From a virus, in the IMG/VR virus record IMGVR_UViG_3300031722_000043, positions 1 to 52,148 of that record: 52,148 nucleotides of DNA, one strand, 5' to 3'. This document shows, in pieces, positions 1 to 52,148 of the stretch (position 1 is the stretch's first letter; the number at the start of each line of letters is the position of its first letter). Below the pieces are notes generated by a model. That model did no database searches, was not told the origin of the DNA, and saw only the letters and a list, made by a program, of their open reading frames with translations. Position numbers and translations under genes: made by a program.

Positions 1-13
1 ATAAATATCAATA

Positions 14-337
14 ATGGTACTAAAATTAATATTGTATTTATCTTTTATCACATTTAGTTTATGTATTCTTTGCTATGAGGGTATGGCAAGAAAACTTGGT
101 TATCGAATTGGAAGTAAAACCGGAAACACTTTTCAATATGTTGGTGGAGTATTATTTATTGCGGGTGTTATTGAATGTTTCTTTGTATTTTATTGGTGGT
201 TGGTTCTAATCGGAATTTTCTTATCTGTATTACTGGGTGCACAGTTTACAATATTATTTAAAGATAAAACTCAATTACTGGCACCTCTATTTGTTATTTT
301 ATCTTTTATTGGAATTATTATATATCAATCCTTTTAA
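14..337 (+). CDS. small multi-pass membrane protein, function unknown
   Basis: The 107-residue product is very hydrophobic, with about four predicted membrane spans (roughly residues 4-22, 40-60, 62-82 and 88-105) and a short polar stretch around residues 25-38. I do not recognise a family. It ends two bases before the XRE-type gene, so the two are probably co-transcribed. A small membrane protein next to a phage repressor can be a superinfection-exclusion protein, but nothing in the sequence proves that. Only 13 bases lie upstream in the window, so the true start and promoter cannot be judged. Confidence 0.5.
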   Translation: MVLKLILYLSFITFSLCILCYEGMARKLGYRIGSKTGNTFQYVGGVLFIAGVIECFFVFYWWLVLIGIFLSVLLGAQFTILFKDKTQLLAPLFVILSFIGIIIYQSF

Positions 338-339
338 TC

Positions 340-627
340 ATGTTTTCAAAAATACTCGACAATCTGCTTCACGAACGCAAAGTTACCAAGTCCGCTTTTT
401 GCAAATACCTGGGTATTTCCCGTACCACGCTGGACGACTATTTGAATGGTATTACTTTCATGCCGGGAGACAAAATAGAGAAATCTGCTGCTTTTTTTGG
501 GGTTACGGTGGGTTATCTCTTTGGAGAAATGCCTTCAGATACTACTAAACAAGTACACGAAATGCTTACAAATCAGCAAATACAGCTCACAGAAATAGCA
601 AATTTACTCAAAAAACTGGTACAATGA
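340..627 (+). CDS. XRE-family helix-turn-helix regulator (repressor-like)
   Basis: The 95-residue protein starts with a lambda-repressor-type HTH: residues about 13-30 read as helix, turn, recognition helix (KSAFCKYLGISRTTLDDYLN), followed by a helix with the usual spacing and a GYLFGE-like end. The C-terminal 30 residues form a predicted amphipathic helix that could dimerise. It follows the membrane gene by two bases and lies just upstream of attP. A one-domain HTH protein beside the integrase could be a lysogeny repressor or Cro-like switch protein; which one cannot be told. No cleavable C-terminal peptidase domain is present. Confidence 0.75.
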   Translation: MFSKILDNLLHERKVTKSAFCKYLGISRTTLDDYLNGITFMPGDKIEKSAAFFGVTVGYLFGEMPSDTTKQVHEMLTNQQIQLTEIANLLKKLVQ

Positions 628-717
628 TTTTCAATATTTTTTCAAGGTTAACAAATTTTATCATTCGTTTTGTAGCTTTTATTGTACAAATAACATTCAA
701 TATGTAGTCTATACCAT

Positions 718-836
718 ACAATCAACGCTTTACAATCACTAAAACCTGCTTTGGGAGCAGGGGGTCGTGGGTTCGAATCCCGCTACCCCGACACATTACA
801 AAAGTAGTTTTATAAAGGTGATTTTTAGTTGATTGT
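718..836. other. attP region with flanking inverted arm-like repeats
   Basis: A 9-bp sequence ACAATCAAC at 718-726 is repeated in exact inverted form, GTTGATTGT, at 828-836, with a further partial copy (ACAATCA) at 732-738. These bracket the tRNA-derived core at 745-793. Flanking repeats of this kind are typical arm-binding sites for tyrosine integrases or sites for an excisionase. The assignment to integrase is an inference from position; the repeats themselves are visible. The rest of 628-999 holds no gene I can support. Confidence 0.5.
745..793 (+). other. attP core: 3' half of tRNA-Pro(UGG)
   Basis: The sequence folds as the 3' half of a tRNA: anticodon stem CCTGC/GCAGG (745-749, 757-761) around loop TTTGGGA with anticodon TGG at 752-754, a T arm GTGGG-TTCGAAT-CCCGC (767-783) and the 3' acceptor strand TACCCCG (784-790). 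The matching 5' acceptor strand CGGGGTA, the D arm and the 5' half are absent upstream. This is the arrangement of a phage attachment site that restores a host tRNA-Pro gene on integration, and it sits about 200 bases before the integrase. It is not a functional tRNA gene by itself. Confidence 0.85.
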
Positions 837-866
837 GAGTTTTCATAATAACTTAAAATCACCTTT
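814..866. promoter_or_regulatory. inverted repeat in the integrase leader
   Basis: AAAGGTGATTTT (814-825) is repeated as its exact complement AAAATCACCTTT (855-866) with a 29-base spacer. It can form a 12-bp stem in DNA or in the leader of an integrase transcript, or bind a dimeric regulator. It lies between the att core and the chosen integrase start at 1000. Role not established. Confidence 0.4.
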
Positions 867-999
867 TTTCATGCACAAAATTGAACCATTTTCAAAAAGT
901 TTTCAAAACACTACGTCAAACAGTGACATTATTTGTCAATCTGTGCCAAATGTTTTGTACAATTTTCAAAACGCCAAATCTTTTTCGCAATTAACAGGT

Positions 1000-2259
1000 A
1001 TGAAAATTACTGTTGTCCTCGAAACCCGACATGTAAAAGCAAACGGTAAATTCCCGGTGAAGATACGTTTCAACTTCCAGAACCAGGCGTGGTATGTTCC
1101 AACCGGTGTAGAGGTACCAATACAATGTTTCCATCTGGGTAAAGTTACCGGACTTCCTAAAGCGTCGATGATGAACATTCTCATTGGTCAGAAACTTGAA
1201 TACGTACAAAATGTGTTGGAGGATCTGCAAATTCGTGGACTGATCAAAACGAAATTTAAAACCGGTACCGAACTAAAAAACTTTATTGAATCGGGTGAGG
1301 AGGGGTACGACGAATTGAATCGTGAGGACCGGATGATACTTCACTTCAAAACGTATGTCGAAAACCACCTGTTACAGTATTCGTCTAAGTCTTCCGGCGA
1401 ACAATACGTTTGTATGCTTAAAAAGGTAGAAACGTTCTGTGAGGTTCAAAACCTGTTTATTTCGGACATTACAGTGGGCTGGTTGAAAGACTTTGAAACG
1501 TTTTGCGAAAAAACGGGAATGTCAGTCAATGGCCGTGGCAATTACCTGCGTGCTATCCGCACTATTTTTAATGACGCTATTGATCGTGATTACATTGGTT
1601 TCGATAAATATCCTTTTCGTCGTTTCAAAATAAAAAAGGCAAAAACCAAACACCGAAATATTACCGTGGAGGATTTGCGTTATATGCTCCACATAGATTA
1701 TGACGCGTTGTTGGTGGAACTCAAAGCAACGGCTAAAAAACACACTTCGGTCTTTCCGGATGTGCAACGGTATGTTGATCTGTTCTTCCTGTCGTTCTTT
1801 CTATGTGGAATGAATCTGAAAGACTTGCTTTTCCTGCGTAAAGGTGACATCCGCAACGGTCAGCTTTCTATTATGCGTATCAAAACCGATGAACCTATTG
1901 TTATTCGCGTAGAACCGGAAGCGCAACAAATTATCGATCGTTATCCTGGACAAAAATACTTACTCGATTTTTTGGATAATTACACGACTGACGATTATAA
2001 AAACGTGGAAAAACGTATGAATACTAACCTTAAACATGTTCTTTCATTTGTTACAGGATATTGGGGTAGGCACTCATGGGCAACTATCGCGGGTGAGCTA
2101 GATATTCCGGATCCGATTATCGACATTGCTCAGGGACGTATCCCTCCCGGAATGGCAGGTACCTATATAAAACGTAATATCAAAAAAGTTTCTGGTGCTA
2201 ATAGAAAGATAATTGATCATGTGCTAAATAAAAAACCGGTGGAGAACGCTCTTTCTTAA
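1000..2259 (+). CDS. int: tyrosine recombinase / phage integrase
   Basis: The 419-residue protein has the Bacteroidota integrase layout: an arm-binding-type beta region near the N-terminus (KITVVLETRHVK onward), a SAM-like core-binding domain (about 100-190), and a catalytic domain with the box II region YWGRHSWAT and the nucleophile Tyr389 in AGTYIKR. The box I region reads LCGMNLKDLLFL, without the usual first arginine, as in some other Bacteroidota integrases. The reading frame is open back to 829 from a TTG, but residues before the ATG at 1000 look unlike protein and the family usually starts with MKITVVL, so I chose 1000. It acts on the adjacent tRNA-Pro attP. It converges with terL; a CCCCTTTAGGGG repeat lies between them. 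Confidence 0.9.
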   Translation: MKITVVLETRHVKANGKFPVKIRFNFQNQAWYVPTGVEVPIQCFHLGKVTGLPKASMMNILIGQKLEYVQNVLEDLQIRGLIKTKFKTGTELKNFIESGEEGYDELNREDRMILHFKTYVENHLLQYSSKSSGEQYVCMLKKVETFCEVQNLFISDITVGWLKDFETFCEKTGMSVNGRGNYLRAIRTIFNDAIDRDYIGFDKYPFRRFKIKKAKTKHRNITVEDLRYMLHIDYDALLVELKATAKKHTSVFPDVQRYVDLFFLSFFLCGMNLKDLLFLRKGDIRNGQLSIMRIKTDEPIVIRVEPEAQQIIDRYPGQKYLLDFLDNYTTDDYKNVEKRMNTNLKHVLSFVTGYWGRHSWATIAGELDIPDPIIDIAQGRIPPGMAGTYIKRNIKKVSGANRKIIDHVLNKKPVENALS

Positions 2260-2260
2260 A

Positions 2261-2284
2261 TCCCCCTTTAGGGGTTATGGGTTT
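2261..2284. repeat. dispersed CCCCTAAAGGGG repeat, copy 1 (int/terL junction)
   Basis: A copy of the family described in the findings, here as CCCCCTTTAGGGG plus a G-rich tail on the plus strand. It fills the 23-base gap between the convergent int and terL stops and touches the terL stop codon. A small hairpin (CCCC/GGGG) could help termination from both sides. Confidence 0.7.
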
Positions 2285-4387
2285 ACCACGCTGTCCTCTG
2301 CACATGTGCTGTCTGTGCCGCTTTAATCTCTGCCGGTAGTGGTAAATTTTCTATATCATAACATATGAATAATCCAATCATGGTGGCCATGATCCGATCA
2401 TCATGTTTTCCTTGCTTGGCTCCGGTCTTACCATCTTTCTTGGTTTCAAAAGTCCTGGCTTCATTCAGCGTTTCTTCATCACGTTCCACATAACCATGTT
2501 CACGTAATATAGCTATGTATTTATTTATTACCATAGGTTTAGTACTCATGTTAGTATTGAATCCGTATTTTATAGGTGCTCCTGATCGTATTTTAGCGGC
2601 AGGAGTTCGACTGTACAAATTATTATAATGTTCTGAAATCGTATCGAATATAAATTCTGTTTCATCTTCACCACTTGCACTTCCTACGCTTTCGTAAGTA
2701 TTACTTTCTATAACTAACAAAGCATTATTATACCATTTAGCTATTTGAGCCGCTATCCATATCGTTATATCTTTGTCTATATGGCCATAAAATAAGGCAA
2801 CTACATTCGGTTTTTCTCCATGCATCATCCAATACCGGTCAAATACTTTTATCACACCATAATCAGCTTTTTCGGTTACTCCTTTTTGTGGATCGAATAC
2901 CACCACATACCGGTTGCTTATTTTCTGTTCTTTATCCGGGTATTCCCACACGTGCAGTTTGTTTACTCCTTTGTGTAGTCTCAGTTTGGCATCTCCGGTA
3001 AGCACAAAGTTAGTTGCTTCTGGATCTTCTCTGAAATAAATATCTTTTAGTATGTCTTTTCGTTTAGATGGTTCTACTACAGCCATCTCAGGCGCATACT
3101 TCGAAAACATGGTGCCTACCGCAACCGGCTTGCAACATTCGGATCGTAATTTCTCCACATCGTCTGCCCTGAATACCGGTGATCCTGAATCCTGGAACGC
3201 TTCTATGTCGTCACTCGGAAACTCCTGTTTCATCTTACTTTCTGATGGCATGGTGGCTGCCATCATGCGTCGCCAGTTTAGATTTTCAAGTGTGCATATT
3301 TTGTGATTATTCCATAAATTCCATTCATAGTCATTCATTGTGGCTATAAATTCACTTACGGTTCCTTTTTTCTTGCGGCCATTGTGTGCGTAGTAACTCC
3401 CTGCAAATGTTTCTTCATACATTTTTATCATAAACCACGGTGCAAAGATGGCTACAAAGGATGATTCTTTGCTCTTGGCTTTCTGATATTGTTCGTAGAA
3501 GTAATCACCCACACCATTTGCAGTACTTTCACGTACGATCATGGTATACGGTCCTTTGGTGGAAGATGATACAATACTCGATTCTAATGTTTCCGGATTG
3601 TTTCCTTCAGTAGCCGGGTAAAAAGCTTCTTCCGAAAAGTGCACCATCTTCACGTTCTGAGATCGTACACTTTCAGGTTCCGTAGCAAATCCAACGGTTA
3701 TACGACAACCTCGCTCCGGTATTTCTTTTATATTCTGAGTACTGGCAAAATTCTTTATGGTTATTTTTTCGCCGTTGATCGCCGGCATATATTTTACTGA
3801 TCGTTCATACATGGATCGTACATTAATGGCTGCATCTCTTACATGTGCACATATTACACTGTTCCAGTTTTTTTTATGTATCGTCTGTATCCACTTCATG
3901 TACATTTGAACCAGGGTGGAAAATCCCATTTGTTTTGCTTTGAGTACCTGTACAAGTATTTGCAACCCTTCGTGACGTTTTTCTTCGAATTCTTCCAACA
4001 ACATTTGCTGGGCCGGATTACATATAAAGGGTACAAGTTCTGCCGATTGTTTGTCTTCTATGGTTTCACACGTTACAGCATAAAACTCAAAGTCATGCTT
4101 ATATCGTTCTTCACATATCTTCAACCAGAAGTAATCTATTTGTGTGGGGGTCGCTTTACGCTTTAGTTTCTCGCGTAATGCTTTTTCTATTGATCCGTGT
4201 TTTTTGAGCATTATGATGGCAGGGTGGTTCGCCATCTCTATTGGTAAGTAAAATGTTCGTGGGTTTTTATCGGACACAGTCAACTCAAACCGTTCTCCGC
4301 AACAATTTAGCCCGGATATTGGGTCATAATCTTTTTTTTTTCCGCATTCCTGCGGGCATTCTCTTGTATGAGCTGTTCTATGTTCAT
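2283..4387 (-). CDS. terL: terminase large subunit (TerL), probable -1 frameshift
   Basis: Packaging ATPase and nuclease. The long frame (666 codons from a TTG at 4283) has a Walker-A-like KAKQMGFST (about 115-123), a Walker B region KMVHFSEEAF (about 208), and an RNase H-like nuclease with VVVFDPQKG and a late GKHDDRI. The frame is open upstream of 4283, and its residues DYDPISGLNCCGER continue a sensible protein, but there is no ATG. An ATG at 4387 opens MNIEQLIQENARRNAEKKK in another frame and runs into ten adenines (4332-4341). A -1 shift at A-AAA-AAG (4337-4331) joins the two into a 701-residue protein; without it translation stops after 26 residues. A sequencing miscount (A10 for A11) is the main alternative. 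Last gene of the minus-strand block from 12918. Confidence 0.9.
4331..4341 (-). promoter_or_regulatory. A10-G slippery tract in the 5' part of terL
   Basis: On the minus strand the tract reads GAAAAAAAAAAG in frame as GAA AAA AAA AAG, so it contains the heptamer A-AAA-AAG, one of the best -1 frameshift sites known in bacteria. A homopolymer of this length is also prone to transcriptional slippage and to sequencing miscounts. I saw no clear stem-loop immediately downstream. Confidence 0.5.
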
Positions 4388-4512
4388 TCTGTAAATTTCA
4401 AAATTCTGTAAATTCTGATTCTGATAAATTAGCGAAATACCCGCGTTATCACAACGTAGGATATTCCTTGTTAACCTCAAATCTAATACAATGAAAAATC
4501 ACAATGTTTTAT

Positions 4513-5178
4513 CTAAAATTTTAAACTGCCGCTTACTTCATATCCTTTGTTCTTGAAATCAGTCATGTATTTTGCTCCAATTCCTACATTATGAATGTAT
4601 ATTCCGGCTCCGGCTCCAACATATCCAAAGGAGTTCCACGAAGCTTGGACAAATGGTGTAAAGAGTTTATCACCGGGTTGCTTCTTTAGCGCAGTGCTTA
4701 AGTCTGTATTTATCTGGTTCTGTTCCGCTATGGTTCTGTCTTTCTTAGTCAGTAAGCCTTCTTTAATACCATTTTGTTTATTACATTCGTAGATCTGAAT
4801 GGAATCGTTATAGGCTTTTATTCCCAGATCAAATATTGCTTCTTCTTGTTTATTTATTGCATCCTTACAATTTTCTGTTGTATTCGTATCTTTTCGTGCA
4901 ATATCTACAGCTTCAACTGCTACCTGAATCTTCCGCCGGATCACCGGTTTTAATCCGTCACTTATCTTTTTATGCAGGTTCTGTATTACTTTGCTCGAAT
5001 CAATACGTTCACGTGCAAATGCTGTTTCCAGATCGTCCTTCTGTTTAATGAGTGCGGTTTTCCCTTGTGCGGTCAATAAGGCCTGTTCTGCCTGTTTATT
5101 ACTTAACGTTGCACGACCAACAAAGAAACCAATTACAAATAATGCAACTGTTACCGCAGCAATAATATAGTTTTTCAT
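4513..5178 (-). CDS. membrane-anchored coiled-coil protein, candidate spanin
   Basis: The 221-residue protein has one N-terminal membrane span (residues 4-22, VTVALFVIGFFVGRA-like), then a long charged helical region (about 30-165, coiled coil) and a C-terminal part rich in Gly and aromatic residues ending in F (about 175-221) that resembles an outer-membrane beta hairpin. Start overlaps the stop of the DUF5675 gene by four bases. A span plus periplasmic coil next to lysis genes fits an Rz-like or one-piece spanin linking the two membranes. Function is inferred from architecture and place only. Confidence 0.5.
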   Translation of the reverse strand: MKNYIIAAVTVALFVIGFFVGRATLSNKQAEQALLTAQGKTALIKQKDDLETAFARERIDSSKVIQNLHKKISDGLKPVIRRKIQVAVEAVDIARKDTNTTENCKDAINKQEEAIFDLGIKAYNDSIQIYECNKQNGIKEGLLTKKDRTIAEQNQINTDLSTALKKQPGDKLFTPFVQASWNSFGYVGAGAGIYIHNVGIGAKYMTDFKNKGYEVSGSLKF

Positions 5179-5585
5179 ACAATTTCTATTTGAATATTCG
5201 TTGCTTTTTTCAGAATAGGGAACAGTTTCGAAAATGTGACTTGTGATTGTGACACTCGACCTTTAACGTCATTGATGCCAACCAACAGACAACCATGTGT
5301 ATCAGCAGCCATGTTACCTGGATGAATTCTAATTCCGTCGAAACCAGGAACGTTCAATAATAATGGTAATTCACGTTTAAAACGTGTGGACATATTTATA
5401 GTGACTTGATACGTTCCGAAGGGTATACAGGTTTCGCCAAAGACTTTCGGTGTTTCTAATTTACCATCCTTGTTCGTGTCGCGATTCCTATCTTCCAATA
5501 CGTCACAAAAAGGAATACCATCAATTGATAATTTCCCAATGGTATAATCGGGTGCGAAATAAATACGTTTTAATTGCAGTTTCAT
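5175..5585 (-). CDS. DUF5675-like protein, candidate cell-wall lysis enzyme
   Basis: The 136-residue protein has the pattern expected for DUF5675: an N-terminal beta region, CxxLED-like segment (residues 28-33), a PxGTY motif (about 57) and a RIHPGN...DTHGCLLVG block (about 86-104). The His and the Cys in HxGCLLVG-like spacing recall the active site of L,D-transpeptidases, so a peptidoglycan-active role is plausible. It sits between the holin and the spanin-like gene with 4-base overlaps on both sides, the place of an endolysin. Catalysis has not been shown by anything visible here. Confidence 0.65.
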   Translation of the reverse strand: MKLQLKRIYFAPDYTIGKLSIDGIPFCDVLEDRNRDTNKDGKLETPKVFGETCIPFGTYQVTINMSTRFKRELPLLLNVPGFDGIRIHPGNMAADTHGCLLVGINDVKGRVSQSQVTFSKLFPILKKATNIQIEIV

Positions 5586-6049
5586 GCTATATCGTTTTTA
5601 TTAATTCCTAAATAATTTTTTAATTTCTCGAAAATTCTGGTAGTCAAAACAATATAAATAAATTCAATCGCTTTGTTTTTAGGAAATAAAAGTGAAGTAT
5701 TACGAAGAATATTAGTCATATAAAAATAGACAACTGTCATAGTTATCCACTTTATTCCTACATGTCCCCATTCGTCATTTCCCAATGAATCAAAAATATT
5801 ATGAATGAAATAAATAAGAATCACGTAGAATAATAACTGCTTGAAAGATTCAAAGGCTTTTTTCAAACAAAAACGTGTTTTATTTATATTGCTGTCAGTT
5901 GCTATTCCGGCAAAGATATTGAATAAAAAAGCCATCAAAAGGACTTGTAAAACATCCTGAATTGGACTGAATAAACTTGTAAATCCAGTGATGACTACTA
6001 ATAAAACAGGTTTAAGGTTTTGCCAAAAATGAGACATAAAATCTTCCAT
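5582..6049 (-). CDS. phage holin (family 4-like)
   Basis: The 155-residue protein has three to four membrane spans (about residues 12-30, 33-50, 72-92 and 100-118) and the NILRN motif (about 115) and overall pattern of the Bacteroidota phage holin family: LKPV near the start, FSPIQD after the first span, and a KLKNYLG-like tail. Holins permeabilise the inner membrane at the end of the lytic cycle. It overlaps the DUF5675 gene by four bases, which supports a lysis cassette. Confidence 0.75.
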   Translation of the reverse strand: MEDFMSHFWQNLKPVLLVVITGFTSLFSPIQDVLQVLLMAFLFNIFAGIATDSNINKTRFCLKKAFESFKQLLFYVILIYFIHNIFDSLGNDEWGHVGIKWITMTVVYFYMTNILRNTSLLFPKNKAIEFIYIVLTTRIFEKLKNYLGINKNDIA

Positions 6050-6070
6050 AGTTTCAAATTTAATGTATGA

Positions 6071-6352
6071 TTAATTTTCTTTTTCATCTCCCACCTCTGT
6101 ATTGGTGGTATCGTTCGTGTCTTTCTTTTTCGAATAGCCCAATGCCCAGAATGCCGTCGATATCAAGCCGGCCAATACACCTGCCAGTGCCAGTGTATCT
6201 GCCGTATTTCTCAATACTGTAATCAATAAACATAAACTACATGTCACAATAACTATATGACAATTGAACCTAATTCCACTTGTCTTTCCGTTTGAATCAC
6301 TCATAGCTTCAGGCCAGGAGAATTTACTTATGTCGGTTTTGTTGATTCGCAT
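6071..6352 (-). CDS. small two-span membrane protein, candidate holin/antiholin
   Basis: The 93-residue product has two membrane spans (about 31-46 and 51-70) and a charged, Asp/Thr/Lys-rich tail (72-93). It lies between the tail fibre and the recognised holin. Two membrane proteins in one cassette often form a holin and antiholin or pinholin pair, but no family motif is visible. The tail SKKKDTNDTTNTEVGDEKEN is typical of class II holins. Confidence 0.5.
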   Translation of the reverse strand: MRINKTDISKFSWPEAMSDSNGKTSGIRFNCHIVIVTCSLCLLITVLRNTADTLALAGVLAGLISTAFWALGYSKKKDTNDTTNTEVGDEKEN

Positions 6353-6422
6353 GATTTTGTCGTTTAATCGGTCGATTGGAGATGGAGGTTTTTAATTCTT
6401 ATTAAAACTAATCTCCTTTTTA

Positions 6423-8648
6423 TTATCTCAATGCTAAAGTTTCTGCAATACATTTTTCTATTCCTTTTGCTCCATATCTATTTGGATGAATAGTATCTAA
6501 AGTAAAAGATGCTGTATTTCTTGCTGTTATTCCTGAATCCCAAAATAAAGGAACGCATTTCAAATTATACAAATTAGCAATTGCCATAGTTCTTATCGCA
6601 ATTGTCTCGCGCACATTATAAGTAGCATCATACATTGTACTTCCATAACCTGTTGTATCCAATACTGTGCATAGAATTAGCTCTATATTTGGAAAATCAC
6701 GTTGTTGCATTTCTATACAGCCTTTCAATGCAGCACACCATGTTAAATGAGTTGGTCTTATATCTGTATCTTTATATGCTATATCGGTTGCTGATCCTAA
6801 ATCATAACCTGCTTCTAAATCATTTGTTCCGCCAAATAAAAATTTGACGTCTGGATTATATATCGATAATCTTTGTCCAGCACATCTATACCAAATACTT
6901 TCATGTCCTACTGTTTCTGTTATAGGTGGATATAATGAAATTCCACCCTGAGCCGGTTGCATTTGACCTTCAATGCCTCTTATATATGATAATCCATAAT
7001 GGTTCTCTAAGTAACCTTTCCATTTATAGTTATCATCTGTAGAAATACTATCACCTACATATAATCCATTTTTACCAACATATCCACTTGAATCACGTAT
7101 AATATTCATTTCTTTTGTTGATAGCATATTTGAGAATTGATCAAAAGTTGTCAATCCGTCCCAAATTTCAGGAGAACTAAAATAGATTGTAGTTCCAGAA
7201 GTAATATCCATTAAATACCACTGAAGCCATTGTAATGTTGTAAAATCAAAGTCTATAAAGTCATAACTTAAATTGACTTCTTGAACAACATCACTGACTA
7301 GTACGATCAATTGAGATTTTACGTTCGTAAATTCTGAATTTTTTATGTAAAATGCCAAACTAATGGTAAGTGAGTTTGACGATAAAATATAGAAGTGAAA
7401 ATTTATTTTTTTGGAAATCTTTAATTCTGGTCGAATTTTCGATAAATAGTAAAGGCTTCGATTAGTAGTACCTGCTCCGGAATTTATAACAGACAATTCC
7501 TTGTTATATCCAAGATCTCCGAATTTATTTAACGAGGATGACGAAACACATGAATCAAATCCGTTATAATCTCCTACTCCTAAATCTACGTATTTTAAAT
7601 TTCCAAGTGTATTATAATCGACATTATAGTTGAAAGTTTGTTTTTTAGTTTTTCCCAAAACTAAACTATTAACTATAATTGAAAAATCATTCAGATAAAT
7701 TAAAGAGGCTATTTTAATGGTAATTATTGTATTGGCTGAAAAAATTGTAAATGCTACAAATTTTGCTCCCTGTGGATGTAGAGTTTTATTTGAATAGAAA
7801 TTTGGTTTTTTTAAATTAAAATCTTTTGATAAAAAGCTACCATCTTTTTTAAAATATACAACCGAAGCTACTGCTCCATTGTCAACATACGAATTTGAAA
7901 TAGAGAATGAAATAGTTTTATTTTCAATGTCAACTAATTGTGAACGACTCCATCCTTCTGAAGGAGTTATAGCACCAGTTTCACTATTATAGTAGCTTCC
8001 AGGCGTCCATATTAAAGGAAAATCAATAAATGTAGGAGATGCAATTTTTACATCCTCTGGAAACTCTTTCAATCCGGTATTCTTCCACGCAATTCCATTA
8101 TAACTATTAATAAACCCATCACTCAAATTCCTTGCAGCACATCCAAAAATAGCTGTTGGATATTGAGTTGATAAATTTGCGAAAATAATTACATCGGGTA
8201 AAGGATATAGAATTGGTGCTACTACATCGGATTTTGCTTGAGCGTCTCCCGTACTCAAATATACTCCACCTCCCACAAAAGCCGTCCCATTCCAATAATT
8301 CCACCAACCGTTATCAAGAGTAATATAGTTGTATTGGTGGTCAGGATTTGCAGCGATTAGGGCCGCAAGGTTAGCATATGAACCTTTTGGACCACCGCTT
8401 TTCAATTCTAACTCATTTCTTAAGGAATCAATGTCATTTTGCTTAGTCTGAAGCTTGGTATCTATCTGAGCTTTATCATACCAATCACCCGAATTAAATA
8501 TCTTAAGTACCTGTTTCGTTCCACCGAATGCGGATACAATGTATATCCCGGTAAAAGTGTCGTTCTTTACAAAGTAAATACCGTTATTGTCTGCCGTGGT
8601 TGGTACTGCAACCCGCTTGTTTAAAATACCTATTTTTAGTGGTGCCAT
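6423..8648 (-). CDS. tail fibre / receptor-binding protein with C-terminal SGNH hydrolase
   Basis: The 741-residue protein has a conserved-looking N-terminus (MAPLKIGIL, then GIYFVK and GIYIVSAFGG strands), a short coiled stretch (about 65-82) and a middle of beta-rich low-similarity sequence. The C-terminal 200 residues carry the SGNH/GDSL blocks: GDSI (about 530), GGTND (about 610) and DTIHPNRYG (about 723-731). SGNH enzymes deacetylate sugars or cleave esters, so the fibre may modify a surface glycan while bound. It follows two small genes of the tail region and precedes the lysis cassette, the usual place of a receptor-binding protein. The active centre assignment is by motif only. Confidence 0.8.
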   Translation of the reverse strand: MAPLKIGILNKRVAVPTTADNNGIYFVKNDTFTGIYIVSAFGGTKQVLKIFNSGDWYDKAQIDTKLQTKQNDIDSLRNELELKSGGPKGSYANLAALIAANPDHQYNYITLDNGWWNYWNGTAFVGGGVYLSTGDAQAKSDVVAPILYPLPDVIIFANLSTQYPTAIFGCAARNLSDGFINSYNGIAWKNTGLKEFPEDVKIASPTFIDFPLIWTPGSYYNSETGAITPSEGWSRSQLVDIENKTISFSISNSYVDNGAVASVVYFKKDGSFLSKDFNLKKPNFYSNKTLHPQGAKFVAFTIFSANTIITIKIASLIYLNDFSIIVNSLVLGKTKKQTFNYNVDYNTLGNLKYVDLGVGDYNGFDSCVSSSSLNKFGDLGYNKELSVINSGAGTTNRSLYYLSKIRPELKISKKINFHFYILSSNSLTISLAFYIKNSEFTNVKSQLIVLVSDVVQEVNLSYDFIDFDFTTLQWLQWYLMDITSGTTIYFSSPEIWDGLTTFDQFSNMLSTKEMNIIRDSSGYVGKNGLYVGDSISTDDNYKWKGYLENHYGLSYIRGIEGQMQPAQGGISLYPPITETVGHESIWYRCAGQRLSIYNPDVKFLFGGTNDLEAGYDLGSATDIAYKDTDIRPTHLTWCAALKGCIEMQQRDFPNIELILCTVLDTTGYGSTMYDATYNVRETIAIRTMAIANLYNLKCVPLFWDSGITARNTASFTLDTIHPNRYGAKGIEKCIAETLALR

Positions 8649-8651
8649 GGT

Positions 8652-8930
8652 TTAAAATTCTTCTGTGTTGAACGTTTCGTTGTTATTTATAAAAGCTGAT
8701 GTGGATGTATTAAAGTCGGAATAGTCAGCATATTTATTGCCTGCCGAATCTTTTTCTAATTCAGCAATCTTTGCCATTCCTTTTCTGATGTTGCCTTGAT
8801 AGATGTATACAGTTGTTTCATCTCCTGTAATACTCATTGTACATACTCCTGAAGGTATTTTCTCAAATCCCCCGGTTTTATGTTTTAATATCCAGTTTTT
8901 GGATAGTGGGTCGTAATAAAATGCTTTCAT
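8652..8930 (-). CDS. small tail-region protein ending in TEEF
   Basis: The 92-residue protein has no family I can name. It has a beta-rich first half (YYDPLSKNWILKH, TTVYIYQGNIRKG) and a polar end. Its last residues, ETFNTEEF, match the end of the next gene upstream (SFAWDTEEF). It lies three bases upstream of the tail fibre gene. A role as a fibre chaperone or fibre-base protein is a guess from position. Confidence 0.55.
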   Translation of the reverse strand: MKAFYYDPLSKNWILKHKTGGFEKIPSGVCTMSITGDETTVYIYQGNIRKGMAKIAELEKDSAGNKYADYSDFNTSTSAFINNNETFNTEEF

Positions 8931-8964
8931 TTATTTTTGTATTTGGAATTAATAAATAATAGTT

Positions 8965-9291
8965 TTAAAATTCTTCAGTGTCCCAGGCAAACGAATTCGT
9001 GATTGTAAATTTCTTTTTTGTAGGATCCCACACATAAGCATCTCCATCTTTTAGCGTGTTTGGATCAACATCTTCAAATAGATAATTGGAGAGTGGTTGC
9101 CATTTTGGAATTGAAAGTCTATGATTCCACCATGCGAAGGTTCCCAGTGAAAATATAAATGCAAACCATCCGTATTCTGCCTCTGGATATTTTGTATATA
9201 AGTCATTAATTACCTCTACCGGATCTTTTAAATATTTCAATACTGGTACTGGTACGACGGGTGTTTCTTTGTGATCGTGTTCGTGGCTCAT
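8965..9291 (-). CDS. small tail-region protein with His-rich start, ending in TEEF
   Basis: The 108-residue protein begins with a His/Glu/Asp-rich stretch (MSHEHDHKE), then a Pro/Val run, a helical segment (LYTKYPEAEYGWFAFIFSLG) and an aromatic-rich C-terminal half ending SFAWDTEEF. The F-x-x-TEEF ending is shared with the next gene. No family recognised. Located between the adaptor-like gene and the tail fibre, so probably a minor virion or assembly protein. Confidence 0.55.
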   Translation of the reverse strand: MSHEHDHKETPVVPVPVLKYLKDPVEVINDLYTKYPEAEYGWFAFIFSLGTFAWWNHRLSIPKWQPLSNYLFEDVDPNTLKDGDAYVWDPTKKKFTITNSFAWDTEEF

Positions 9292-9302
9292 ATTCTTTCG
9301 TA

Positions 9303-9947
9303 TTAAATTAATTCTATAATTCTTGCTTCAATCTTTTTGGCCGCGTCGTCTTTCTCCAGCGTGGTAAGTACGGTTGCTGCCATCAAATAGGCCAGTGCCT
9401 GGATTCCATTGTCAGCAATGTCTACATTGTCCCCCAATACAGTTACATTGGGTATGTACAATGCATTTTCAATGACGTGTGAAGTATCATCTCCTGCCTT
9501 TGGTAATGAATAGTAATACAATGCTTTCTTTAGTGTGTTATCGCTTGATATAAACTTTAGCACACATACAGGTTCATACACATTTCCTCTCAGGTATTCG
9601 TTTTTTTGTTTTGCATTGATGGCCGGAGTTTCTTCCGGTGCTGTCAGGCAGTCGGTTCTCCACCCTTTCATACGAAAAGCGGATAATGCCAGGTAATCAT
9701 CCGGAAGGATTACATAACCGGTTCCATCGGGCGGATTTACCACTTTGCCAGCATCGGTGAACGATTTGGTAATAAACCACGAGCGTGGAAGTATCTTTAA
9801 TGCCCTGCGCCAAGCGAATGGATATAAGTTTTCAATGTAAGTGGATAGTTTGGTCATGTCGGCACCTATCATGTCAGCTCCATTGATTTCTGCATCTGCT
9901 TCGTTGAGTATCTGCAATACAAGGTTTTTAAAATCCAAATTGGTCAT
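9303..9947 (-). CDS. head-tail adaptor-like protein
   Basis: The 214-residue protein opens with an alpha-helical section (residues 1-50, NLVLQILNEADAEIN... LSTYIENLYPFAWRRAL), then a GYVILPDDYLALSAFRMKGW stretch, a beta core and a C-terminal helix bundle (LAYLMAATVLTTLEKDDAAKK). The combination of N-terminal helices, a LPDDYL-like segment and a helical end is usual for podoviral adaptor or tail tubular A proteins such as T7 gp11. I assign it by this layout and by its place after the capsid gene. Moderate confidence. Confidence 0.5.
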   Translation of the reverse strand: MTNLDFKNLVLQILNEADAEINGADMIGADMTKLSTYIENLYPFAWRRALKILPRSWFITKSFTDAGKVVNPPDGTGYVILPDDYLALSAFRMKGWRTDCLTAPEETPAINAKQKNEYLRGNVYEPVCVLKFISSDNTLKKALYYYSLPKAGDDTSHVIENALYIPNVTVLGDNVDIADNGIQALAYLMAATVLTTLEKDDAAKKIEARIIELI

Positions 9948-9972
9948 GATGCTTTTGTAACAGGGTTTAAAA

Positions 9973-10000
9973 AAAGGCTGCTACGTTTGCAGCAGCCTTT
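9973..10000 (-). terminator. hairpin terminator after the 156-residue gene
   Basis: A perfect 10-bp stem, AAAGGCTGCT (9973-9982) with AGCAGCCTTT (9991-10000), around an 8-base loop and followed on the minus strand by an A/T-rich run (TTTTTTTAAACC complement). It would end or attenuate transcripts reading left from the capsid genes before the adaptor-like gene. Confidence 0.7.
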
Positions 10001-10031
10001 ATTTCTTTAAGGATATTGTTCTGATAAAAAT

Positions 10032-10502
10032 TTATTCTGCCACTTTCAGATTTGGAAACGATACACCCACTTCTTCCGCTTTTTTCAGAATGTTTGGTAT
10101 ACTGTTCAATGCCTGAAATGGCACCAAGTAAGGTTCCGAACGAAGTATTTCCTTGGCTGCCTGAAATTCGGTTACCTCGGCGTATTCTACCACTTCCGTT
10201 TTCTTTACTTCTGGTTTTACAGGTATAGCGTCACCACCGTCACCACCGTCCACCTCTTTCTTCACAACCCCTTTAGGGGCTTGGGGTCTTACAGTTCCTT
10301 CAATACAGGTTATTTTACCGGCTTCAAACTGTTTGGTCGATTCGATGGCAGATTGGATGTCTGCATCTTCAGTTTCGTAAGTTAATAACCCGTTCCGGCG
10401 TTTACTTTCAAAAGTGACTGTTTTCGATTTTCCTTTTACATCAATACGTATGGCCGACGAATTCGAAAACTGATTTTTTTGTTGATATACTTTTCTTGAC
10501 AT
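10032..10502 (-). CDS. capsid-adjacent protein with in-frame repeat insert
   Basis: The 156-residue protein has a basic beta-rich N-terminal half (about 1-75), a low-complexity centre (about 73-100) and a C-terminal helix pair (FQAAKEILRSEPYLVPFQALNSIPNILKKAEEVGV). The centre encodes RPQAPKGVVKKE from a CCCCTAAAGGGG repeat and VDGGDGGDA from a GGTGAC-type repeat; both look like insertions between two domains. No family recognised. Next to the capsid gene, so a decoration or head-completion protein is possible. Confidence 0.55.
   Translation of the reverse strand: MSRKVYQQKNQFSNSSAIRIDVKGKSKTVTFESKRRNGLLTYETEDADIQSAIESTKQFEAGKITCIEGTVRPQAPKGVVKKEVDGGDGGDAIPVKPEVKKTEVVEYAEVTEFQAAKEILRSEPYLVPFQALNSIPNILKKAEEVGVSFPNLKVAE
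10266..10290. repeat. CCCCTAAAGGGG repeat, copy 2 (in frame inside a gene)
   Basis: Codes for PQAPKG in the 156-residue capsid-adjacent protein. The same codons appear in two other genes of the window. Confidence 0.75.
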
Positions 10503-10538
10503 AATATTTTATTGTTACGTGTTTTGAATGAGGTTTTA

Positions 10539-10573
10539 AAACAAGCCACCATCTTTCTCGTGATGGCTTGTTT
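10539..10573 (-). terminator. hairpin after the major capsid gene
   Basis: AAACAAGCCA (10539-10548) pairs with TGGCTTGTTT (10564-10573), a 10-bp stem whose outer A/T pairs give a U-rich tail on either strand. It follows the capsid gene on the minus strand and probably lowers expression of the genes downstream relative to capsid protein. Confidence 0.6.
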
Positions 10574-10583
10574 CTTTTTCTTA

Positions 10584-10608
10584 TCCCCCTTTAGGGGTTA
10601 GGGGTTCT
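10584..10608. repeat. CCCCTAAAGGGG repeat, copy 3 (capsid gene stop)
   Basis: Lies directly after the capsid reading frame and ends at its stop codon, as several other copies do with their genes. Confidence 0.7.
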
Positions 10609-11999
10609 TAGAGAATTACTCTACAATGTGCATCTTTATTGGCAAGTATAAAGCAGTTTTCTTCCACGATAGCCTGACCGGTCGAATCTGCCTTTTGCAT
10701 TTTCTTGTTGTCAATTGGAATAGACTCCATGCCGTAATTATACTCGAATGCATATTTGTGGTCAATCAGGAACCCGCAATTGCTCATACCAATATCATCA
10801 AGCGATGGATCGTCGGCAAAGAGTATCTTTTTACCTCCAAAGAAGTTGACAGCCGTAAAGTTGATGTTGAGTTCTTTATCGCGGTATGTTTCACCCAATA
10901 GGGAAGGATTCGCAAAAATAACTTTCTGGAATGCTGCGCTCAATTCGCTACCCATGGCCAGGTACTTTTCATTACTGGATCTGTTACCGGTAAAAACGTA
11001 TTTTCCAAAGTCAATAATAGCGTCAATGTCGATCACTCCGTTAAAGTCATGTTCCCGACCGGCCTGTGTCCAGACTCCTTCATGGAAGTAAGCCAGTTCT
11101 TCGGTATCGTCGTTGTATTTGGTCGAGAAGCGTCCGGATCCTGATACACCTAACCAAAAGTCCGGCATACTTGTACGGGTCTTTTCCGCAACGGCCATTT
11201 CCATCATGTCCCTATCATCCCATTTCACTTCCTTGGTTGCTGAGTTAAACCAACCCGATACACCAAATTCAATGATATTTTTCTGAATGAAATAATCTCC
11301 CGGAGTTGGCAGGATATTTACCGGTTCGGTACGTATCTGCGTTTCTGTACCGGTTCGAAGTCCGCGTAAGGCTTTTGTATTTAATGCCAGGGATGGAATA
11401 GTAATGGTTCCCGTTACTGATTTTCCGTTGATAGGTTTTAAAATCGGTGCTTTGTTATCGTCTTTTCCTACTACGTAACATACCAGGCAGTGACCATCAC
11501 TGGTAACACCGTCGGATTTATATCCTGTTATATTTGGGAAAAATACGGTTTCATTAATAGCAAATGATTTATTAGAAACTCCAAAATCAACAACGGCTTG
11601 TTCTTGTGCTGATTCTGCATAGGCTGTAGCTACTGTGGCACTGATGGATACTGATTCAGCCGAATACACCACCACTTTATGATCTTTTGTTTTTTTCTTA
11701 ATCTTAAAGTTTTGACCCAGTAAGGACCTGGTGACGTAATCATACGGTGCAATCTTAATGACCTCCTGATGAATGGTACGGGTTAATAGATGGGGTGAGT
11801 CGGTTAATGCCTGGTCAAGGGTTACAAATCCTTCTCCTGCAACACCACCTTCTCCTCCGGGTGCTCCTAATGCCACGGCTGCTGCCGGTGCATCCGCAAA
11901 TACGGCTCCCACTCCGGTTACTCCGAAAAGCGTACAAGCCAACATGATGGCGAACAAAAATAGTCCGCTGCTGCTAAATTTTACAAATAACTTTTTCAT
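10608..11999 (-). CDS. major capsid protein with signal-peptide-like N-terminus
   Basis: The 463-residue protein follows the scaffold gene and has the expected size of a major capsid protein: a long N-terminal arm, a FPNITGYKSDG region, DYFIQKNIIEFGVSGW, a helix with EMAVAEKTRTSMPDF, an insertion-like beta region and a LLGETYRDKELNINFTAVNFFGGKKILFADDPSL section typical of phage capsid subunits of this group. Unusually, residues 1-36 look like a secretion signal: MKK, a hydrophobic run (SGLFLFAIMLACTLFGVTGV) and small residues around AVFADA. No alternative start would remove it all. It may be a cleaved delta-like domain or a mis-imported leader. Terminators follow at 10573 and 10000. Confidence 0.75.
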   Translation of the reverse strand: MKKLFVKFSSSGLFLFAIMLACTLFGVTGVGAVFADAPAAAVALGAPGGEGGVAGEGFVTLDQALTDSPHLLTRTIHQEVIKIAPYDYVTRSLLGQNFKIKKKTKDHKVVVYSAESVSISATVATAYAESAQEQAVVDFGVSNKSFAINETVFFPNITGYKSDGVTSDGHCLVCYVVGKDDNKAPILKPINGKSVTGTITIPSLALNTKALRGLRTGTETQIRTEPVNILPTPGDYFIQKNIIEFGVSGWFNSATKEVKWDDRDMMEMAVAEKTRTSMPDFWLGVSGSGRFSTKYNDDTEELAYFHEGVWTQAGREHDFNGVIDIDAIIDFGKYVFTGNRSSNEKYLAMGSELSAAFQKVIFANPSLLGETYRDKELNINFTAVNFFGGKKILFADDPSLDDIGMSNCGFLIDHKYAFEYNYGMESIPIDNKKMQKADSTGQAIVEENCFILANKDAHCRVIL

Positions 12000-12073
12000 A
12001 CTCTTTTTTGATTTTAAATTTATTTTTGTTTTCTACCTACTACTTAGTATTAATTTTCTTTTTTAATCATCTT

Positions 12074-12105
12074 AGTCAAATGAATCACATGAATCACAGT
12101 TCAGA
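12074..12105. repeat. dispersed GTCTGAACTGTGATT-type repeat, copy 1
   Basis: Plus strand TGAATCACATGAATCACAGT then TCAGACA. Two tandem units of TGAATCACA followed by GTTCAGAC. Related copies lie near 16916 and 45786, always between genes. Confidence 0.6.
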
Positions 12106-12108
12106 CAT

Positions 12109-12918
12109 CTATTTCTTTACTTCCAGCCTCTGACTATACGGAACATACGACGCTTCGTCATTCATTACCGGCGCAATCTTTTTATTTTTCGCTTGCTGTT
12201 TCGAACCATTAAGATCCGGTAGTGGTGCTTCTGGTTTTCCACCGCCACTTTTCATTTCGTCAATGGTCTTGTTTTTTATGGCCAATGCTTCAGCTTCACT
12301 CAATGCCTGTTTGTCCTGGTCGTAATCAATCATCTTGAATACTCCGTCAATCACTTCCGTGGTAATGTCCCAATTCATAAAGGCATCACTTAAATCTAGT
12401 ATGATGTCGTTTATCTTCTGAGTCGTGGCATCGTCCAGGCTGTTATCTTCGCCGTATTTTTTCAGATTGGCTTTGTACGCTTCAAAGTTTTGTTTCAGTT
12501 GGTTGAAACCGCTGGAGTATTCATCCTGTCCTTTTTTCAGGTTCTCGGTTCCTTCTTCGTCCAACTGATCAATCACGTTGCCAAATATCTTTCCCAGGGC
12601 ATAAAGTGGTTTTTCTCCACTCCCCACCATGGCAATGAATTTGGCAAAACGTGGATCTTGTGATATGGCTTCTGCCAACTTCTCATTCGCTCCGTTCAGG
12701 GTGTCGTATTTTCCGCGCAATTCGTCGCGTTCTCCCATTCCTTTGTGACCAAAATCAAACAACGATTCGTCATCCGGTTCATCCGTTGTTTCCGGATTCT
12801 GCGTCTTGTATAAAGCCAACATGGCAGCGCGTCCTTTTGGTGCCATCATTTCTGCACCTTGTGATGCGTTCTCACCTGGTAGAGGGGTGGTTGGTGTTTT
12901 TGTTTCTTCGACGATCAT
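12109..12918 (-). CDS. capsid scaffolding protein
   Basis: The 269-residue protein is acidic, highly helical and without hydrophobic core segments: an unstructured N-terminus (residues 1-60, with TPTTPLPGENA), a long helical middle (about 65-215) and a basic, probably flexible C-terminus (QQAKNKKIAPV... QRLEVKK). This composition, the length and the place directly upstream of the capsid gene are those of a podoviral scaffold. The basic end would bind the capsid subunit. First gene of the minus-strand block, reading from the module at 12944-13000. Confidence 0.75.
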   Translation of the reverse strand: MIVEETKTPTTPLPGENASQGAEMMAPKGRAAMLALYKTQNPETTDEPDDESLFDFGHKGMGERDELRGKYDTLNGANEKLAEAISQDPRFAKFIAMVGSGEKPLYALGKIFGNVIDQLDEEGTENLKKGQDEYSSGFNQLKQNFEAYKANLKKYGEDNSLDDATTQKINDIILDLSDAFMNWDITTEVIDGVFKMIDYDQDKQALSEAEALAIKNKTIDEMKSGGGKPEAPLPDLNGSKQQAKNKKIAPVMNDEASYVPYSQRLEVKK

Positions 12919-12943
12919 ATTTTTTGTATTTTAATTTGACTTT

Positions 12944-13000
12944 CTAAAAGTGATACAAATGAATAATTTTTTTTGATTTATTATTGCCCGTAATGATAAT
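12944..13000 (-). promoter_or_regulatory. putative late promoter module of the scaffold operon
   Basis: On the minus strand ATTATCATTACGGGCAA (13000-12984) is followed after exactly 24 bases by TTTGTATCACTTTTAG. The same two elements with the same 24-base spacing occur upstream of the portal gene (41180-41235). The pair precedes the two structural operons only, as far as I can see. No match to the usual Bacteroidota TTTG / TAnnTTTG promoter at both sites, so a phage-specific activator or sigma factor is possible. Confidence 0.55.
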
Positions 13001-13043
13001 TAGAATTAATTTATTATTTTTGTAGCATTAAAACTACTAATGT

Positions 13044-13361
13044 ATGAAAGATACTACCAAACAAACCGAACATGTATTCCATTTATGGGATGTGGCTAAT
13101 CTTACTATTCCGCAGATTGGTGCCCAAAAAATTCCCGGTTCTTTATCCATTAAAACAATCCGAAATATTGTATACGGTGGTCCCCAACGGTTCAAATCCG
13201 AATATCATCACACAATACAGAAAATTTTCCGTCTTAAATTCCTCGAACTTCAGAATGTAAACAAGGCAATCTGGTTTACCTACGAAAACCAACCTGATAC
13301 AACCATCTCAGCAATAACTGTCCGCCGAATGATCAATAAAAAAATCAGGAGGAAAAAATAA
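13044..13361 (+). CDS. small basic protein, function unknown
   Basis: The 105-residue protein is basic (C-terminal RRMINKKIRRKK) with two predicted helical pairs: residues 17-45 (NLTIPQIGAQKIPGSLSIKTIRNIVYGG) look like an HTH and the second half repeats a similar pattern with TTISAITVRRMINKK. It may bind DNA. First gene of the plus-strand block that is divergent from the scaffold operon; the next gene starts one base after its stop. Family not recognised. Confidence 0.55.
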   Translation: MKDTTKQTEHVFHLWDVANLTIPQIGAQKIPGSLSIKTIRNIVYGGPQRFKSEYHHTIQKIFRLKFLELQNVNKAIWFTYENQPDTTISAITVRRMINKKIRRKK

Positions 13362-13362
13362 C

Positions 13363-13569
13363 ATGGAAAAATTGGCAAGCGAACTGATTTTTATCAGCCA
13401 GATTAAACGCGATGGCAGTGGAGTGACTAAAGTAAAAAAGAGGTATTTAAAATCTATGCTCGAAAATAAACTGATGAAAGATCAGCCTTTTTATCTCAGG
13501 TGCCTATCCATGACCGAAAACACCTATATAGCTTTTAATTTTAATGCATTTGTGGTTCGATTAAAGTAG
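13363..13569 (+). CDS. small hypothetical protein
   Basis: The 68-residue protein has a basic N-terminal half (IKRDGSGVTKVKKRYLKS) and a beta-rich end (YLRCLSMTENTYIAFNFNAFVVRL). Starts one base after the preceding gene, probably in one operon. No recognisable domain. Confidence 0.45.
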   Translation: MEKLASELIFISQIKRDGSGVTKVKKRYLKSMLENKLMKDQPFYLRCLSMTENTYIAFNFNAFVVRLK

Positions 13570-13614
13570 TTATTGGTTAGAGTCTCGTTTTATCTTACAT
13601 TTAATAATTGTAGT

Positions 13615-14013
13615 ATGGCATTTTCAAAACAACAACGAATAGAAGTACATTCAAAATTAAATGGTAGATGTGCTTATTGTGGAGTTGAGATTCCTATAAA
13701 AGATATGCAGGTTGATCATATCATCCCACAAAGAAATTTTATTCAACACATAAAGAATAAATGGAGAATACCTCCATTTTTAAATCATCTTAGTGAATTT
13801 GATTTAAACCACATTGACAATTTGCATCCTGCTTGTAGAGTTTGTAATAATTGGAAAAAGGATTTTGATTTGGAACTCTTTCGTCGGGAAATTTCAGAGC
13901 AAATTAAAAGACTTAATTCTTATAGCGCAAATTATCGTTTCGCGAAAAAATATGGTCTTATTCATGAAAACTTAGTGCCAATACGTTTCTTTTTTGAAAA
14001 TCTATCCTTATGA
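13615..14013 (+). CDS. HNH endonuclease
   Basis: I use the ATG at 13615 (MAFSKQQRIEVH); the frame is open back to 13573 but the extra residues look unlike protein. The 132-residue enzyme has an N-terminal Zn pair CAYC (19-22), the core DHIIPQ (34-39), an asparagine-rich NHIDNLHPACRVCNNWK stretch (about 66-82) holding the second CxxC pair, and a helical tail. These are the beta-beta-alpha metal motif residues of HNH nucleases. Free-standing phage HNH proteins may aid packaging (as partners of TerL), home, or cut host DNA; the context does not decide. Ends in a 4-base overlap with the rhomboid gene. Confidence 0.85.
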   Translation: MAFSKQQRIEVHSKLNGRCAYCGVEIPIKDMQVDHIIPQRNFIQHIKNKWRIPPFLNHLSEFDLNHIDNLHPACRVCNNWKKDFDLELFRREISEQIKRLNSYSANYRFAKKYGLIHENLVPIRFFFENLSL

Positions 14014-14519
14014 AATACTTCATTCTCCTTTCGTTCTTCCTTGTCTATTGCTTCTTTGGCCTGGAACTTGGTTACTCCGCAACACTCCCGGTATGGAAAC
14101 ACATAACCTACATGTTCCAACATGCCAGTCTTATGCATCTTCTTATTAACTCGTTTTCTTTTTTTGTTTTCTTTAGTGCCTTAATCCGGCACTATCCACC
14201 GTGGCGCATTGCATTACTTAGTTTCTCTGTGGGGTTTGCAGCTTCTTTCTTTTGTACCTATTCACAAGTGGTGGTAGGTGCCAGTGGTGTTATCTATGCT
14301 ATGATAGGAATGTACTTCTTTTTGGTGACGATCGGCCGTGTCAGGTTCCAAAACAAAACGTCCCTGATTGTCTCCATTGTTTCGGTTCTCACTTTTCTAA
14401 CCATTAGCTTTCTCAAACATAACAGTGCCGGGATGCTTCATTTGCTTTGTTTGCTTTCCGGTTACCTGGGTTCGTTCCTATTGTCCTTATTATCTCCAAA
14501 ACATCAAACTATAAACTAA
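14010..14519 (+). CDS. rhomboid-family intramembrane serine protease
   Basis: The 169-residue protein is a minimal six-span rhomboid. The TM2 signature is H38-A-S-L-M-H43-L-L-I-N47, exactly the HxxxxHxxxN of the family; the catalytic serine lies in GASG (Ser92) at the start of TM4; the catalytic histidine is His144 in NSAGMLHLLCLLSGYLGS of TM6. All active-site residues are present, so it should cut within a membrane helix of some substrate. It overlaps the HNH gene by four bases and is followed one base later by a small gene. A phage rhomboid is rare and its substrate is not evident here. Confidence 0.85.
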   Translation: MKYFILLSFFLVYCFFGLELGYSATLPVWKHITYMFQHASLMHLLINSFSFFVFFSALIRHYPPWRIALLSFSVGFAASFFCTYSQVVVGASGVIYAMIGMYFFLVTIGRVRFQNKTSLIVSIVSVLTFLTISFLKHNSAGMLHLLCLLSGYLGSFLLSLLSPKHQTIN

Positions 14520-14520
14520 T

Positions 14521-14739
14521 ATGTCACCCAACCAAAAAGGCGAAGAATTAATTCAAAAATTCAAATCTGTCTTACTTATGCCTGCGTGTTCAAATTATGC
14601 AGAATTAGAAGGATATCAACATCAAACTGCAATATCATGCGTGTTAGTTTGTATTAAGGAAATGTTCACTAATAATTTAAGTAGCGATGAAGTCATATAC
14701 TGGACTAAAGTATTATTATATGTTTCAGAATCGCGATAA
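14521..14739 (+). CDS. small helical hypothetical protein
   Basis: The 72-residue protein resembles in pattern a small protein family common in Bacteroidota phages: a start like MSPNQKGEELIQKFKS, a central Ala/Cys-containing helix (HQTAISCVLVCIKEMF), then a YWTKVLLYVSES end. Function unknown. It begins one base after the rhomboid stop. Confidence 0.5.
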   Translation: MSPNQKGEELIQKFKSVLLMPACSNYAELEGYQHQTAISCVLVCIKEMFTNNLSSDEVIYWTKVLLYVSESR

Positions 14740-14786
14740 TTCTACACTACTGACTACCATCAACTTACTATAAAATTTAAACTATC

Positions 14787-15236
14787 ATGAATCTACCATC
14801 TCCATACCGCGCAAAACGCAAATACTCCAACGAATGGGTTTACGGTTTCTATGCCTGTAAAACCATCATGAACAAACACTTCATCCTTCAGGAAGAAATG
14901 CAACCCTATTGCCGGGATACAATACTAAATGAAATTGAAGTACTCCCCGAAACTGTTGGCCAGCTCCGGCATGTAAACAAACACGGATCCTACTACGATG
15001 GCGACGTGTATTATCATGCCGGTTTTGGTTTCGAAACCGTTTCCGAAATATGTGAACTGCAATTCGCGCTGGCAAGTGGTAACGATTATGATATTGGCGA
15101 AATAAAAGGAAATGTACACGATAATCCGGATATAGTCAATAACTCTGAAATTTCTTTCTCTGAATCTTCTAAGGTTCTTTATAAAGCTGCTTCACAAAAA
15201 TTTGTTCGTAAATTTCTAAACGTCTTTAATAAATAA
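14787..15236 (+). CDS. hypothetical protein
   Basis: The 149-residue protein has no domain I can name. It has an aromatic-rich N-terminal half (residues 1-75: NEWVYGFYACKTIM, YYDGDVYYHAGFGFETV) that looks like a beta structure, and a polar C-terminal part ending with a basic helix. It is in the same plus-strand run with four bases to the next gene. A bottom-strand open frame in the same place is antisense to it and lacks support. Confidence 0.45.
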   Translation: MNLPSPYRAKRKYSNEWVYGFYACKTIMNKHFILQEEMQPYCRDTILNEIEVLPETVGQLRHVNKHGSYYDGDVYYHAGFGFETVSEICELQFALASGNDYDIGEIKGNVHDNPDIVNNSEISFSESSKVLYKAASQKFVRKFLNVFNK

Positions 15237-15240
15237 CAAC

Positions 15241-15603
15241 ATGGAAAATCAAACCGAATCACAAAAAATTATTTATGCTCTTTCTAAAAATATTAAAGAC
15301 CTGATGTTGTCAGGTAACTTTAAAGTTATTGGTGTCTTTTTACAACCTCCCGGAGGAATAGTGGTTTACGACATAGATGTAGATGGCATATGTTTAAGTA
15401 TTCCTATTTCTGGAAACAACATGTCTTTTTATAATTTCCCACCGGATAAATTAATGCCTGTTTTTTCATCTGAAGAAGTAAAAATTGTAATTGATTTTAT
15501 ATTGAAAGGTGGTATTAAGTGTGCCATTGATTCTCTTAAATTGCAAATTGAATCAGATAAAACACATCTTGAATCTTTACTTAATCTCTATAATTCAAAA
15601 TAA
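15241..15603 (+). CDS. hypothetical protein
   Basis: The 120-residue protein begins MENQTESQKI and shows a beta sandwich-like pattern (residues 25-65: VIGVFLQPPGGIVVYDIDVDGICLSIP) followed by two helices. The start MENQ is shared with the next gene, possibly a duplicated translation start region. No known family. Confidence 0.45.
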   Translation: MENQTESQKIIYALSKNIKDLMLSGNFKVIGVFLQPPGGIVVYDIDVDGICLSIPISGNNMSFYNFPPDKLMPVFSSEEVKIVIDFILKGGIKCAIDSLKLQIESDKTHLESLLNLYNSK

Positions 15604-15610
15604 CAATGTT

Positions 15611-15880
15611 ATGGAAAATCAAAATGGATCAATACAAATTGATAAACAAAAAGTTATTGAACAGATGACTAAAATAGCATATGGTGATCGTATTGCTATT
15701 AGTGTATTCTCAAATAGTGAATTGGATAAAAATGTAAATCTTAATCTTGTTAAGCTATTGGCAGATAGAGCAACAATATGCCAGCATTATATTCTAACTC
15801 CACGTATTGATAGTAAAGAAAATACAATAGAATTATTCGAAAGCTATAATGAACAAATCAAACAAATCTTAGGATTATGA
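15611..15880 (+). CDS. small hypothetical protein
   Basis: I place the start at the ATG at 15611 (MENQNGSIQIDKQKV, 89 residues); the frame also reads back through the end of the previous gene but that part is overlap. The protein is mixed helical with no motif recognised. It overlaps the next gene by four bases at its stop. Confidence 0.45.
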   Translation: MENQNGSIQIDKQKVIEQMTKIAYGDRIAISVFSNSELDKNVNLNLVKLLADRATICQHYILTPRIDSKENTIELFESYNEQIKQILGL

Positions 15881-16260
15881 AAATTCCAAAAACCATTAAA
15901 ATTCCACGTAAACTTAAAAAAGAGTTGAAGAAAGGTTTTGAAAGTAAAGCTCACCATAGCACCCCAAACTTTTCAAGTGATCCTACCAAGGTGTCGGTGA
16001 GTAGTTTATTTCATTACACCTATCATGGGAGTAATACAAAATCATTCTTTCGATTATGCCGTTTAATGCGTAAGGAAGAAAAACGGATCTGGAAAACGTT
16101 TTCGGAAACAGTATGGAATCAGAATAAACAACAACGATACGTTATTGGATTCGATCCTGTATCCAATGGTGAAATTTCCGATTATAATTTTATAAATATA
16201 ATCTCACCTTCATCTATATGGCCCAAACGTCCCCAATTCAATAACCAATGTGCAGATTAA
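15877..16260 (+). CDS. basic hypothetical protein
   Basis: The 127-residue protein starts with a strongly basic stretch (KIPKTIKIPRKLKKELKKGFESKAHH) and continues with a mixed domain (FRLCRLMRKEEKRIWKTF, then YVIGFDPVSNG). A nucleic-acid binding role is possible. Its end overlaps the RusA-like gene start by 13 bases. Confidence 0.45.
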   Translation: MKIPKTIKIPRKLKKELKKGFESKAHHSTPNFSSDPTKVSVSSLFHYTYHGSNTKSFFRLCRLMRKEEKRIWKTFSETVWNQNKQQRYVIGFDPVSNGEISDYNFINIISPSSIWPKRPQFNNQCAD

Positions 16261-16601
16261 ATGAAAAACCACTATCCGTAAATGATGCCTGGAAAGGAAA
16301 ACGGTATAAAACGGATGAATATAAACTATATCAAACTAAGCTCCTTTGGTTATTGCCTAAGAAGATTGATATTCCGGATCCACCATTTGAAATCTATTTC
16401 AAGTTTGGATTTAGTTCCACATTATCTGATTGGGATAATCCTGTAAAACCATTGCAGGATATTCTTTCTAAAAAATATGGATTTAATGATAAGCTTATCA
16501 GGCGTGGTATTGTCGATACTGAAATTGTACCAATAGGAAAAGAATATTTTGAATTTGAATTAAAAACTTTAAAAAAAACCTCTCACTGTACAGGTAAGTG
16601 A
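16248..16601 (+). CDS. rusA: RusA-like Holliday junction resolvase
   Basis: The 117-residue protein has the RusA pattern: the N-terminal PLSVNDAWKGKRYKT segment, and a DWDNPVKPLQDIL...FNDKLI segment (about 60-85) that holds the acidic residues of the family (Asp-x-Asp-Asn then a late Asp). RusA dimers cut four-way junctions during phage recombination or packaging. It overlaps the preceding gene by 13 bases. A related ERF/endonuclease role is possible but the DxDN-type motif favours RusA. Confidence 0.75.
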   Translation: MCRLNEKPLSVNDAWKGKRYKTDEYKLYQTKLLWLLPKKIDIPDPPFEIYFKFGFSSTLSDWDNPVKPLQDILSKKYGFNDKLIRRGIVDTEIVPIGKEYFEFELKTLKKTSHCTGK

Positions 16602-16610
16602 TATTGAATT

Positions 16611-17297
16611 ATGAAAGAATTCGGAACATTTATGTTTATTTTAATTACTGGAGTTCTCTGTGACATTCTCCAGGCATTTGTTTTTATGAAACTGTGGTTA
16701 TGGTTTATCGTTTCAACTTTTGGACTACCTGGATTAGGTTTTATTCAAGCTTTTGGATTATTTCTTATTATTGGTTTTGTAAATAAAAAAATTGATTACA
16801 ATGAAAAAGAGTTTGGAATTAAACAATTTTCAGGTAAAACATTAGTAGTTATTATATATTCATTAATTGCACTATCTACTGGATGGTTAGTTACATTATT
16901 TTATAATCATTATAATATCATAAATCATAGTCAAAAATCACAGTTCAGAAATTATAATAAAAACAGCTTATCGAATCATTCGATAAGCTGTTTTTTACCT
17001 ACTGCCTACTACCTACTCATTTCCTCCTGGATATCTTCCAATTCTTTTTCATCCTTGGTTGCATCTATTCGTATTGCAATCTTTTTGAATTTATTGATTT
17101 GTTGTTGCATTACGTCCGGATCCTGTGCATCTTTTATTTGTTCTTCCAGTTTGCTGATTCCGGCAGTAATAAATTTCAGCATGGTGTACTTTTTAGTCGA
17201 GAGTTGTTGCATCTTGGTGGTATATTCCGCCACCTTGGCAAGATCACCACCTTTGCGGTATATTTCTATCGCTCCACTCTTATACTTGCTGATATAG
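16611..17297 (+). CDS. membrane protein; real 3' end unclear
   Basis: The first about 105 residues form a membrane protein with three spans (about 6-24, 28-50 and 78-96). After that the frame stays open by chance: it crosses a repeat (16916-16950), runs straight through the 17-bp hairpin at 16959-16995 and then overlaps the giant protein in antisense to 17297. The natural stop may have been lost when the repeat inserted. I regard 16611 to about 16930 as the supported part. Confidence 0.4.
   Translation: MKEFGTFMFILITGVLCDILQAFVFMKLWLWFIVSTFGLPGLGFIQAFGLFLIIGFVNKKIDYNEKEFGIKQFSGKTLVVIIYSLIALSTGWLVTLFYNHYNIINHSQKSQFRNYNKNSLSNHSISCFLPTAYYLLISSWISSNSFSSLVASIRIAIFLNLLICCCITSGSCASFICSSSLLIPAVINFSMVYFLVESCCILVVYSATLARSPPLRYISIAPLLYLLI
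16916..16950. repeat. dispersed GTCTGAACTGTGATT-type repeat, copy 2
   Basis: Plus strand TCATAAATCATAGTCAAA, AATCACAGTTCAGAA. A degenerate member of the family seen at 12074 and 45786, immediately before a terminator. Confidence 0.5.
16959..16995. terminator. strong bidirectional terminator
   Basis: AAAAACAGCTTATCGAA (16959-16975) pairs perfectly with TTCGATAAGCTGTTTTT (16979-16995) over 17 bp with a 3-base loop; the outer A/T runs give U tails in both directions. It separates the plus-strand block from the end of the giant minus-strand gene. Confidence 0.9.
16997..17020. repeat. 7-nt tandem array at the end of the giant gene
   Basis: Plus strand ACCTACTGCCTACTACCTAC then TCAT: three near-identical heptamers of CCTACTx. 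On the minus strand these are AGTAGGT-type units and supply the stop codon TAG of the giant gene (MSR-stop). Confidence 0.7.
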
Positions 17298-20200
17298 TGC
17301 TTTTCGTCCGTTATAGCTGCTTTCACGTCGCTGTATTCTTTCCGCAACCCTGCATCACTTTCTTTTATGTCCTCTTTGGAAGTGTACAGCGCACTGATCG
17401 GCGTATCACGTACTTTTAGTTCTTTTCCTTCTATTACTTTATCACCTGAATCTACTGATTTTACAAATATAGTATACAATCCACCCATGTAACCACGCAT
17501 AATATGATTGATCACATCAGGGTTTGGACTTATTTTTCCGGGCATTACTCCATCACCATCACTTTGTTTATCCATTTCCTGCGCGGCCCATACTAATATA
17601 GCCGGTGCATAGGGTTCTCCTTTTTTGTTCTTGCTCGATTGTACAAATCCCGGATCGGATGGATTGGCATATGGATTAAATACATTTCCACCTGTATAAG
17701 TCGTATTGATGGCAAGTTGTACCCACGGTTTCATCAAATCCGGCGTTAGTGTATTGGCAAACATCTTCCATTCTTTCCCGTCAGTTTTCATGGCTCCCAT
17801 CGGGTTCACCGGCAATAAGTCCGTAAGTCCTACCATGGTGTTAACAGCTAATTCGGTTTTGGTTACCTTACCTTGTGAGAATCGGTACAGGTTATCTCCC
17901 AATGCATGGAATACACGCAATTCTTGTGGGATCGACCATTTCACATATCCGCTTCCGGTCCATATGCACAGGTTGTTTTGACGATCCCAGTCCGAAAGGT
18001 TATTATATGCCTGTTCAGCTTCTTCACCTCCTAATAATCGGCTCAGTAATGGCATTAGTATTCCGGTAGCTACAAACGAAGCTAATAATCCGGCCATTCT
18101 CCATGGATGTTCTTTTGTAGTTTTTAATATATTACTGAGTGCCTGAATCGCAACATTGAAAAATAGGAATGATTTTCTCATTTCATCGGCTCCCAATGCT
18201 CCACTGCCTTTTGTGTTGAAATTTACGGTTACTTCTTTGGCATTACTTACCGCTTCGTAAATACTGCGACCTGCTTCGCGTGATGTAATGTATGTGGCAA
18301 GTCGTGTTGTATTTTCCGCAACAGAATTACCTAATTCAAATAACCGAAATACAACCGATGGTTCGTTTATCTTTCCTTTTTTTATTTCATTTTCAATGCG
18401 TTTTTGTACGGATTTAATTTCTACAATGTGCGTGTATCCTGTTTTACCTCCATTCATTACAAATTCTTCGGCATACTGATCGTATTTGTTTTGTACATTT
18501 CCGGTGCCTATCATCATGTTGGTAATGGCTTTTACTGCCACTGGAACATTTTTCAGGAAATTAGCCTGGTAAATGATTCCTTCTTTTACTCCCAGCGTTG
18601 TTGTTGCAAAGGTGATATCCCTTTCAAAGTTGGTTACCATAAAGAGTGGATTGCGTGATGTGAAGTTGGCTGCCATCCACCGGTTGACAACCGACAATCC
18701 ATCAAAGAATGCACCGGCTTCTACTCGATTATCTCCGTTTATTGCACGGGCTATTTTTGGATTGGCATTGATATACACCACATGCTCCGTACCGTTTTCG
18801 TAAACGTGTATTTCGTGTTGTTTGGCTTGTTTTGGTTTTACAAAGAGTCCTATGTTCAGTTTCCCACGTTTCTGTATGGCTTCTTTTTTTTCTGCCAATT
18901 CCTGCATATCAGCTTCAAACTTTTGTATGTTCAGGTCATATTGTTCCGGGTTAGCATTCCATTCCGGGCTTTGTTGTTCCCAAATTGGTAATCCGTTTTC
19001 TGTTTCACCCGTTTTCTTGTACCAGCTTTGTTTTAGAATCAGCAATCCGGATTTGTCCTGACGTGCTAATCGTACCCATATTTGATTCAGGTTATTTTTG
19101 TTTCCTTCGGTGATTGCACTATGGTTCATACTGAAAATATAGGCAAACGGTGTTTCTGGTCGTGATATACGTCCTTTGGCTTTAATAAGCGGGGCCACAA
19201 AGTGTGTTCCCATATCCGGACTGTAATCGTATTTGTCTTCAGCAATATCTTTGTCAAAACCACGTAACGGAATGTAGTATTTAAAGCGGTTTACTATGTC
19301 GTCATATTCCGTTTTGCTGATCCGTCCATTATCATTCCCTACTTTCAAAGCATTGGTGGTTGATTTTTTAATCAGATCCCACAATTTAGTTGTATCGTGA
19401 AGTCCTTCAAATTCGTCAATGAATTCTTGTGCAGGTTTTTTTATTTCTTCTTCGATGGCCGTTATACCTGAAAAATCTTTTTCGGCAAGTCCTTCGGGTA
19501 TATTCTTTCCATCTGCTTCGAGTGCAGCTGCTTCTTGTGCTCGCATAAAGTCATTACGTTCCAGTCCATGTTTGAGCATCATGTAGTTTTCAATATCCCT
19601 GTAACTGGATATTTTCTCCATGCGGTTCACTTCTTTCATAATCGGAAGATTGAACCGGTGTTCATAAGCATCCATTTGGGAATCATTCATTCCTCCCAAT
19701 GCAGATACACGTCGGTGCCAATCATTCAATGGAGTAATAACCAAACCGTTTTCTTTTAATTTATCCTGAAATAGTTTTACTGCCAAATGTTGGTCCTGAT
19801 AGGCTTCCTGAATGGCAAATTCTATTTTCTTCATCCCACGCTCCATTTTTGCATCCAATTCATCACGCAGTTTTTCCGGCAAGTTTTCTCCAACCTCTTC
19901 AGCTAATTTAGTCGATCGGCTTGTTGTTGGGGGTGGGGTTTTTTGTCCCCCGCCATTTATCCCGCTTTCAGGAGGAGTTAAGGGTGTTTCTTCAAAATCT
20001 TCCGGTGTGGATGTTCCTGCTTCAATGCGCTTTTTCTTTGTTTCTAAATCAAATTTCTCATCATTGAGTTTTCTTGCTTCTGATACGAAATCTATATTGC
20101 TTATTTTTTTATCGTCATGTTCTTTTTTTAGTTCTTTCTTCCGGTCATTAATCGCTTTTATCTTGTCATTGTATGCATTTATCTCTGTGGCGTATTGTTC

Positions 20201-23200
20201 AAGAGGTTTTTCAACACTATATGTTGGCTTCACCGGTTCCCCTTCAGGGGTTAGGGGTTCTTTCCTCTTAAACATAGGTATACCTTCACTGACCGACTGT
20301 TTCATGGAGTCAGTAACAGGGATAGACTGAACTTGTGAAACTTCTGGCATTTTAGCTTCTTTCTCGAATTGAGAAAAAGATATTTCTTCGTTTGTCTTTT
20401 TTATTTTTGTGTTTAGACCTATTGTTTCAATTTTTGCATCAAACGGTTTGCCTAATTTACTCATTACTTTAGGAACAATAGCATCGTAAAACGCTTCCAT
20501 TCCTTTTCCTCCAACTTTTAATCCATCTCCTTCAAAGGTTTCTTTTCCCTCGATAACTCCTTTGGCTATTTCCTTCCCTAAAGTTTCCTCTATATGGGAA
20601 ATATCCATCGTTTCATCCCTAATGATTCTATCCGTACCTTTTACAGCACTTACTACATAACCCTGAACTCTTTCACCTTGCTTATTGATAGCGTCAGACA
20701 TTTCATCTTTGGTTATGGTAATCTTATCAACCTGCTTACTTAAATCATATCGTTCTGCCTGTTGAGTTCCATTCGTCCATGCAATTCTATCAAATCCATT
20801 CTCGGCTGCATAACGCATCATCCTTCGGGCTGCAAGGTTTACCCATTGGTCGGTTTTCTGGAATGGCATATCGGGAACAGAATCTTCTTCAATAGAATTT
20901 AATTCTGAAAGAAGAGCTGCCATTTGACTATCTTTTTCAGGTTCGTATTTTCCCGCCCATTCTAATAAATTGGCTTCTCTTCTTTTCCCATTGTTATTTT
21001 CAGCAGCATCTTTATCTCTCAAAACGTCTAAATCCTGTCTAAGGGATTTCATTTCAGCCTGAATTTCATTTTTCCTTTGAATAAGTTTTGGATCACTAAA
21101 TCCTTCTTTCTTTCCTTTCTGTGCCCAATCGCTCTGAAACTCTTCAATAAACAATACCTTTTCACCGTTTACCGTCCGTTCATTGAATCGGACATGTGCA
21201 AGGATGTTTGGTTCTTCGTAATGGGATGAATGGAAGTTAGATGTATCAAACTTACTTTCTGGTCTTATTTGTGAAATTGCACCTTCGGCTTGTTCTCTTG
21301 TTCTGAAAGCTCCGGTATCTTGATGTGTTCCTCTATACCACGCCCACATGCCGTTTTCTTTATGTACTAAATGCAATTCTCCTGCATTTGATTCATTCTT
21401 TGGCATTGTCAACAACAATTCCTTGTAGTTTTTCCCACCAGGTAAAACGTATTGAGAAAATATTGCATCTGACTCTCTTTTTTCATCAATACTAGGTTCA
21501 AAATAGCCACCATTTATATTTGCGTAATATTCTGCATCTGATATATTGTTGTATTCTCCAACAAAATCGTTAATATCATTAAATACATCATAAGCGGTAA
21601 TTATCTTATCTCCTTTTATAACCTCTTTCACATCAATCCTGTTCTCGTCTATCCAATTCTGAACATCCGACTTAGTAAGTTTTTCAGGTAGTTCATCAAA
21701 TCCCATCCAATCCAACTCGGCTTGTTTAGCTCCATTCTTCAATAACATGGCTTTAAACTGGTCTTTCGTTCCGCGTTCCTGTTGTATCTTATCCAGTGCA
21801 TTTTCTACCGGGCTGTAAAATCCATTGTCGGATATTAATTTGTATTCTGGTCTTTCTTGTTCCCATTTGTAGGTTAGGGGTCCTTTTTCTACCTCATTCT
21901 TAAATTTCACAGCGTTGTCACGATCCGAAAACAAGAATCCTTTCGAAAATTTATTCCATGGTCGCCCACCTCCGTATGGATTATGTTTCCTGCCTATAGC
22001 TGCCATAGTATCATAATCGTCACTACGTCCGTTTATCTTCACATTATACAGTTGTTGTCCTGTTTGCGTATGTGTATAATCTTCCACCGGCATTAGTTTT
22101 CCTTCCGCCTTATTTTCTGTTATGGGTTCTTTACTGATGTTGGAATCTCCTACATTGTCCACACCGTCGTTATTGTCCCCCGTTTTTGTTAGTTGACGTG
22201 GTGTTACCTCCAAATCTTCAATTTCATTAAACAGTTCGTCAATATTCTTTGCTCCCGATAAATCAATGTTTTCAGTGCTTGGAATAGCATTTCTGTATTC
22301 AGACATTTTTTTCTGAATGGATGTTTGCATTTCTTCCGGAGTATAAAATACTCCACCTTTTAATATTTTCTTATATTCTTCAGCTTTTACTTCTTGCTTC
22401 ACCTGCCATTCCGTTGGCATATCAATCCTGTCAATTACCACTATTCGCGTACCTACTTTCGTTCCGGCTTGTTCAAAGGTGGAGGATGGTAGTTTTACTG
22501 AAGCTATTAAATGTGCATCAGGTGTTCCTTCTAAAAAATCATCTAATCGTTTGTCGGCTTGTCCTTGTGGAATAATGGCAACGATACGTCCATTGTTTCG
22601 CAAATGGTCATATGCTTTATTTAAATGCTCTATAGCTGTTTTCCCGCCACTTCCAAATGGTGGATTCATGGCTATGCCTTCAAACTTATTTACGGTGTTC
22701 AGGTTCTCAAATACATCATTGAGCATCTTCCGGTTTCCACCGCCTGATCGTGCATTAAGTTTTGAGAATAATGAATAGGAGGGTTCTACAACTGTTACAC
22801 TTGCTTTCTCTGGAAACCACATGGCTATTGCTCCATGACCGGCACTTGGTTCTAATGCACTTTCACCGGCTTGTAGTGATAACCATTCAACCATCTTTTC
22901 GCCTACCGGTTCGGGGGTAGCATAATAATCTGCTCCTTCGCGCTGGTCACGTCTGCCGGTGGTTTTTTGGTTGGTATTATAAACTAATACGGCTTTGCGG
23001 AATTCCGACAACGTTTCTTGTGCTTTTTTGTCGTATTCTTTTCCGCCTTTGCCCTGGCTAATGTTGGGTTTGTCTTTTCCTGAATTGAATAATACTCCTT
23101 CAGCAAACGACCGCAACAAGTCACGGGCTTGGTTTCCTATGGCCAGATTTTCGGTGGTCGATAATTTTTTATTGATCTTCTGGCCAAAGTCCGCTACTTC

Positions 23201-26200
23201 CTGATCGAGTCCCAATAATGGATATTCAAATATTGCATCCGATTCGTTACCGATTCTGTAGGGTCTTCCTTCTATTTGCAGTGCTGTAGTGCTCGAAATA
23301 GGCAATGATAGACTAATGAGTACCCGTTGGTGCTTTCCTGTCGTATCATGAAGTGAAATGCCTTCTTTTCCGGCTTCTTCCTGCACTACTATAATGTCTT
23401 TCCCTGAATGATCTTCATTGAACAATGCTACATTCTTTGATTTGTCTTTCTTGGGTGTATCTCCATTCATGCTGACAACACGACCTGGAAATGCTTCGTT
23501 TATCTGGTTGATGGCAGGATCATAGTTCAGTGTCTGTTCGTATTTCAGTAAGTCAGCATATTTGTTTTCAAACTGTTTGGCTTGTGTTCGCATAGTGTTC
23601 GCTTTTAGTGCTAACTCTGCTTTTTTTACAAGGTCATCAGTTTGTGCCATTTCTGCAATGTAACCATTTGCCAATTCGCGTGTCTGATCAAGTATCGACT
23701 GAAAGGGTGGTAATACATTGGCTTGCTTCCGGCGGTGGAATACAATTACTTTACGTCCTAAATCTAAATGATCCTGAATGCGCTGTATGTTCATGGATGC
23801 TTTCAACGATTCAAATAGCTTGGTGGTGTAGTTGTAATCACTGAATACGTTGTGTGCCGCGTCTGCAAGTCCTCCGAATTCCTCCGAATAGATTTCATTG
23901 AGTGCTTTATTGAATACTTCGGATTGCTCCAACGCTACTAACGGAAATTCCCTTGAATAGTCCTTGTCACTTTCAATGGCACGACCTGACATTACACCTT
24001 GCGCCATCAAACGTTCAGAAAAGTCAATTTCCTGCATGGCTATCGCTTCCGCATTGGCTTTTTGTTTAGTCTGCAAACGATGGAATTTCCATTCATAAGC
24101 GGAACCAAAGTTATTAAGGAAAAATTGCGCTTCGGGATTTACACGGCTGCCACGTCCGTTTACAATAGTATCATTTCCCCAATCGAATAACGAACCATTG
24201 GCATAACGCAGGTTAAAGTGTCCTTTGAATGGTGTGGCCGACAAAAATACTACTTTTGTATTTTCGTAGGCTCGTTTGGCACGTTCCTTTAGTCCTGGTT
24301 TAATATTTTCGTTATAGGCCTTTTGTAGTTGAAGTACTTTTTCTTCGAGCGATTTTACATTTAGATTACCAGGTGTTTTCTTTTCCTCATTTATTCTATT
24401 AAATAATTCCTGAATTTTAATGTAATCTGGGTTTATTGATTGCAACCTATTAAACGCTTGCCACTCCGATACATTGGAATGTGAATAGTGGGAATTAGTG
24501 GTAGAAGATGTGGCACCGCTTTTTTCTTCCATCAACCGGTGACTTTCATCATACATCACCAAATCAAAATCACGGTTTTTCAGCGCGTCATTGGCTCTGA
24601 AATTGGCATAAGTGGTAATGACTGCATTTTCGCCTGCATCTTTGGTAGAAGTAAGCGGAATAATCGTTAAACCGATATTTTCACCGTCTTTGATCCAGTC
24701 ACCAACTTTGGCTTCACTTGGTACTACAATAAGGATGTTTTTCTTTCCGCGCTTTTCAAATCGTTTGGCGACTCCCAGTCCGGTGTAGGTTTTTCCGGTA
24801 CCGGTACCATTGGTGAACAACATACCTTTTCCATGTGCGGCTTCATTGGTTTTGTGTTCTTCACCAAAGAAACGCTTTTCGGCTTTTAGTACATCGTCTT
24901 GTTGTTCGGGTAGTAGTAAAGGTAATGTTTCACGGACATTGGCTTCGTCCATGAGCGTTACCGGAATAGATTCAGCATTACGCTGTTCTATTATCTTTCG
25001 GACTGTGCGTTGCTTAAACGTTTCTGGTAATCCAACGTCAATTTTATTACCTGGTTCACTTGATCCGCCGTTAATAAGATGTCCTTCTGTGCTATCAATG
25101 CCATTTCCTCTGCCGTCAGTATCTCCGGTAGTAAATTTCTCAACTTCGGATGTTCCTGGCAATAGTTCGTTATTGCTTTGTTCTCCAAATAAAGAGGGCT
25201 GTAAATCACCACGGCTCTTGCTACCTGTGCGTCCGATTGTTTTTCCACTACCTTTCTTGATTCCATTTCCCACTGATCCGCTTGTTCCTCCGTCGACTGG
25301 AATAGGTTTTGCATCTCCGGGTACTTCATCGGTAGTTGTGCTATCTGGTTGGCTGTGTCTTGATCGATTAGATACATGTTCTTTATAATTAAAGTTTTTA
25401 ATGTCAAAATTTGCTACTTCTATGTTGCTGGTCATTCCCTGGGTTGGAATGCTTACTCTGGATAGTTCATAGAATCCACTCAGGTAAGGTTTAATTCCTT
25501 CTCCTAAGGCTTCTATCATTCGGGCCGAATAATCCGGGAATGTAATATCCCCATCTTCAAACAACATTTCTGTTACATCGAGTGCAATATCTGTTGTCTC
25601 TGAATCAAGACGTTTGAATTGTGGTTCCGGATCAGTGCGCCATACATCTTTCCCATCCGCAAGGTCTTCGTAATATTTCTTTGCTACTTGAATACTTTCA
25701 AGAGTATCATTGATAACTTGTTGTGCTGGTTCGGTTGAATGGTTTTTAACTGCTGATAAAACACGGGCAAATTCTTCTATTTCATAATTAAATCCTTCAG
25801 AAAATATCTTTGCCTTTGGAAGATCCATAACAGGCTCTCCTTTTCTGTTTCTCTCAAGAAACAAATAATTTTTTCTTAATTCCTGAATGTTTTGTACCGT
25901 TTCACTTGCTTCTCTATATATCGATACATGAATATTTTTTAAATCGAAGTCAACATGTCCTGTTGGGGATTTGATACTACCTTTTTCCCTCCATACCAGT
26001 TTTGAGGTGGGTAGGTTGTCATTACGAACTGATCTGATAAAGGATATTCTTTTCTTTGGTTGTTCTGTGATGATTTTGGTGCCTGTTTCTTTTCCATTAA
26101 GCAGTATGTTTTCAATCGTTCGTTTAAATTCCGGTTTTAATCCTAATTTTCCACCTAATTTGGCTAATTTTTCACGGAGGATTCTTTCGCGTTCAGTCCC

Positions 26201-29200
26201 AGGCTTTCCGTTATCTGGTTGATGACTTCCAACTTCTGCGATACCGTCATTCCCTGCGTGTTCGTTCGCTTGTATTCCTCCGCTACTTCCGGGAATACTT
26301 TTAAGATCATTGAACTGTTCTTGTCCGATAATGCTAATTTTTCCATGTGTAATTTTATTTAGTGTTTTTGATACGAGGTATTGTACATCTTCGTCCAACA
26401 AAGATAAGTCAATTTCTCCGTTTTTTATCTGTTCTGGTGTATAATTATTCAATAAATCTGATACCTGGTGCGCTGCTACTTCTGTGGCTTTCATAGCACT
26501 GTCTTCTCCCCAATATACTGAAGGGATATACTTTTCTATGTTTGGTATTTCCACCGTACTCAAATCTTCACCCTGAAACGCTATTTCAAAAGCTTTATGT
26601 GCTGTTTCATGCAAATAACTGTCTGCAAGTTCCGCAGCATCTTCATTGTGCTCTATATTTATAAATAAATCTTTCCCCAGTCGGACCGCAGCAATCTGTT
26701 GTCCGCTTTGCAAGTATTTTAATGCTTTTTGATAATCGGCATCGCTTACCATGCTTTTGTACTTTGCCAAAAAATCATCAGTACTTTTCATCACTTGTGC
26801 CGGAGTGGTGCCCACATGTAATGTCTTTTCCAGCCCGCGCACAATCTCTACAGCTGCCGCGTGGCGTTCTTCTGGTTTTGTACTGTTATTATAACGCTCT
26901 GTAGATGTTGGTTGTTCACTTTTTTGTAAACTTTCAGCGTTTTTTATATTATCAACCTGTTTATTATCAGTAGTGTTGTTTTGTGTATCAGATAACTTTT
27001 CATTATCCGGTTCGTAAATTGTTGTCTGTTCTTGAATCTTTACTGCTTCCGGTGTATCTTTATACTCAGCAAATGGCTTCTTTTGCTTCTTACCATCATA
27101 CAACCATTCTTTGAAATTATCACCCGCAGGAGTTATGGACTTAAAACCGTCCCATCCTTCGGAGTAATTACTCATATAAGCTGCTTTGGCTTCTTCCGCA
27201 CTATCAAAACCTAACATGACCTTACTTTCGTCAAAACTTCCGTCCGGAGAAATTTGATCAATAACAAATATTTGTCCCTGTTTAGGATTAGGACCAATAA
27301 ACACATCTATTGGATCATTATCATATCCAATGGTACCATCCAATTCACCGTAGTGATTTTGCATGGTTACACTCCATTTCTGACCGCCTTCGTCTTCTCC
27401 GGTACGTTCTGTGCCTTTCAGCGTTTCAATGGTTATATTGTGATGTTGTAAGTTTACACGGGCTTTTGCATAAATACCTGTTTCCTTCTGCTTTTCAGTT
27501 GGGTTGGTATTATGTTCTTGTTCGGAAATGTAATCGTCGAGTTCCTTTGTATCCTGTTGTTTTATTGCTTCCTGCATTTCAGCTTCAGCCTCCAATGCCA
27601 TTTGTTCAATTTCTGAAACAGATTGTTCGGTTCTTTCATTTCGCAATTCTTTTAATACCTGTGAACGCTCTTTGCCTTTGCCTGTTCTTAATTTTGTTTG
27701 TAATTTTCCTAAAAATTCATCAAGTTGTTCCTTTGTTTTGATTCCGTATTTTGATAGATATTCATTTCCATACGTATCTTTATTTTCAGATAAATAAGAT
27801 TTAACCTGGAGAGCTGCTATCCCACGTCCGGAATATTGTTGCAGAATTTCAGCCACATTCGTTTCAAACTGCTCAAAATTTTCTGCCGTGGTAAGATTGA
27901 AAAATCTTTCTCGTGTTAATTCTTCTGTTCCTGACTGTTGTCCGGGCTCTTGCTCCCCTCTAGGGGTTGGGGGTTCTTGACCCTGAGTTCTTTTATCGCG
28001 TTCACTTGCGCTTGTATCCGCTGATTTTTGGTTAATGCTGGTTTCATATTCGTTTTGTATGTTAGTGATAAAGTCTAATTGTTCGGGCGTAAAGTTAGTG
28101 ATACCCAGATAACTTTCCAAAATATCATCCGGAATTTGTTCCAGATAATTGAGTTCTTCAGGTGTGAAGCTTTCATAAACTCCATAATCTTGCTGATTAA
28201 GGTCGTAATTATTCCGTTTGGCTTCCGCTTGTTCTAACGCATGACTGTTACTTTTTGTTGATAAAAGTATTTCGTTTACCAGATTAAGTATTTCGTGATC
28301 CGATAGGTTTCTCACTCCGGGTATTTCTCCACCATTTCCATCTTCGCCGTAATCATTCCAAATGGCGTGGGCAAATTCAGTTGGTGTTAGTCCGTTCTGT
28401 TCATCAATTAAATTTCTTCTTTGCAACCGTTCCCCGTTCTTGTCACCAAATCCCAATTCATCGGCCATTCCTTTTTTTACTCCTTCAGTTTTCCATTTGA
28501 ATTTTTGACCGCCGGCAATGGCACGAAGAATGTAATCTTCCATGTCCAGATATTCGCCTAATTCTTGCTGACGTTTTTGAAATGGGGTAGTTCCTTTTGT
28601 TGTTTGTTCCGGAAGGTTCTCTTTGGGAATTTCTTCAATAATCGGTTTTTCATTCTGGATTTTACTTTCATCGAATACAATTAATTCTCTATTTCCTTCA
28701 ATACCATCGATATCTCTAACATAAGAATCATAACCTTTTGATTTATAGAAATTCGTCATTGCTTGCTCAAAACGCAATTCTTTATGTGTATTTACATATT
28801 TGACCATTTCATCTGATAAGTCCTCTGTTTTCTGAAAGCCTTTTTTCCCATCAGGGTTATAGGTGTTTTGCACATTAACAGTTACTCTACTTGCATTTTC
28901 CTTTTTATGGTAGGTGCTTGTAAATGGTTTATCTAAAGCAACAAACTTTCCAACAGGAAGACCTGAACTTTGTATTTGTGTTGAAGATTCAGAACCTTCA
29001 TCCTTTGTCGTATGCCAACCTGTTATGGATTTTGGTTGAACTTCTGTCGGTGTTTCAATAACTGGTGTCTGGTCTGCAAGTTCCTTAGCTAATCTTTCAG
29101 CTTCTTGTTTCTGTAATTGAAGTATTTCAGGCCGGGTATTGGGTACTTTTGGTGTTTCAACAACAACCGGTGCAGATGTTTTTGGCAAATAGGATTGTGC

Positions 29201-32200
29201 TGATACTAATTTTGCAGTGAGGTCTTCGTGTTGTTGTTTTAATGCAAGTCCTTTTGTTTCCTGTTTGGCTTCAATAGCTGCTTCCTCCTGCATATTTTTT
29301 GCTTTGGAAAGCAATTTGTTGGTTTCTTCCTTTAAACTGTTTGTAGCTCGTTGATTGTCGCTAATCTGACCTTGTAAACGTTTTACCTGTCTTCCTATTA
29401 ATGCCTGTGCAGCTTCTTCGCCTTTCGTTTCTTTGGTATAGGCGTATACCTGTTCATCATTCATACTATTGAAATCCGGTGTCCCATCTTTCAGTGTTGG
29501 ATATGATGTTTTCTGTTCAGTGTTTCCACCGTCCCCATTGTCCCCTGTCTTGGTTTCTTGCAAGGGTATTATATTCTCGATCGACACTTCCTGATCATTC
29601 ACCAACACTTTTCCCTCTTTACGCAACGTAGGATCTATTTGAATGATTCCTTGTTGCTGATCTCCATTGTCGTCTATGTAGTTAATTGTGTCACCGGGTA
29701 TCATACCGCTTATTTGCTTTTCAGGCAGAATATCAGTTTGTGCAACCATTTTAGTGGTTCCATTGTCTGCTGTTATTTCATATCCTTCTGGCGTTACATT
29801 GGTAATGGTCCCGTAGGTTCCATCGGTCAAACGTACAAATTCGTCAGTATTATATTCTTGGCTCTTGGCTCTTGGCTCTTGGCTCTGACTGGCGTACTGC
29901 TCCATTCCTTGTGAAATCACCTGTTGACGTTGTTCATAATCCTGCATCAACTGTGATTGAATAACCGACATACTTTCTTCCGGAGTAGTATTCGTTACTA
30001 TATCCAGGTTATCGGCGGTAGTAACTTGTGTGTTGCCATCTGCATCAACATAATAAACCGATTCATCCGAATTGGTTAAATCAACTGCATGTTCTCCATT
30101 CTCATCCAGAATGACCGACAAACCCGATTTTATAACAAAAGGGGGTGTTTTCTCGTCTGTTCCTTTTAATCGTACTGTTACTACTGTGTTGGTAGTTGGA
30201 TTAATTACTAAATTCTGGCCGGCTTGTTGTATTTGTGTTTCTGTATTTGCCCGGTCTGCTTCCTGCAATTTACGTGCTTTGGCTTCCGCTGCAACATAGG
30301 ACACAATAGATTCTTTTTGAATGTCTGACAGTTCAGTATCCTGCATTACTTCATCCAATACCCGCTTTTGCATTTCAGGATCTGATTTCACCACTTCTTC
30401 ACTGAAAGTTATTCCTGAACCTTCCAATTGTTTATCCATCGCTTGTTTTGCCTGAATAACACTGATTCCGGATTGAATGTGTGAGGTTGGATCGGTCACA
30501 TCTACTTCAACAGGTATGGTTGGATTAACAACGGTTTCGGGATTTGTATTTTCAATGGCTTGTTGATAACTTTCACGTGGATCATAATTCCGGCTCTTGT
30601 CATATTCCGACATGATGGATTGATGTACATCACCAATTGAAGCTGTTTTTGTAGGAGAATCACCCGGTATTGTAACTTCTTTTCCATAAGAATCAATTCC
30701 TACCAATTCTCCATTTTCATTTTTGCCTTTTACATAGATATTATTTCCATCTGAATCTTTAGCTGTAGTTATATTTCCGTGGGAAGTTGCTACTTTTTTG
30801 AGAGATTGTGCAAGTCTGTTGACAAAAGTATCTCTATCAAAATTTTCTCCTAATACTTGCTTGTTTCCGGCTTCTTTTGCTTTGTATGCTTCCTGAACAT
30901 CATTTAGTTTTGATATTTCAGTTTCATTTTTAATTATTTGTTCTTTATAATAGTCATGATTAGAAATTTTCATTCCATCATATTTTTCTTCTAATGGATT
31001 ATTATTTATATATTCTTTGTAGTGATCAATATTACTTTGTGCATCAGCTTTTTTCTGTTCAATGTATGCGTTTTTATCATTAAAATATTCATCATGCATA
31101 GATCGTACGTATGAATCGTTACCATTAAATCCATTTTCAAAATCAGAAATCGTTTTATCCGCTTGTTTTGTACTTAGTTTGCTATCCTTATACCCTTTTA
31201 CTACTTCATTGAAATGCGAAGTAGTCATTGTAACTGAATTTTCAAGCATGGATTGTGTAACGTCAACAATTGAACCATCGGGGCGCATACCTTGTACTTT
31301 GCCTTCTTTGCTTGGAAGTATTTCTACTGCTTTGCCCTTTTCATCAAGTGCAAATGTAAGTTCGCGTTGTGCGTTTCTTCTTGTTTCGTTTCCTTTTATT
31401 CCTGCATAAGTAGCAAATGGCATTGTGGCAAGACCAAATATAAGACCTGATTCAGCATTTTTTGCAAGTCGGTGAGTAAACTCATCCATGGTAACTCCTT
31501 TATCCATTACCATTTTATCGGTTGCCATTTTCACGAGATCAATAGCTTCCATGGTTCCAACTCCATGTACAGCACTTTTCATTGAAGTATTGATAATCTT
31601 CTGAACAAGTGTTGGACTTTGTTTTGCTGCTGCTTCGATAATATCGGCACCGGCTTTCATCATTAGTTCGGGATTTGCAGTGAGTACTTTACTCATTATA
31701 TATTTTCCTGCATCCTTTGGAATAAATTTTTCAAGGTATTTTCCTATAGGAAGTGTGTAAGCAAGCATATAACCTACCGATGCAGCTTGTCTTTGTGCTT
31801 GAGTAAATTGTTTTCCTGTAGTTTGCGAATAATCATCTATTGCCTGAAGTCCTTCACCCGATCCCATTAATGCGAATGCTGTAACTGTTGCAGGTGTTAA
31901 GGCTCCACCGGATAACATATCAGCTCCTACAAGTCCCACCATTGGGGCAGCGCTTACAATTGATTCGCCAAATGTTCCTGCTAATTTTGGTGCGCTTTTA
32001 GTTTGCCAATCACTTAATTCTTTATTAGATTTTGTTATGTTTCCTTTTAATTTTTCATAGTTAGCATCATGTACTGTATACGGATCATTTTCTAATATCA
32101 GTGAAGCAATGTTATTCACACCTTTTCCAATTCCACTAAACATTCCTGCCGAAGTTCCGCTAAATACTTTCCAAAGGTGACTGATGTTATCGTTTGAGAA

Positions 32201-32977
32201 TGCAGGCGCGTTTAATTCCTGCTGATCTTTAGCTTCTTTAGCTTCTTGTTCTGGATTAAATGTTATTGGACTGCCCTTTACTTCTACTTTGTAATCATCA
32301 TACACACTTTTAGGTTTTGTTTCACCTATTGGTATTGTCGAAATTGGATTCTTTGCTGTATAATCCGGATTTGCAAGTAATAACTGTTTATCCATTTCTT
32401 CCAGTTGTGGATCGGTAGCTATTTTTATCTGGGTTGTAGGTGCAAATGTTTCAGGTGTCGACCGCAACAAGTCTTGTTGGTCAGTTATAACTCCTTTATC
32501 GTTTTGAAATTTCGTTTCATTAATCAACTTTTGTGTTAGTTGTTGATTTGGTAAACTTACATCACCTATTTTGGTTGTGCCTGGTATATTACCATTCAAT
32601 ACCTTTTTTGCTTCTATATCCGATAACGGTATTTGTTGTACCGATTGTTCTCCGGTATTTGTTTCAGGGATTTTTTCGGTTGGAATTGTTTTCTGATCCG
32701 TTAATGGTCCCGATTGTCCCCCGGAATTCATTTCTTTCGGTATTGGAATTCCACCAGGTGTAGGCATAGAGAAAAACTCAGGAAACTTACTGTTTACTTC
32801 AATATGTGAATCATACTTACCGCTATTCAAAGTCGCCGAATAATCATGCGCCGATTGGATTAATTTCAGATCGTTATTAAATTCCGGAAACTTAGCCATT
32901 AATTCTTCGTTGGTTAAGTTGGGTTTAGCTTTGATAGTTGAATCAAAGTCTAATAATGCTTGTTGAATGTCTGGCAT
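17009..32977 (-). CDS. giant 5322-residue polyvalent protein, probably ejected
   Basis: A single frame of 5322 codons. Parts in order: hydrophobic helices (about 325-525); a KOW/SH3-like stretch (about 1040-1140); an ART-like region with GYDSYVRD...LIVFDESKI (about 1315-1445); a pyrophosphatase-like domain with DNDPIDVFIGP (about 1886); a zinc metallopeptidase with HETAH (2123-2127) and a later glutamate; an SF2 helicase with GTGTGKT (from 2724), YDESH (2809-2813) and QIEGRPYRIG (about 3234); an N6 DNA methyltransferase with LEPSAGHG and NPPF (3438-3441); polyvalent-associated domains (about 3660-3960); and a C-terminal LPD38-like helical domain (about 4700-5250). This matches the polyvalent proteins of phages and conjugative elements that travel into the host with DNA and counter its defences. 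It follows the ejection-type genes by four bases. Linkers contain in-frame repeats at 20237, 27953 and 29857. Confidence 0.85.
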   Translation of the reverse strand: MPDIQQALLDFDSTIKAKPNLTNEELMAKFPEFNNDLKLIQSAHDYSATLNSGKYDSHIEVNSKFPEFFSMPTPGGIPIPKEMNSGGQSGPLTDQKTIPTEKIPETNTGEQSVQQIPLSDIEAKKVLNGNIPGTTKIGDVSLPNQQLTQKLINETKFQNDKGVITDQQDLLRSTPETFAPTTQIKIATDPQLEEMDKQLLLANPDYTAKNPISTIPIGETKPKSVYDDYKVEVKGSPITFNPEQEAKEAKDQQELNAPAFSNDNISHLWKVFSGTSAGMFSGIGKGVNNIASLILENDPYTVHDANYEKLKGNITKSNKELSDWQTKSAPKLAGTFGESIVSAAPMVGLVGADMLSGGALTPATVTAFALMGSGEGLQAIDDYSQTTGKQFTQAQRQAASVGYMLAYTLPIGKYLEKFIPKDAGKYIMSKVLTANPELMMKAGADIIEAAAKQSPTLVQKIINTSMKSAVHGVGTMEAIDLVKMATDKMVMDKGVTMDEFTHRLAKNAESGLIFGLATMPFATYAGIKGNETRRNAQRELTFALDEKGKAVEILPSKEGKVQGMRPDGSIVDVTQSMLENSVTMTTSHFNEVVKGYKDSKLSTKQADKTISDFENGFNGNDSYVRSMHDEYFNDKNAYIEQKKADAQSNIDHYKEYINNNPLEEKYDGMKISNHDYYKEQIIKNETEISKLNDVQEAYKAKEAGNKQVLGENFDRDTFVNRLAQSLKKVATSHGNITTAKDSDGNNIYVKGKNENGELVGIDSYGKEVTIPGDSPTKTASIGDVHQSIMSEYDKSRNYDPRESYQQAIENTNPETVVNPTIPVEVDVTDPTSHIQSGISVIQAKQAMDKQLEGSGITFSEEVVKSDPEMQKRVLDEVMQDTELSDIQKESIVSYVAAEAKARKLQEADRANTETQIQQAGQNLVINPTTNTVVTVRLKGTDEKTPPFVIKSGLSVILDENGEHAVDLTNSDESVYYVDADGNTQVTTADNLDIVTNTTPEESMSVIQSQLMQDYEQRQQVISQGMEQYASQSQEPRAKSQEYNTDEFVRLTDGTYGTITNVTPEGYEITADNGTTKMVAQTDILPEKQISGMIPGDTINYIDDNGDQQQGIIQIDPTLRKEGKVLVNDQEVSIENIIPLQETKTGDNGDGGNTEQKTSYPTLKDGTPDFNSMNDEQVYAYTKETKGEEAAQALIGRQVKRLQGQISDNQRATNSLKEETNKLLSKAKNMQEEAAIEAKQETKGLALKQQHEDLTAKLVSAQSYLPKTSAPVVVETPKVPNTRPEILQLQKQEAERLAKELADQTPVIETPTEVQPKSITGWHTTKDEGSESSTQIQSSGLPVGKFVALDKPFTSTYHKKENASRVTVNVQNTYNPDGKKGFQKTEDLSDEMVKYVNTHKELRFEQAMTNFYKSKGYDSYVRDIDGIEGNRELIVFDESKIQNEKPIIEEIPKENLPEQTTKGTTPFQKRQQELGEYLDMEDYILRAIAGGQKFKWKTEGVKKGMADELGFGDKNGERLQRRNLIDEQNGLTPTEFAHAIWNDYGEDGNGGEIPGVRNLSDHEILNLVNEILLSTKSNSHALEQAEAKRNNYDLNQQDYGVYESFTPEELNYLEQIPDDILESYLGITNFTPEQLDFITNIQNEYETSINQKSADTSASERDKRTQGQEPPTPRGEQEPGQQSGTEELTRERFFNLTTAENFEQFETNVAEILQQYSGRGIAALQVKSYLSENKDTYGNEYLSKYGIKTKEQLDEFLGKLQTKLRTGKGKERSQVLKELRNERTEQSVSEIEQMALEAEAEMQEAIKQQDTKELDDYISEQEHNTNPTEKQKETGIYAKARVNLQHHNITIETLKGTERTGEDEGGQKWSVTMQNHYGELDGTIGYDNDPIDVFIGPNPKQGQIFVIDQISPDGSFDESKVMLGFDSAEEAKAAYMSNYSEGWDGFKSITPAGDNFKEWLYDGKKQKKPFAEYKDTPEAVKIQEQTTIYEPDNEKLSDTQNNTTDNKQVDNIKNAESLQKSEQPTSTERYNNSTKPEERHAAAVEIVRGLEKTLHVGTTPAQVMKSTDDFLAKYKSMVSDADYQKALKYLQSGQQIAAVRLGKDLFINIEHNEDAAELADSYLHETAHKAFEIAFQGEDLSTVEIPNIEKYIPSVYWGEDSAMKATEVAAHQVSDLLNNYTPEQIKNGEIDLSLLDEDVQYLVSKTLNKITHGKISIIGQEQFNDLKSIPGSSGGIQANEHAGNDGIAEVGSHQPDNGKPGTERERILREKLAKLGGKLGLKPEFKRTIENILLNGKETGTKIITEQPKKRISFIRSVRNDNLPTSKLVWREKGSIKSPTGHVDFDLKNIHVSIYREASETVQNIQELRKNYLFLERNRKGEPVMDLPKAKIFSEGFNYEIEEFARVLSAVKNHSTEPAQQVINDTLESIQVAKKYYEDLADGKDVWRTDPEPQFKRLDSETTDIALDVTEMLFEDGDITFPDYSARMIEALGEGIKPYLSGFYELSRVSIPTQGMTSNIEVANFDIKNFNYKEHVSNRSRHSQPDSTTTDEVPGDAKPIPVDGGTSGSVGNGIKKGSGKTIGRTGSKSRGDLQPSLFGEQSNNELLPGTSEVEKFTTGDTDGRGNGIDSTEGHLINGGSSEPGNKIDVGLPETFKQRTVRKIIEQRNAESIPVTLMDEANVRETLPLLLPEQQDDVLKAEKRFFGEEHKTNEAAHGKGMLFTNGTGTGKTYTGLGVAKRFEKRGKKNILIVVPSEAKVGDWIKDGENIGLTIIPLTSTKDAGENAVITTYANFRANDALKNRDFDLVMYDESHRLMEEKSGATSSTTNSHYSHSNVSEWQAFNRLQSINPDYIKIQELFNRINEEKKTPGNLNVKSLEEKVLQLQKAYNENIKPGLKERAKRAYENTKVVFLSATPFKGHFNLRYANGSLFDWGNDTIVNGRGSRVNPEAQFFLNNFGSAYEWKFHRLQTKQKANAEAIAMQEIDFSERLMAQGVMSGRAIESDKDYSREFPLVALEQSEVFNKALNEIYSEEFGGLADAAHNVFSDYNYTTKLFESLKASMNIQRIQDHLDLGRKVIVFHRRKQANVLPPFQSILDQTRELANGYIAEMAQTDDLVKKAELALKANTMRTQAKQFENKYADLLKYEQTLNYDPAINQINEAFPGRVVSMNGDTPKKDKSKNVALFNEDHSGKDIIVVQEEAGKEGISLHDTTGKHQRVLISLSLPISSTTALQIEGRPYRIGNESDAIFEYPLLGLDQEVADFGQKINKKLSTTENLAIGNQARDLLRSFAEGVLFNSGKDKPNISQGKGGKEYDKKAQETLSEFRKAVLVYNTNQKTTGRRDQREGADYYATPEPVGEKMVEWLSLQAGESALEPSAGHGAIAMWFPEKASVTVVEPSYSLFSKLNARSGGGNRKMLNDVFENLNTVNKFEGIAMNPPFGSGGKTAIEHLNKAYDHLRNNGRIVAIIPQGQADKRLDDFLEGTPDAHLIASVKLPSSTFEQAGTKVGTRIVVIDRIDMPTEWQVKQEVKAEEYKKILKGGVFYTPEEMQTSIQKKMSEYRNAIPSTENIDLSGAKNIDELFNEIEDLEVTPRQLTKTGDNNDGVDNVGDSNISKEPITENKAEGKLMPVEDYTHTQTGQQLYNVKINGRSDDYDTMAAIGRKHNPYGGGRPWNKFSKGFLFSDRDNAVKFKNEVEKGPLTYKWEQERPEYKLISDNGFYSPVENALDKIQQERGTKDQFKAMLLKNGAKQAELDWMGFDELPEKLTKSDVQNWIDENRIDVKEVIKGDKIITAYDVFNDINDFVGEYNNISDAEYYANINGGYFEPSIDEKRESDAIFSQYVLPGGKNYKELLLTMPKNESNAGELHLVHKENGMWAWYRGTHQDTGAFRTREQAEGAISQIRPESKFDTSNFHSSHYEEPNILAHVRFNERTVNGEKVLFIEEFQSDWAQKGKKEGFSDPKLIQRKNEIQAEMKSLRQDLDVLRDKDAAENNNGKRREANLLEWAGKYEPEKDSQMAALLSELNSIEEDSVPDMPFQKTDQWVNLAARRMMRYAAENGFDRIAWTNGTQQAERYDLSKQVDKITITKDEMSDAINKQGERVQGYVVSAVKGTDRIIRDETMDISHIEETLGKEIAKGVIEGKETFEGDGLKVGGKGMEAFYDAIVPKVMSKLGKPFDAKIETIGLNTKIKKTNEEISFSQFEKEAKMPEVSQVQSIPVTDSMKQSVSEGIPMFKRKEPLTPEGEPVKPTYSVEKPLEQYATEINAYNDKIKAINDRKKELKKEHDDKKISNIDFVSEARKLNDEKFDLETKKKRIEAGTSTPEDFEETPLTPPESGINGGGQKTPPPTTSRSTKLAEEVGENLPEKLRDELDAKMERGMKKIEFAIQEAYQDQHLAVKLFQDKLKENGLVITPLNDWHRRVSALGGMNDSQMDAYEHRFNLPIMKEVNRMEKISSYRDIENYMMLKHGLERNDFMRAQEAAALEADGKNIPEGLAEKDFSGITAIEEEIKKPAQEFIDEFEGLHDTTKLWDLIKKSTTNALKVGNDNGRISKTEYDDIVNRFKYYIPLRGFDKDIAEDKYDYSPDMGTHFVAPLIKAKGRISRPETPFAYIFSMNHSAITEGNKNNLNQIWVRLARQDKSGLLILKQSWYKKTGETENGLPIWEQQSPEWNANPEQYDLNIQKFEADMQELAEKKEAIQKRGKLNIGLFVKPKQAKQHEIHVYENGTEHVVYINANPKIARAINGDNRVEAGAFFDGLSVVNRWMAANFTSRNPLFMVTNFERDITFATTTLGVKEGIIYQANFLKNVPVAVKAITNMMIGTGNVQNKYDQYAEEFVMNGGKTGYTHIVEIKSVQKRIENEIKKGKINEPSVVFRLFELGNSVAENTTRLATYITSREAGRSIYEAVSNAKEVTVNFNTKGSGALGADEMRKSFLFFNVAIQALSNILKTTKEHPWRMAGLLASFVATGILMPLLSRLLGGEEAEQAYNNLSDWDRQNNLCIWTGSGYVKWSIPQELRVFHALGDNLYRFSQGKVTKTELAVNTMVGLTDLLPVNPMGAMKTDGKEWKMFANTLTPDLMKPWVQLAINTTYTGGNVFNPYANPSDPGFVQSSKNKKGEPYAPAILVWAAQEMDKQSDGDGVMPGKISPNPDVINHIMRGYMGGLYTIFVKSVDSGDKVIEGKELKVRDTPISALYTSKEDIKESDAGLRKEYSDVKAAITDEKHYISKYKSGAIEIYRKGGDLAKVAEYTTKMQQLSTKKYTMLKFITAGISKLEEQIKDAQDPDVMQQQINKFKKIAIRIDATKDEKELEDIQEEMSR
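20237..20262. repeat. CCCCTAAAGGGG repeat, copy 4 (in frame in the giant gene)
   Basis: Encodes EPLTPEGEP in a linker of the giant protein. Diverged copy (CCCCTTCAGGGG on the plus strand). Confidence 0.65.
27953..27978. repeat. CCCCTAAAGGGG repeat, copy 5 (in frame in the giant gene)
   Basis: Encodes QEPPTPRGEQE in a linker before a conserved segment of the giant protein. Confidence 0.7.
29857..29887. repeat. 7-nt tandem array encoding SQEPRAK in the giant gene
   Basis: Plus strand heptamer GGCTCTT repeated three times with two flanking partial units. Because seven bases are read in three frames in turn, the array codes for the heptapeptide SQEPRAK. Confidence 0.75.
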
Positions 32978-32981
32978 AATT

Positions 32982-33956
32982 TTATCGTACTTGACCGGTT
33001 AAACTTCCTGGATTTACAATATTGAACTGACTGCTGTTACCACTGTTTGTGTTTGTTTTCTTCCACTTTGGGACCGGTGGTGCAAATTTATTGTTGTATT
33101 TTTCCTGAGCATATGCCCATGCTATTTCCTGATCAGTGGTAAGTCCTTTGTGAGGTACTCCCATAAAATCCGGCTTATCAACTAATAATTCAGGATGATT
33201 CTTCATAAACTTAGGATCATTCTTTGCTGAATTGGCCATACCCAGAATTTGTTCTTTATTCAGGGGAATAGAAACAACCTTTCTTCCTGTTGCATCTGTT
33301 TGTGCTGTTTGATCTGAAGGATGTGCATTGATCACCAATCCGGAAAAATTATCTTTGGTAGTCCTGTTTAGGTTCGCTTTGGCAGTAGCATCTACATTTG
33401 CGTAATGACCTGCCGTAATTTTCTGCCCATTTTCCTGTATATCTAAACCTCTTGTTCTCGCCGCTTGCGATGCACTGTCATTAGCAATCTGACGTGCCAA
33501 TGCTGCTGCTTTTTCTACCTGAAGTTGCTTATTGAGGTAGTATTGGCGTTTTTCCTGACTGTTCATCCTGTCAAGTTCTAACTTCTTATTGAAGTCCATA
33601 AGTTCTGCATTGGCTTTCATACCGCCGTATCGCTGCATTTCCTGATCGTACTTGTCCTGGTAGGCTTGAAGTTTGGCATTGGTGGTTTGTTGATTACTGG
33701 CTCCTTCCCGGTTACGTATTCGCGCTCCTTGTCCATGTGCAAACATTTCTGCCAACGAACTGAAGGTATCAGTAAGTGCACTACCAAACTTTGCCTTTTG
33801 AACCTGTTCAGGTGTCAGGGTTGGCACTGGCTTGGTATAGTTGCTCATGATTGCATCTACAAGCGGTTTCTTTCCACTCTGCCATTCTTCATAGAACTTG
33901 TCCTGATTGAATGGTTCAGGAACTTGGTTTGGATCGTATGGTTGTTCGGTTGGCAT
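32982..33956 (-). CDS. ejection-type internal virion protein, candidate
   Basis: The 324-residue protein is Gln/Asn/Lys-rich and helical, with a long coiled-coil-like middle (about 70-170: TTNAKLQAYQDKYDQEMQRYGGMKANAELMDF and following) and flexible ends (PYDPNQVPEPFNQDK; SSQFNIVNPGS). Composition and position, directly upstream of the giant protein and after the tail genes, are those of podoviral ejection proteins that form the channel for DNA entry. No sequence motif proves it. Confidence 0.5.
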   Translation of the reverse strand: MPTEQPYDPNQVPEPFNQDKFYEEWQSGKKPLVDAIMSNYTKPVPTLTPEQVQKAKFGSALTDTFSSLAEMFAHGQGARIRNREGASNQQTTNAKLQAYQDKYDQEMQRYGGMKANAELMDFNKKLELDRMNSQEKRQYYLNKQLQVEKAAALARQIANDSASQAARTRGLDIQENGQKITAGHYANVDATAKANLNRTTKDNFSGLVINAHPSDQTAQTDATGRKVVSIPLNKEQILGMANSAKNDPKFMKNHPELLVDKPDFMGVPHKGLTTDQEIAWAYAQEKYNNKFAPPVPKWKKTNTNSGNSSQFNIVNPGSLTGQVR

Positions 33957-34000
33957 ATCAGTACATTTTATTTTCTACTATAAACTTCTAATTTCTTTTT

Positions 34001-34030
34001 CTTACTCCCCTTTAGGGGTTGGGGGTTCTT
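34001..34030. repeat. CCCCTAAAGGGG repeat, copy 6 (intergenic)
   Basis: Plus strand CTTACTCCCCTTTAGGGGTT then GGGGGTTCTT, between the 324- and 166-residue genes, ending just at the stop of the latter. Confidence 0.75.
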
Positions 34031-34031
34031 T

Positions 34032-34532
34032 TTACGGAAAACTTGGTCTTCTCTTTAACGGCTGTGTTTTTCTTATCAACAATACCTGTATTTCCTGTAT
34101 GGTTGGTTGTAATCGTGATGCGTAGGTTGCTGCATCGTTGGGCGACTTGGTTTCTAACCACCGGTAACAGATGTAATCAATCAGATATTGCTCCAGCTTA
34201 ATTTCTATGCTTGGTTTGTATTGCAATGGAAAATCACAGTGCATGTTGAGAAACAACACAAAATCCCGTTCGGCTTTATAATCGTTTGATGTAAAATCAG
34301 TAGGGGTATCCATCAGATAATTCACCGATATTTTACTGATAACCTCGGCATGTGCCTGAAAAAACAAGCGTTTGAACATCGGTTCGTACTGTTCGTCCAT
34401 CACCAGCTCTTTCAACATATCTTCTGTTTCTCCCGCAGCATTTTGTTGTTTGCGCCTGATGGCAAGTAACGATGTTTCCATCTTTACTGCCTTTTGAATC
34501 TGATCGTGCGTAAAAATAAAATATATAGTCAT
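34032..34532 (-). CDS. helical virion-region protein, function unknown
   Basis: The 166-residue protein is almost all helical, with a DYKAERDFVLFLNMHCDFPLQ segment (about 90-110) and a compact helix bundle IEIKLEQYLIDYICYRWLETKSP (about 115-140). Initial residues MTIYFIFTHDQIQKAV may be a late-start artefact; the ATG at residue 18 (METSLLAIRRK) is an alternative. Placed between tail-type genes and the ejection candidate; a virion role is inferred. Confidence 0.5.
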   Translation of the reverse strand: MTIYFIFTHDQIQKAVKMETSLLAIRRKQQNAAGETEDMLKELVMDEQYEPMFKRLFFQAHAEVISKISVNYLMDTPTDFTSNDYKAERDFVLFLNMHCDFPLQYKPSIEIKLEQYLIDYICYRWLETKSPNDAATYASRLQPTIQEIQVLLIRKTQPLKRRPSFP

Positions 34533-34590
34533 GATTTTTTTGTATTTTAACTGATTATTATTCCTAAATCCAACGTTAAATTATTTACTT

Positions 34591-34618
34591 CATACTAAAA
34601 ACTACTTACTCCCTACTT
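34591..34618. repeat. 7-nt-type tandem array (intergenic)
   Basis: Plus strand TACTAAAAACTACTTACT then CCCTACTTCT: degenerate ACTACTT-like heptamers directly before the next CCCCTTTAGGGG copy. The same pairing of the two repeat types occurs at 35721-35811. Confidence 0.5.
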
Positions 34619-34620
34619 CT

Positions 34621-34645
34621 TACTCCCCTTTAGGGGTTGGGGGTC
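34621..34645. repeat. CCCCTAAAGGGG repeat, copy 7 (gene 3' end)
   Basis: Ends in GGGGGTCAT, whose minus-strand TGA is the stop codon of the 145-residue gene. The same join to a TGA stop occurs at the portal gene. Confidence 0.75.
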
Positions 34646-35081
34646 ATGATAGGTTCTCTTTTAAATAGTTCAGATATCGGTTGGTTGCTTTTTCACGGGC
34701 TGTATATTCTTCTGAATAGGACCGTTTTAAGTCCGACATGTAAAAGGCTTTCGTGCGTAGATCGTTTAATTGTGTTTTTTTAGGTATCCATCCTTTGCGT
34801 TTGATGCGTCTAAAGTTGTTTCGGTTTACCCAGTGCAAGCGTTCCATGGTGTAAATCCTGTTTTTCTTGCGTACCGGCAGTTCCAACAGAACGATGTAAT
34901 TTCGCACTTCCTTGTTGTTCTTATCCAGATAAGGCTTTGACATGATCCGGTGAACGGCTGTTGCTCCTTTTATTCCCAGTGACATGCGTATTTTACCGAT
35001 AAGCAGAATAACACGGTTACTTACTTTTTTCTTTATTTTTAAAACCGCAGCGTAAATTGATTTAATTTGAGGTACTTTCAT
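34644..35081 (-). CDS. very basic small protein in the virion region
   Basis: The 145-residue protein has many Lys and Arg residues throughout (pI very high), with KRKGWIPKKTQLNDLR and TAREKATNRYLNYL segments. It looks like a nucleic-acid binding or DNA-packaging protein, but no family is recognised. Its stop codon is formed by the adjoining repeat. Confidence 0.45.
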   Translation of the reverse strand: MKVPQIKSIYAAVLKIKKKVSNRVILLIGKIRMSLGIKGATAVHRIMSKPYLDKNNKEVRNYIVLLELPVRKKNRIYTMERLHWVNRNNFRRIKRKGWIPKKTQLNDLRTKAFYMSDLKRSYSEEYTAREKATNRYLNYLKENLS

Positions 35082-35091
35082 TGTATTATTT

Positions 35092-35700
35092 TTATTTACT
35101 GGTTATTGACCATGGTTGTGTTTCATCGACATCGGTTTTTAATACTCCCAATGTGTTTAATCCTGTCCCAACAACTCCACCAATTGGATTAGTTTTCTTT
35201 CCTCCTGAGACAATACTGGCCCAGTCGGTGGCACCCATTCCTTTTATACCATTATAAAGCAAGTTATTGCTTGAATTGGCATTCTGATCCATGTTGTCGT
35301 ATTCCATTCCCTGAAGGGCTGTTTTTCTGTTCAGGTATTGACTTTTGGCTCTGTCCTTGAAAGTTGAACCTTGTGCAGCTATGTTGCTGAATACAGATGT
35401 CATGGCTTTGTTACGACTATCTTTAGCTGCATTGGCCACTTCGGGTGTTGCGCCGGTAACAGCTGCCGTATTTTCATCTATCTTATTCTGGCTTTTCATT
35501 TCGTCCCGCATTCTCTTTATCAGATTTTGCGTATCGGCACGCTGCGTATAGTCTGAATAATAATCTTTGTTGAACAATGCTTCATTCTCAGCGTTCCAAC
35601 TCTGGCGTTCCTTGGCCATCTTTTCACGTTGTTGTCCTTCTTTTATGGCTCCAACTCCCGTCGAAATCAAACTGGCTATTGCCGGCAAATACTGTATCAT
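35092..35700 (-). CDS. internal virion / ejection protein, candidate
   Basis: The 202-residue protein starts with a short hydrophobic Ala/Ile/Gly segment (IQYLPAIASLISTGVGAI), then a helical, Gln/Asn/Arg/Lys-rich body (about 20-160) with VTGATPEVANAAKDS and AQGSTFKDRAKSQYLN, and a Gly-rich end. The pattern of a short membrane-active N-terminus followed by helical polar sequence is that of T7 gp14/P22 gp7-type internal proteins. It lies just after the tail hub gene. Confidence 0.55.
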   Translation of the reverse strand: MIQYLPAIASLISTGVGAIKEGQQREKMAKERQSWNAENEALFNKDYYSDYTQRADTQNLIKRMRDEMKSQNKIDENTAAVTGATPEVANAAKDSRNKAMTSVFSNIAAQGSTFKDRAKSQYLNRKTALQGMEYDNMDQNANSSNNLLYNGIKGMGATDWASIVSGGKKTNPIGGVVGTGLNTLGVLKTDVDETQPWSITSK

Positions 35701-35720
35701 AATTCTTGTATTTTTGTTTT

Positions 35721-35811
35721 ACTACTTACTACCTACTAAAAACTACCTACTACTTTTCTTATTCCCCTTTAGGGGTTAGGGGTTCTTACTCCCCTTTAGG
35801 GGTTGGGGGTT
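35721..35811. repeat. repeat cluster: 7-nt array plus two CCCCTAAAGGGG copies (8 and 9)
   Basis: Heptamer-like TACTACC/TACTAAA units at 35721-35755 are followed by two head-to-tail copies at 35761-35785 and 35786-35811. The 114-base gap between the tail hub and 202-residue genes is almost all repeat. Confidence 0.75.
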
Positions 35812-35814
35812 GTC

Positions 35815-38800
35815 TCACCTCATTTTATCATTCCTGTAATCATCATCTACCATAAAATCCATGAGTCCTATTTCCGATTTTTCGTTTACCTCACCTTCAA
35901 ATATTAAGCAGTAGTTTCGGTAAGTGGCTCTTGTCAAAAATCCTAAATCCAAATCTTTATAATCCCGGTCCTGTTTGTCGGCACCTAATTTGAAACCGCG
36001 AAGCAGTGTAAAGTTTACTCCGTCATTCGAGGCATACAATCCGGCAAACATAGTATCAACGTTTGTATTCAGGCTGTAAATTAGTCCACGCAGTATGGCA
36101 CGTTGAAGTTTCTTTACTTCATCGATTCCAAAATAAATGGGGCGGGTAATCAGTTTTATACTGGTTGAAGATGTTTCTTGTTGTGAATAGTCCTTGATGG
36201 TCAGATTATCCATAACCAGCACGTTTGGGGATACATTTTTCACATCGTTGTCTATCTTTTCAGTTGACAGGTACCACATGCCGGATGTAACATTCAATAC
36301 ATAGTTGTACTGTCCACTACCCACCAATATCAGCTCATTCTGTACATTGTCATACAGAATATTTTTAAGTGTCTGTATGAAGCTAAGAAAATCAATTGCA
36401 GGATGATTGATAGAATAGTTCTGTTCTTTTTGTTCTAGTTGCTCCGAAATAAGTTTTACTTCCTGCCCATTGATCACATAAATGCCTCGTTTTCCTACAA
36501 ACACAACTCCAAAGGGTGTTGGACACAATATATCCGAAATAGGTATTTCAAGACTTGCCGGCGAAATACGGTTGTACGATACTGTTGTTCCTGTATCCAA
36601 AGAATAGATCCCCTCTGAGGTGGATACATACACGTCGTATTGGCCGAATTGTCCCTGGCTCATTTGTAATGCATTGCTTCGGGCATTGCGCAAAAATCCG
36701 GTACCAATGGTAAAGGTAGTTGTGCTCGGAAAATAAAATGGATTGTTTATGGCCGATACTTTCATTGCATTGCGGTATATCTGTTCTCGCTGACTTTCCA
36801 AAGGTGCAGGCAGTGCAGGTAAACCATTCGAATATTCTGTCAGATAAATGGGTTTTAAGTCAGGACTTAGATAGTAGGCATAATTCTGACTGTCACTTGC
36901 TGTTAGCTTGAATTCTTGTCTGTAAGAATATAAACTACCTATGTAAATATAAATTACCATTTTAAACGCCCTTGAATCCGGATAGGAGAGTATCTGGTTT
37001 AGTTTTGGCAGGTCCAGTGCGTTAACTTCTGAAGACTCTTTTTTCCGTACAACAATCGATATCCCGGTTTCTGTTTTGATATGTGTCTCAATAAACCAGA
37101 TAAACCGGTTGGTTACGTTTCCATATACCGATGGAAATTGACCTAACCCATTTATTCCAAATAAATGATTGAGTGTCCAACCATGCGAGAGTATGGTTTT
37201 ATAATCCATGGCATGTAGTTTCGAGTTATACACCATCTGCTTTTGTGGTAGCAATGTATGATGTGTAAAATTGTCAACCGGCAATTCTTCCTGCATTACC
37301 AGGTTATCTCCTAGTTTTCCTTTCAGGTCTTCGGTTAAGTCGATCCATCCACCCGCAACGATTTCATCAAATGTAATTTCTTTTACTTTATAGAATTTCT
37401 GGTTGTTTTTTAGTTCGTCAAGTATTTCCTTGTTGGTCTTAATTACCGGAAGGTAGTTTTCAACACGTGGTGGCCATACATCACTTGCACGGTATACAGC
37501 TTCTCCAACGAAATGCGATTTATCTGTATCTGATATTTTGTACAGATCTATTTCAGGGGATATAAATACAGATACTGACTTGATAAGCGAAACGTAAGTA
37601 GGATCAATGGTTTGATTAATCTTAAATTGAAGATTATTATACGATGCTACTACATTTATAGTTGTTGGTTGCAGGTAATCCTTTTGCCATTGTCCTAAAA
37701 GAACAGGATAATTTTGTGTGTCTGTTTTAAGGGCACCGTTAGAACCTGTCAGAAATGATTCGTTATGATCGATTTCTCCAAATGAATAACCTTCATCGGG
37801 TTTATCAACAAAAGGAATAACTGCGTTGTGTTCATCAGTGTTCGCCATTAATCGGAATATTACTTTCCCGCTCAAATAATCATGTGTTCCATCTTCAACG
37901 GTTTGTGAATACCGGGAATTTGCATCCCACGCCTGACCCATAAGTATTGGATTGGATGGAAAGATAAACGATCCATCATACAGCTCCAATGCAGTACAAG
38001 CCATGAAAAAACCGGATAATTTTCCATCTTTGCGGATTCCGGCAAGTGCTTTGTGCAGTAATCCGTTTGTTGTGTCAGCTCTTGCTTGTTTTGCCTGATC
38101 TGTATCATCACCGGCACCGGAATAAGTTATTGTGGTTGCTCCACGATAAAGCCTTACTTCTTTCTTTCCGGTTGCACCTACACATCCCGTAACTCTTAAA
38201 TCTACCTTTACAGGACCTAACACACTATCCGTTTGCTGTCCGTCAAAGTCACTGTTTATTAAAACATATTTGTTCTGGTACCAGATGGCATATTTAAGTC
38301 CTACAGAATCCAGGATATTGATCACGTTACCTATTTGAGTAAATGAAGCGTTACCGGTAATGTTGCAGATAAATGTTTCTGTAGTATTATTTACTGAAAT
38401 AAAATATAGTCCTAAATTATTATTGAAAGTTTGCGTGATGGTGGTAGTTGTAATAATAGAATCAACCAACGTAGTGATTCCTCCTATTTCTACCCATTGA
38501 TAACTACCTGGTGCAATTCCTTTTTCCGGCCAATCAGCAAAATAATACAATCCATTGTATGAAACTGCCTGTCCTCTCACATAATCAGTCAAAGGGTTCC
38601 ACGCTCCCATGAAGGGAAAGGTGTTTACATTCTGTGAATCACTGAATGTTTGCTTAAGTTCAGTTTGTGTGGTGGTTGAATCGGAAAATGTAATATTACC
38701 TTCAATTAGTAACCAACTGCTGTTATCTCCGGGTACAATTCCTACTACATCCCACATGGCATGATAATAGCTTCCCTGATACAATACTGCCTGTCCAACT

Positions 38801-39072
38801 TTATAGAGTGTGGCCGAATTCCATATTCCTTTATAAATATACGTGTTTACGGTGGAGGATGTTTCTCTTACTCCTAACCAGTTTTCACCCACCGTTGGCA
38901 GATTATGAACAAACAGTTCTTGGTACTTTTTTGATAACGTATGAATGATCTTACGTGGCGACACGGGTTTCATTACGCCTTTTTTTTTGCGCATGTTCAC
39001 CACACTCATACAATCACCGTCTGCATACGTTGATGTGGTGCTAATTCCCTTTATGTCGATCGACTTCTTCAT
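35815..39072 (-). CDS. tail hub/stabilisation-type protein with two chitin-binding-like modules
   Basis: The 1085-residue protein directly follows the portal gene and is beta-rich to its end (FFGIDEV, ASNDGVNFTLLRGFK, YRNYCLIFEGE). Residues 1-70 and about 215-1085 look like the body of a podoviral stabilisation or tail-hub protein. Inserted at 81-123 and 155-196 are two similar modules (W-N/P-x-T/L-x-Y-x-x-G-x-x-V-x-Y-x-G-x-Y-Y, then W-x-x-x-G-x-x-PG and a final W). This is the pattern of carbohydrate-binding family 5/12. The two modules look like a duplicated add-on that could touch host polysaccharide. Confidence 0.6.
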   Translation of the reverse strand: MKKSIDIKGISTTSTYADGDCMSVVNMRKKKGVMKPVSPRKIIHTLSKKYQELFVHNLPTVGENWLGVRETSSTVNTYIYKGIWNSATLYKVGQAVLYQGSYYHAMWDVVGIVPGDNSSWLLIEGNITFSDSTTTQTELKQTFSDSQNVNTFPFMGAWNPLTDYVRGQAVSYNGLYYFADWPEKGIAPGSYQWVEIGGITTLVDSIITTTTITQTFNNNLGLYFISVNNTTETFICNITGNASFTQIGNVINILDSVGLKYAIWYQNKYVLINSDFDGQQTDSVLGPVKVDLRVTGCVGATGKKEVRLYRGATTITYSGAGDDTDQAKQARADTTNGLLHKALAGIRKDGKLSGFFMACTALELYDGSFIFPSNPILMGQAWDANSRYSQTVEDGTHDYLSGKVIFRLMANTDEHNAVIPFVDKPDEGYSFGEIDHNESFLTGSNGALKTDTQNYPVLLGQWQKDYLQPTTINVVASYNNLQFKINQTIDPTYVSLIKSVSVFISPEIDLYKISDTDKSHFVGEAVYRASDVWPPRVENYLPVIKTNKEILDELKNNQKFYKVKEITFDEIVAGGWIDLTEDLKGKLGDNLVMQEELPVDNFTHHTLLPQKQMVYNSKLHAMDYKTILSHGWTLNHLFGINGLGQFPSVYGNVTNRFIWFIETHIKTETGISIVVRKKESSEVNALDLPKLNQILSYPDSRAFKMVIYIYIGSLYSYRQEFKLTASDSQNYAYYLSPDLKPIYLTEYSNGLPALPAPLESQREQIYRNAMKVSAINNPFYFPSTTTFTIGTGFLRNARSNALQMSQGQFGQYDVYVSTSEGIYSLDTGTTVSYNRISPASLEIPISDILCPTPFGVVFVGKRGIYVINGQEVKLISEQLEQKEQNYSINHPAIDFLSFIQTLKNILYDNVQNELILVGSGQYNYVLNVTSGMWYLSTEKIDNDVKNVSPNVLVMDNLTIKDYSQQETSSTSIKLITRPIYFGIDEVKKLQRAILRGLIYSLNTNVDTMFAGLYASNDGVNFTLLRGFKLGADKQDRDYKDLDLGFLTRATYRNYCLIFEGEVNEKSEIGLMDFMVDDDYRNDKMR

Positions 39073-39090
39073 TCTTATATTTTCTTTTCT

Positions 39091-39115
39091 TACTCCCCTT
39101 TAGGGGTTGGGGGTC
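39091..39115. repeat. CCCCTAAAGGGG repeat, copy 10 (portal 3' end)
   Basis: The GGGGGTCA end supplies the TGA stop of the portal gene, as copy 7 does for the 145-residue gene. Confidence 0.75.
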
Positions 39116-41162
39116 ATTTACCTGCTACTGCTACTGCTTCCTGTTGTTGCTCTGGACTTAGTTTTGACAATTGAGCTTGTACTTCCGGTGAAAACTGCGT
39201 TTGTGCCAATTGCTTTTGTAATTCAGGTGGCATTGGTGCACCCGGTATTGGTTGCCCTTGCGCTGCCGCATCTTTCATCTGTGTTTCGCGCTTGTTGATG
39301 TAATTGAGCAATGTTTCTTTAAAGGGCAAACTTCCCGCTTCTACCAGTCCGCGAAGGTCCAGCACGTTATTTGTATCGTAGTCTTTGAGTTGGAATAGCA
39401 AATCATTGATCATGAGTCGATAGGCCGGAGTATCGGTATTTTCTACCACCGACATTTCAAATTCTATATTCTTCACTTTGTCAGGATCCCACAGTACACG
39501 CTTTCCGCTTTTTTTGTCCCATATCCAGCGTTTATCTTTGTAGTATTGCTGCATCAGCTGTACATTCATCTTGTCCCGGCGTATGCGGTAGCTGTTCATA
39601 GCTTCAAAGATGCCGTTCAGGCTCGTTGCGCTGTTCTGGCTTTGTTGAGCGTACATTTGTGCCGGCGTTCCTGCCGTGGGTGCAGAACCCTGCAATGCAC
39701 CATACACACCACTCACATTTTCACTTAGCTTCAGGTACATGTTTACCACATTCAAAGGAGTAAAGGCTTGCGCAACGGTATTTTCATAAGTTGGTTTACC
39801 TCCTGATGCCGAATTCGTTTCTTTATATGGAATGATTCCGTCAAAACTTGTGATTTCTTTTTGCAGATAATCCATTCCATACCCTTCTTCAGTGGCTATA
39901 GATTGAACCGGCATAAACATCAATGATTTTGCACTAAATTTTGTCAACAATTCACTGATTGCACTCAGTTTGTTGATTTGCTTTTGTGTGTCTATCAAAT
40001 CTTTTACAAAAGGATAGATTTTTCCAACAAAGAATTCATGCAGTTCAAATATAATGGATGCTTTTCCGTGCCAGAACGGATTGCGTTGCTCGTGAAGTAT
40101 TTCACCGTATGGAGTCAGGAAATAATACTGCCAATAATCATCCGTTCCCCACTCATATTCCTGAAGCAACATATTTTCCGGTAATACTCCCATACCGGAT
40201 TGCTTTTCAATACGCAGGTTATTTTCCGCAATGATTTCCGATTCTTTGATCGTGTCATTATGATAACGTGTACCTTTCAACCGGTCCTGTATCCAATATC
40301 CTTCTTTGCTTTCTTTGCGTAGTACTTTGATAACGCGTCCTAACCCGTAGGATTCTGTTGAGGGAGTGAAAAAATCTTTTTCATAGCGTTGGTCTGTCCA
40401 GGTGGAAACCATTTCCAGTATGCGTTCTTCTTTTAATCCGGAATACATGCTGCGTATCTTCTGAGCACGTTCTTTGCTTCCACCGGAAAATACACCTACT
40501 ATCGAATCAATTGGCATATCGGTAAAATATCCTACCAATGTACAATCATGGTACCGTGGATCTTTCATGGAGTTATCGCAGAACCAGGTAAACGGATCCA
40601 CAAAATCATTGACAATGTCAATATCTCCATTTCGCATGGCATAACTGGCATCGGCAGTCATCAGTCCGGATAACATCAGCTGTACCAATTGTGAGTAATC
40701 AAATTTCCAAAGTTCATTTTTGCGGTAAAGCGCATGGAGGGTTGCTGTGAGTACATCGCTTTCAGCCTGGTTTTCTTCTTTCTGGGCCACACATACAGGT
40801 AAAGTCTTGTTTGATCCCCATACTCCGGCTATGGTTCGCAGTACGTTGCGTATGATGTTGTATTGGCTTGGTTGAAGACCTTGTTCCACGAATAACTGAC
40901 GTTCTGTCATCGTTCGCCCACTCTTATAATCATACACACGGTCGCTGTGCTGATCACCAAATACAAATTCTTCATTGCGGCGTATGTCTTTGCGCCATGG
41001 TTGCAATGAATACCAGGAATTATAACACGACATCAAAAGTCCGGGCATGATCTTAAATTCTTCCGATTCCTTTACCGTGCCGGTAGTTCCTTTTTTCGCC
41101 TTAGGTGCGATCTTACCGAATTTCTGCTGGTATTTTAGTATACTTCTTTGAGTGGTTTCCAT
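39114..41162 (-). CDS. portal protein
   Basis: The frame is open to 41369, but the extra 69 residues run through the promoter module and read as noise; the ATG at 41162 (METTQRSILKYQQKF) is the likely start, giving 682 residues. Features: a segment with WHGKASIIFELHEFFVGKIYPFVKDLIDTQKQINKL typical of P22-like podoviral portals (about 330-380), long helices around it and a Gln/Pro-rich C-terminal tail. The portal is the ring through which DNA enters the capsid and to which the tail hub binds. First gene of the right structural operon. Confidence 0.8.
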   Translation of the reverse strand: METTQRSILKYQQKFGKIAPKAKKGTTGTVKESEEFKIMPGLLMSCYNSWYSLQPWRKDIRRNEEFVFGDQHSDRVYDYKSGRTMTERQLFVEQGLQPSQYNIIRNVLRTIAGVWGSNKTLPVCVAQKEENQAESDVLTATLHALYRKNELWKFDYSQLVQLMLSGLMTADASYAMRNGDIDIVNDFVDPFTWFCDNSMKDPRYHDCTLVGYFTDMPIDSIVGVFSGGSKERAQKIRSMYSGLKEERILEMVSTWTDQRYEKDFFTPSTESYGLGRVIKVLRKESKEGYWIQDRLKGTRYHNDTIKESEIIAENNLRIEKQSGMGVLPENMLLQEYEWGTDDYWQYYFLTPYGEILHEQRNPFWHGKASIIFELHEFFVGKIYPFVKDLIDTQKQINKLSAISELLTKFSAKSLMFMPVQSIATEEGYGMDYLQKEITSFDGIIPYKETNSASGGKPTYENTVAQAFTPLNVVNMYLKLSENVSGVYGALQGSAPTAGTPAQMYAQQSQNSATSLNGIFEAMNSYRIRRDKMNVQLMQQYYKDKRWIWDKKSGKRVLWDPDKVKNIEFEMSVVENTDTPAYRLMINDLLFQLKDYDTNNVLDLRGLVEAGSLPFKETLLNYINKRETQMKDAAAQGQPIPGAPMPPELQKQLAQTQFSPEVQAQLSKLSPEQQQEAVAVAGK

Positions 41163-41179
41163 ATCGTTTCCATATCGCG

Positions 41180-41235
41180 CTAAATGAATACAAAAAACCG
41201 ATTTTTTGCCCGTAATTTTTGCCCGTAATGATAAT
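41180..41235 (-). promoter_or_regulatory. putative late promoter module of the portal operon
   Basis: Minus strand ATTATCATTACGGGCAA (41235-41219), 24 bases, then TTTGTATTCATTTAG. The element TTACGGGCAAA occurs a second time within the spacer. Same order and spacing as the scaffold-operon module at 12944-13000. Lies 18 bases upstream of the portal start. Confidence 0.55.
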
Positions 41236-41327
41236 ACATTGTTATCCGCCATTGATGTCAAACTACAATCCACGTATTTTGTACTCTTAAATAGTAAATA
41301 GTAAATGTTTAAATAATAAATAAATTC

Positions 41328-41612
41328 ATGGCAAGAACCAAGGGAACACCCAAAACAGGTGGAAGACAACGAGGAACCAAAAACAAAACTACCGCAGAAC
41401 TTAAAGATTGGGTGTTTGTTTTCGTGAATGAAAATCTTTCTACTTTCAAATCTAAATTTAAAAAATTGGAGATGGATGATCAGATCACTATCATCATGAA
41501 ACTTCTGCCTTACATCTTACCCAAACAAACAGAAAACAAAATCTCTCTTGATGATGATCTTGCTAAAGCTGTAAAGGAATCCATGGATAAGATTAACGGA
41601 ATGTTTAAGTAA
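41328..41612 (+). CDS. small basic protein, candidate terminase small subunit
   Basis: The 94-residue protein begins with a Lys/Arg/Thr/Gly-rich segment (MARTKGTPKTGGRQRGTKNKTT) of the type found at the start of small terminase or DUF5681-like phage proteins, followed by three helices (about 25-60) and a polar tail. It is divergent from the portal gene and ends shortly before a terminator hairpin. Small terminases bind DNA with such N-terminal arms, but nothing else supports the call. Confidence 0.4.
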   Translation: MARTKGTPKTGGRQRGTKNKTTAELKDWVFVFVNENLSTFKSKFKKLEMDDQITIIMKLLPYILPKQTENKISLDDDLAKAVKESMDKINGMFK

Positions 41613-41637
41613 GGAGTTAAAGTAACGTAACAATCAT

Positions 41638-41669
41638 AACACACCTGTCATTCTCTTGATAGGTGTGTT
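41638..41669. terminator. hairpin terminator
   Basis: AACACACCTGTCA (41638-41650) pairs with TGATAGGTGTGTT (41657-41669) with one wobble and a 6-base loop, followed by TTTATT. It ends the plus-strand gene at 41612. Confidence 0.85.
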
Positions 41670-41726
41670 TTATTATATCTGTTATCCTGTCAGACTCTCT
41701 TAACACTTGTAACAGTTCTTGTACTC

Positions 41727-41751
41727 TTACTCCCCTTTATGGGTTGGGGGT
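41727..41751. repeat. CCCCTAAAGGGG repeat, copy 11 (intergenic)
   Basis: Slightly changed (CCCCTTTATGGGTT) copy in the long intergenic region before the Rep-like gene. Confidence 0.6.
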
Positions 41752-41863
41752 AACTAGAATAATCAAACCCTTATCTATTTCTTTCTATTTTAGATATAAT
41801 CCTTTACTTTGTATTTTGTCTTTTGTCTTTAACTTACTGATTCATTGTATTTTCTTTCTTTCC

Positions 41864-41891
41864 TTACCTCTTACCTCTTACCTCTTACCTC
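41864..41891. repeat. 7-nt tandem array TTACCTC x4
   Basis: Four exact copies of TTACCTC. A short hairpin-rich stretch follows at 41909. Confidence 0.85.
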
Positions 41892-41908
41892 TCTTAAAAG
41901 AGAAGTTT

Positions 41909-41953
41909 CTTCCCATTGAAGCGGATATTGCATATCCGCTTCCTCTTGGGAAG
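41909..41953. other. nested double hairpin, candidate replication or recognition site
   Basis: Outer arms CTTCCCA (41909-41915) and TGGGAAG (41947-41953), inner arms AAGCGGATAT (41919-41928) and ATATCCGCTT (41932-41941), and a loop TGC. The 7-bp and 10-bp stems are perfect. It lies in the 510-base region before the 3' end of the Rep-like gene. Such a cruciform could be a replication origin or a protein site; no nick site is recognised. Confidence 0.5.
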
Positions 41954-41973
41954 TATAGTACAAGCTGCAAAGT

Positions 41974-41994
41974 ATTATAAGGATTACTTATAAT
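41974..41994. other. small inverted repeat
   Basis: ATTATAAG (41974-41981) and CTTATAAT (41987-41994) around GATTA. Sits between the nested hairpin and the next terminator. Confidence 0.4.
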
Positions 41995-42009
41995 CATTTT
42001 AGAGCAAAA

Positions 42010-42047
42010 AAAAAGAGTTGCCACGTATAAAGCAGCCAACTCTTTTT
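42010..42047. terminator. bidirectional terminator after the Rep-like gene
   Basis: AAAAAGAGTTG (42010-42020) and CAACTCTTTTT (42037-42047) form a perfect 11-bp stem around a 16-base loop. It ends the minus-strand Rep operon and has A/T-rich outer pairs in both directions. Confidence 0.8.
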
Positions 42048-42123
42048 ATAATATTCTGATTATCAAATATAGTATTTTTTCTATTATTGATTATCAGTGT
42101 TTTAAATGTGCCTTTATAGGCAT

Positions 42124-43155
42124 TTATTTTCTTGTAATATCAAAAACGTTGTATAACAGTGATTTATATTCTTTTTCCTGATGCGAAATGATCGTTTTAA
42201 AGCGTTTATTGTCTTGTTCATAGTCCCGGATAAACTCCCGAATAGTCCGGTATTGCTTTTCGGTTATTTCCTTACGCTCAAAATCCTTTTTAGTGCGCTC
42301 TAAATAGTCTTGAGAACCGTAATTGATGATTTGTGTGGCCTTTTCTACTTCGCTCTTACGTGCGCCCTTATAGGCTTGTACTTTGCGAAAAAAAAACAGG
42401 TCTTTCCATTCAAGATAAAAGTTCTTTGCAAGCCTGCTAATATTTTCATCCGTAAAGAATTTATCACTCTGTTCACTCTTTCTGCGGTAAACTGTTTCTA
42501 TCCTTAGAATATGGTCTTCTGTCCCGGTTCTTGGCTCTTGGCTCTTGGCTCTTGGCTCTTGGCTCTCTATCTTCACATCCCCTTTAGGGGCTTGGGGTTG
42601 TTCTTTATTTCTCTTCTTATCCTTCATCTCCCAACCTTTGTCGTAAATTTTGAAATACCTTCTTATATCCCTGTGTTTTTCGGATGTCTTTTGGCGGTTC
42701 ATTTTATAGTTGGCATCGATAAACATTATTTTGTCATTTTTTATGTCATTTTTACGAGGAACATATTTTACCAATTCTATAAATGTCAACGGATCACAAC
42801 TTACAGGTATGTTTAATCCTATCTCGAACAGGATCACCTTTGTCTTGGAAGCTATTAATCCGTTTTCAAACAACAGCATTTCAAACGCTGCCCTGGCTTC
42901 ACTCACTGTGAATATATTATCATTTCGCAATCTGCCATAATTCTGTTTCTGCCAGTATTTGTGCAGACTGGTGCTAATGGTTACTACATTGCGCTCTATC
43001 TTCACGTCAATACCCGAAATCTTTTTAAATTGACTGCTTTTGTAGTCTATCTGTGTCCCTGATTCATTGATCCATGCATGTAAATGATGAAGCTGTGCAA
43101 GATGAACACATTCTTCACCGCTTACTTTGGCGCGTATGGTTATTTTATCGAACAT
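42124..43155 (-). CDS. replication initiation-like protein (filamentous-phage gpII/CRI type)
   Basis: The 343-residue protein starts MFDKITIRAKV, then a beta-rich half with LHHLHAWINESG and HKYWQKQNYGRLRNDNIFTVSEARAAFEML, a RRYFKIYDKGWEMKDKKR segment and a helical C-terminus. This pattern of ITIR start, YDK segment and long helical end is that of rolling-circle replication proteins of the CRI/gene II type. A repeat-derived insert (about residues 185-212, PQAPKGDVK and SQEPRAKSQEPR) lies between the two halves. Next to it is a structured intergenic region that could hold its origin. Identification rests on pattern only, no catalytic tyrosine pair proven. Confidence 0.45.
   Translation of the reverse strand: MFDKITIRAKVSGEECVHLAQLHHLHAWINESGTQIDYKSSQFKKISGIDVKIERNVVTISTSLHKYWQKQNYGRLRNDNIFTVSEARAAFEMLLFENGLIASKTKVILFEIGLNIPVSCDPLTFIELVKYVPRKNDIKNDKIMFIDANYKMNRQKTSEKHRDIRRYFKIYDKGWEMKDKKRNKEQPQAPKGDVKIESQEPRAKSQEPRTGTEDHILRIETVYRRKSEQSDKFFTDENISRLAKNFYLEWKDLFFFRKVQAYKGARKSEVEKATQIINYGSQDYLERTKKDFERKEITEKQYRTIREFIRDYEQDNKRFKTIISHQEKEYKSLLYNVFDITRK
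42527..42568. repeat. 7-nt tandem array encoding SQEPRAK in the Rep-like gene
   Basis: Six heptamers, four of them exactly GGCTCTT and two degenerate (plus strand), giving 42 bases that keep the frame. A gain or loss of one unit would shift the frame of the gene. Confidence 0.8.
42575..42602. repeat. CCCCTAAAGGGG repeat, copy 12 (in frame in the Rep-like gene)
   Basis: Encodes PQAPKGDVKIE directly before the SQEPRAK array. Confidence 0.75.
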
Positions 43156-43159
43156 TTGT

Positions 43160-43921
43160 TCAGAATAATAATGGATTTGTTTTAGTTAGCTCGGTTTTTG
43201 CAAAACCAAACTCTTTTATTTCTTCTTTCTTTCGTCTGTGTTCATCAAATCTATGGCATCCACTTTCGAAAAATTCTTTATTTATCTCGCAACCATAAAA
43301 ATCAAATCCCATATCATAACATGCAATCCTTAATGATTGCGAACCCATATGTGAATCAAAAATTATATCTCCTGGTTTTGCAAATCTTCTTAGCAACTCT
43401 TTATATATGGCAACTGGTTTTTGAGTTGCATGTATTTTAATTTCTTGATTACCCCCCCCTGTATTTGAATGGGTAATCATAACCGCAGGTTTATCATAGG
43501 ATGTCCAGGCCATTTCCCATTGTGAAAAGTTTTCCCATGGTTGTAATTTATTCCAACATACTACGCATCTAGTCGGTGGTAATGGGAAATAATTACCTCC
43601 AAATATGATTTGATTCTGTGATACGCGAATTAACTCCCGAAAATATTCTTCATTTGGCGGGTTCACATCCCAATCACAGTCCATGGTATTCAATGCTCTA
43701 TTTTTTAATTTTCCGGAACCTCCATACAATCTTCCTTTTATCTTTGTAGCTGTCGATACTCCCGGATACTGTCCTTTCTCGTTCCTGTTTACATTAGTTC
43801 CCATTTGCATATTCCCTGCATTTATTCCGTAAGGTGGGTCTACAATAGCAATCGTGAATGTTTTATCAGAATACAAATCAATAAAATCCATGCAATCCCC
43901 TAAAAATACTTCGCTTATCAT
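43160..43921 (-). CDS. site-specific DNA methyltransferase, beta-type (adenine or N4-cytosine)
   Basis: The 253-residue enzyme has the catalytic motif IV DPPYG at residues 28-32, near the N-terminus, and the S-adenosylmethionine motif DSHMGSQSLRIAC...FYGCEI near the end (about 195-225). This order marks a beta-group amino-methyltransferase; the DPPYG motif fits N6-adenine. No restriction partner lies nearby, so it is a solitary phage methyltransferase that probably protects phage DNA from host restriction. It starts after the cytosine methyltransferase, with 50 bases between them, and ends four bases before the Rep-like gene. Confidence 0.85.
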   Translation of the reverse strand: MISEVFLGDCMDFIDLYSDKTFTIAIVDPPYGINAGNMQMGTNVNRNEKGQYPGVSTATKIKGRLYGGSGKLKNRALNTMDCDWDVNPPNEEYFRELIRVSQNQIIFGGNYFPLPPTRCVVCWNKLQPWENFSQWEMAWTSYDKPAVMITHSNTGGGNQEIKIHATQKPVAIYKELLRRFAKPGDIIFDSHMGSQSLRIACYDMGFDFYGCEINKEFFESGCHRFDEHRRKKEEIKEFGFAKTELTKTNPLLF

Positions 43922-43971
43922 AATTTTATATTTTTATACTTAATCACCCTAATAATAGTTCATACTGTTTT

Positions 43972-45537
43972 TTACATTAACGTCTGTATACACCTGTCAA
44001 ACAATAATTCCATTGCCGGTGGTGTCACAGCATTCCCCAATTGCTTTACCTTATCCTTTCCACTTCCACAAATAATATAATCACTGTCAAAGGCCATGGC
44101 AGCTTGTACTTCTTTATGTTGAAGCATCCGGTATGTGCAATCATTAATATTTACATTATCTGTTGTGTGTACTACAAGTCCAACCCTGTCTTTTGTTGGT
44201 ATGGTATTCACAGCGTCAAGCATTCCGGAAGTAAAGCTATTTTTATAATAGTATGTTAAGAAAGCATTCACAGCCTCTGTCGATACAATTCCATGATTAA
44301 TGTTGGAAGTTTGAGTACTCATTGCTTCACTAATTGAACGAGTATTTGATTGTCCCCTGGCTTCTACCATAAAAGGAACCCCTACCAGTCCATGATGATT
44401 CCCGCCGGCAAGTACTGTCGATACATGTTCATTCAATGTCCTGCATTGACCGTTTTTATTGTGTTCATCAATTAATACAGGCATTCCTACCACTCCAAAA
44501 TTGTTTTGGGTAGTCATGGTATAAAGCGGATTGTCTAATGGCATGATTTCTCCGTGGTAGCTTCCTTTTGTTACCAGGGCTGCAACCTGGCGTGTGGCTT
44601 GAGTAAACATAGGATCCGAAATGGTTGTTGACCTTTCTAGGTTGCTCGAATGGTCTGTATATATCACAAAACTAAAATCCTTGTGCTTTTTCAACCCGTG
44701 CTCTATTCGTTGTACGGTGTTTGGTACCAGTGGCGTTTTCCGGTCTCCAATCCGTTTTCCGGGTATTGACCAGTCAATTACGTTAAATGCCGAGTAATGG
44801 TATGGTTCCACTTCATTTGTACACACAGGACACCGGTATATATATTGTTGCTTGTATTTCCCCGATTTCTTTCTGGAATCTTTCCACGATTGAATTCCGT
44901 CTACGTCTTTACTGCAACATTTACAATGCGATTTCGGACATATCTCTAAATTTGGTGCTTTATTCCCTTTCTTCCAGAATATCACGTACATTCTATCACG
45001 GCTTTGAGGGGTTGGGAGTGCATGCATGGAGTTTAAGTAGACACATTTATGTAGGTATCCCAGGTTATGCATCGCATGAAGCCATGCTTCCCACATAATC
45101 CAGTTCCTGGCTTCCACCACATTTTCAACAATGATGATTTTATAGTTGTGAAATTCTGCAAAACGTGGAACGTCCCACATGGTTGCTCTCGATCGTTCTG
45201 CCGATGGGTCAATCAGTAAATTACCAAAAAGAGTATTCGTATCCTGATATTTCCGTTTTACTCCTTTTGCCAGAGAATGGTTCGTACATTCCGGCGATGT
45301 GATTAAAATGTCTGCATGCGTGTATCTTCGTGGATCGACCGCCGACATATCCGCGCAATCATGGTCCGTATCAGGAAAATTAGTAGCATGAGTCTCTATG
45401 GCAAGTTTCCAATGATTCATTGCCAGGGATATTTCTATCTGTCCATTTCCATATTTCCTAGCTGCCGATCTCACGCCACACGAACTTCCACCCGCACCGC
45501 AAAACTGATCATGTACTTTTATTCCTGTTCGTGTCAT
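43972..45537 (-). CDS. DNA cytosine-5 methyltransferase with zinc-binding insert
   Basis: The 521-residue enzyme shows motif I FCGAGG (12-17), motif IV SPECTNHS (81-88, catalytic Cys84), motif VI ENVVEA (138-143) and motif VIII PQSRDRMY (177-184), in the usual order. Between motif VIII and the target-recognition region is an insert with cysteines C200, C205, C207, C208, C236 and C239, spaced as two zinc knuckles. The long C-terminal half must hold the specificity region and motifs IX-X. It overlaps the XRE gene by four bases. It probably methylates phage DNA against restriction. Confidence 0.85.
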   Translation of the reverse strand: MTRTGIKVHDQFCGAGGSSCGVRSAARKYGNGQIEISLAMNHWKLAIETHATNFPDTDHDCADMSAVDPRRYTHADILITSPECTNHSLAKGVKRKYQDTNTLFGNLLIDPSAERSRATMWDVPRFAEFHNYKIIIVENVVEARNWIMWEAWLHAMHNLGYLHKCVYLNSMHALPTPQSRDRMYVIFWKKGNKAPNLEICPKSHCKCCSKDVDGIQSWKDSRKKSGKYKQQYIYRCPVCTNEVEPYHYSAFNVIDWSIPGKRIGDRKTPLVPNTVQRIEHGLKKHKDFSFVIYTDHSSNLERSTTISDPMFTQATRQVAALVTKGSYHGEIMPLDNPLYTMTTQNNFGVVGMPVLIDEHNKNGQCRTLNEHVSTVLAGGNHHGLVGVPFMVEARGQSNTRSISEAMSTQTSNINHGIVSTEAVNAFLTYYYKNSFTSGMLDAVNTIPTKDRVGLVVHTTDNVNINDCTYRMLQHKEVQAAMAFDSDYIICGSGKDKVKQLGNAVTPPAMELLFDRCIQTLM

Positions 45538-45776
45538 TTTTCTGTATTATTATTTTTCTCAAACACCCCATCATTAAAAAACTCACTCACACTCACCCCC
45601 AACGCCGTGCATATTATTTCCAAACTCTCCATCGATACATTTACATGCCCGTTAATGATCTTTGAAATATGGCTCCTGTCTATGTTCGAATCATATGCCA
45701 GAAAAGTTATTGATAAATCTATCTTCTCAGCAAGCATCCTAATTCTTTCACCTACTAATATTTGTATATCGCTCAT
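45534..45776 (-). CDS. XRE-family regulator, C-protein-like, coupled to a methyltransferase
   Basis: I take the ATG at 45776 (MSDIQILVGERIR, 80 residues); the frame is open to 45806, but the first seven residues there come from a dispersed repeat. The core is a HTH (about 19-50, ITFLAYDSNIDRSHISKIINGH). It overlaps the methyltransferase start by four bases (ATGA), as restriction-system controller genes do, and there is no restriction enzyme here. It may set methyltransferase level or act as a phage regulator. Start uncertain between 45776 and 45788. Confidence 0.8.
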   Translation of the reverse strand: MSDIQILVGERIRMLAEKIDLSITFLAYDSNIDRSHISKIINGHVNVSMESLEIICTALGVSVSEFFNDGVFEKNNNTEK

Positions 45777-45785
45777 TTTCTTAAC

Positions 45786-45816
45786 CATATTAATCACATA
45801 AATCATAGTTCAGACA
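45786..45816. repeat. dispersed GTCTGAACTGTGATT-type repeat, copy 3
   Basis: Plus strand ATTAATCACATAAATCATAG then TTCAGACAA. It overlaps the start of the XRE gene and the end of the next gene. Confidence 0.55.
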
Positions 45817-46211
45817 ATTTCTTTACTCCACACTTCATACTCCGCCTCGTAAAACCACTTAATCCCGCCGGCACTTGGTCGTTGTCCTTTGCAGCAATGC
45901 CGGATATTGGTAGCACTAATGGCAATTCCTTTTTCCTTGATCTTTATTTGCGCTTGTGCAGCACTTTCAAACATACCTATAAACTCACCTTTTAGTATGC
46001 CTACTACTTTTTTACATAACCTTGGTTTGCTGGCCAGTGTTCCCTTTTTCCTTCCTTCATCGCTCAGGTTGGCCAGTATCTTTTTACGGCTTTTCTTAGA
46101 TACTTTGTATTCTCCCCACTTCTTACCCTTGTTATAGGGAATAAATCCCGGAAGTATCCTTCCATTTTTGGGGTTTCGGGTTCGTGGTAGTGGTGCAATG
46201 TATAATTCCAT
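45810..46211 (-). CDS. NUMOD-like DNA-binding protein, candidate
   Basis: The start MELYIAPLPRTRN at 46211 is chosen; the longer frame to 46262 runs over the next gene. The 133-residue protein has PYNKGKKWGEYKVSKKSRKK, then a GILKGEFIGMFESAAQAQIKIKEKGIAISATNIRHCCKGQRP section, the pattern of NUMOD1-type DNA-binding modules that accompany homing nucleases, here without a nuclease. It could bind DNA by itself. Confidence moderate. Confidence 0.5.
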   Translation of the reverse strand: MELYIAPLPRTRNPKNGRILPGFIPYNKGKKWGEYKVSKKSRKKILANLSDEGRKKGTLASKPRLCKKVVGILKGEFIGMFESAAQAQIKIKEKGIAISATNIRHCCKGQRPSAGGIKWFYEAEYEVWSKEIV

Positions 46212-46215
46212 GTGT

Positions 46216-46422
46216 TTAATGTGTCCGGTTACTAAGAAGTATCGTAATGATATTATCAACATAATTATGCAGTATATATACTACCTCCCTGTTTCCATCT
46301 TCTTCTGACAAGATTACTGCTTCTCCTATGTTTGGAATAATGGTTAGATCTAATTCTACTGATTTAAATTCAGCTTCAGAGTGAATAATATTTTTTATCG
46401 GGATTAAAAAATGTGTTTTCAT
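46216..46422 (-). CDS. small hypothetical protein
   Basis: The 68-residue protein is beta-rich (LIPIKNIIHSEAEFKSVELDLTIIPNIGEAVILSEEDGNREVVYILHN by pattern) with no motif recognised. Sits 14 bases upstream of the DUF4406-like gene's end. Confidence 0.4.
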   Translation of the reverse strand: MKTHFLIPIKNIIHSEAEFKSVELDLTIIPNIGEAVILSEEDGNREVVYILHNYVDNIITILLSNRTH

Positions 46423-46436
46423 ATATTATTCTGCTA

Positions 46437-46781
46437 TTAATATTTCGGTTTATTCTCATACTGCTGAAACTCAAACTTCAATCCACATTTTATTCCCTGG
46501 TCTACTTCATCCATACAGTCTGCATCGTGCGCCCATCCGCTGCACAAAAACAGTTTGTCGCTAAATTCCAGGTTACACATCCGTTCTCGTTTGTATTCAG
46601 GTTCCATGGGGTCGCATTTCGCTATTAAGTGGTGGCATTTCTCCAACTGGTCCCGCAACTCGAAAGGATTGATAACCGTATAACCTATCTGCTCGAAATG
46701 TTTCTGCCAGTAATCTGCCTTCTTACGTTGTGTACGTTCGCAGAACACCGGCATTGGAATACATATATAAATGGTTTTCAT
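46437..46781 (-). CDS. DUF4406 / nucleoside 2-deoxyribosyltransferase-like
   Basis: The 114-residue protein starts MKTIYICIPMPV and has the alternating beta/alpha pattern of DUF4406: GYTVINPFEL (about 32-41), an acidic DPMEPEYKRERMCNLEFSDKLFLCSGW region (about 56-82) and an ADCMDEVDQGIKCGLKF section. Members are related to nucleoside 2-deoxyribosyltransferases, so a base-salvage or nucleotide role is plausible, not shown. Confidence 0.6.
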   Translation of the reverse strand: MKTIYICIPMPVFCERTQRKKADYWQKHFEQIGYTVINPFELRDQLEKCHHLIAKCDPMEPEYKRERMCNLEFSDKLFLCSGWAHDADCMDEVDQGIKCGLKFEFQQYENKPKY

Positions 46782-46786
46782 ACTTT

Positions 46787-46993
46787 TTACTTTTTACTGT
46801 ACACTATTTCTATATACCGATGATTGATCGTGTCGCCTATGCGTATCACTCCATCTTTTTCAAGCTGCTGCAGTTCCTCCACTGCTTCCGGCCGGCGTTC
46901 GGTTACCTCGTGCACCAATGCATGTGCTGGTCGGCGTTTGGCTAACCATTTTTCAAGTTCTATTTCCCTGATTAATTCCAGTGTTTCGTTCAT
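46787..46993 (-). CDS. small helical protein, possible winged helix
   Basis: The 68-residue protein has a long charged helix (ETLELIREIELEKWLAKRRP), then a HALVHEVTERRPEAVEELQQLEKDGVIRIGDTINHRYIEIV stretch that has the order helix, helix, strand of a winged helix. No known family. It is five bases upstream of the DUF4406-like gene. Confidence 0.4.
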   Translation of the reverse strand: MNETLELIREIELEKWLAKRRPAHALVHEVTERRPEAVEELQQLEKDGVIRIGDTINHRYIEIVYSKK

Positions 46994-47014
46994 AATGGCG
47001 TGTAGGGTGTGCTA

Positions 47015-47037
47015 CCAGATACGTTTTATGTATCTGG
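47015..47037. other. hairpin between small genes
   Basis: CCAGATAC (47015-47022) and GTATCTGG (47030-47037) form an 8-bp perfect stem over GTTTTAT, in the 73-base gap before the 274-residue gene. No U tail on the minus strand, so an RNA control element fits better than a terminator. Confidence 0.4.
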
Positions 47038-47066
47038 CTGTGCTGTTTTAGTGTGCTGTTTGGGTA

Positions 47067-47891
47067 TTACTCGTTTGAGTAGGCCATCGAAAATTCTTTT
47101 GGAATATATACACCTACCGGGATAGGCTTGGCTGATTCAATGGTAGTGGTGTATTCCTGTTCAGTATACTCTCTTTTATTTTCCTTTGCTTCTTGCGATC
47201 TACGCTTCTCGTTTTTAATCAGATAATCATTGATAAGCATCATTCCACGGTCAACATTATAGGTCTGAACAATAGCCGAATTGGTTGAAATCTGTTGCCC
47301 TTCTACTTCTACATTGAAATCTATCTGGTAGAACTTCTTTTGATCGTCGTTGTTCTCTCCGTCTTCATTGTCCGGATTGTCCCCTTGAATCTCTTTCTTT
47401 AGATTGTCAATCAAAATAATACCGGTATCAAATTCACGTATAGAAGTAAGTACAAACCCTGACATATAATTCAGTTCAATGTAATCCTTCAGGAGTAGTA
47501 ATGCGGTGGTCAAAGTTGTAGCGTAAAATATAAACTTTGTTTTCTTATTTGAAATATCCGCAACGGCCATAAATGGACGTAGATAAGTATTTTCCAATAG
47601 ATAGGCCACACGTCGTTGGTTGCTTACTTCCACTTCTTTCACGTCACCACATTCCATGTGAAATTGAAGTTGTGCCAGAATATCCCGGTCTATCAGGGTG
47701 CCACGCTCAAAAATCACTTCATTACGTTCTATTGGCACGACTTCTGATGTATCTTCATCAATAAATTCTTCAGTCCACGTTTTCAATACCCTGCTTACTG
47801 TGAATTTATTGATCATCTTTTTGAGTTCAGATGTGGTGAATCTTTCCTCTGTATTCCTTGTCTCTACTACTTTTACTTCATCTTTTTTCAT
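47067..47891 (-). CDS. hypothetical protein with possible internal duplication
   Basis: The 274-residue protein has an N-terminal helical part (residues 15-100) and two similar later segments: KFIFYATTLTTALLLLKDYIELN...ITS-like text (about 122-155) and STNSAIVQTYNVDRGMMLINDYLIKN (about 200-230), both followed by a V/I-rich strand. Between them is an acidic linker (GDNPDNEDGENNDDQ) derived from a GGGGAC-type repeat. No family recognised. Confidence 0.5.
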   Translation of the reverse strand: MKKDEVKVVETRNTEERFTTSELKKMINKFTVSRVLKTWTEEFIDEDTSEVVPIERNEVIFERGTLIDRDILAQLQFHMECGDVKEVEVSNQRRVAYLLENTYLRPFMAVADISNKKTKFIFYATTLTTALLLLKDYIELNYMSGFVLTSIREFDTGIILIDNLKKEIQGDNPDNEDGENNDDQKKFYQIDFNVEVEGQQISTNSAIVQTYNVDRGMMLINDYLIKNEKRRSQEAKENKREYTEQEYTTTIESAKPIPVGVYIPKEFSMAYSNE

Positions 47892-47895
47892 TGTA

Positions 47896-48117
47896 TTAAT
47901 TTTTTGAGGGGTTTACTTCATTATCTAAATTATTCAGAAAAGTTGTGTACTTGCCAATGGCCGGATCAATTTCAAATTCAGCAATTACTATTTCGCCATG
48001 TTTATGTTGCGCCATGTTTGTTTCAAAATTGGTAACCACGGTTACCTGTTGTCCAAAATCGTGAGTTGCTTCTACAACTTCACACTGTTCATTTCTTCTG
48101 TAGGTTGTGTTCCACAT
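47896..48117 (-). CDS. small hypothetical protein
   Basis: The 73-residue protein MWNTTYRRNEQCEVV is mixed, no motif. Its first 46 bases overlap the end of the HD-domain gene, which is unusual; a later start would leave only a short protein. Keep with caution. Confidence 0.35.
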   Translation of the reverse strand: MWNTTYRRNEQCEVVEATHDFGQQVTVVTNFETNMAQHKHGEIVIAEFEIDPAIGKYTTFLNNLDNEVNPSKN

Positions 48118-48947
48118 AGTATTTCTTGATTTGAAAATTGTTGTTTATATTCTTTACGTATCATTCTTCCTGTCATTTCGTTGGTTTCTTCGTTGCTGAA
48201 AGTTTCTTCCCGCAGCAATCGAAGCGGATCAGTTTCTTTCTTCACATCCCCTTTAGGGGCTTGGGGTTCTTCTAACCACGTTTCTTCCCCTGTTTCCTTG
48301 TGTTCGTATACCCATTTGTACATATACGCACAAAGTTGTTTGTACCATATTTTTTGGTCATATACCGGTGTCCAGTTACTTCCTGTTTTTTGAGCATGTA
48401 CCATGTATTCCAGTATTTCGCCTGTTGCATTGGTCATAGGAAGATATAGCCATTCGGGTACCAATGTTATGGATAGTTTGTCAGCAAAACACAATTTCGA
48501 AAGTGTGGCACCTTTCTTTTTGGTATAGTAGCGTGAATGGTAACGGGCGAAATCCTGCCAGGTGGTTTTACGAACTCGTTTTTTGAGTGTTACAAATTCG
48601 TATAACCAAATAGGGTGGGGGGATATGGTTTTTTTAGTTACTTTCCAACCGGCATTTAAATACAGTTGAAGTACCCATTCGTCAACGTATAATTTGACGC
48701 ATTTATCAGTTTGCCATCCATCAAATAAAAAGTGCATGATCCGAGCTCCCAGTTCCGGATGTATTTTTCCTTCCGGACCATCCATATTCTGTTTTCCCCA
48801 ATATCCCAAGTCATGTACAAAAAATGCTATCCAAATGCGAGGATCCCACGGAAAACCGTAAAGCTTGATCCATGCTATCGCAACAAATACAGGGTGCAAC
48901 AAAAAACAATGAGCACCATACAACAATGATTTAGTTCCTGTTTTCAT
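48072..48947 (-). CDS. HD-domain phosphohydrolase-like protein
   Basis: Start at 48947 (MKTGTKSLLYGAHCF) avoids a 38-base overlap with the previous gene; 291 residues. Motifs: H (GAHCF), HD in FFVHDLGYWG (about residue 40), H in HPELGARIMHF (about 60), H in ARYHSRYY (about 130) and D in FADKLSI (about 152): the HD-superfamily metal ligands in order. HD enzymes cut phosphate bonds in nucleotides or signal molecules. A repeat-derived insert (EEPQAPKGDVKKE) lies near residue 227. The substrate is unknown. Confidence 0.7.
   Translation of the reverse strand: MKTGTKSLLYGAHCFLLHPVFVAIAWIKLYGFPWDPRIWIAFFVHDLGYWGKQNMDGPEGKIHPELGARIMHFLFDGWQTDKCVKLYVDEWVLQLYLNAGWKVTKKTISPHPIWLYEFVTLKKRVRKTTWQDFARYHSRYYTKKKGATLSKLCFADKLSITLVPEWLYLPMTNATGEILEYMVHAQKTGSNWTPVYDQKIWYKQLCAYMYKWVYEHKETGEETWLEEPQAPKGDVKKETDPLRLLREETFSNEETNEMTGRMIRKEYKQQFSNQEILCGTQPTEEMNSVKL
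48244..48270. repeat. CCCCTAAAGGGG repeat, copy 13 (in frame in the HD gene)
   Basis: Encodes EPQAPKGDVKKE in the HD-domain protein, the same peptide as in the Rep-like protein. Confidence 0.75.
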
Positions 48948-48954
48948 ATTATAA

Positions 48955-49269
48955 TTATGTGAATTGATATGTTCTATTATTTCCAGTGCCATATTTCTGA
49001 GGTTTAATTGTAGTTGTAAATGGAAAATCTGTTTTGTTTACTTTATCCAGTGCATCTTTAATTGGTTTGGCATTGGTAAAGAATTTACGTTCTATATTTT
49101 CATATTTAATTTTGACAACATACCGGCCTTCTCCAAATGGTGTTTTTACACCCGGTGTAAAATCAAGAACTTCTATTTCGCAATTTGTGACATCTGTGAT
49201 TGATATTTGTTGTACCGGAAATATGTTTTTTTCTTCAGGCTTTATTCCTAAGTCAGAAAATTTCTTCAT
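48955..49269 (-). CDS. small protein overlapping the DGR reverse transcriptase, candidate accessory
   Basis: The 104-residue protein (MKKFSDLGI) has a beta-rich pattern with TPFGEGRYVVKIKYENIERKFFTNAKPI and ends FPFTTTIKPQKYGTGNNRTYQFT, a type of small protein that I have seen in several mobile elements and that resembles OB-fold single-stranded DNA binders. It overlaps the end of the reverse transcriptase by 17 bases, so it is translated with it. The usual DGR accessory Avd (a four-helix protein) is not seen, and this one does not resemble it. Candidate DGR partner. Confidence 0.5.
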   Translation of the reverse strand: MKKFSDLGIKPEEKNIFPVQQISITDVTNCEIEVLDFTPGVKTPFGEGRYVVKIKYENIERKFFTNAKPIKDALDKVNKTDFPFTTTIKPQKYGTGNNRTYQFT

Positions 49270-50254
49270 GTTTAAGTATCTTTTTTTGTAAATTTTTCGA
49301 GTTGCAATGTTTCGCCCATCCTAAATGGGGTGCAATCTGCATTTTATATTCTTTTGGATCCAGTTCTTTCTTGTTTAGTTTTGCAGCCTTCCTGCAAAAT
49401 CGTACTTTAATCATTTTTCGCATTAAAATATGCGTATGGTAGAAGACATATCCAACGAGATCAATTCCACGAGCTTCTACCGGAAACACTTGATAATTCC
49501 TTTTTAATTGTAAATTTAATTTTTCAGTCAGATATTCATTAATGTCAACCAATAAAGCATGTAAATAGGGCTTATCAGGTGCCAGTATCACCATATCATC
49601 TGCATACCGGTAATAGTACTTAACTTTCTTTTCTTCCTTTAGGTAGTGATCGAAATAGCTTAAATACAAGTTTGCGAAAAATTGACTCAGATAATTTCCG
49701 ATCGGAGCACCGGGTGCACTATCAATAATATCATCAAGCAATTTTAATAACCGTTTATCCTTTATCTTCTTTCTGATTATATACTTCAGTATTGTATGAT
49801 CAATCGTTGGATAGAACTTCTTAATATCAAGTTTCAAACAATACTGTGTATTTTCAATGTCATTTAAATCCCTTTTCAAATCCTTTAATACAGCATGAAT
49901 TCCTTTTCCTTTTATACAAGCGTAACTGTGTGAAATGAAAACTGAAACCCATACAGGTTCTAAAATATTCATGATAGCATGATGTACGACCCGGTCTTTA
50001 AATGGAAGTCTGAAAATTTCCCGTTCCTTTGGTTCGTAAATTTTAAAAACACTGTATACTGAAGTTTTATAAATTCCGGATATTAATTCGTCATACAATT
50101 GATCAATGTTTCGCTCAACATTTTTTTCGAAAATCTTTACACCATATTGCCCGGATTTACCTCTCCGGGCTTTCTGGTATGCAAGCATCAAATTGTCTTT
50201 TGTGACTACCTTGTCAAATAAATCAGTTTTTCTTTTCATATGCCTGGCTTTCAA
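49253..50254 (-). CDS. DGR reverse transcriptase
   Basis: The 333-residue enzyme has RT motifs in order: LDIKKFYPTID (142-152, motif A), IGNYLSQFFANLYL (185-198, motif B-like, with the GxxxSQ form typical of DGR enzymes), YADD (217-220, motif C) and LNLQLKRNYQVF (motif D/E). It lacks a maturase or endonuclease domain. It lies just upstream (on the map, left) of a template repeat and two variable repeats that it should read. Start may be 50254 (MKARHMKRK) or 50239 (MKRK). It makes adenine-mutagenised cDNA from the template that replaces the variable repeats. Confidence 0.93.
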   Translation of the reverse strand: MKARHMKRKTDLFDKVVTKDNLMLAYQKARRGKSGQYGVKIFEKNVERNIDQLYDELISGIYKTSVYSVFKIYEPKEREIFRLPFKDRVVHHAIMNILEPVWVSVFISHSYACIKGKGIHAVLKDLKRDLNDIENTQYCLKLDIKKFYPTIDHTILKYIIRKKIKDKRLLKLLDDIIDSAPGAPIGNYLSQFFANLYLSYFDHYLKEEKKVKYYYRYADDMVILAPDKPYLHALLVDINEYLTEKLNLQLKRNYQVFPVEARGIDLVGYVFYHTHILMRKMIKVRFCRKAAKLNKKELDPKEYKMQIAPHLGWAKHCNSKNLQKKILKHEEIF

Positions 50255-50338
50255 AAATGGAACTTTCTCGTTGGATACTAATACCAGTGAAAGATGAGTC
50301 GTTTTTTGCTAAGAAGCAAGGCCTTTGTCCTTTTAATT

Positions 50339-50419
50339 ACCAGTTGGGAACTGGAACCTGCATTCGAATTCGTATTATCGTAATTCGTATTGTTCAAACC
50401 GAACGCCGAAGCAGAACCA
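50339..50419 (-). repeat. DGR template repeat (TR)
   Basis: An 81-base non-coding repeat between the RT gene and the first target gene. Read in the target frame on the minus strand it would give SASAFGLNNTNYDNT, then NSNAGSSSQLV: Asn-rich (AAC/AAT codons) as in other DGR templates, since AAY codons give the widest amino-acid choice when adenines are changed. It holds 20 adenines on the sense strand; the variable repeats differ from it only at such adenines (13 for VR1, 16 for VR2). Confidence 0.93.
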
Positions 50420-50443
50420 GCGAAGACAAACAGCCCATAATTA

Positions 50444-50821
50444 TTATCCTATTTGAATCTCTTTCCAAACATCCTTAAACTGAGTGGCTGAATACTCTGC
50501 CGTTTCCTCGTCAAAATTGACCAGACGGGAACCGGAACCCGCAATCGAATACGCATCATCGTAATGCGTAAAGGGCAAACCGAACGCCGAAGCAGACATT
50601 CTAAACCATGCACGCCATTTTTTCTCTTTCCAATTATCCCAATCGGGTTTTTTCTTTTCATTCAAAGCTTCAGTTATAACTATACCCTTGTAGTAATTTT
50701 CAAAGTGGGTACGTAAATCTTCTGGTACATTCGAAAAATCAACAACAGGTCTACCCGCTAACTGAAATGCTTCTTCTGTTGTTTCCGGTCTCTTTTTTTT
50801 CAATTTGTCTTGTTTTTCCAT
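50444..50821 (-). CDS. DGR target protein 1
   Basis: The 125-residue protein has a variable repeat at residues about 76-101 and a conserved end GSRL...FDEETAEYSATQFKDVWKEI (to 125). The N-terminal part (about 25-70) has RPVVDFSNVPEDLRTHFENYYKGIVITEALNE. It has no signal peptide and no membrane span. It is a paralogue of the next gene, 12 bases away. The family resembles small Bacteroidota phage proteins that end in a GSRL and tyrosine/aspartate-rich variable segment. Its ligand is unknown; the segment TR-like SASAFGL stays constant. Confidence 0.85.
   Translation of the reverse strand: MEKQDKLKKKRPETTEEAFQLAGRPVVDFSNVPEDLRTHFENYYKGIVITEALNEKKKPDWDNWKEKKWRAWFRMSASAFGLPFTHYDDAYSIAGSGSRLVNFDEETAEYSATQFKDVWKEIQIG
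50520..50596 (-). repeat. DGR variable repeat 1 (VR1)
   Basis: Aligned without gaps to the template (offset 181 bases) it differs at 13 positions, every one a template adenine on the sense strand; the rest are identical. The changed codons give P, F, H, D, A, Y, I, G and R in place of template N, N, N, N, T, N, N, S and Q. Confidence 0.95.
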
Positions 50822-50833
50822 TCTTTTTATTTA

Positions 50834-51319
50834 TTAAAGTGATAACATGTCTCTAAACTCGTTTTTAAATTTCTCTCCGACAATTTTTGCATTTTCTGAT
50901 TTTAATAAACTCAGGCGGGAACCGGAACCCGCACCCGAATACGTACAAACGTAAGCCGAATGGCACAAACCGAACGCCGAAGCAGAACCATTATTCAAAA
51001 AATAAGGATAATGTCTGTATTTATCAGAGTTATAAATATCAATTCTTTCACCTTCATTGAAAGCTTCAGCAATTACTACACATTTATAAGTAGCTTTAAA
51101 AAAATCACGTAAATCTTCAGGTACGCAACTAAAATCAGGTACTGAAGGACGACCTGTTTCACTGAGTACATCTTCAAATGAGTTAATTCTTTCCTCAACT
51201 GGTTTTTGGAAAAACTCTTTCCCAAAGGTTTCCTCTAAAGCAGATTTTAACGCGGATGGATTACCATTGTAAAGTTGCCTGGCCGTGGTGTCACTAATTT
51301 GAATTGTTTTTGTCTTCAT
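50834..51319 (-). CDS. DGR target protein 2
   Basis: The 161-residue protein has its variable repeat at residues about 110-136. Before it lies the same constant segment as in target 1 (RPSVPDFSCVPEDLRDFFKATYKCVVIAEAFNE), and after it a similar end (GSRL...FKNEFRDML). It has a longer N-terminal part (1-45, KTIQISDTTARQLYNGNPSALKSALEETFGKEFF) absent from target 1. No signal peptide. Adjacent upstream gene of the target pair, so one template feeds two targets. Confidence 0.85.
   Translation of the reverse strand: MKTKTIQISDTTARQLYNGNPSALKSALEETFGKEFFQKPVEERINSFEDVLSETGRPSVPDFSCVPEDLRDFFKATYKCVVIAEAFNEGERIDIYNSDKYRHYPYFLNNGSASAFGLCHSAYVCTYSGAGSGSRLSLLKSENAKIVGEKFKNEFRDMLSL
50912..50990 (-). repeat. 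DGR variable repeat 2 (VR2)
   Basis: Aligned without gaps to the template (offset 571 bases), 16 differences, all at template adenines on the sense strand. The constant flanks TCTGCTTCGGCGTTCGGTTT and the GTTCCxGTTCCC end are intact. VR1 and VR2 differ from each other at many of these sites, so both have been mutated independently. Confidence 0.95.
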
Positions 51320-51366
51320 AAATTGTTTGATTTAATTGATATTTATAGTATGTATTAAATTATGTG

Positions 51367-51474
51367 TCAGCATTGTGTTATATAAAAATACCAGTAAGAA
51401 ATAATTACAACCGCCACGAATACTATAATAGCTATTCTAAAGTCTGGTCGTTTCTTTTTGTAAGGTGGATTCAT
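51367..51474 (-). CDS. tiny single-span membrane protein
   Basis: A 35-residue frame (MNPPYKKKRPDFRIAIIVFV, then one span and CQ-type end) with a basic head and one membrane span (about 14-31). Its ATG overlaps the stop of the next tiny gene by ATGA, which supports real translation. Such proteins can be missed by gene finders. Function unknown. Confidence 0.5.
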   Translation of the reverse strand: MNPPYKKKRPDFRIAIIVFVAVVIISYWYFYITQC

Positions 51475-51608
51475 AAGTCCGGAAGTTTATTGATGATACC
51501 TGATAACAGGCAAAGTGTAATGACGGTCATGGTGATGGTGCCTGCTATAAAACCTGTGGCAATGCCAAGTAATACGTCGTTTGTAAGGCGTTCTTTGAGT
51601 TGTTTCAT
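51471..51608 (-). CDS. tiny single-span membrane protein
   Basis: A 45-residue frame (MKQLKERLTNDVLLGIATGF, one membrane span at about 13-38, then NKLPDL). It starts one base before the stop of the DUF5131 gene region and overlaps the downstream 35-residue gene by ATGA. The two small membrane proteins come just before the DGR targets in the same direction. Function unknown. Confidence 0.5.
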   Translation of the reverse strand: MKQLKERLTNDVLLGIATGFIAGTITMTVITLCLLSGIINKLPDL

Positions 51609-51609
51609 A

Positions 51610-52148
51610 CTATGCTTCTATTTCGCCTTTAAGTACCATTTCTTCATATTCCGCTCTCATTACCGGTGCCAGCTCTTTCCAACATTCCGGACAAAACCAG
51701 TTGCCAGCATCGTCCATATGCATCTCTTCAATGTCGAATTCATTTTCGCAACTTTCGCATTTTTCCATGCAGGTGTCGGCACCGGTGAACAGATTGTATT
51801 TACGGGTTACGCAATCGTAAGTGTTTAATTCAATCCTTCCCCTACCAGTTAATTCAAGAATACTGTCTTTAAAATAAACCTTTGAATTATTCTCACGAAT
51901 AGGATGAATGACATCGCACATAAATTTAAATGCTTCTTTTTTCTTATATTTACCACCCGACAATAATCCAATTTTAAAAAGATTACAATATGGTGCTGAT
52001 TGTTCAATCATTTTCAAACTACTTTCAAAATCAATAATTGGCTCAATACTTGTAAATGTTGGAAAACCAGCTTCATGAAGTAATCTCATTCCTTCAATCC
52101 GTTCAGCATTGGTACTGGCTCCCTTTTCAAGTTCATCATGTCCGGTTA
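51610..52148 (-). CDS. DUF5131 / phage Gp37-Gp68 family protein, C-terminal part
   Basis: The frame stays open to the right edge, so the N-terminus with any radical-SAM-type CxxxCxxC motif lies outside. What remains (about 179 residues) has the family pattern: ERIEGMRLLHEAGFPTFTSIEPIIDFES, then a LLSGGKYKKKEAFKFMCDVI section, and a C-terminal zinc ribbon CESCENEF...CPECWKEL with two CxxC pairs. The role of the family is unknown. Ends one base from the tiny membrane gene. Confidence 0.8.
   Translation of the reverse strand, partial: TGHDELEKGASTNAERIEGMRLLHEAGFPTFTSIEPIIDFESSLKMIEQSAPYCNLFKIGLLSGGKYKKKEAFKFMCDVIHPIRENNSKVYFKDSILELTGRGRIELNTYDCVTRKYNLFTGADTCMEKCESCENEFDIEEMHMDDAGNWFCPECWKELAPVMRAEYEEMVLKGEIEA

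Follow-up and report, generated by a model that had tools for sequence, protein, structure and literature searches.

The window, i.e., the whole 52,148-base IMG/VR virus record analysed here, carries a diversity-generating retroelement (DGR) in which one template repeat (TR) has diversified the variable repeats (VRs) of two small target genes. Our main reading, to which we assign a probability of roughly 0.7, is that the reverse transcriptase (RT) of this DGR works with P104, a protein other than Avd, and acts on targets that are not part of the virion; this figure leaves out the host-factor step considered below.

Diversity-generating retroelement of the window

All features of the cassette are encoded on the minus strand (Table 1), and all of its ORFs are intact. 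The TR is non-coding and lies between the short target gene and the RT gene. VR1 was aligned with TR positions 50339–50415 and VR2 with positions 50341–50419. Every difference falls at a template adenine, with probabilities of arising by chance of 4e-10 for VR1 and 2e-13 for VR2, which identifies a DGR of one template and two used repeats. The original prediction of adenine mutagenesis with both repeats in use is thus supported, and its coordinates and counts were reproduced. A scan of all 52,148 bases revealed no further TR or VR copies.

Table 1. Features of the DGR cassette in the window.
Feature	Coordinates	Strand	Details
Long-type target gene	50834..51319	-	161 aa; holds VR2; 25 codons after VR; phrog_11581
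VR2	50912..50990	-	79 nt; 16 differences, all at TR A
Short-type target gene	50444..50821	-	125 aa; holds VR1; 24 codons after VR; phrog_11581
VR1	50520..50596	-	77 nt; 13 differences, all at TR A
Template repeat TR	50339..50419	-	20 A; target-frame reading SASAFGLNNTNYDNTNSNAGSSSQL
Structured RNA between TR and RT	50240..50330	-	three covarying helices
DGR reverse transcriptase	49253..50239	-	328 aa from ATG; 333 aa from TTG at 50254; motifs YADD, IGNYLSQ
P104	48955..49269	-	104 aa, basic, pI 9.2; 17-nt overlap with RT gene; phrog_19665

The RT ORF matched RVT_1 (E = 3e-16) and the PHROG reverse transcriptase family (E = 6e-125), and its nearest named relatives are RTs of crAss-like phages (56–60%). 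Matches of the RT in a defence library reflected general RT similarity only and were set aside. The element had been described as complete on the strength of its RT, TR and two VRs, all of which are present; the P104 gene and the structured spacer RNA had been overlooked. Assignment to a podophage fits a P22-like portal match (E = 2.5e-21), which falls short of proof.

Several other features of the record were noted. The two genes 3′ of the cassette (48072–48992 and 47067–47891, minus strand) had no Pfam match above the cut-off, and the second matches phrog_35807, of unknown function. A 5322-aa ORF (17009–32977, minus strand) occupies nearly a third of the record and, by reading, contains parts resembling helicases and methyltransferases, a make-up also seen in phage polyvalent proteins. 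A candidate tail protein gene with a GDSL lipase domain (6423–8648, minus strand) contains no VR copy. At the opposite end of the record lies an integrase-like gene with a Phage_int_SAM_5 domain (829–2259, plus strand), so the phage may be temperate.

Fixed and hypervariable sites

TR-offset sites 56, 63, 70 and 71 are changed in VR1 and VR2 alike, to the same base at three of the four, and the corresponding codon changes are GCA>GCG, AGT>GGT and CAA>CGT/CGC. Offsets 56, 63 and 70 correspond to TR adenines at −13, −6 and +1 relative to the Arg codon of a conserved Gly-Ser-Arg-Leu block. Among 202 related VRs, these sites carry G in 57/57, 180/184 and 162/162 cases, respectively, while site −18 carries all four bases (40 A, 32 C, 78 G and 48 T). 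The −13 site is a third codon position where the change in the window is synonymous, yet G occupies it in all 57 cases. Judged from these alignments, four differences per window VR are fixed TR/VR differences and not products of random mutagenesis. The original attribution of all differences to mutagenesis accordingly applies to 9 sites in VR1 and 12 in VR2, which are hypervariable, and does not extend to the about four per VR in the fixed 3′ block. The pattern of an IMH/IMH*-like fixed 3′ block is therefore present. Behind the VRs, hairpin stems in the window reach only 4 bp; a hairpin at this position was rejected as unconvincing (stems of 4.6 bp versus 3.9 bp in mononucleotide shuffles).

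P104 and the spacer RNA

In 86 of 95 small-target loci, a relative of P104 is encoded directly 3′ of the RT, and in 88 of the 95 it is adjacent or fused to it (fused in loci L022 and L050). P104–RT fusions number nine ORFs in all, including Hankyphage p00 and BT-TP2. In several other DGRs P104 lies upstream of the RT, in the slot of BPP-1 avd; in locus L173 it is found at 857–1216, between a VR (697–812) and the TR (1246–1361), and in the archaeal virus ANMV-1 it follows the RT. From this adjacency and fusion, P104 is very probably a partner of the RT. No convincing Pfam or PDB relative of P104 was found, and comparison with BPP-1 Avd gave no similarity (hhalign probability 0.1%). The bAvd family (PF22296) was absent from the window and 13 relatives, with the BPP-1 control positive at 2e-37; PF05635, sought as Avd with no positive control, was not found either. 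The predicted structure of P104, from an alignment of 11 close sequences, was poor (pLDDT 43).

P104 may already have been mentioned, unnamed, on the authority of a reference 12 that we take to be Wu 2018. It is to its reference 12 that PMC10053308 credits one DGR-associated protein without a Pfam family. A small Hankyphage ORF near the RT was singled out by Benler 2018 (PMC6199706) by Avd-like size and charge only; it may or may not be the P104 domain. The fusions make the question of what replaces Avd directly testable.

The 91-nt spacer between TR and RT forms three predicted helices with 11 pairs, each with changes on both sides among 59 sequences. Overall, 92.3% of cells pair, and 150 two-sided changes were counted against 38.5 ± 6.4 in shuffled and 10–37 in slid controls; the structure was derived from the alignment on which it was scored, which favours it, yet the margin is large. 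By this measure the spacer is a strongly covarying RNA. The Rfam model RT-17 matched over the spacer with E = 0.023, below its gathering score.

Distribution and activity in related loci

Relatives were collected by RT search (80 loci from IMG/VR), P104 search (18 loci) and target-family search (74 loci in named bacterial genomes, almost all of Bacteroidota). About 100 phage and prophage loci, again nearly all from Bacteroidota, share the layout of the window, with a recurrent geometry: the VR of a target of about 125 aa lies mostly 175–200 nt upstream of the TR, and that of a target of about 155 aa mostly 560–660 nt upstream. With two targets in 66 loci and three in 15, the two-target arrangement, earlier singled out as worth attention, is the usual layout of a large and little-studied lineage, and not a peculiarity of this phage. 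Across 186 distinct TR/VR pairs from 96 loci, 2612 mismatches fall at template A and 48 elsewhere; since the pair-finding script tolerates mismatches almost only at template A and so selects A-biased pairs, the totals characterise the collection and are no test of it; for the window itself, the pattern stands on the chance values given above.

In a VR-masked tree of 60 loci, the short and long labels of the targets require 8 changes, against about 40 in shuffles. The pair is therefore mostly old, and the short and long genes appear to represent mostly two old paralogous lines. In the subclade of the window, the long gene groups with short-type genes, which suggests a later replacement there; many forks of the target tree are weak.

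Evidence of activity comes from near-identical relatives. Phage loci L090 and L092 have an identical TR (0/91 sites differing) and have diverged at 12/178 VR sites and at 9/1746 sites elsewhere; for the Elizabethkingia prophage loci L105 and L114, the corresponding values are 0/76, 23/152 and 57/1811. The predicted contrast of variable VRs and a constant TR was thus borne out on sequences of close relatives, from which it follows that elements of this lineage are active. The copy in the window is, with high likelihood, still active as well, a conclusion carried over from these relatives.

Targets lacking an RT nearby were considered as fixed, non-DGR relatives of the family, and this was rejected: 12 of 20 genomes without an RT near the target have a related RT elsewhere, and in 10 of these 12 the family member matches the TR beside the distant RT, differing from it only or nearly only at A. 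Most such 'orphans' are therefore remote targets. Extra VRs of the target family were also observed 6–9 kb from the TR in loci L074 (12240–12307), L125 (19355–19429) and L141 (10201–10278), which indicates that the TR reaches remote targets. In Aquimarina algiphila (L123), targets and a TR-like repeat occur and no RT was found on the DNA examined; this locus is possibly decayed or served in trans. The target family with a matching DGR was also seen outside Bacteroidota, in metagenome-assembled genomes titled Helicobacteraceae (L169) and Clostridia (L143 and L153), which may be binning errors or host jumps.

Target proteins and their genomic setting

The targets are acidic and hydrophilic, and searches returned no convincing Pfam, NCBIfam or PDB family; phrog_11581 is of unknown function. 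The model of the 161-aa target (mean pLDDT 84.9) is helical on either side of the VR, while the VR itself has a pLDDT of 50–56. Against the PDB this model matched no chain at E ≤ 10, and its matches were uncharacterised phage proteins only. As to a C-type lectin fold, a helical model with low confidence in the VR thus stands beside a 27-residue VR core that, in sister DGRs, is matched by that of large fibre-like targets (hhalign 89% over 27 columns); this match makes it possible that the targets carry a reduced lectin hairpin on a different scaffold.

The Pfam neighbours of window-type DGRs include HNH, DNA methylase, DnaA-C, RecT, ssDNA-binding, ParB and HTH families, and no virion genes are found among the 25 commonest Pfam families beside them. 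In the window, about 8 kb separates the cassette from the portal gene, an interval that includes two DNA methylase genes and an HTH gene. In the Bacteroides phage BI-TP1, the TR (6532–6649) serves a nearby tail gene, gp12, Mtd_N-like by annotation, and a second target, gp84, which lies among methyltransferases at a distance of 56 kb in the record and whose VR differs at 14 positions, all A. The targets of the BT-TP2 TR are the end of a giant protein and, on the other side of the record junction, a family member beside HTH genes; the Versailles member (10181–10762) lies among recombination and replication genes. The family members of all three phages lie in early regions, whereas BI-TP1 and BT-TP2 have their tail-protein targets by the RT. 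Given the early gene setting, the helical model with no PDB match and the remote second targets in BI-TP1 and BT-TP2, the targets are probably not tail fibres; from their gene position, we consider a non-virion nature probable.

Proposed mechanism and alternative explanations

In this DGR without Avd, a single transcript would carry the TR followed by the structured spacer. The RT, presumably with P104 in view of their adjacency and fusion, would copy the TR with errors at A, and the cDNA would replace about 25 matching codons in two paralogous small proteins. To judge from the fixed differences, replacement would end at the Gly-Ser-Arg-Leu block, a putative 3′ boundary that would keep the TR-to-VR direction. 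The products would be small, probably cytoplasmic early proteins showing the varied loop on a helical scaffold, through which the phage would bind a variable host factor. This last step is the weakest: binding of a host factor or a counter-defence partner is a tentative proposal, held at somewhat below even odds.

In the ordinary role of DGRs, the targets would be small virion receptor-binding proteins that alter host attachment. We regard this as unlikely, even though tail proteins make up the majority of known phage DGR targets (PMC8144416). The resemblance of the VR core to large fibre-like targets leaves room for such a role, one TR varies both a tail or giant protein and a family member in BT-TP2 and BI-TP1, and the Versailles member is annotated 'tail protein'. 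That label, however, comes from HHpred alone, and the tail-protein target, where present, is a separate gene. The targets, at 125–161 aa, have no recognised stalk or anchor domain, and their genes lie among early and replication genes, far from the structural module. Export or expression during lysogeny, altering the host surface as in superinfection exclusion, appears less likely again: the VR type is as in fibre-like targets, relatives occur in bacterial genomes (probably prophages) and the BT-TP2 member adjoins HTH regulators, but the acidic, hydrophilic composition argues against it, as does the fact that no signal peptide or transmembrane stretch was evident in the sequences, read by eye.

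Two further explanations concern the element itself. Some relatives lack an RT on the DNA examined, which would favour a relic whose repeats were diversified once and whose system is now dead; in the window, however, intact ORFs, zero non-A differences within the aligned repeats and close relatives with variable VRs and an invariant TR make this improbable. That the repeats are alike through plain gene duplication and drift has a negligible probability: the targets are indeed paralogues, but the chance values given above and a non-coding TR beside the RT speak against it, and the A-only pattern over 186 pairs refutes it.

We thus favour a DGR acting with P104 on non-virion targets. A broader reading is that of a widespread phage DGR lineage, with P104 and not Avd, dedicated to hypermutating small helical intracellular proteins, so that phages would evolve new binders to host factors within the cell in addition to new receptor specificities; we advance it as a conjecture, with odds of about one in three. 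If the targets do function intracellularly, then phages turn the random diversification of proteins against host factors. To our knowledge, such an intracellular role has so far been suggested from one phage group. As small single-domain proteins, the targets are easy to express and to screen for partners.

Comparison with known systems

The mechanism is that of known DGRs, and the novelty lies in parts: P104 for Avd, the covarying spacer RNA, and targets that are all small and apparently non-virion. The BPP-1 DGR (mtd, avd, TR, brt) and the window have in common a non-coding TR next to the RT, A-specific differences between TR and VR, a TR-to-VR direction of transfer and fixed 3′-edge differences; the latter, in BPP-1, are those of IMH and IMH*, to which the fixed differences of the window were likened, the function of the block here being putative. 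Unlike BPP-1, the window has no Avd, encodes P104 3′ of the RT and has two small targets. Its VRs are internal, followed by 24–25 codons, and not at the C-terminal end as in the BPP-1 type; BPP-1 has an 8-bp hairpin after the VR, whereas the window has none of that strength.

Hankyphage p00 (PMC6199706) resembles the window in an RT of the same broad group and a P104 domain, but there P104 is fused to the RT (434-aa CDS) and a giant C-type lectin protein carries the annotated VR at its end. The tentaclin phages nd4 and nd12 (PMC10743442) likewise have one TR and two target genes; their targets are large C-type lectin proteins of differing architectures, whereas those of the window are small paralogues. 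A close parallel for the targets is the Quimbyvirus/LoVEphage type. Benler 2021 (PMC8008677) described in Quimbyvirus a small non-structural DGR target among methyltransferases and a tRNA ligase, to which BI-TP1 gp84, of the same family as the window targets, would correspond by its surroundings. In that type the small protein is a remote second target and an Mtd-like tail protein the first, whereas in the window both targets are small and lie beside the RT.
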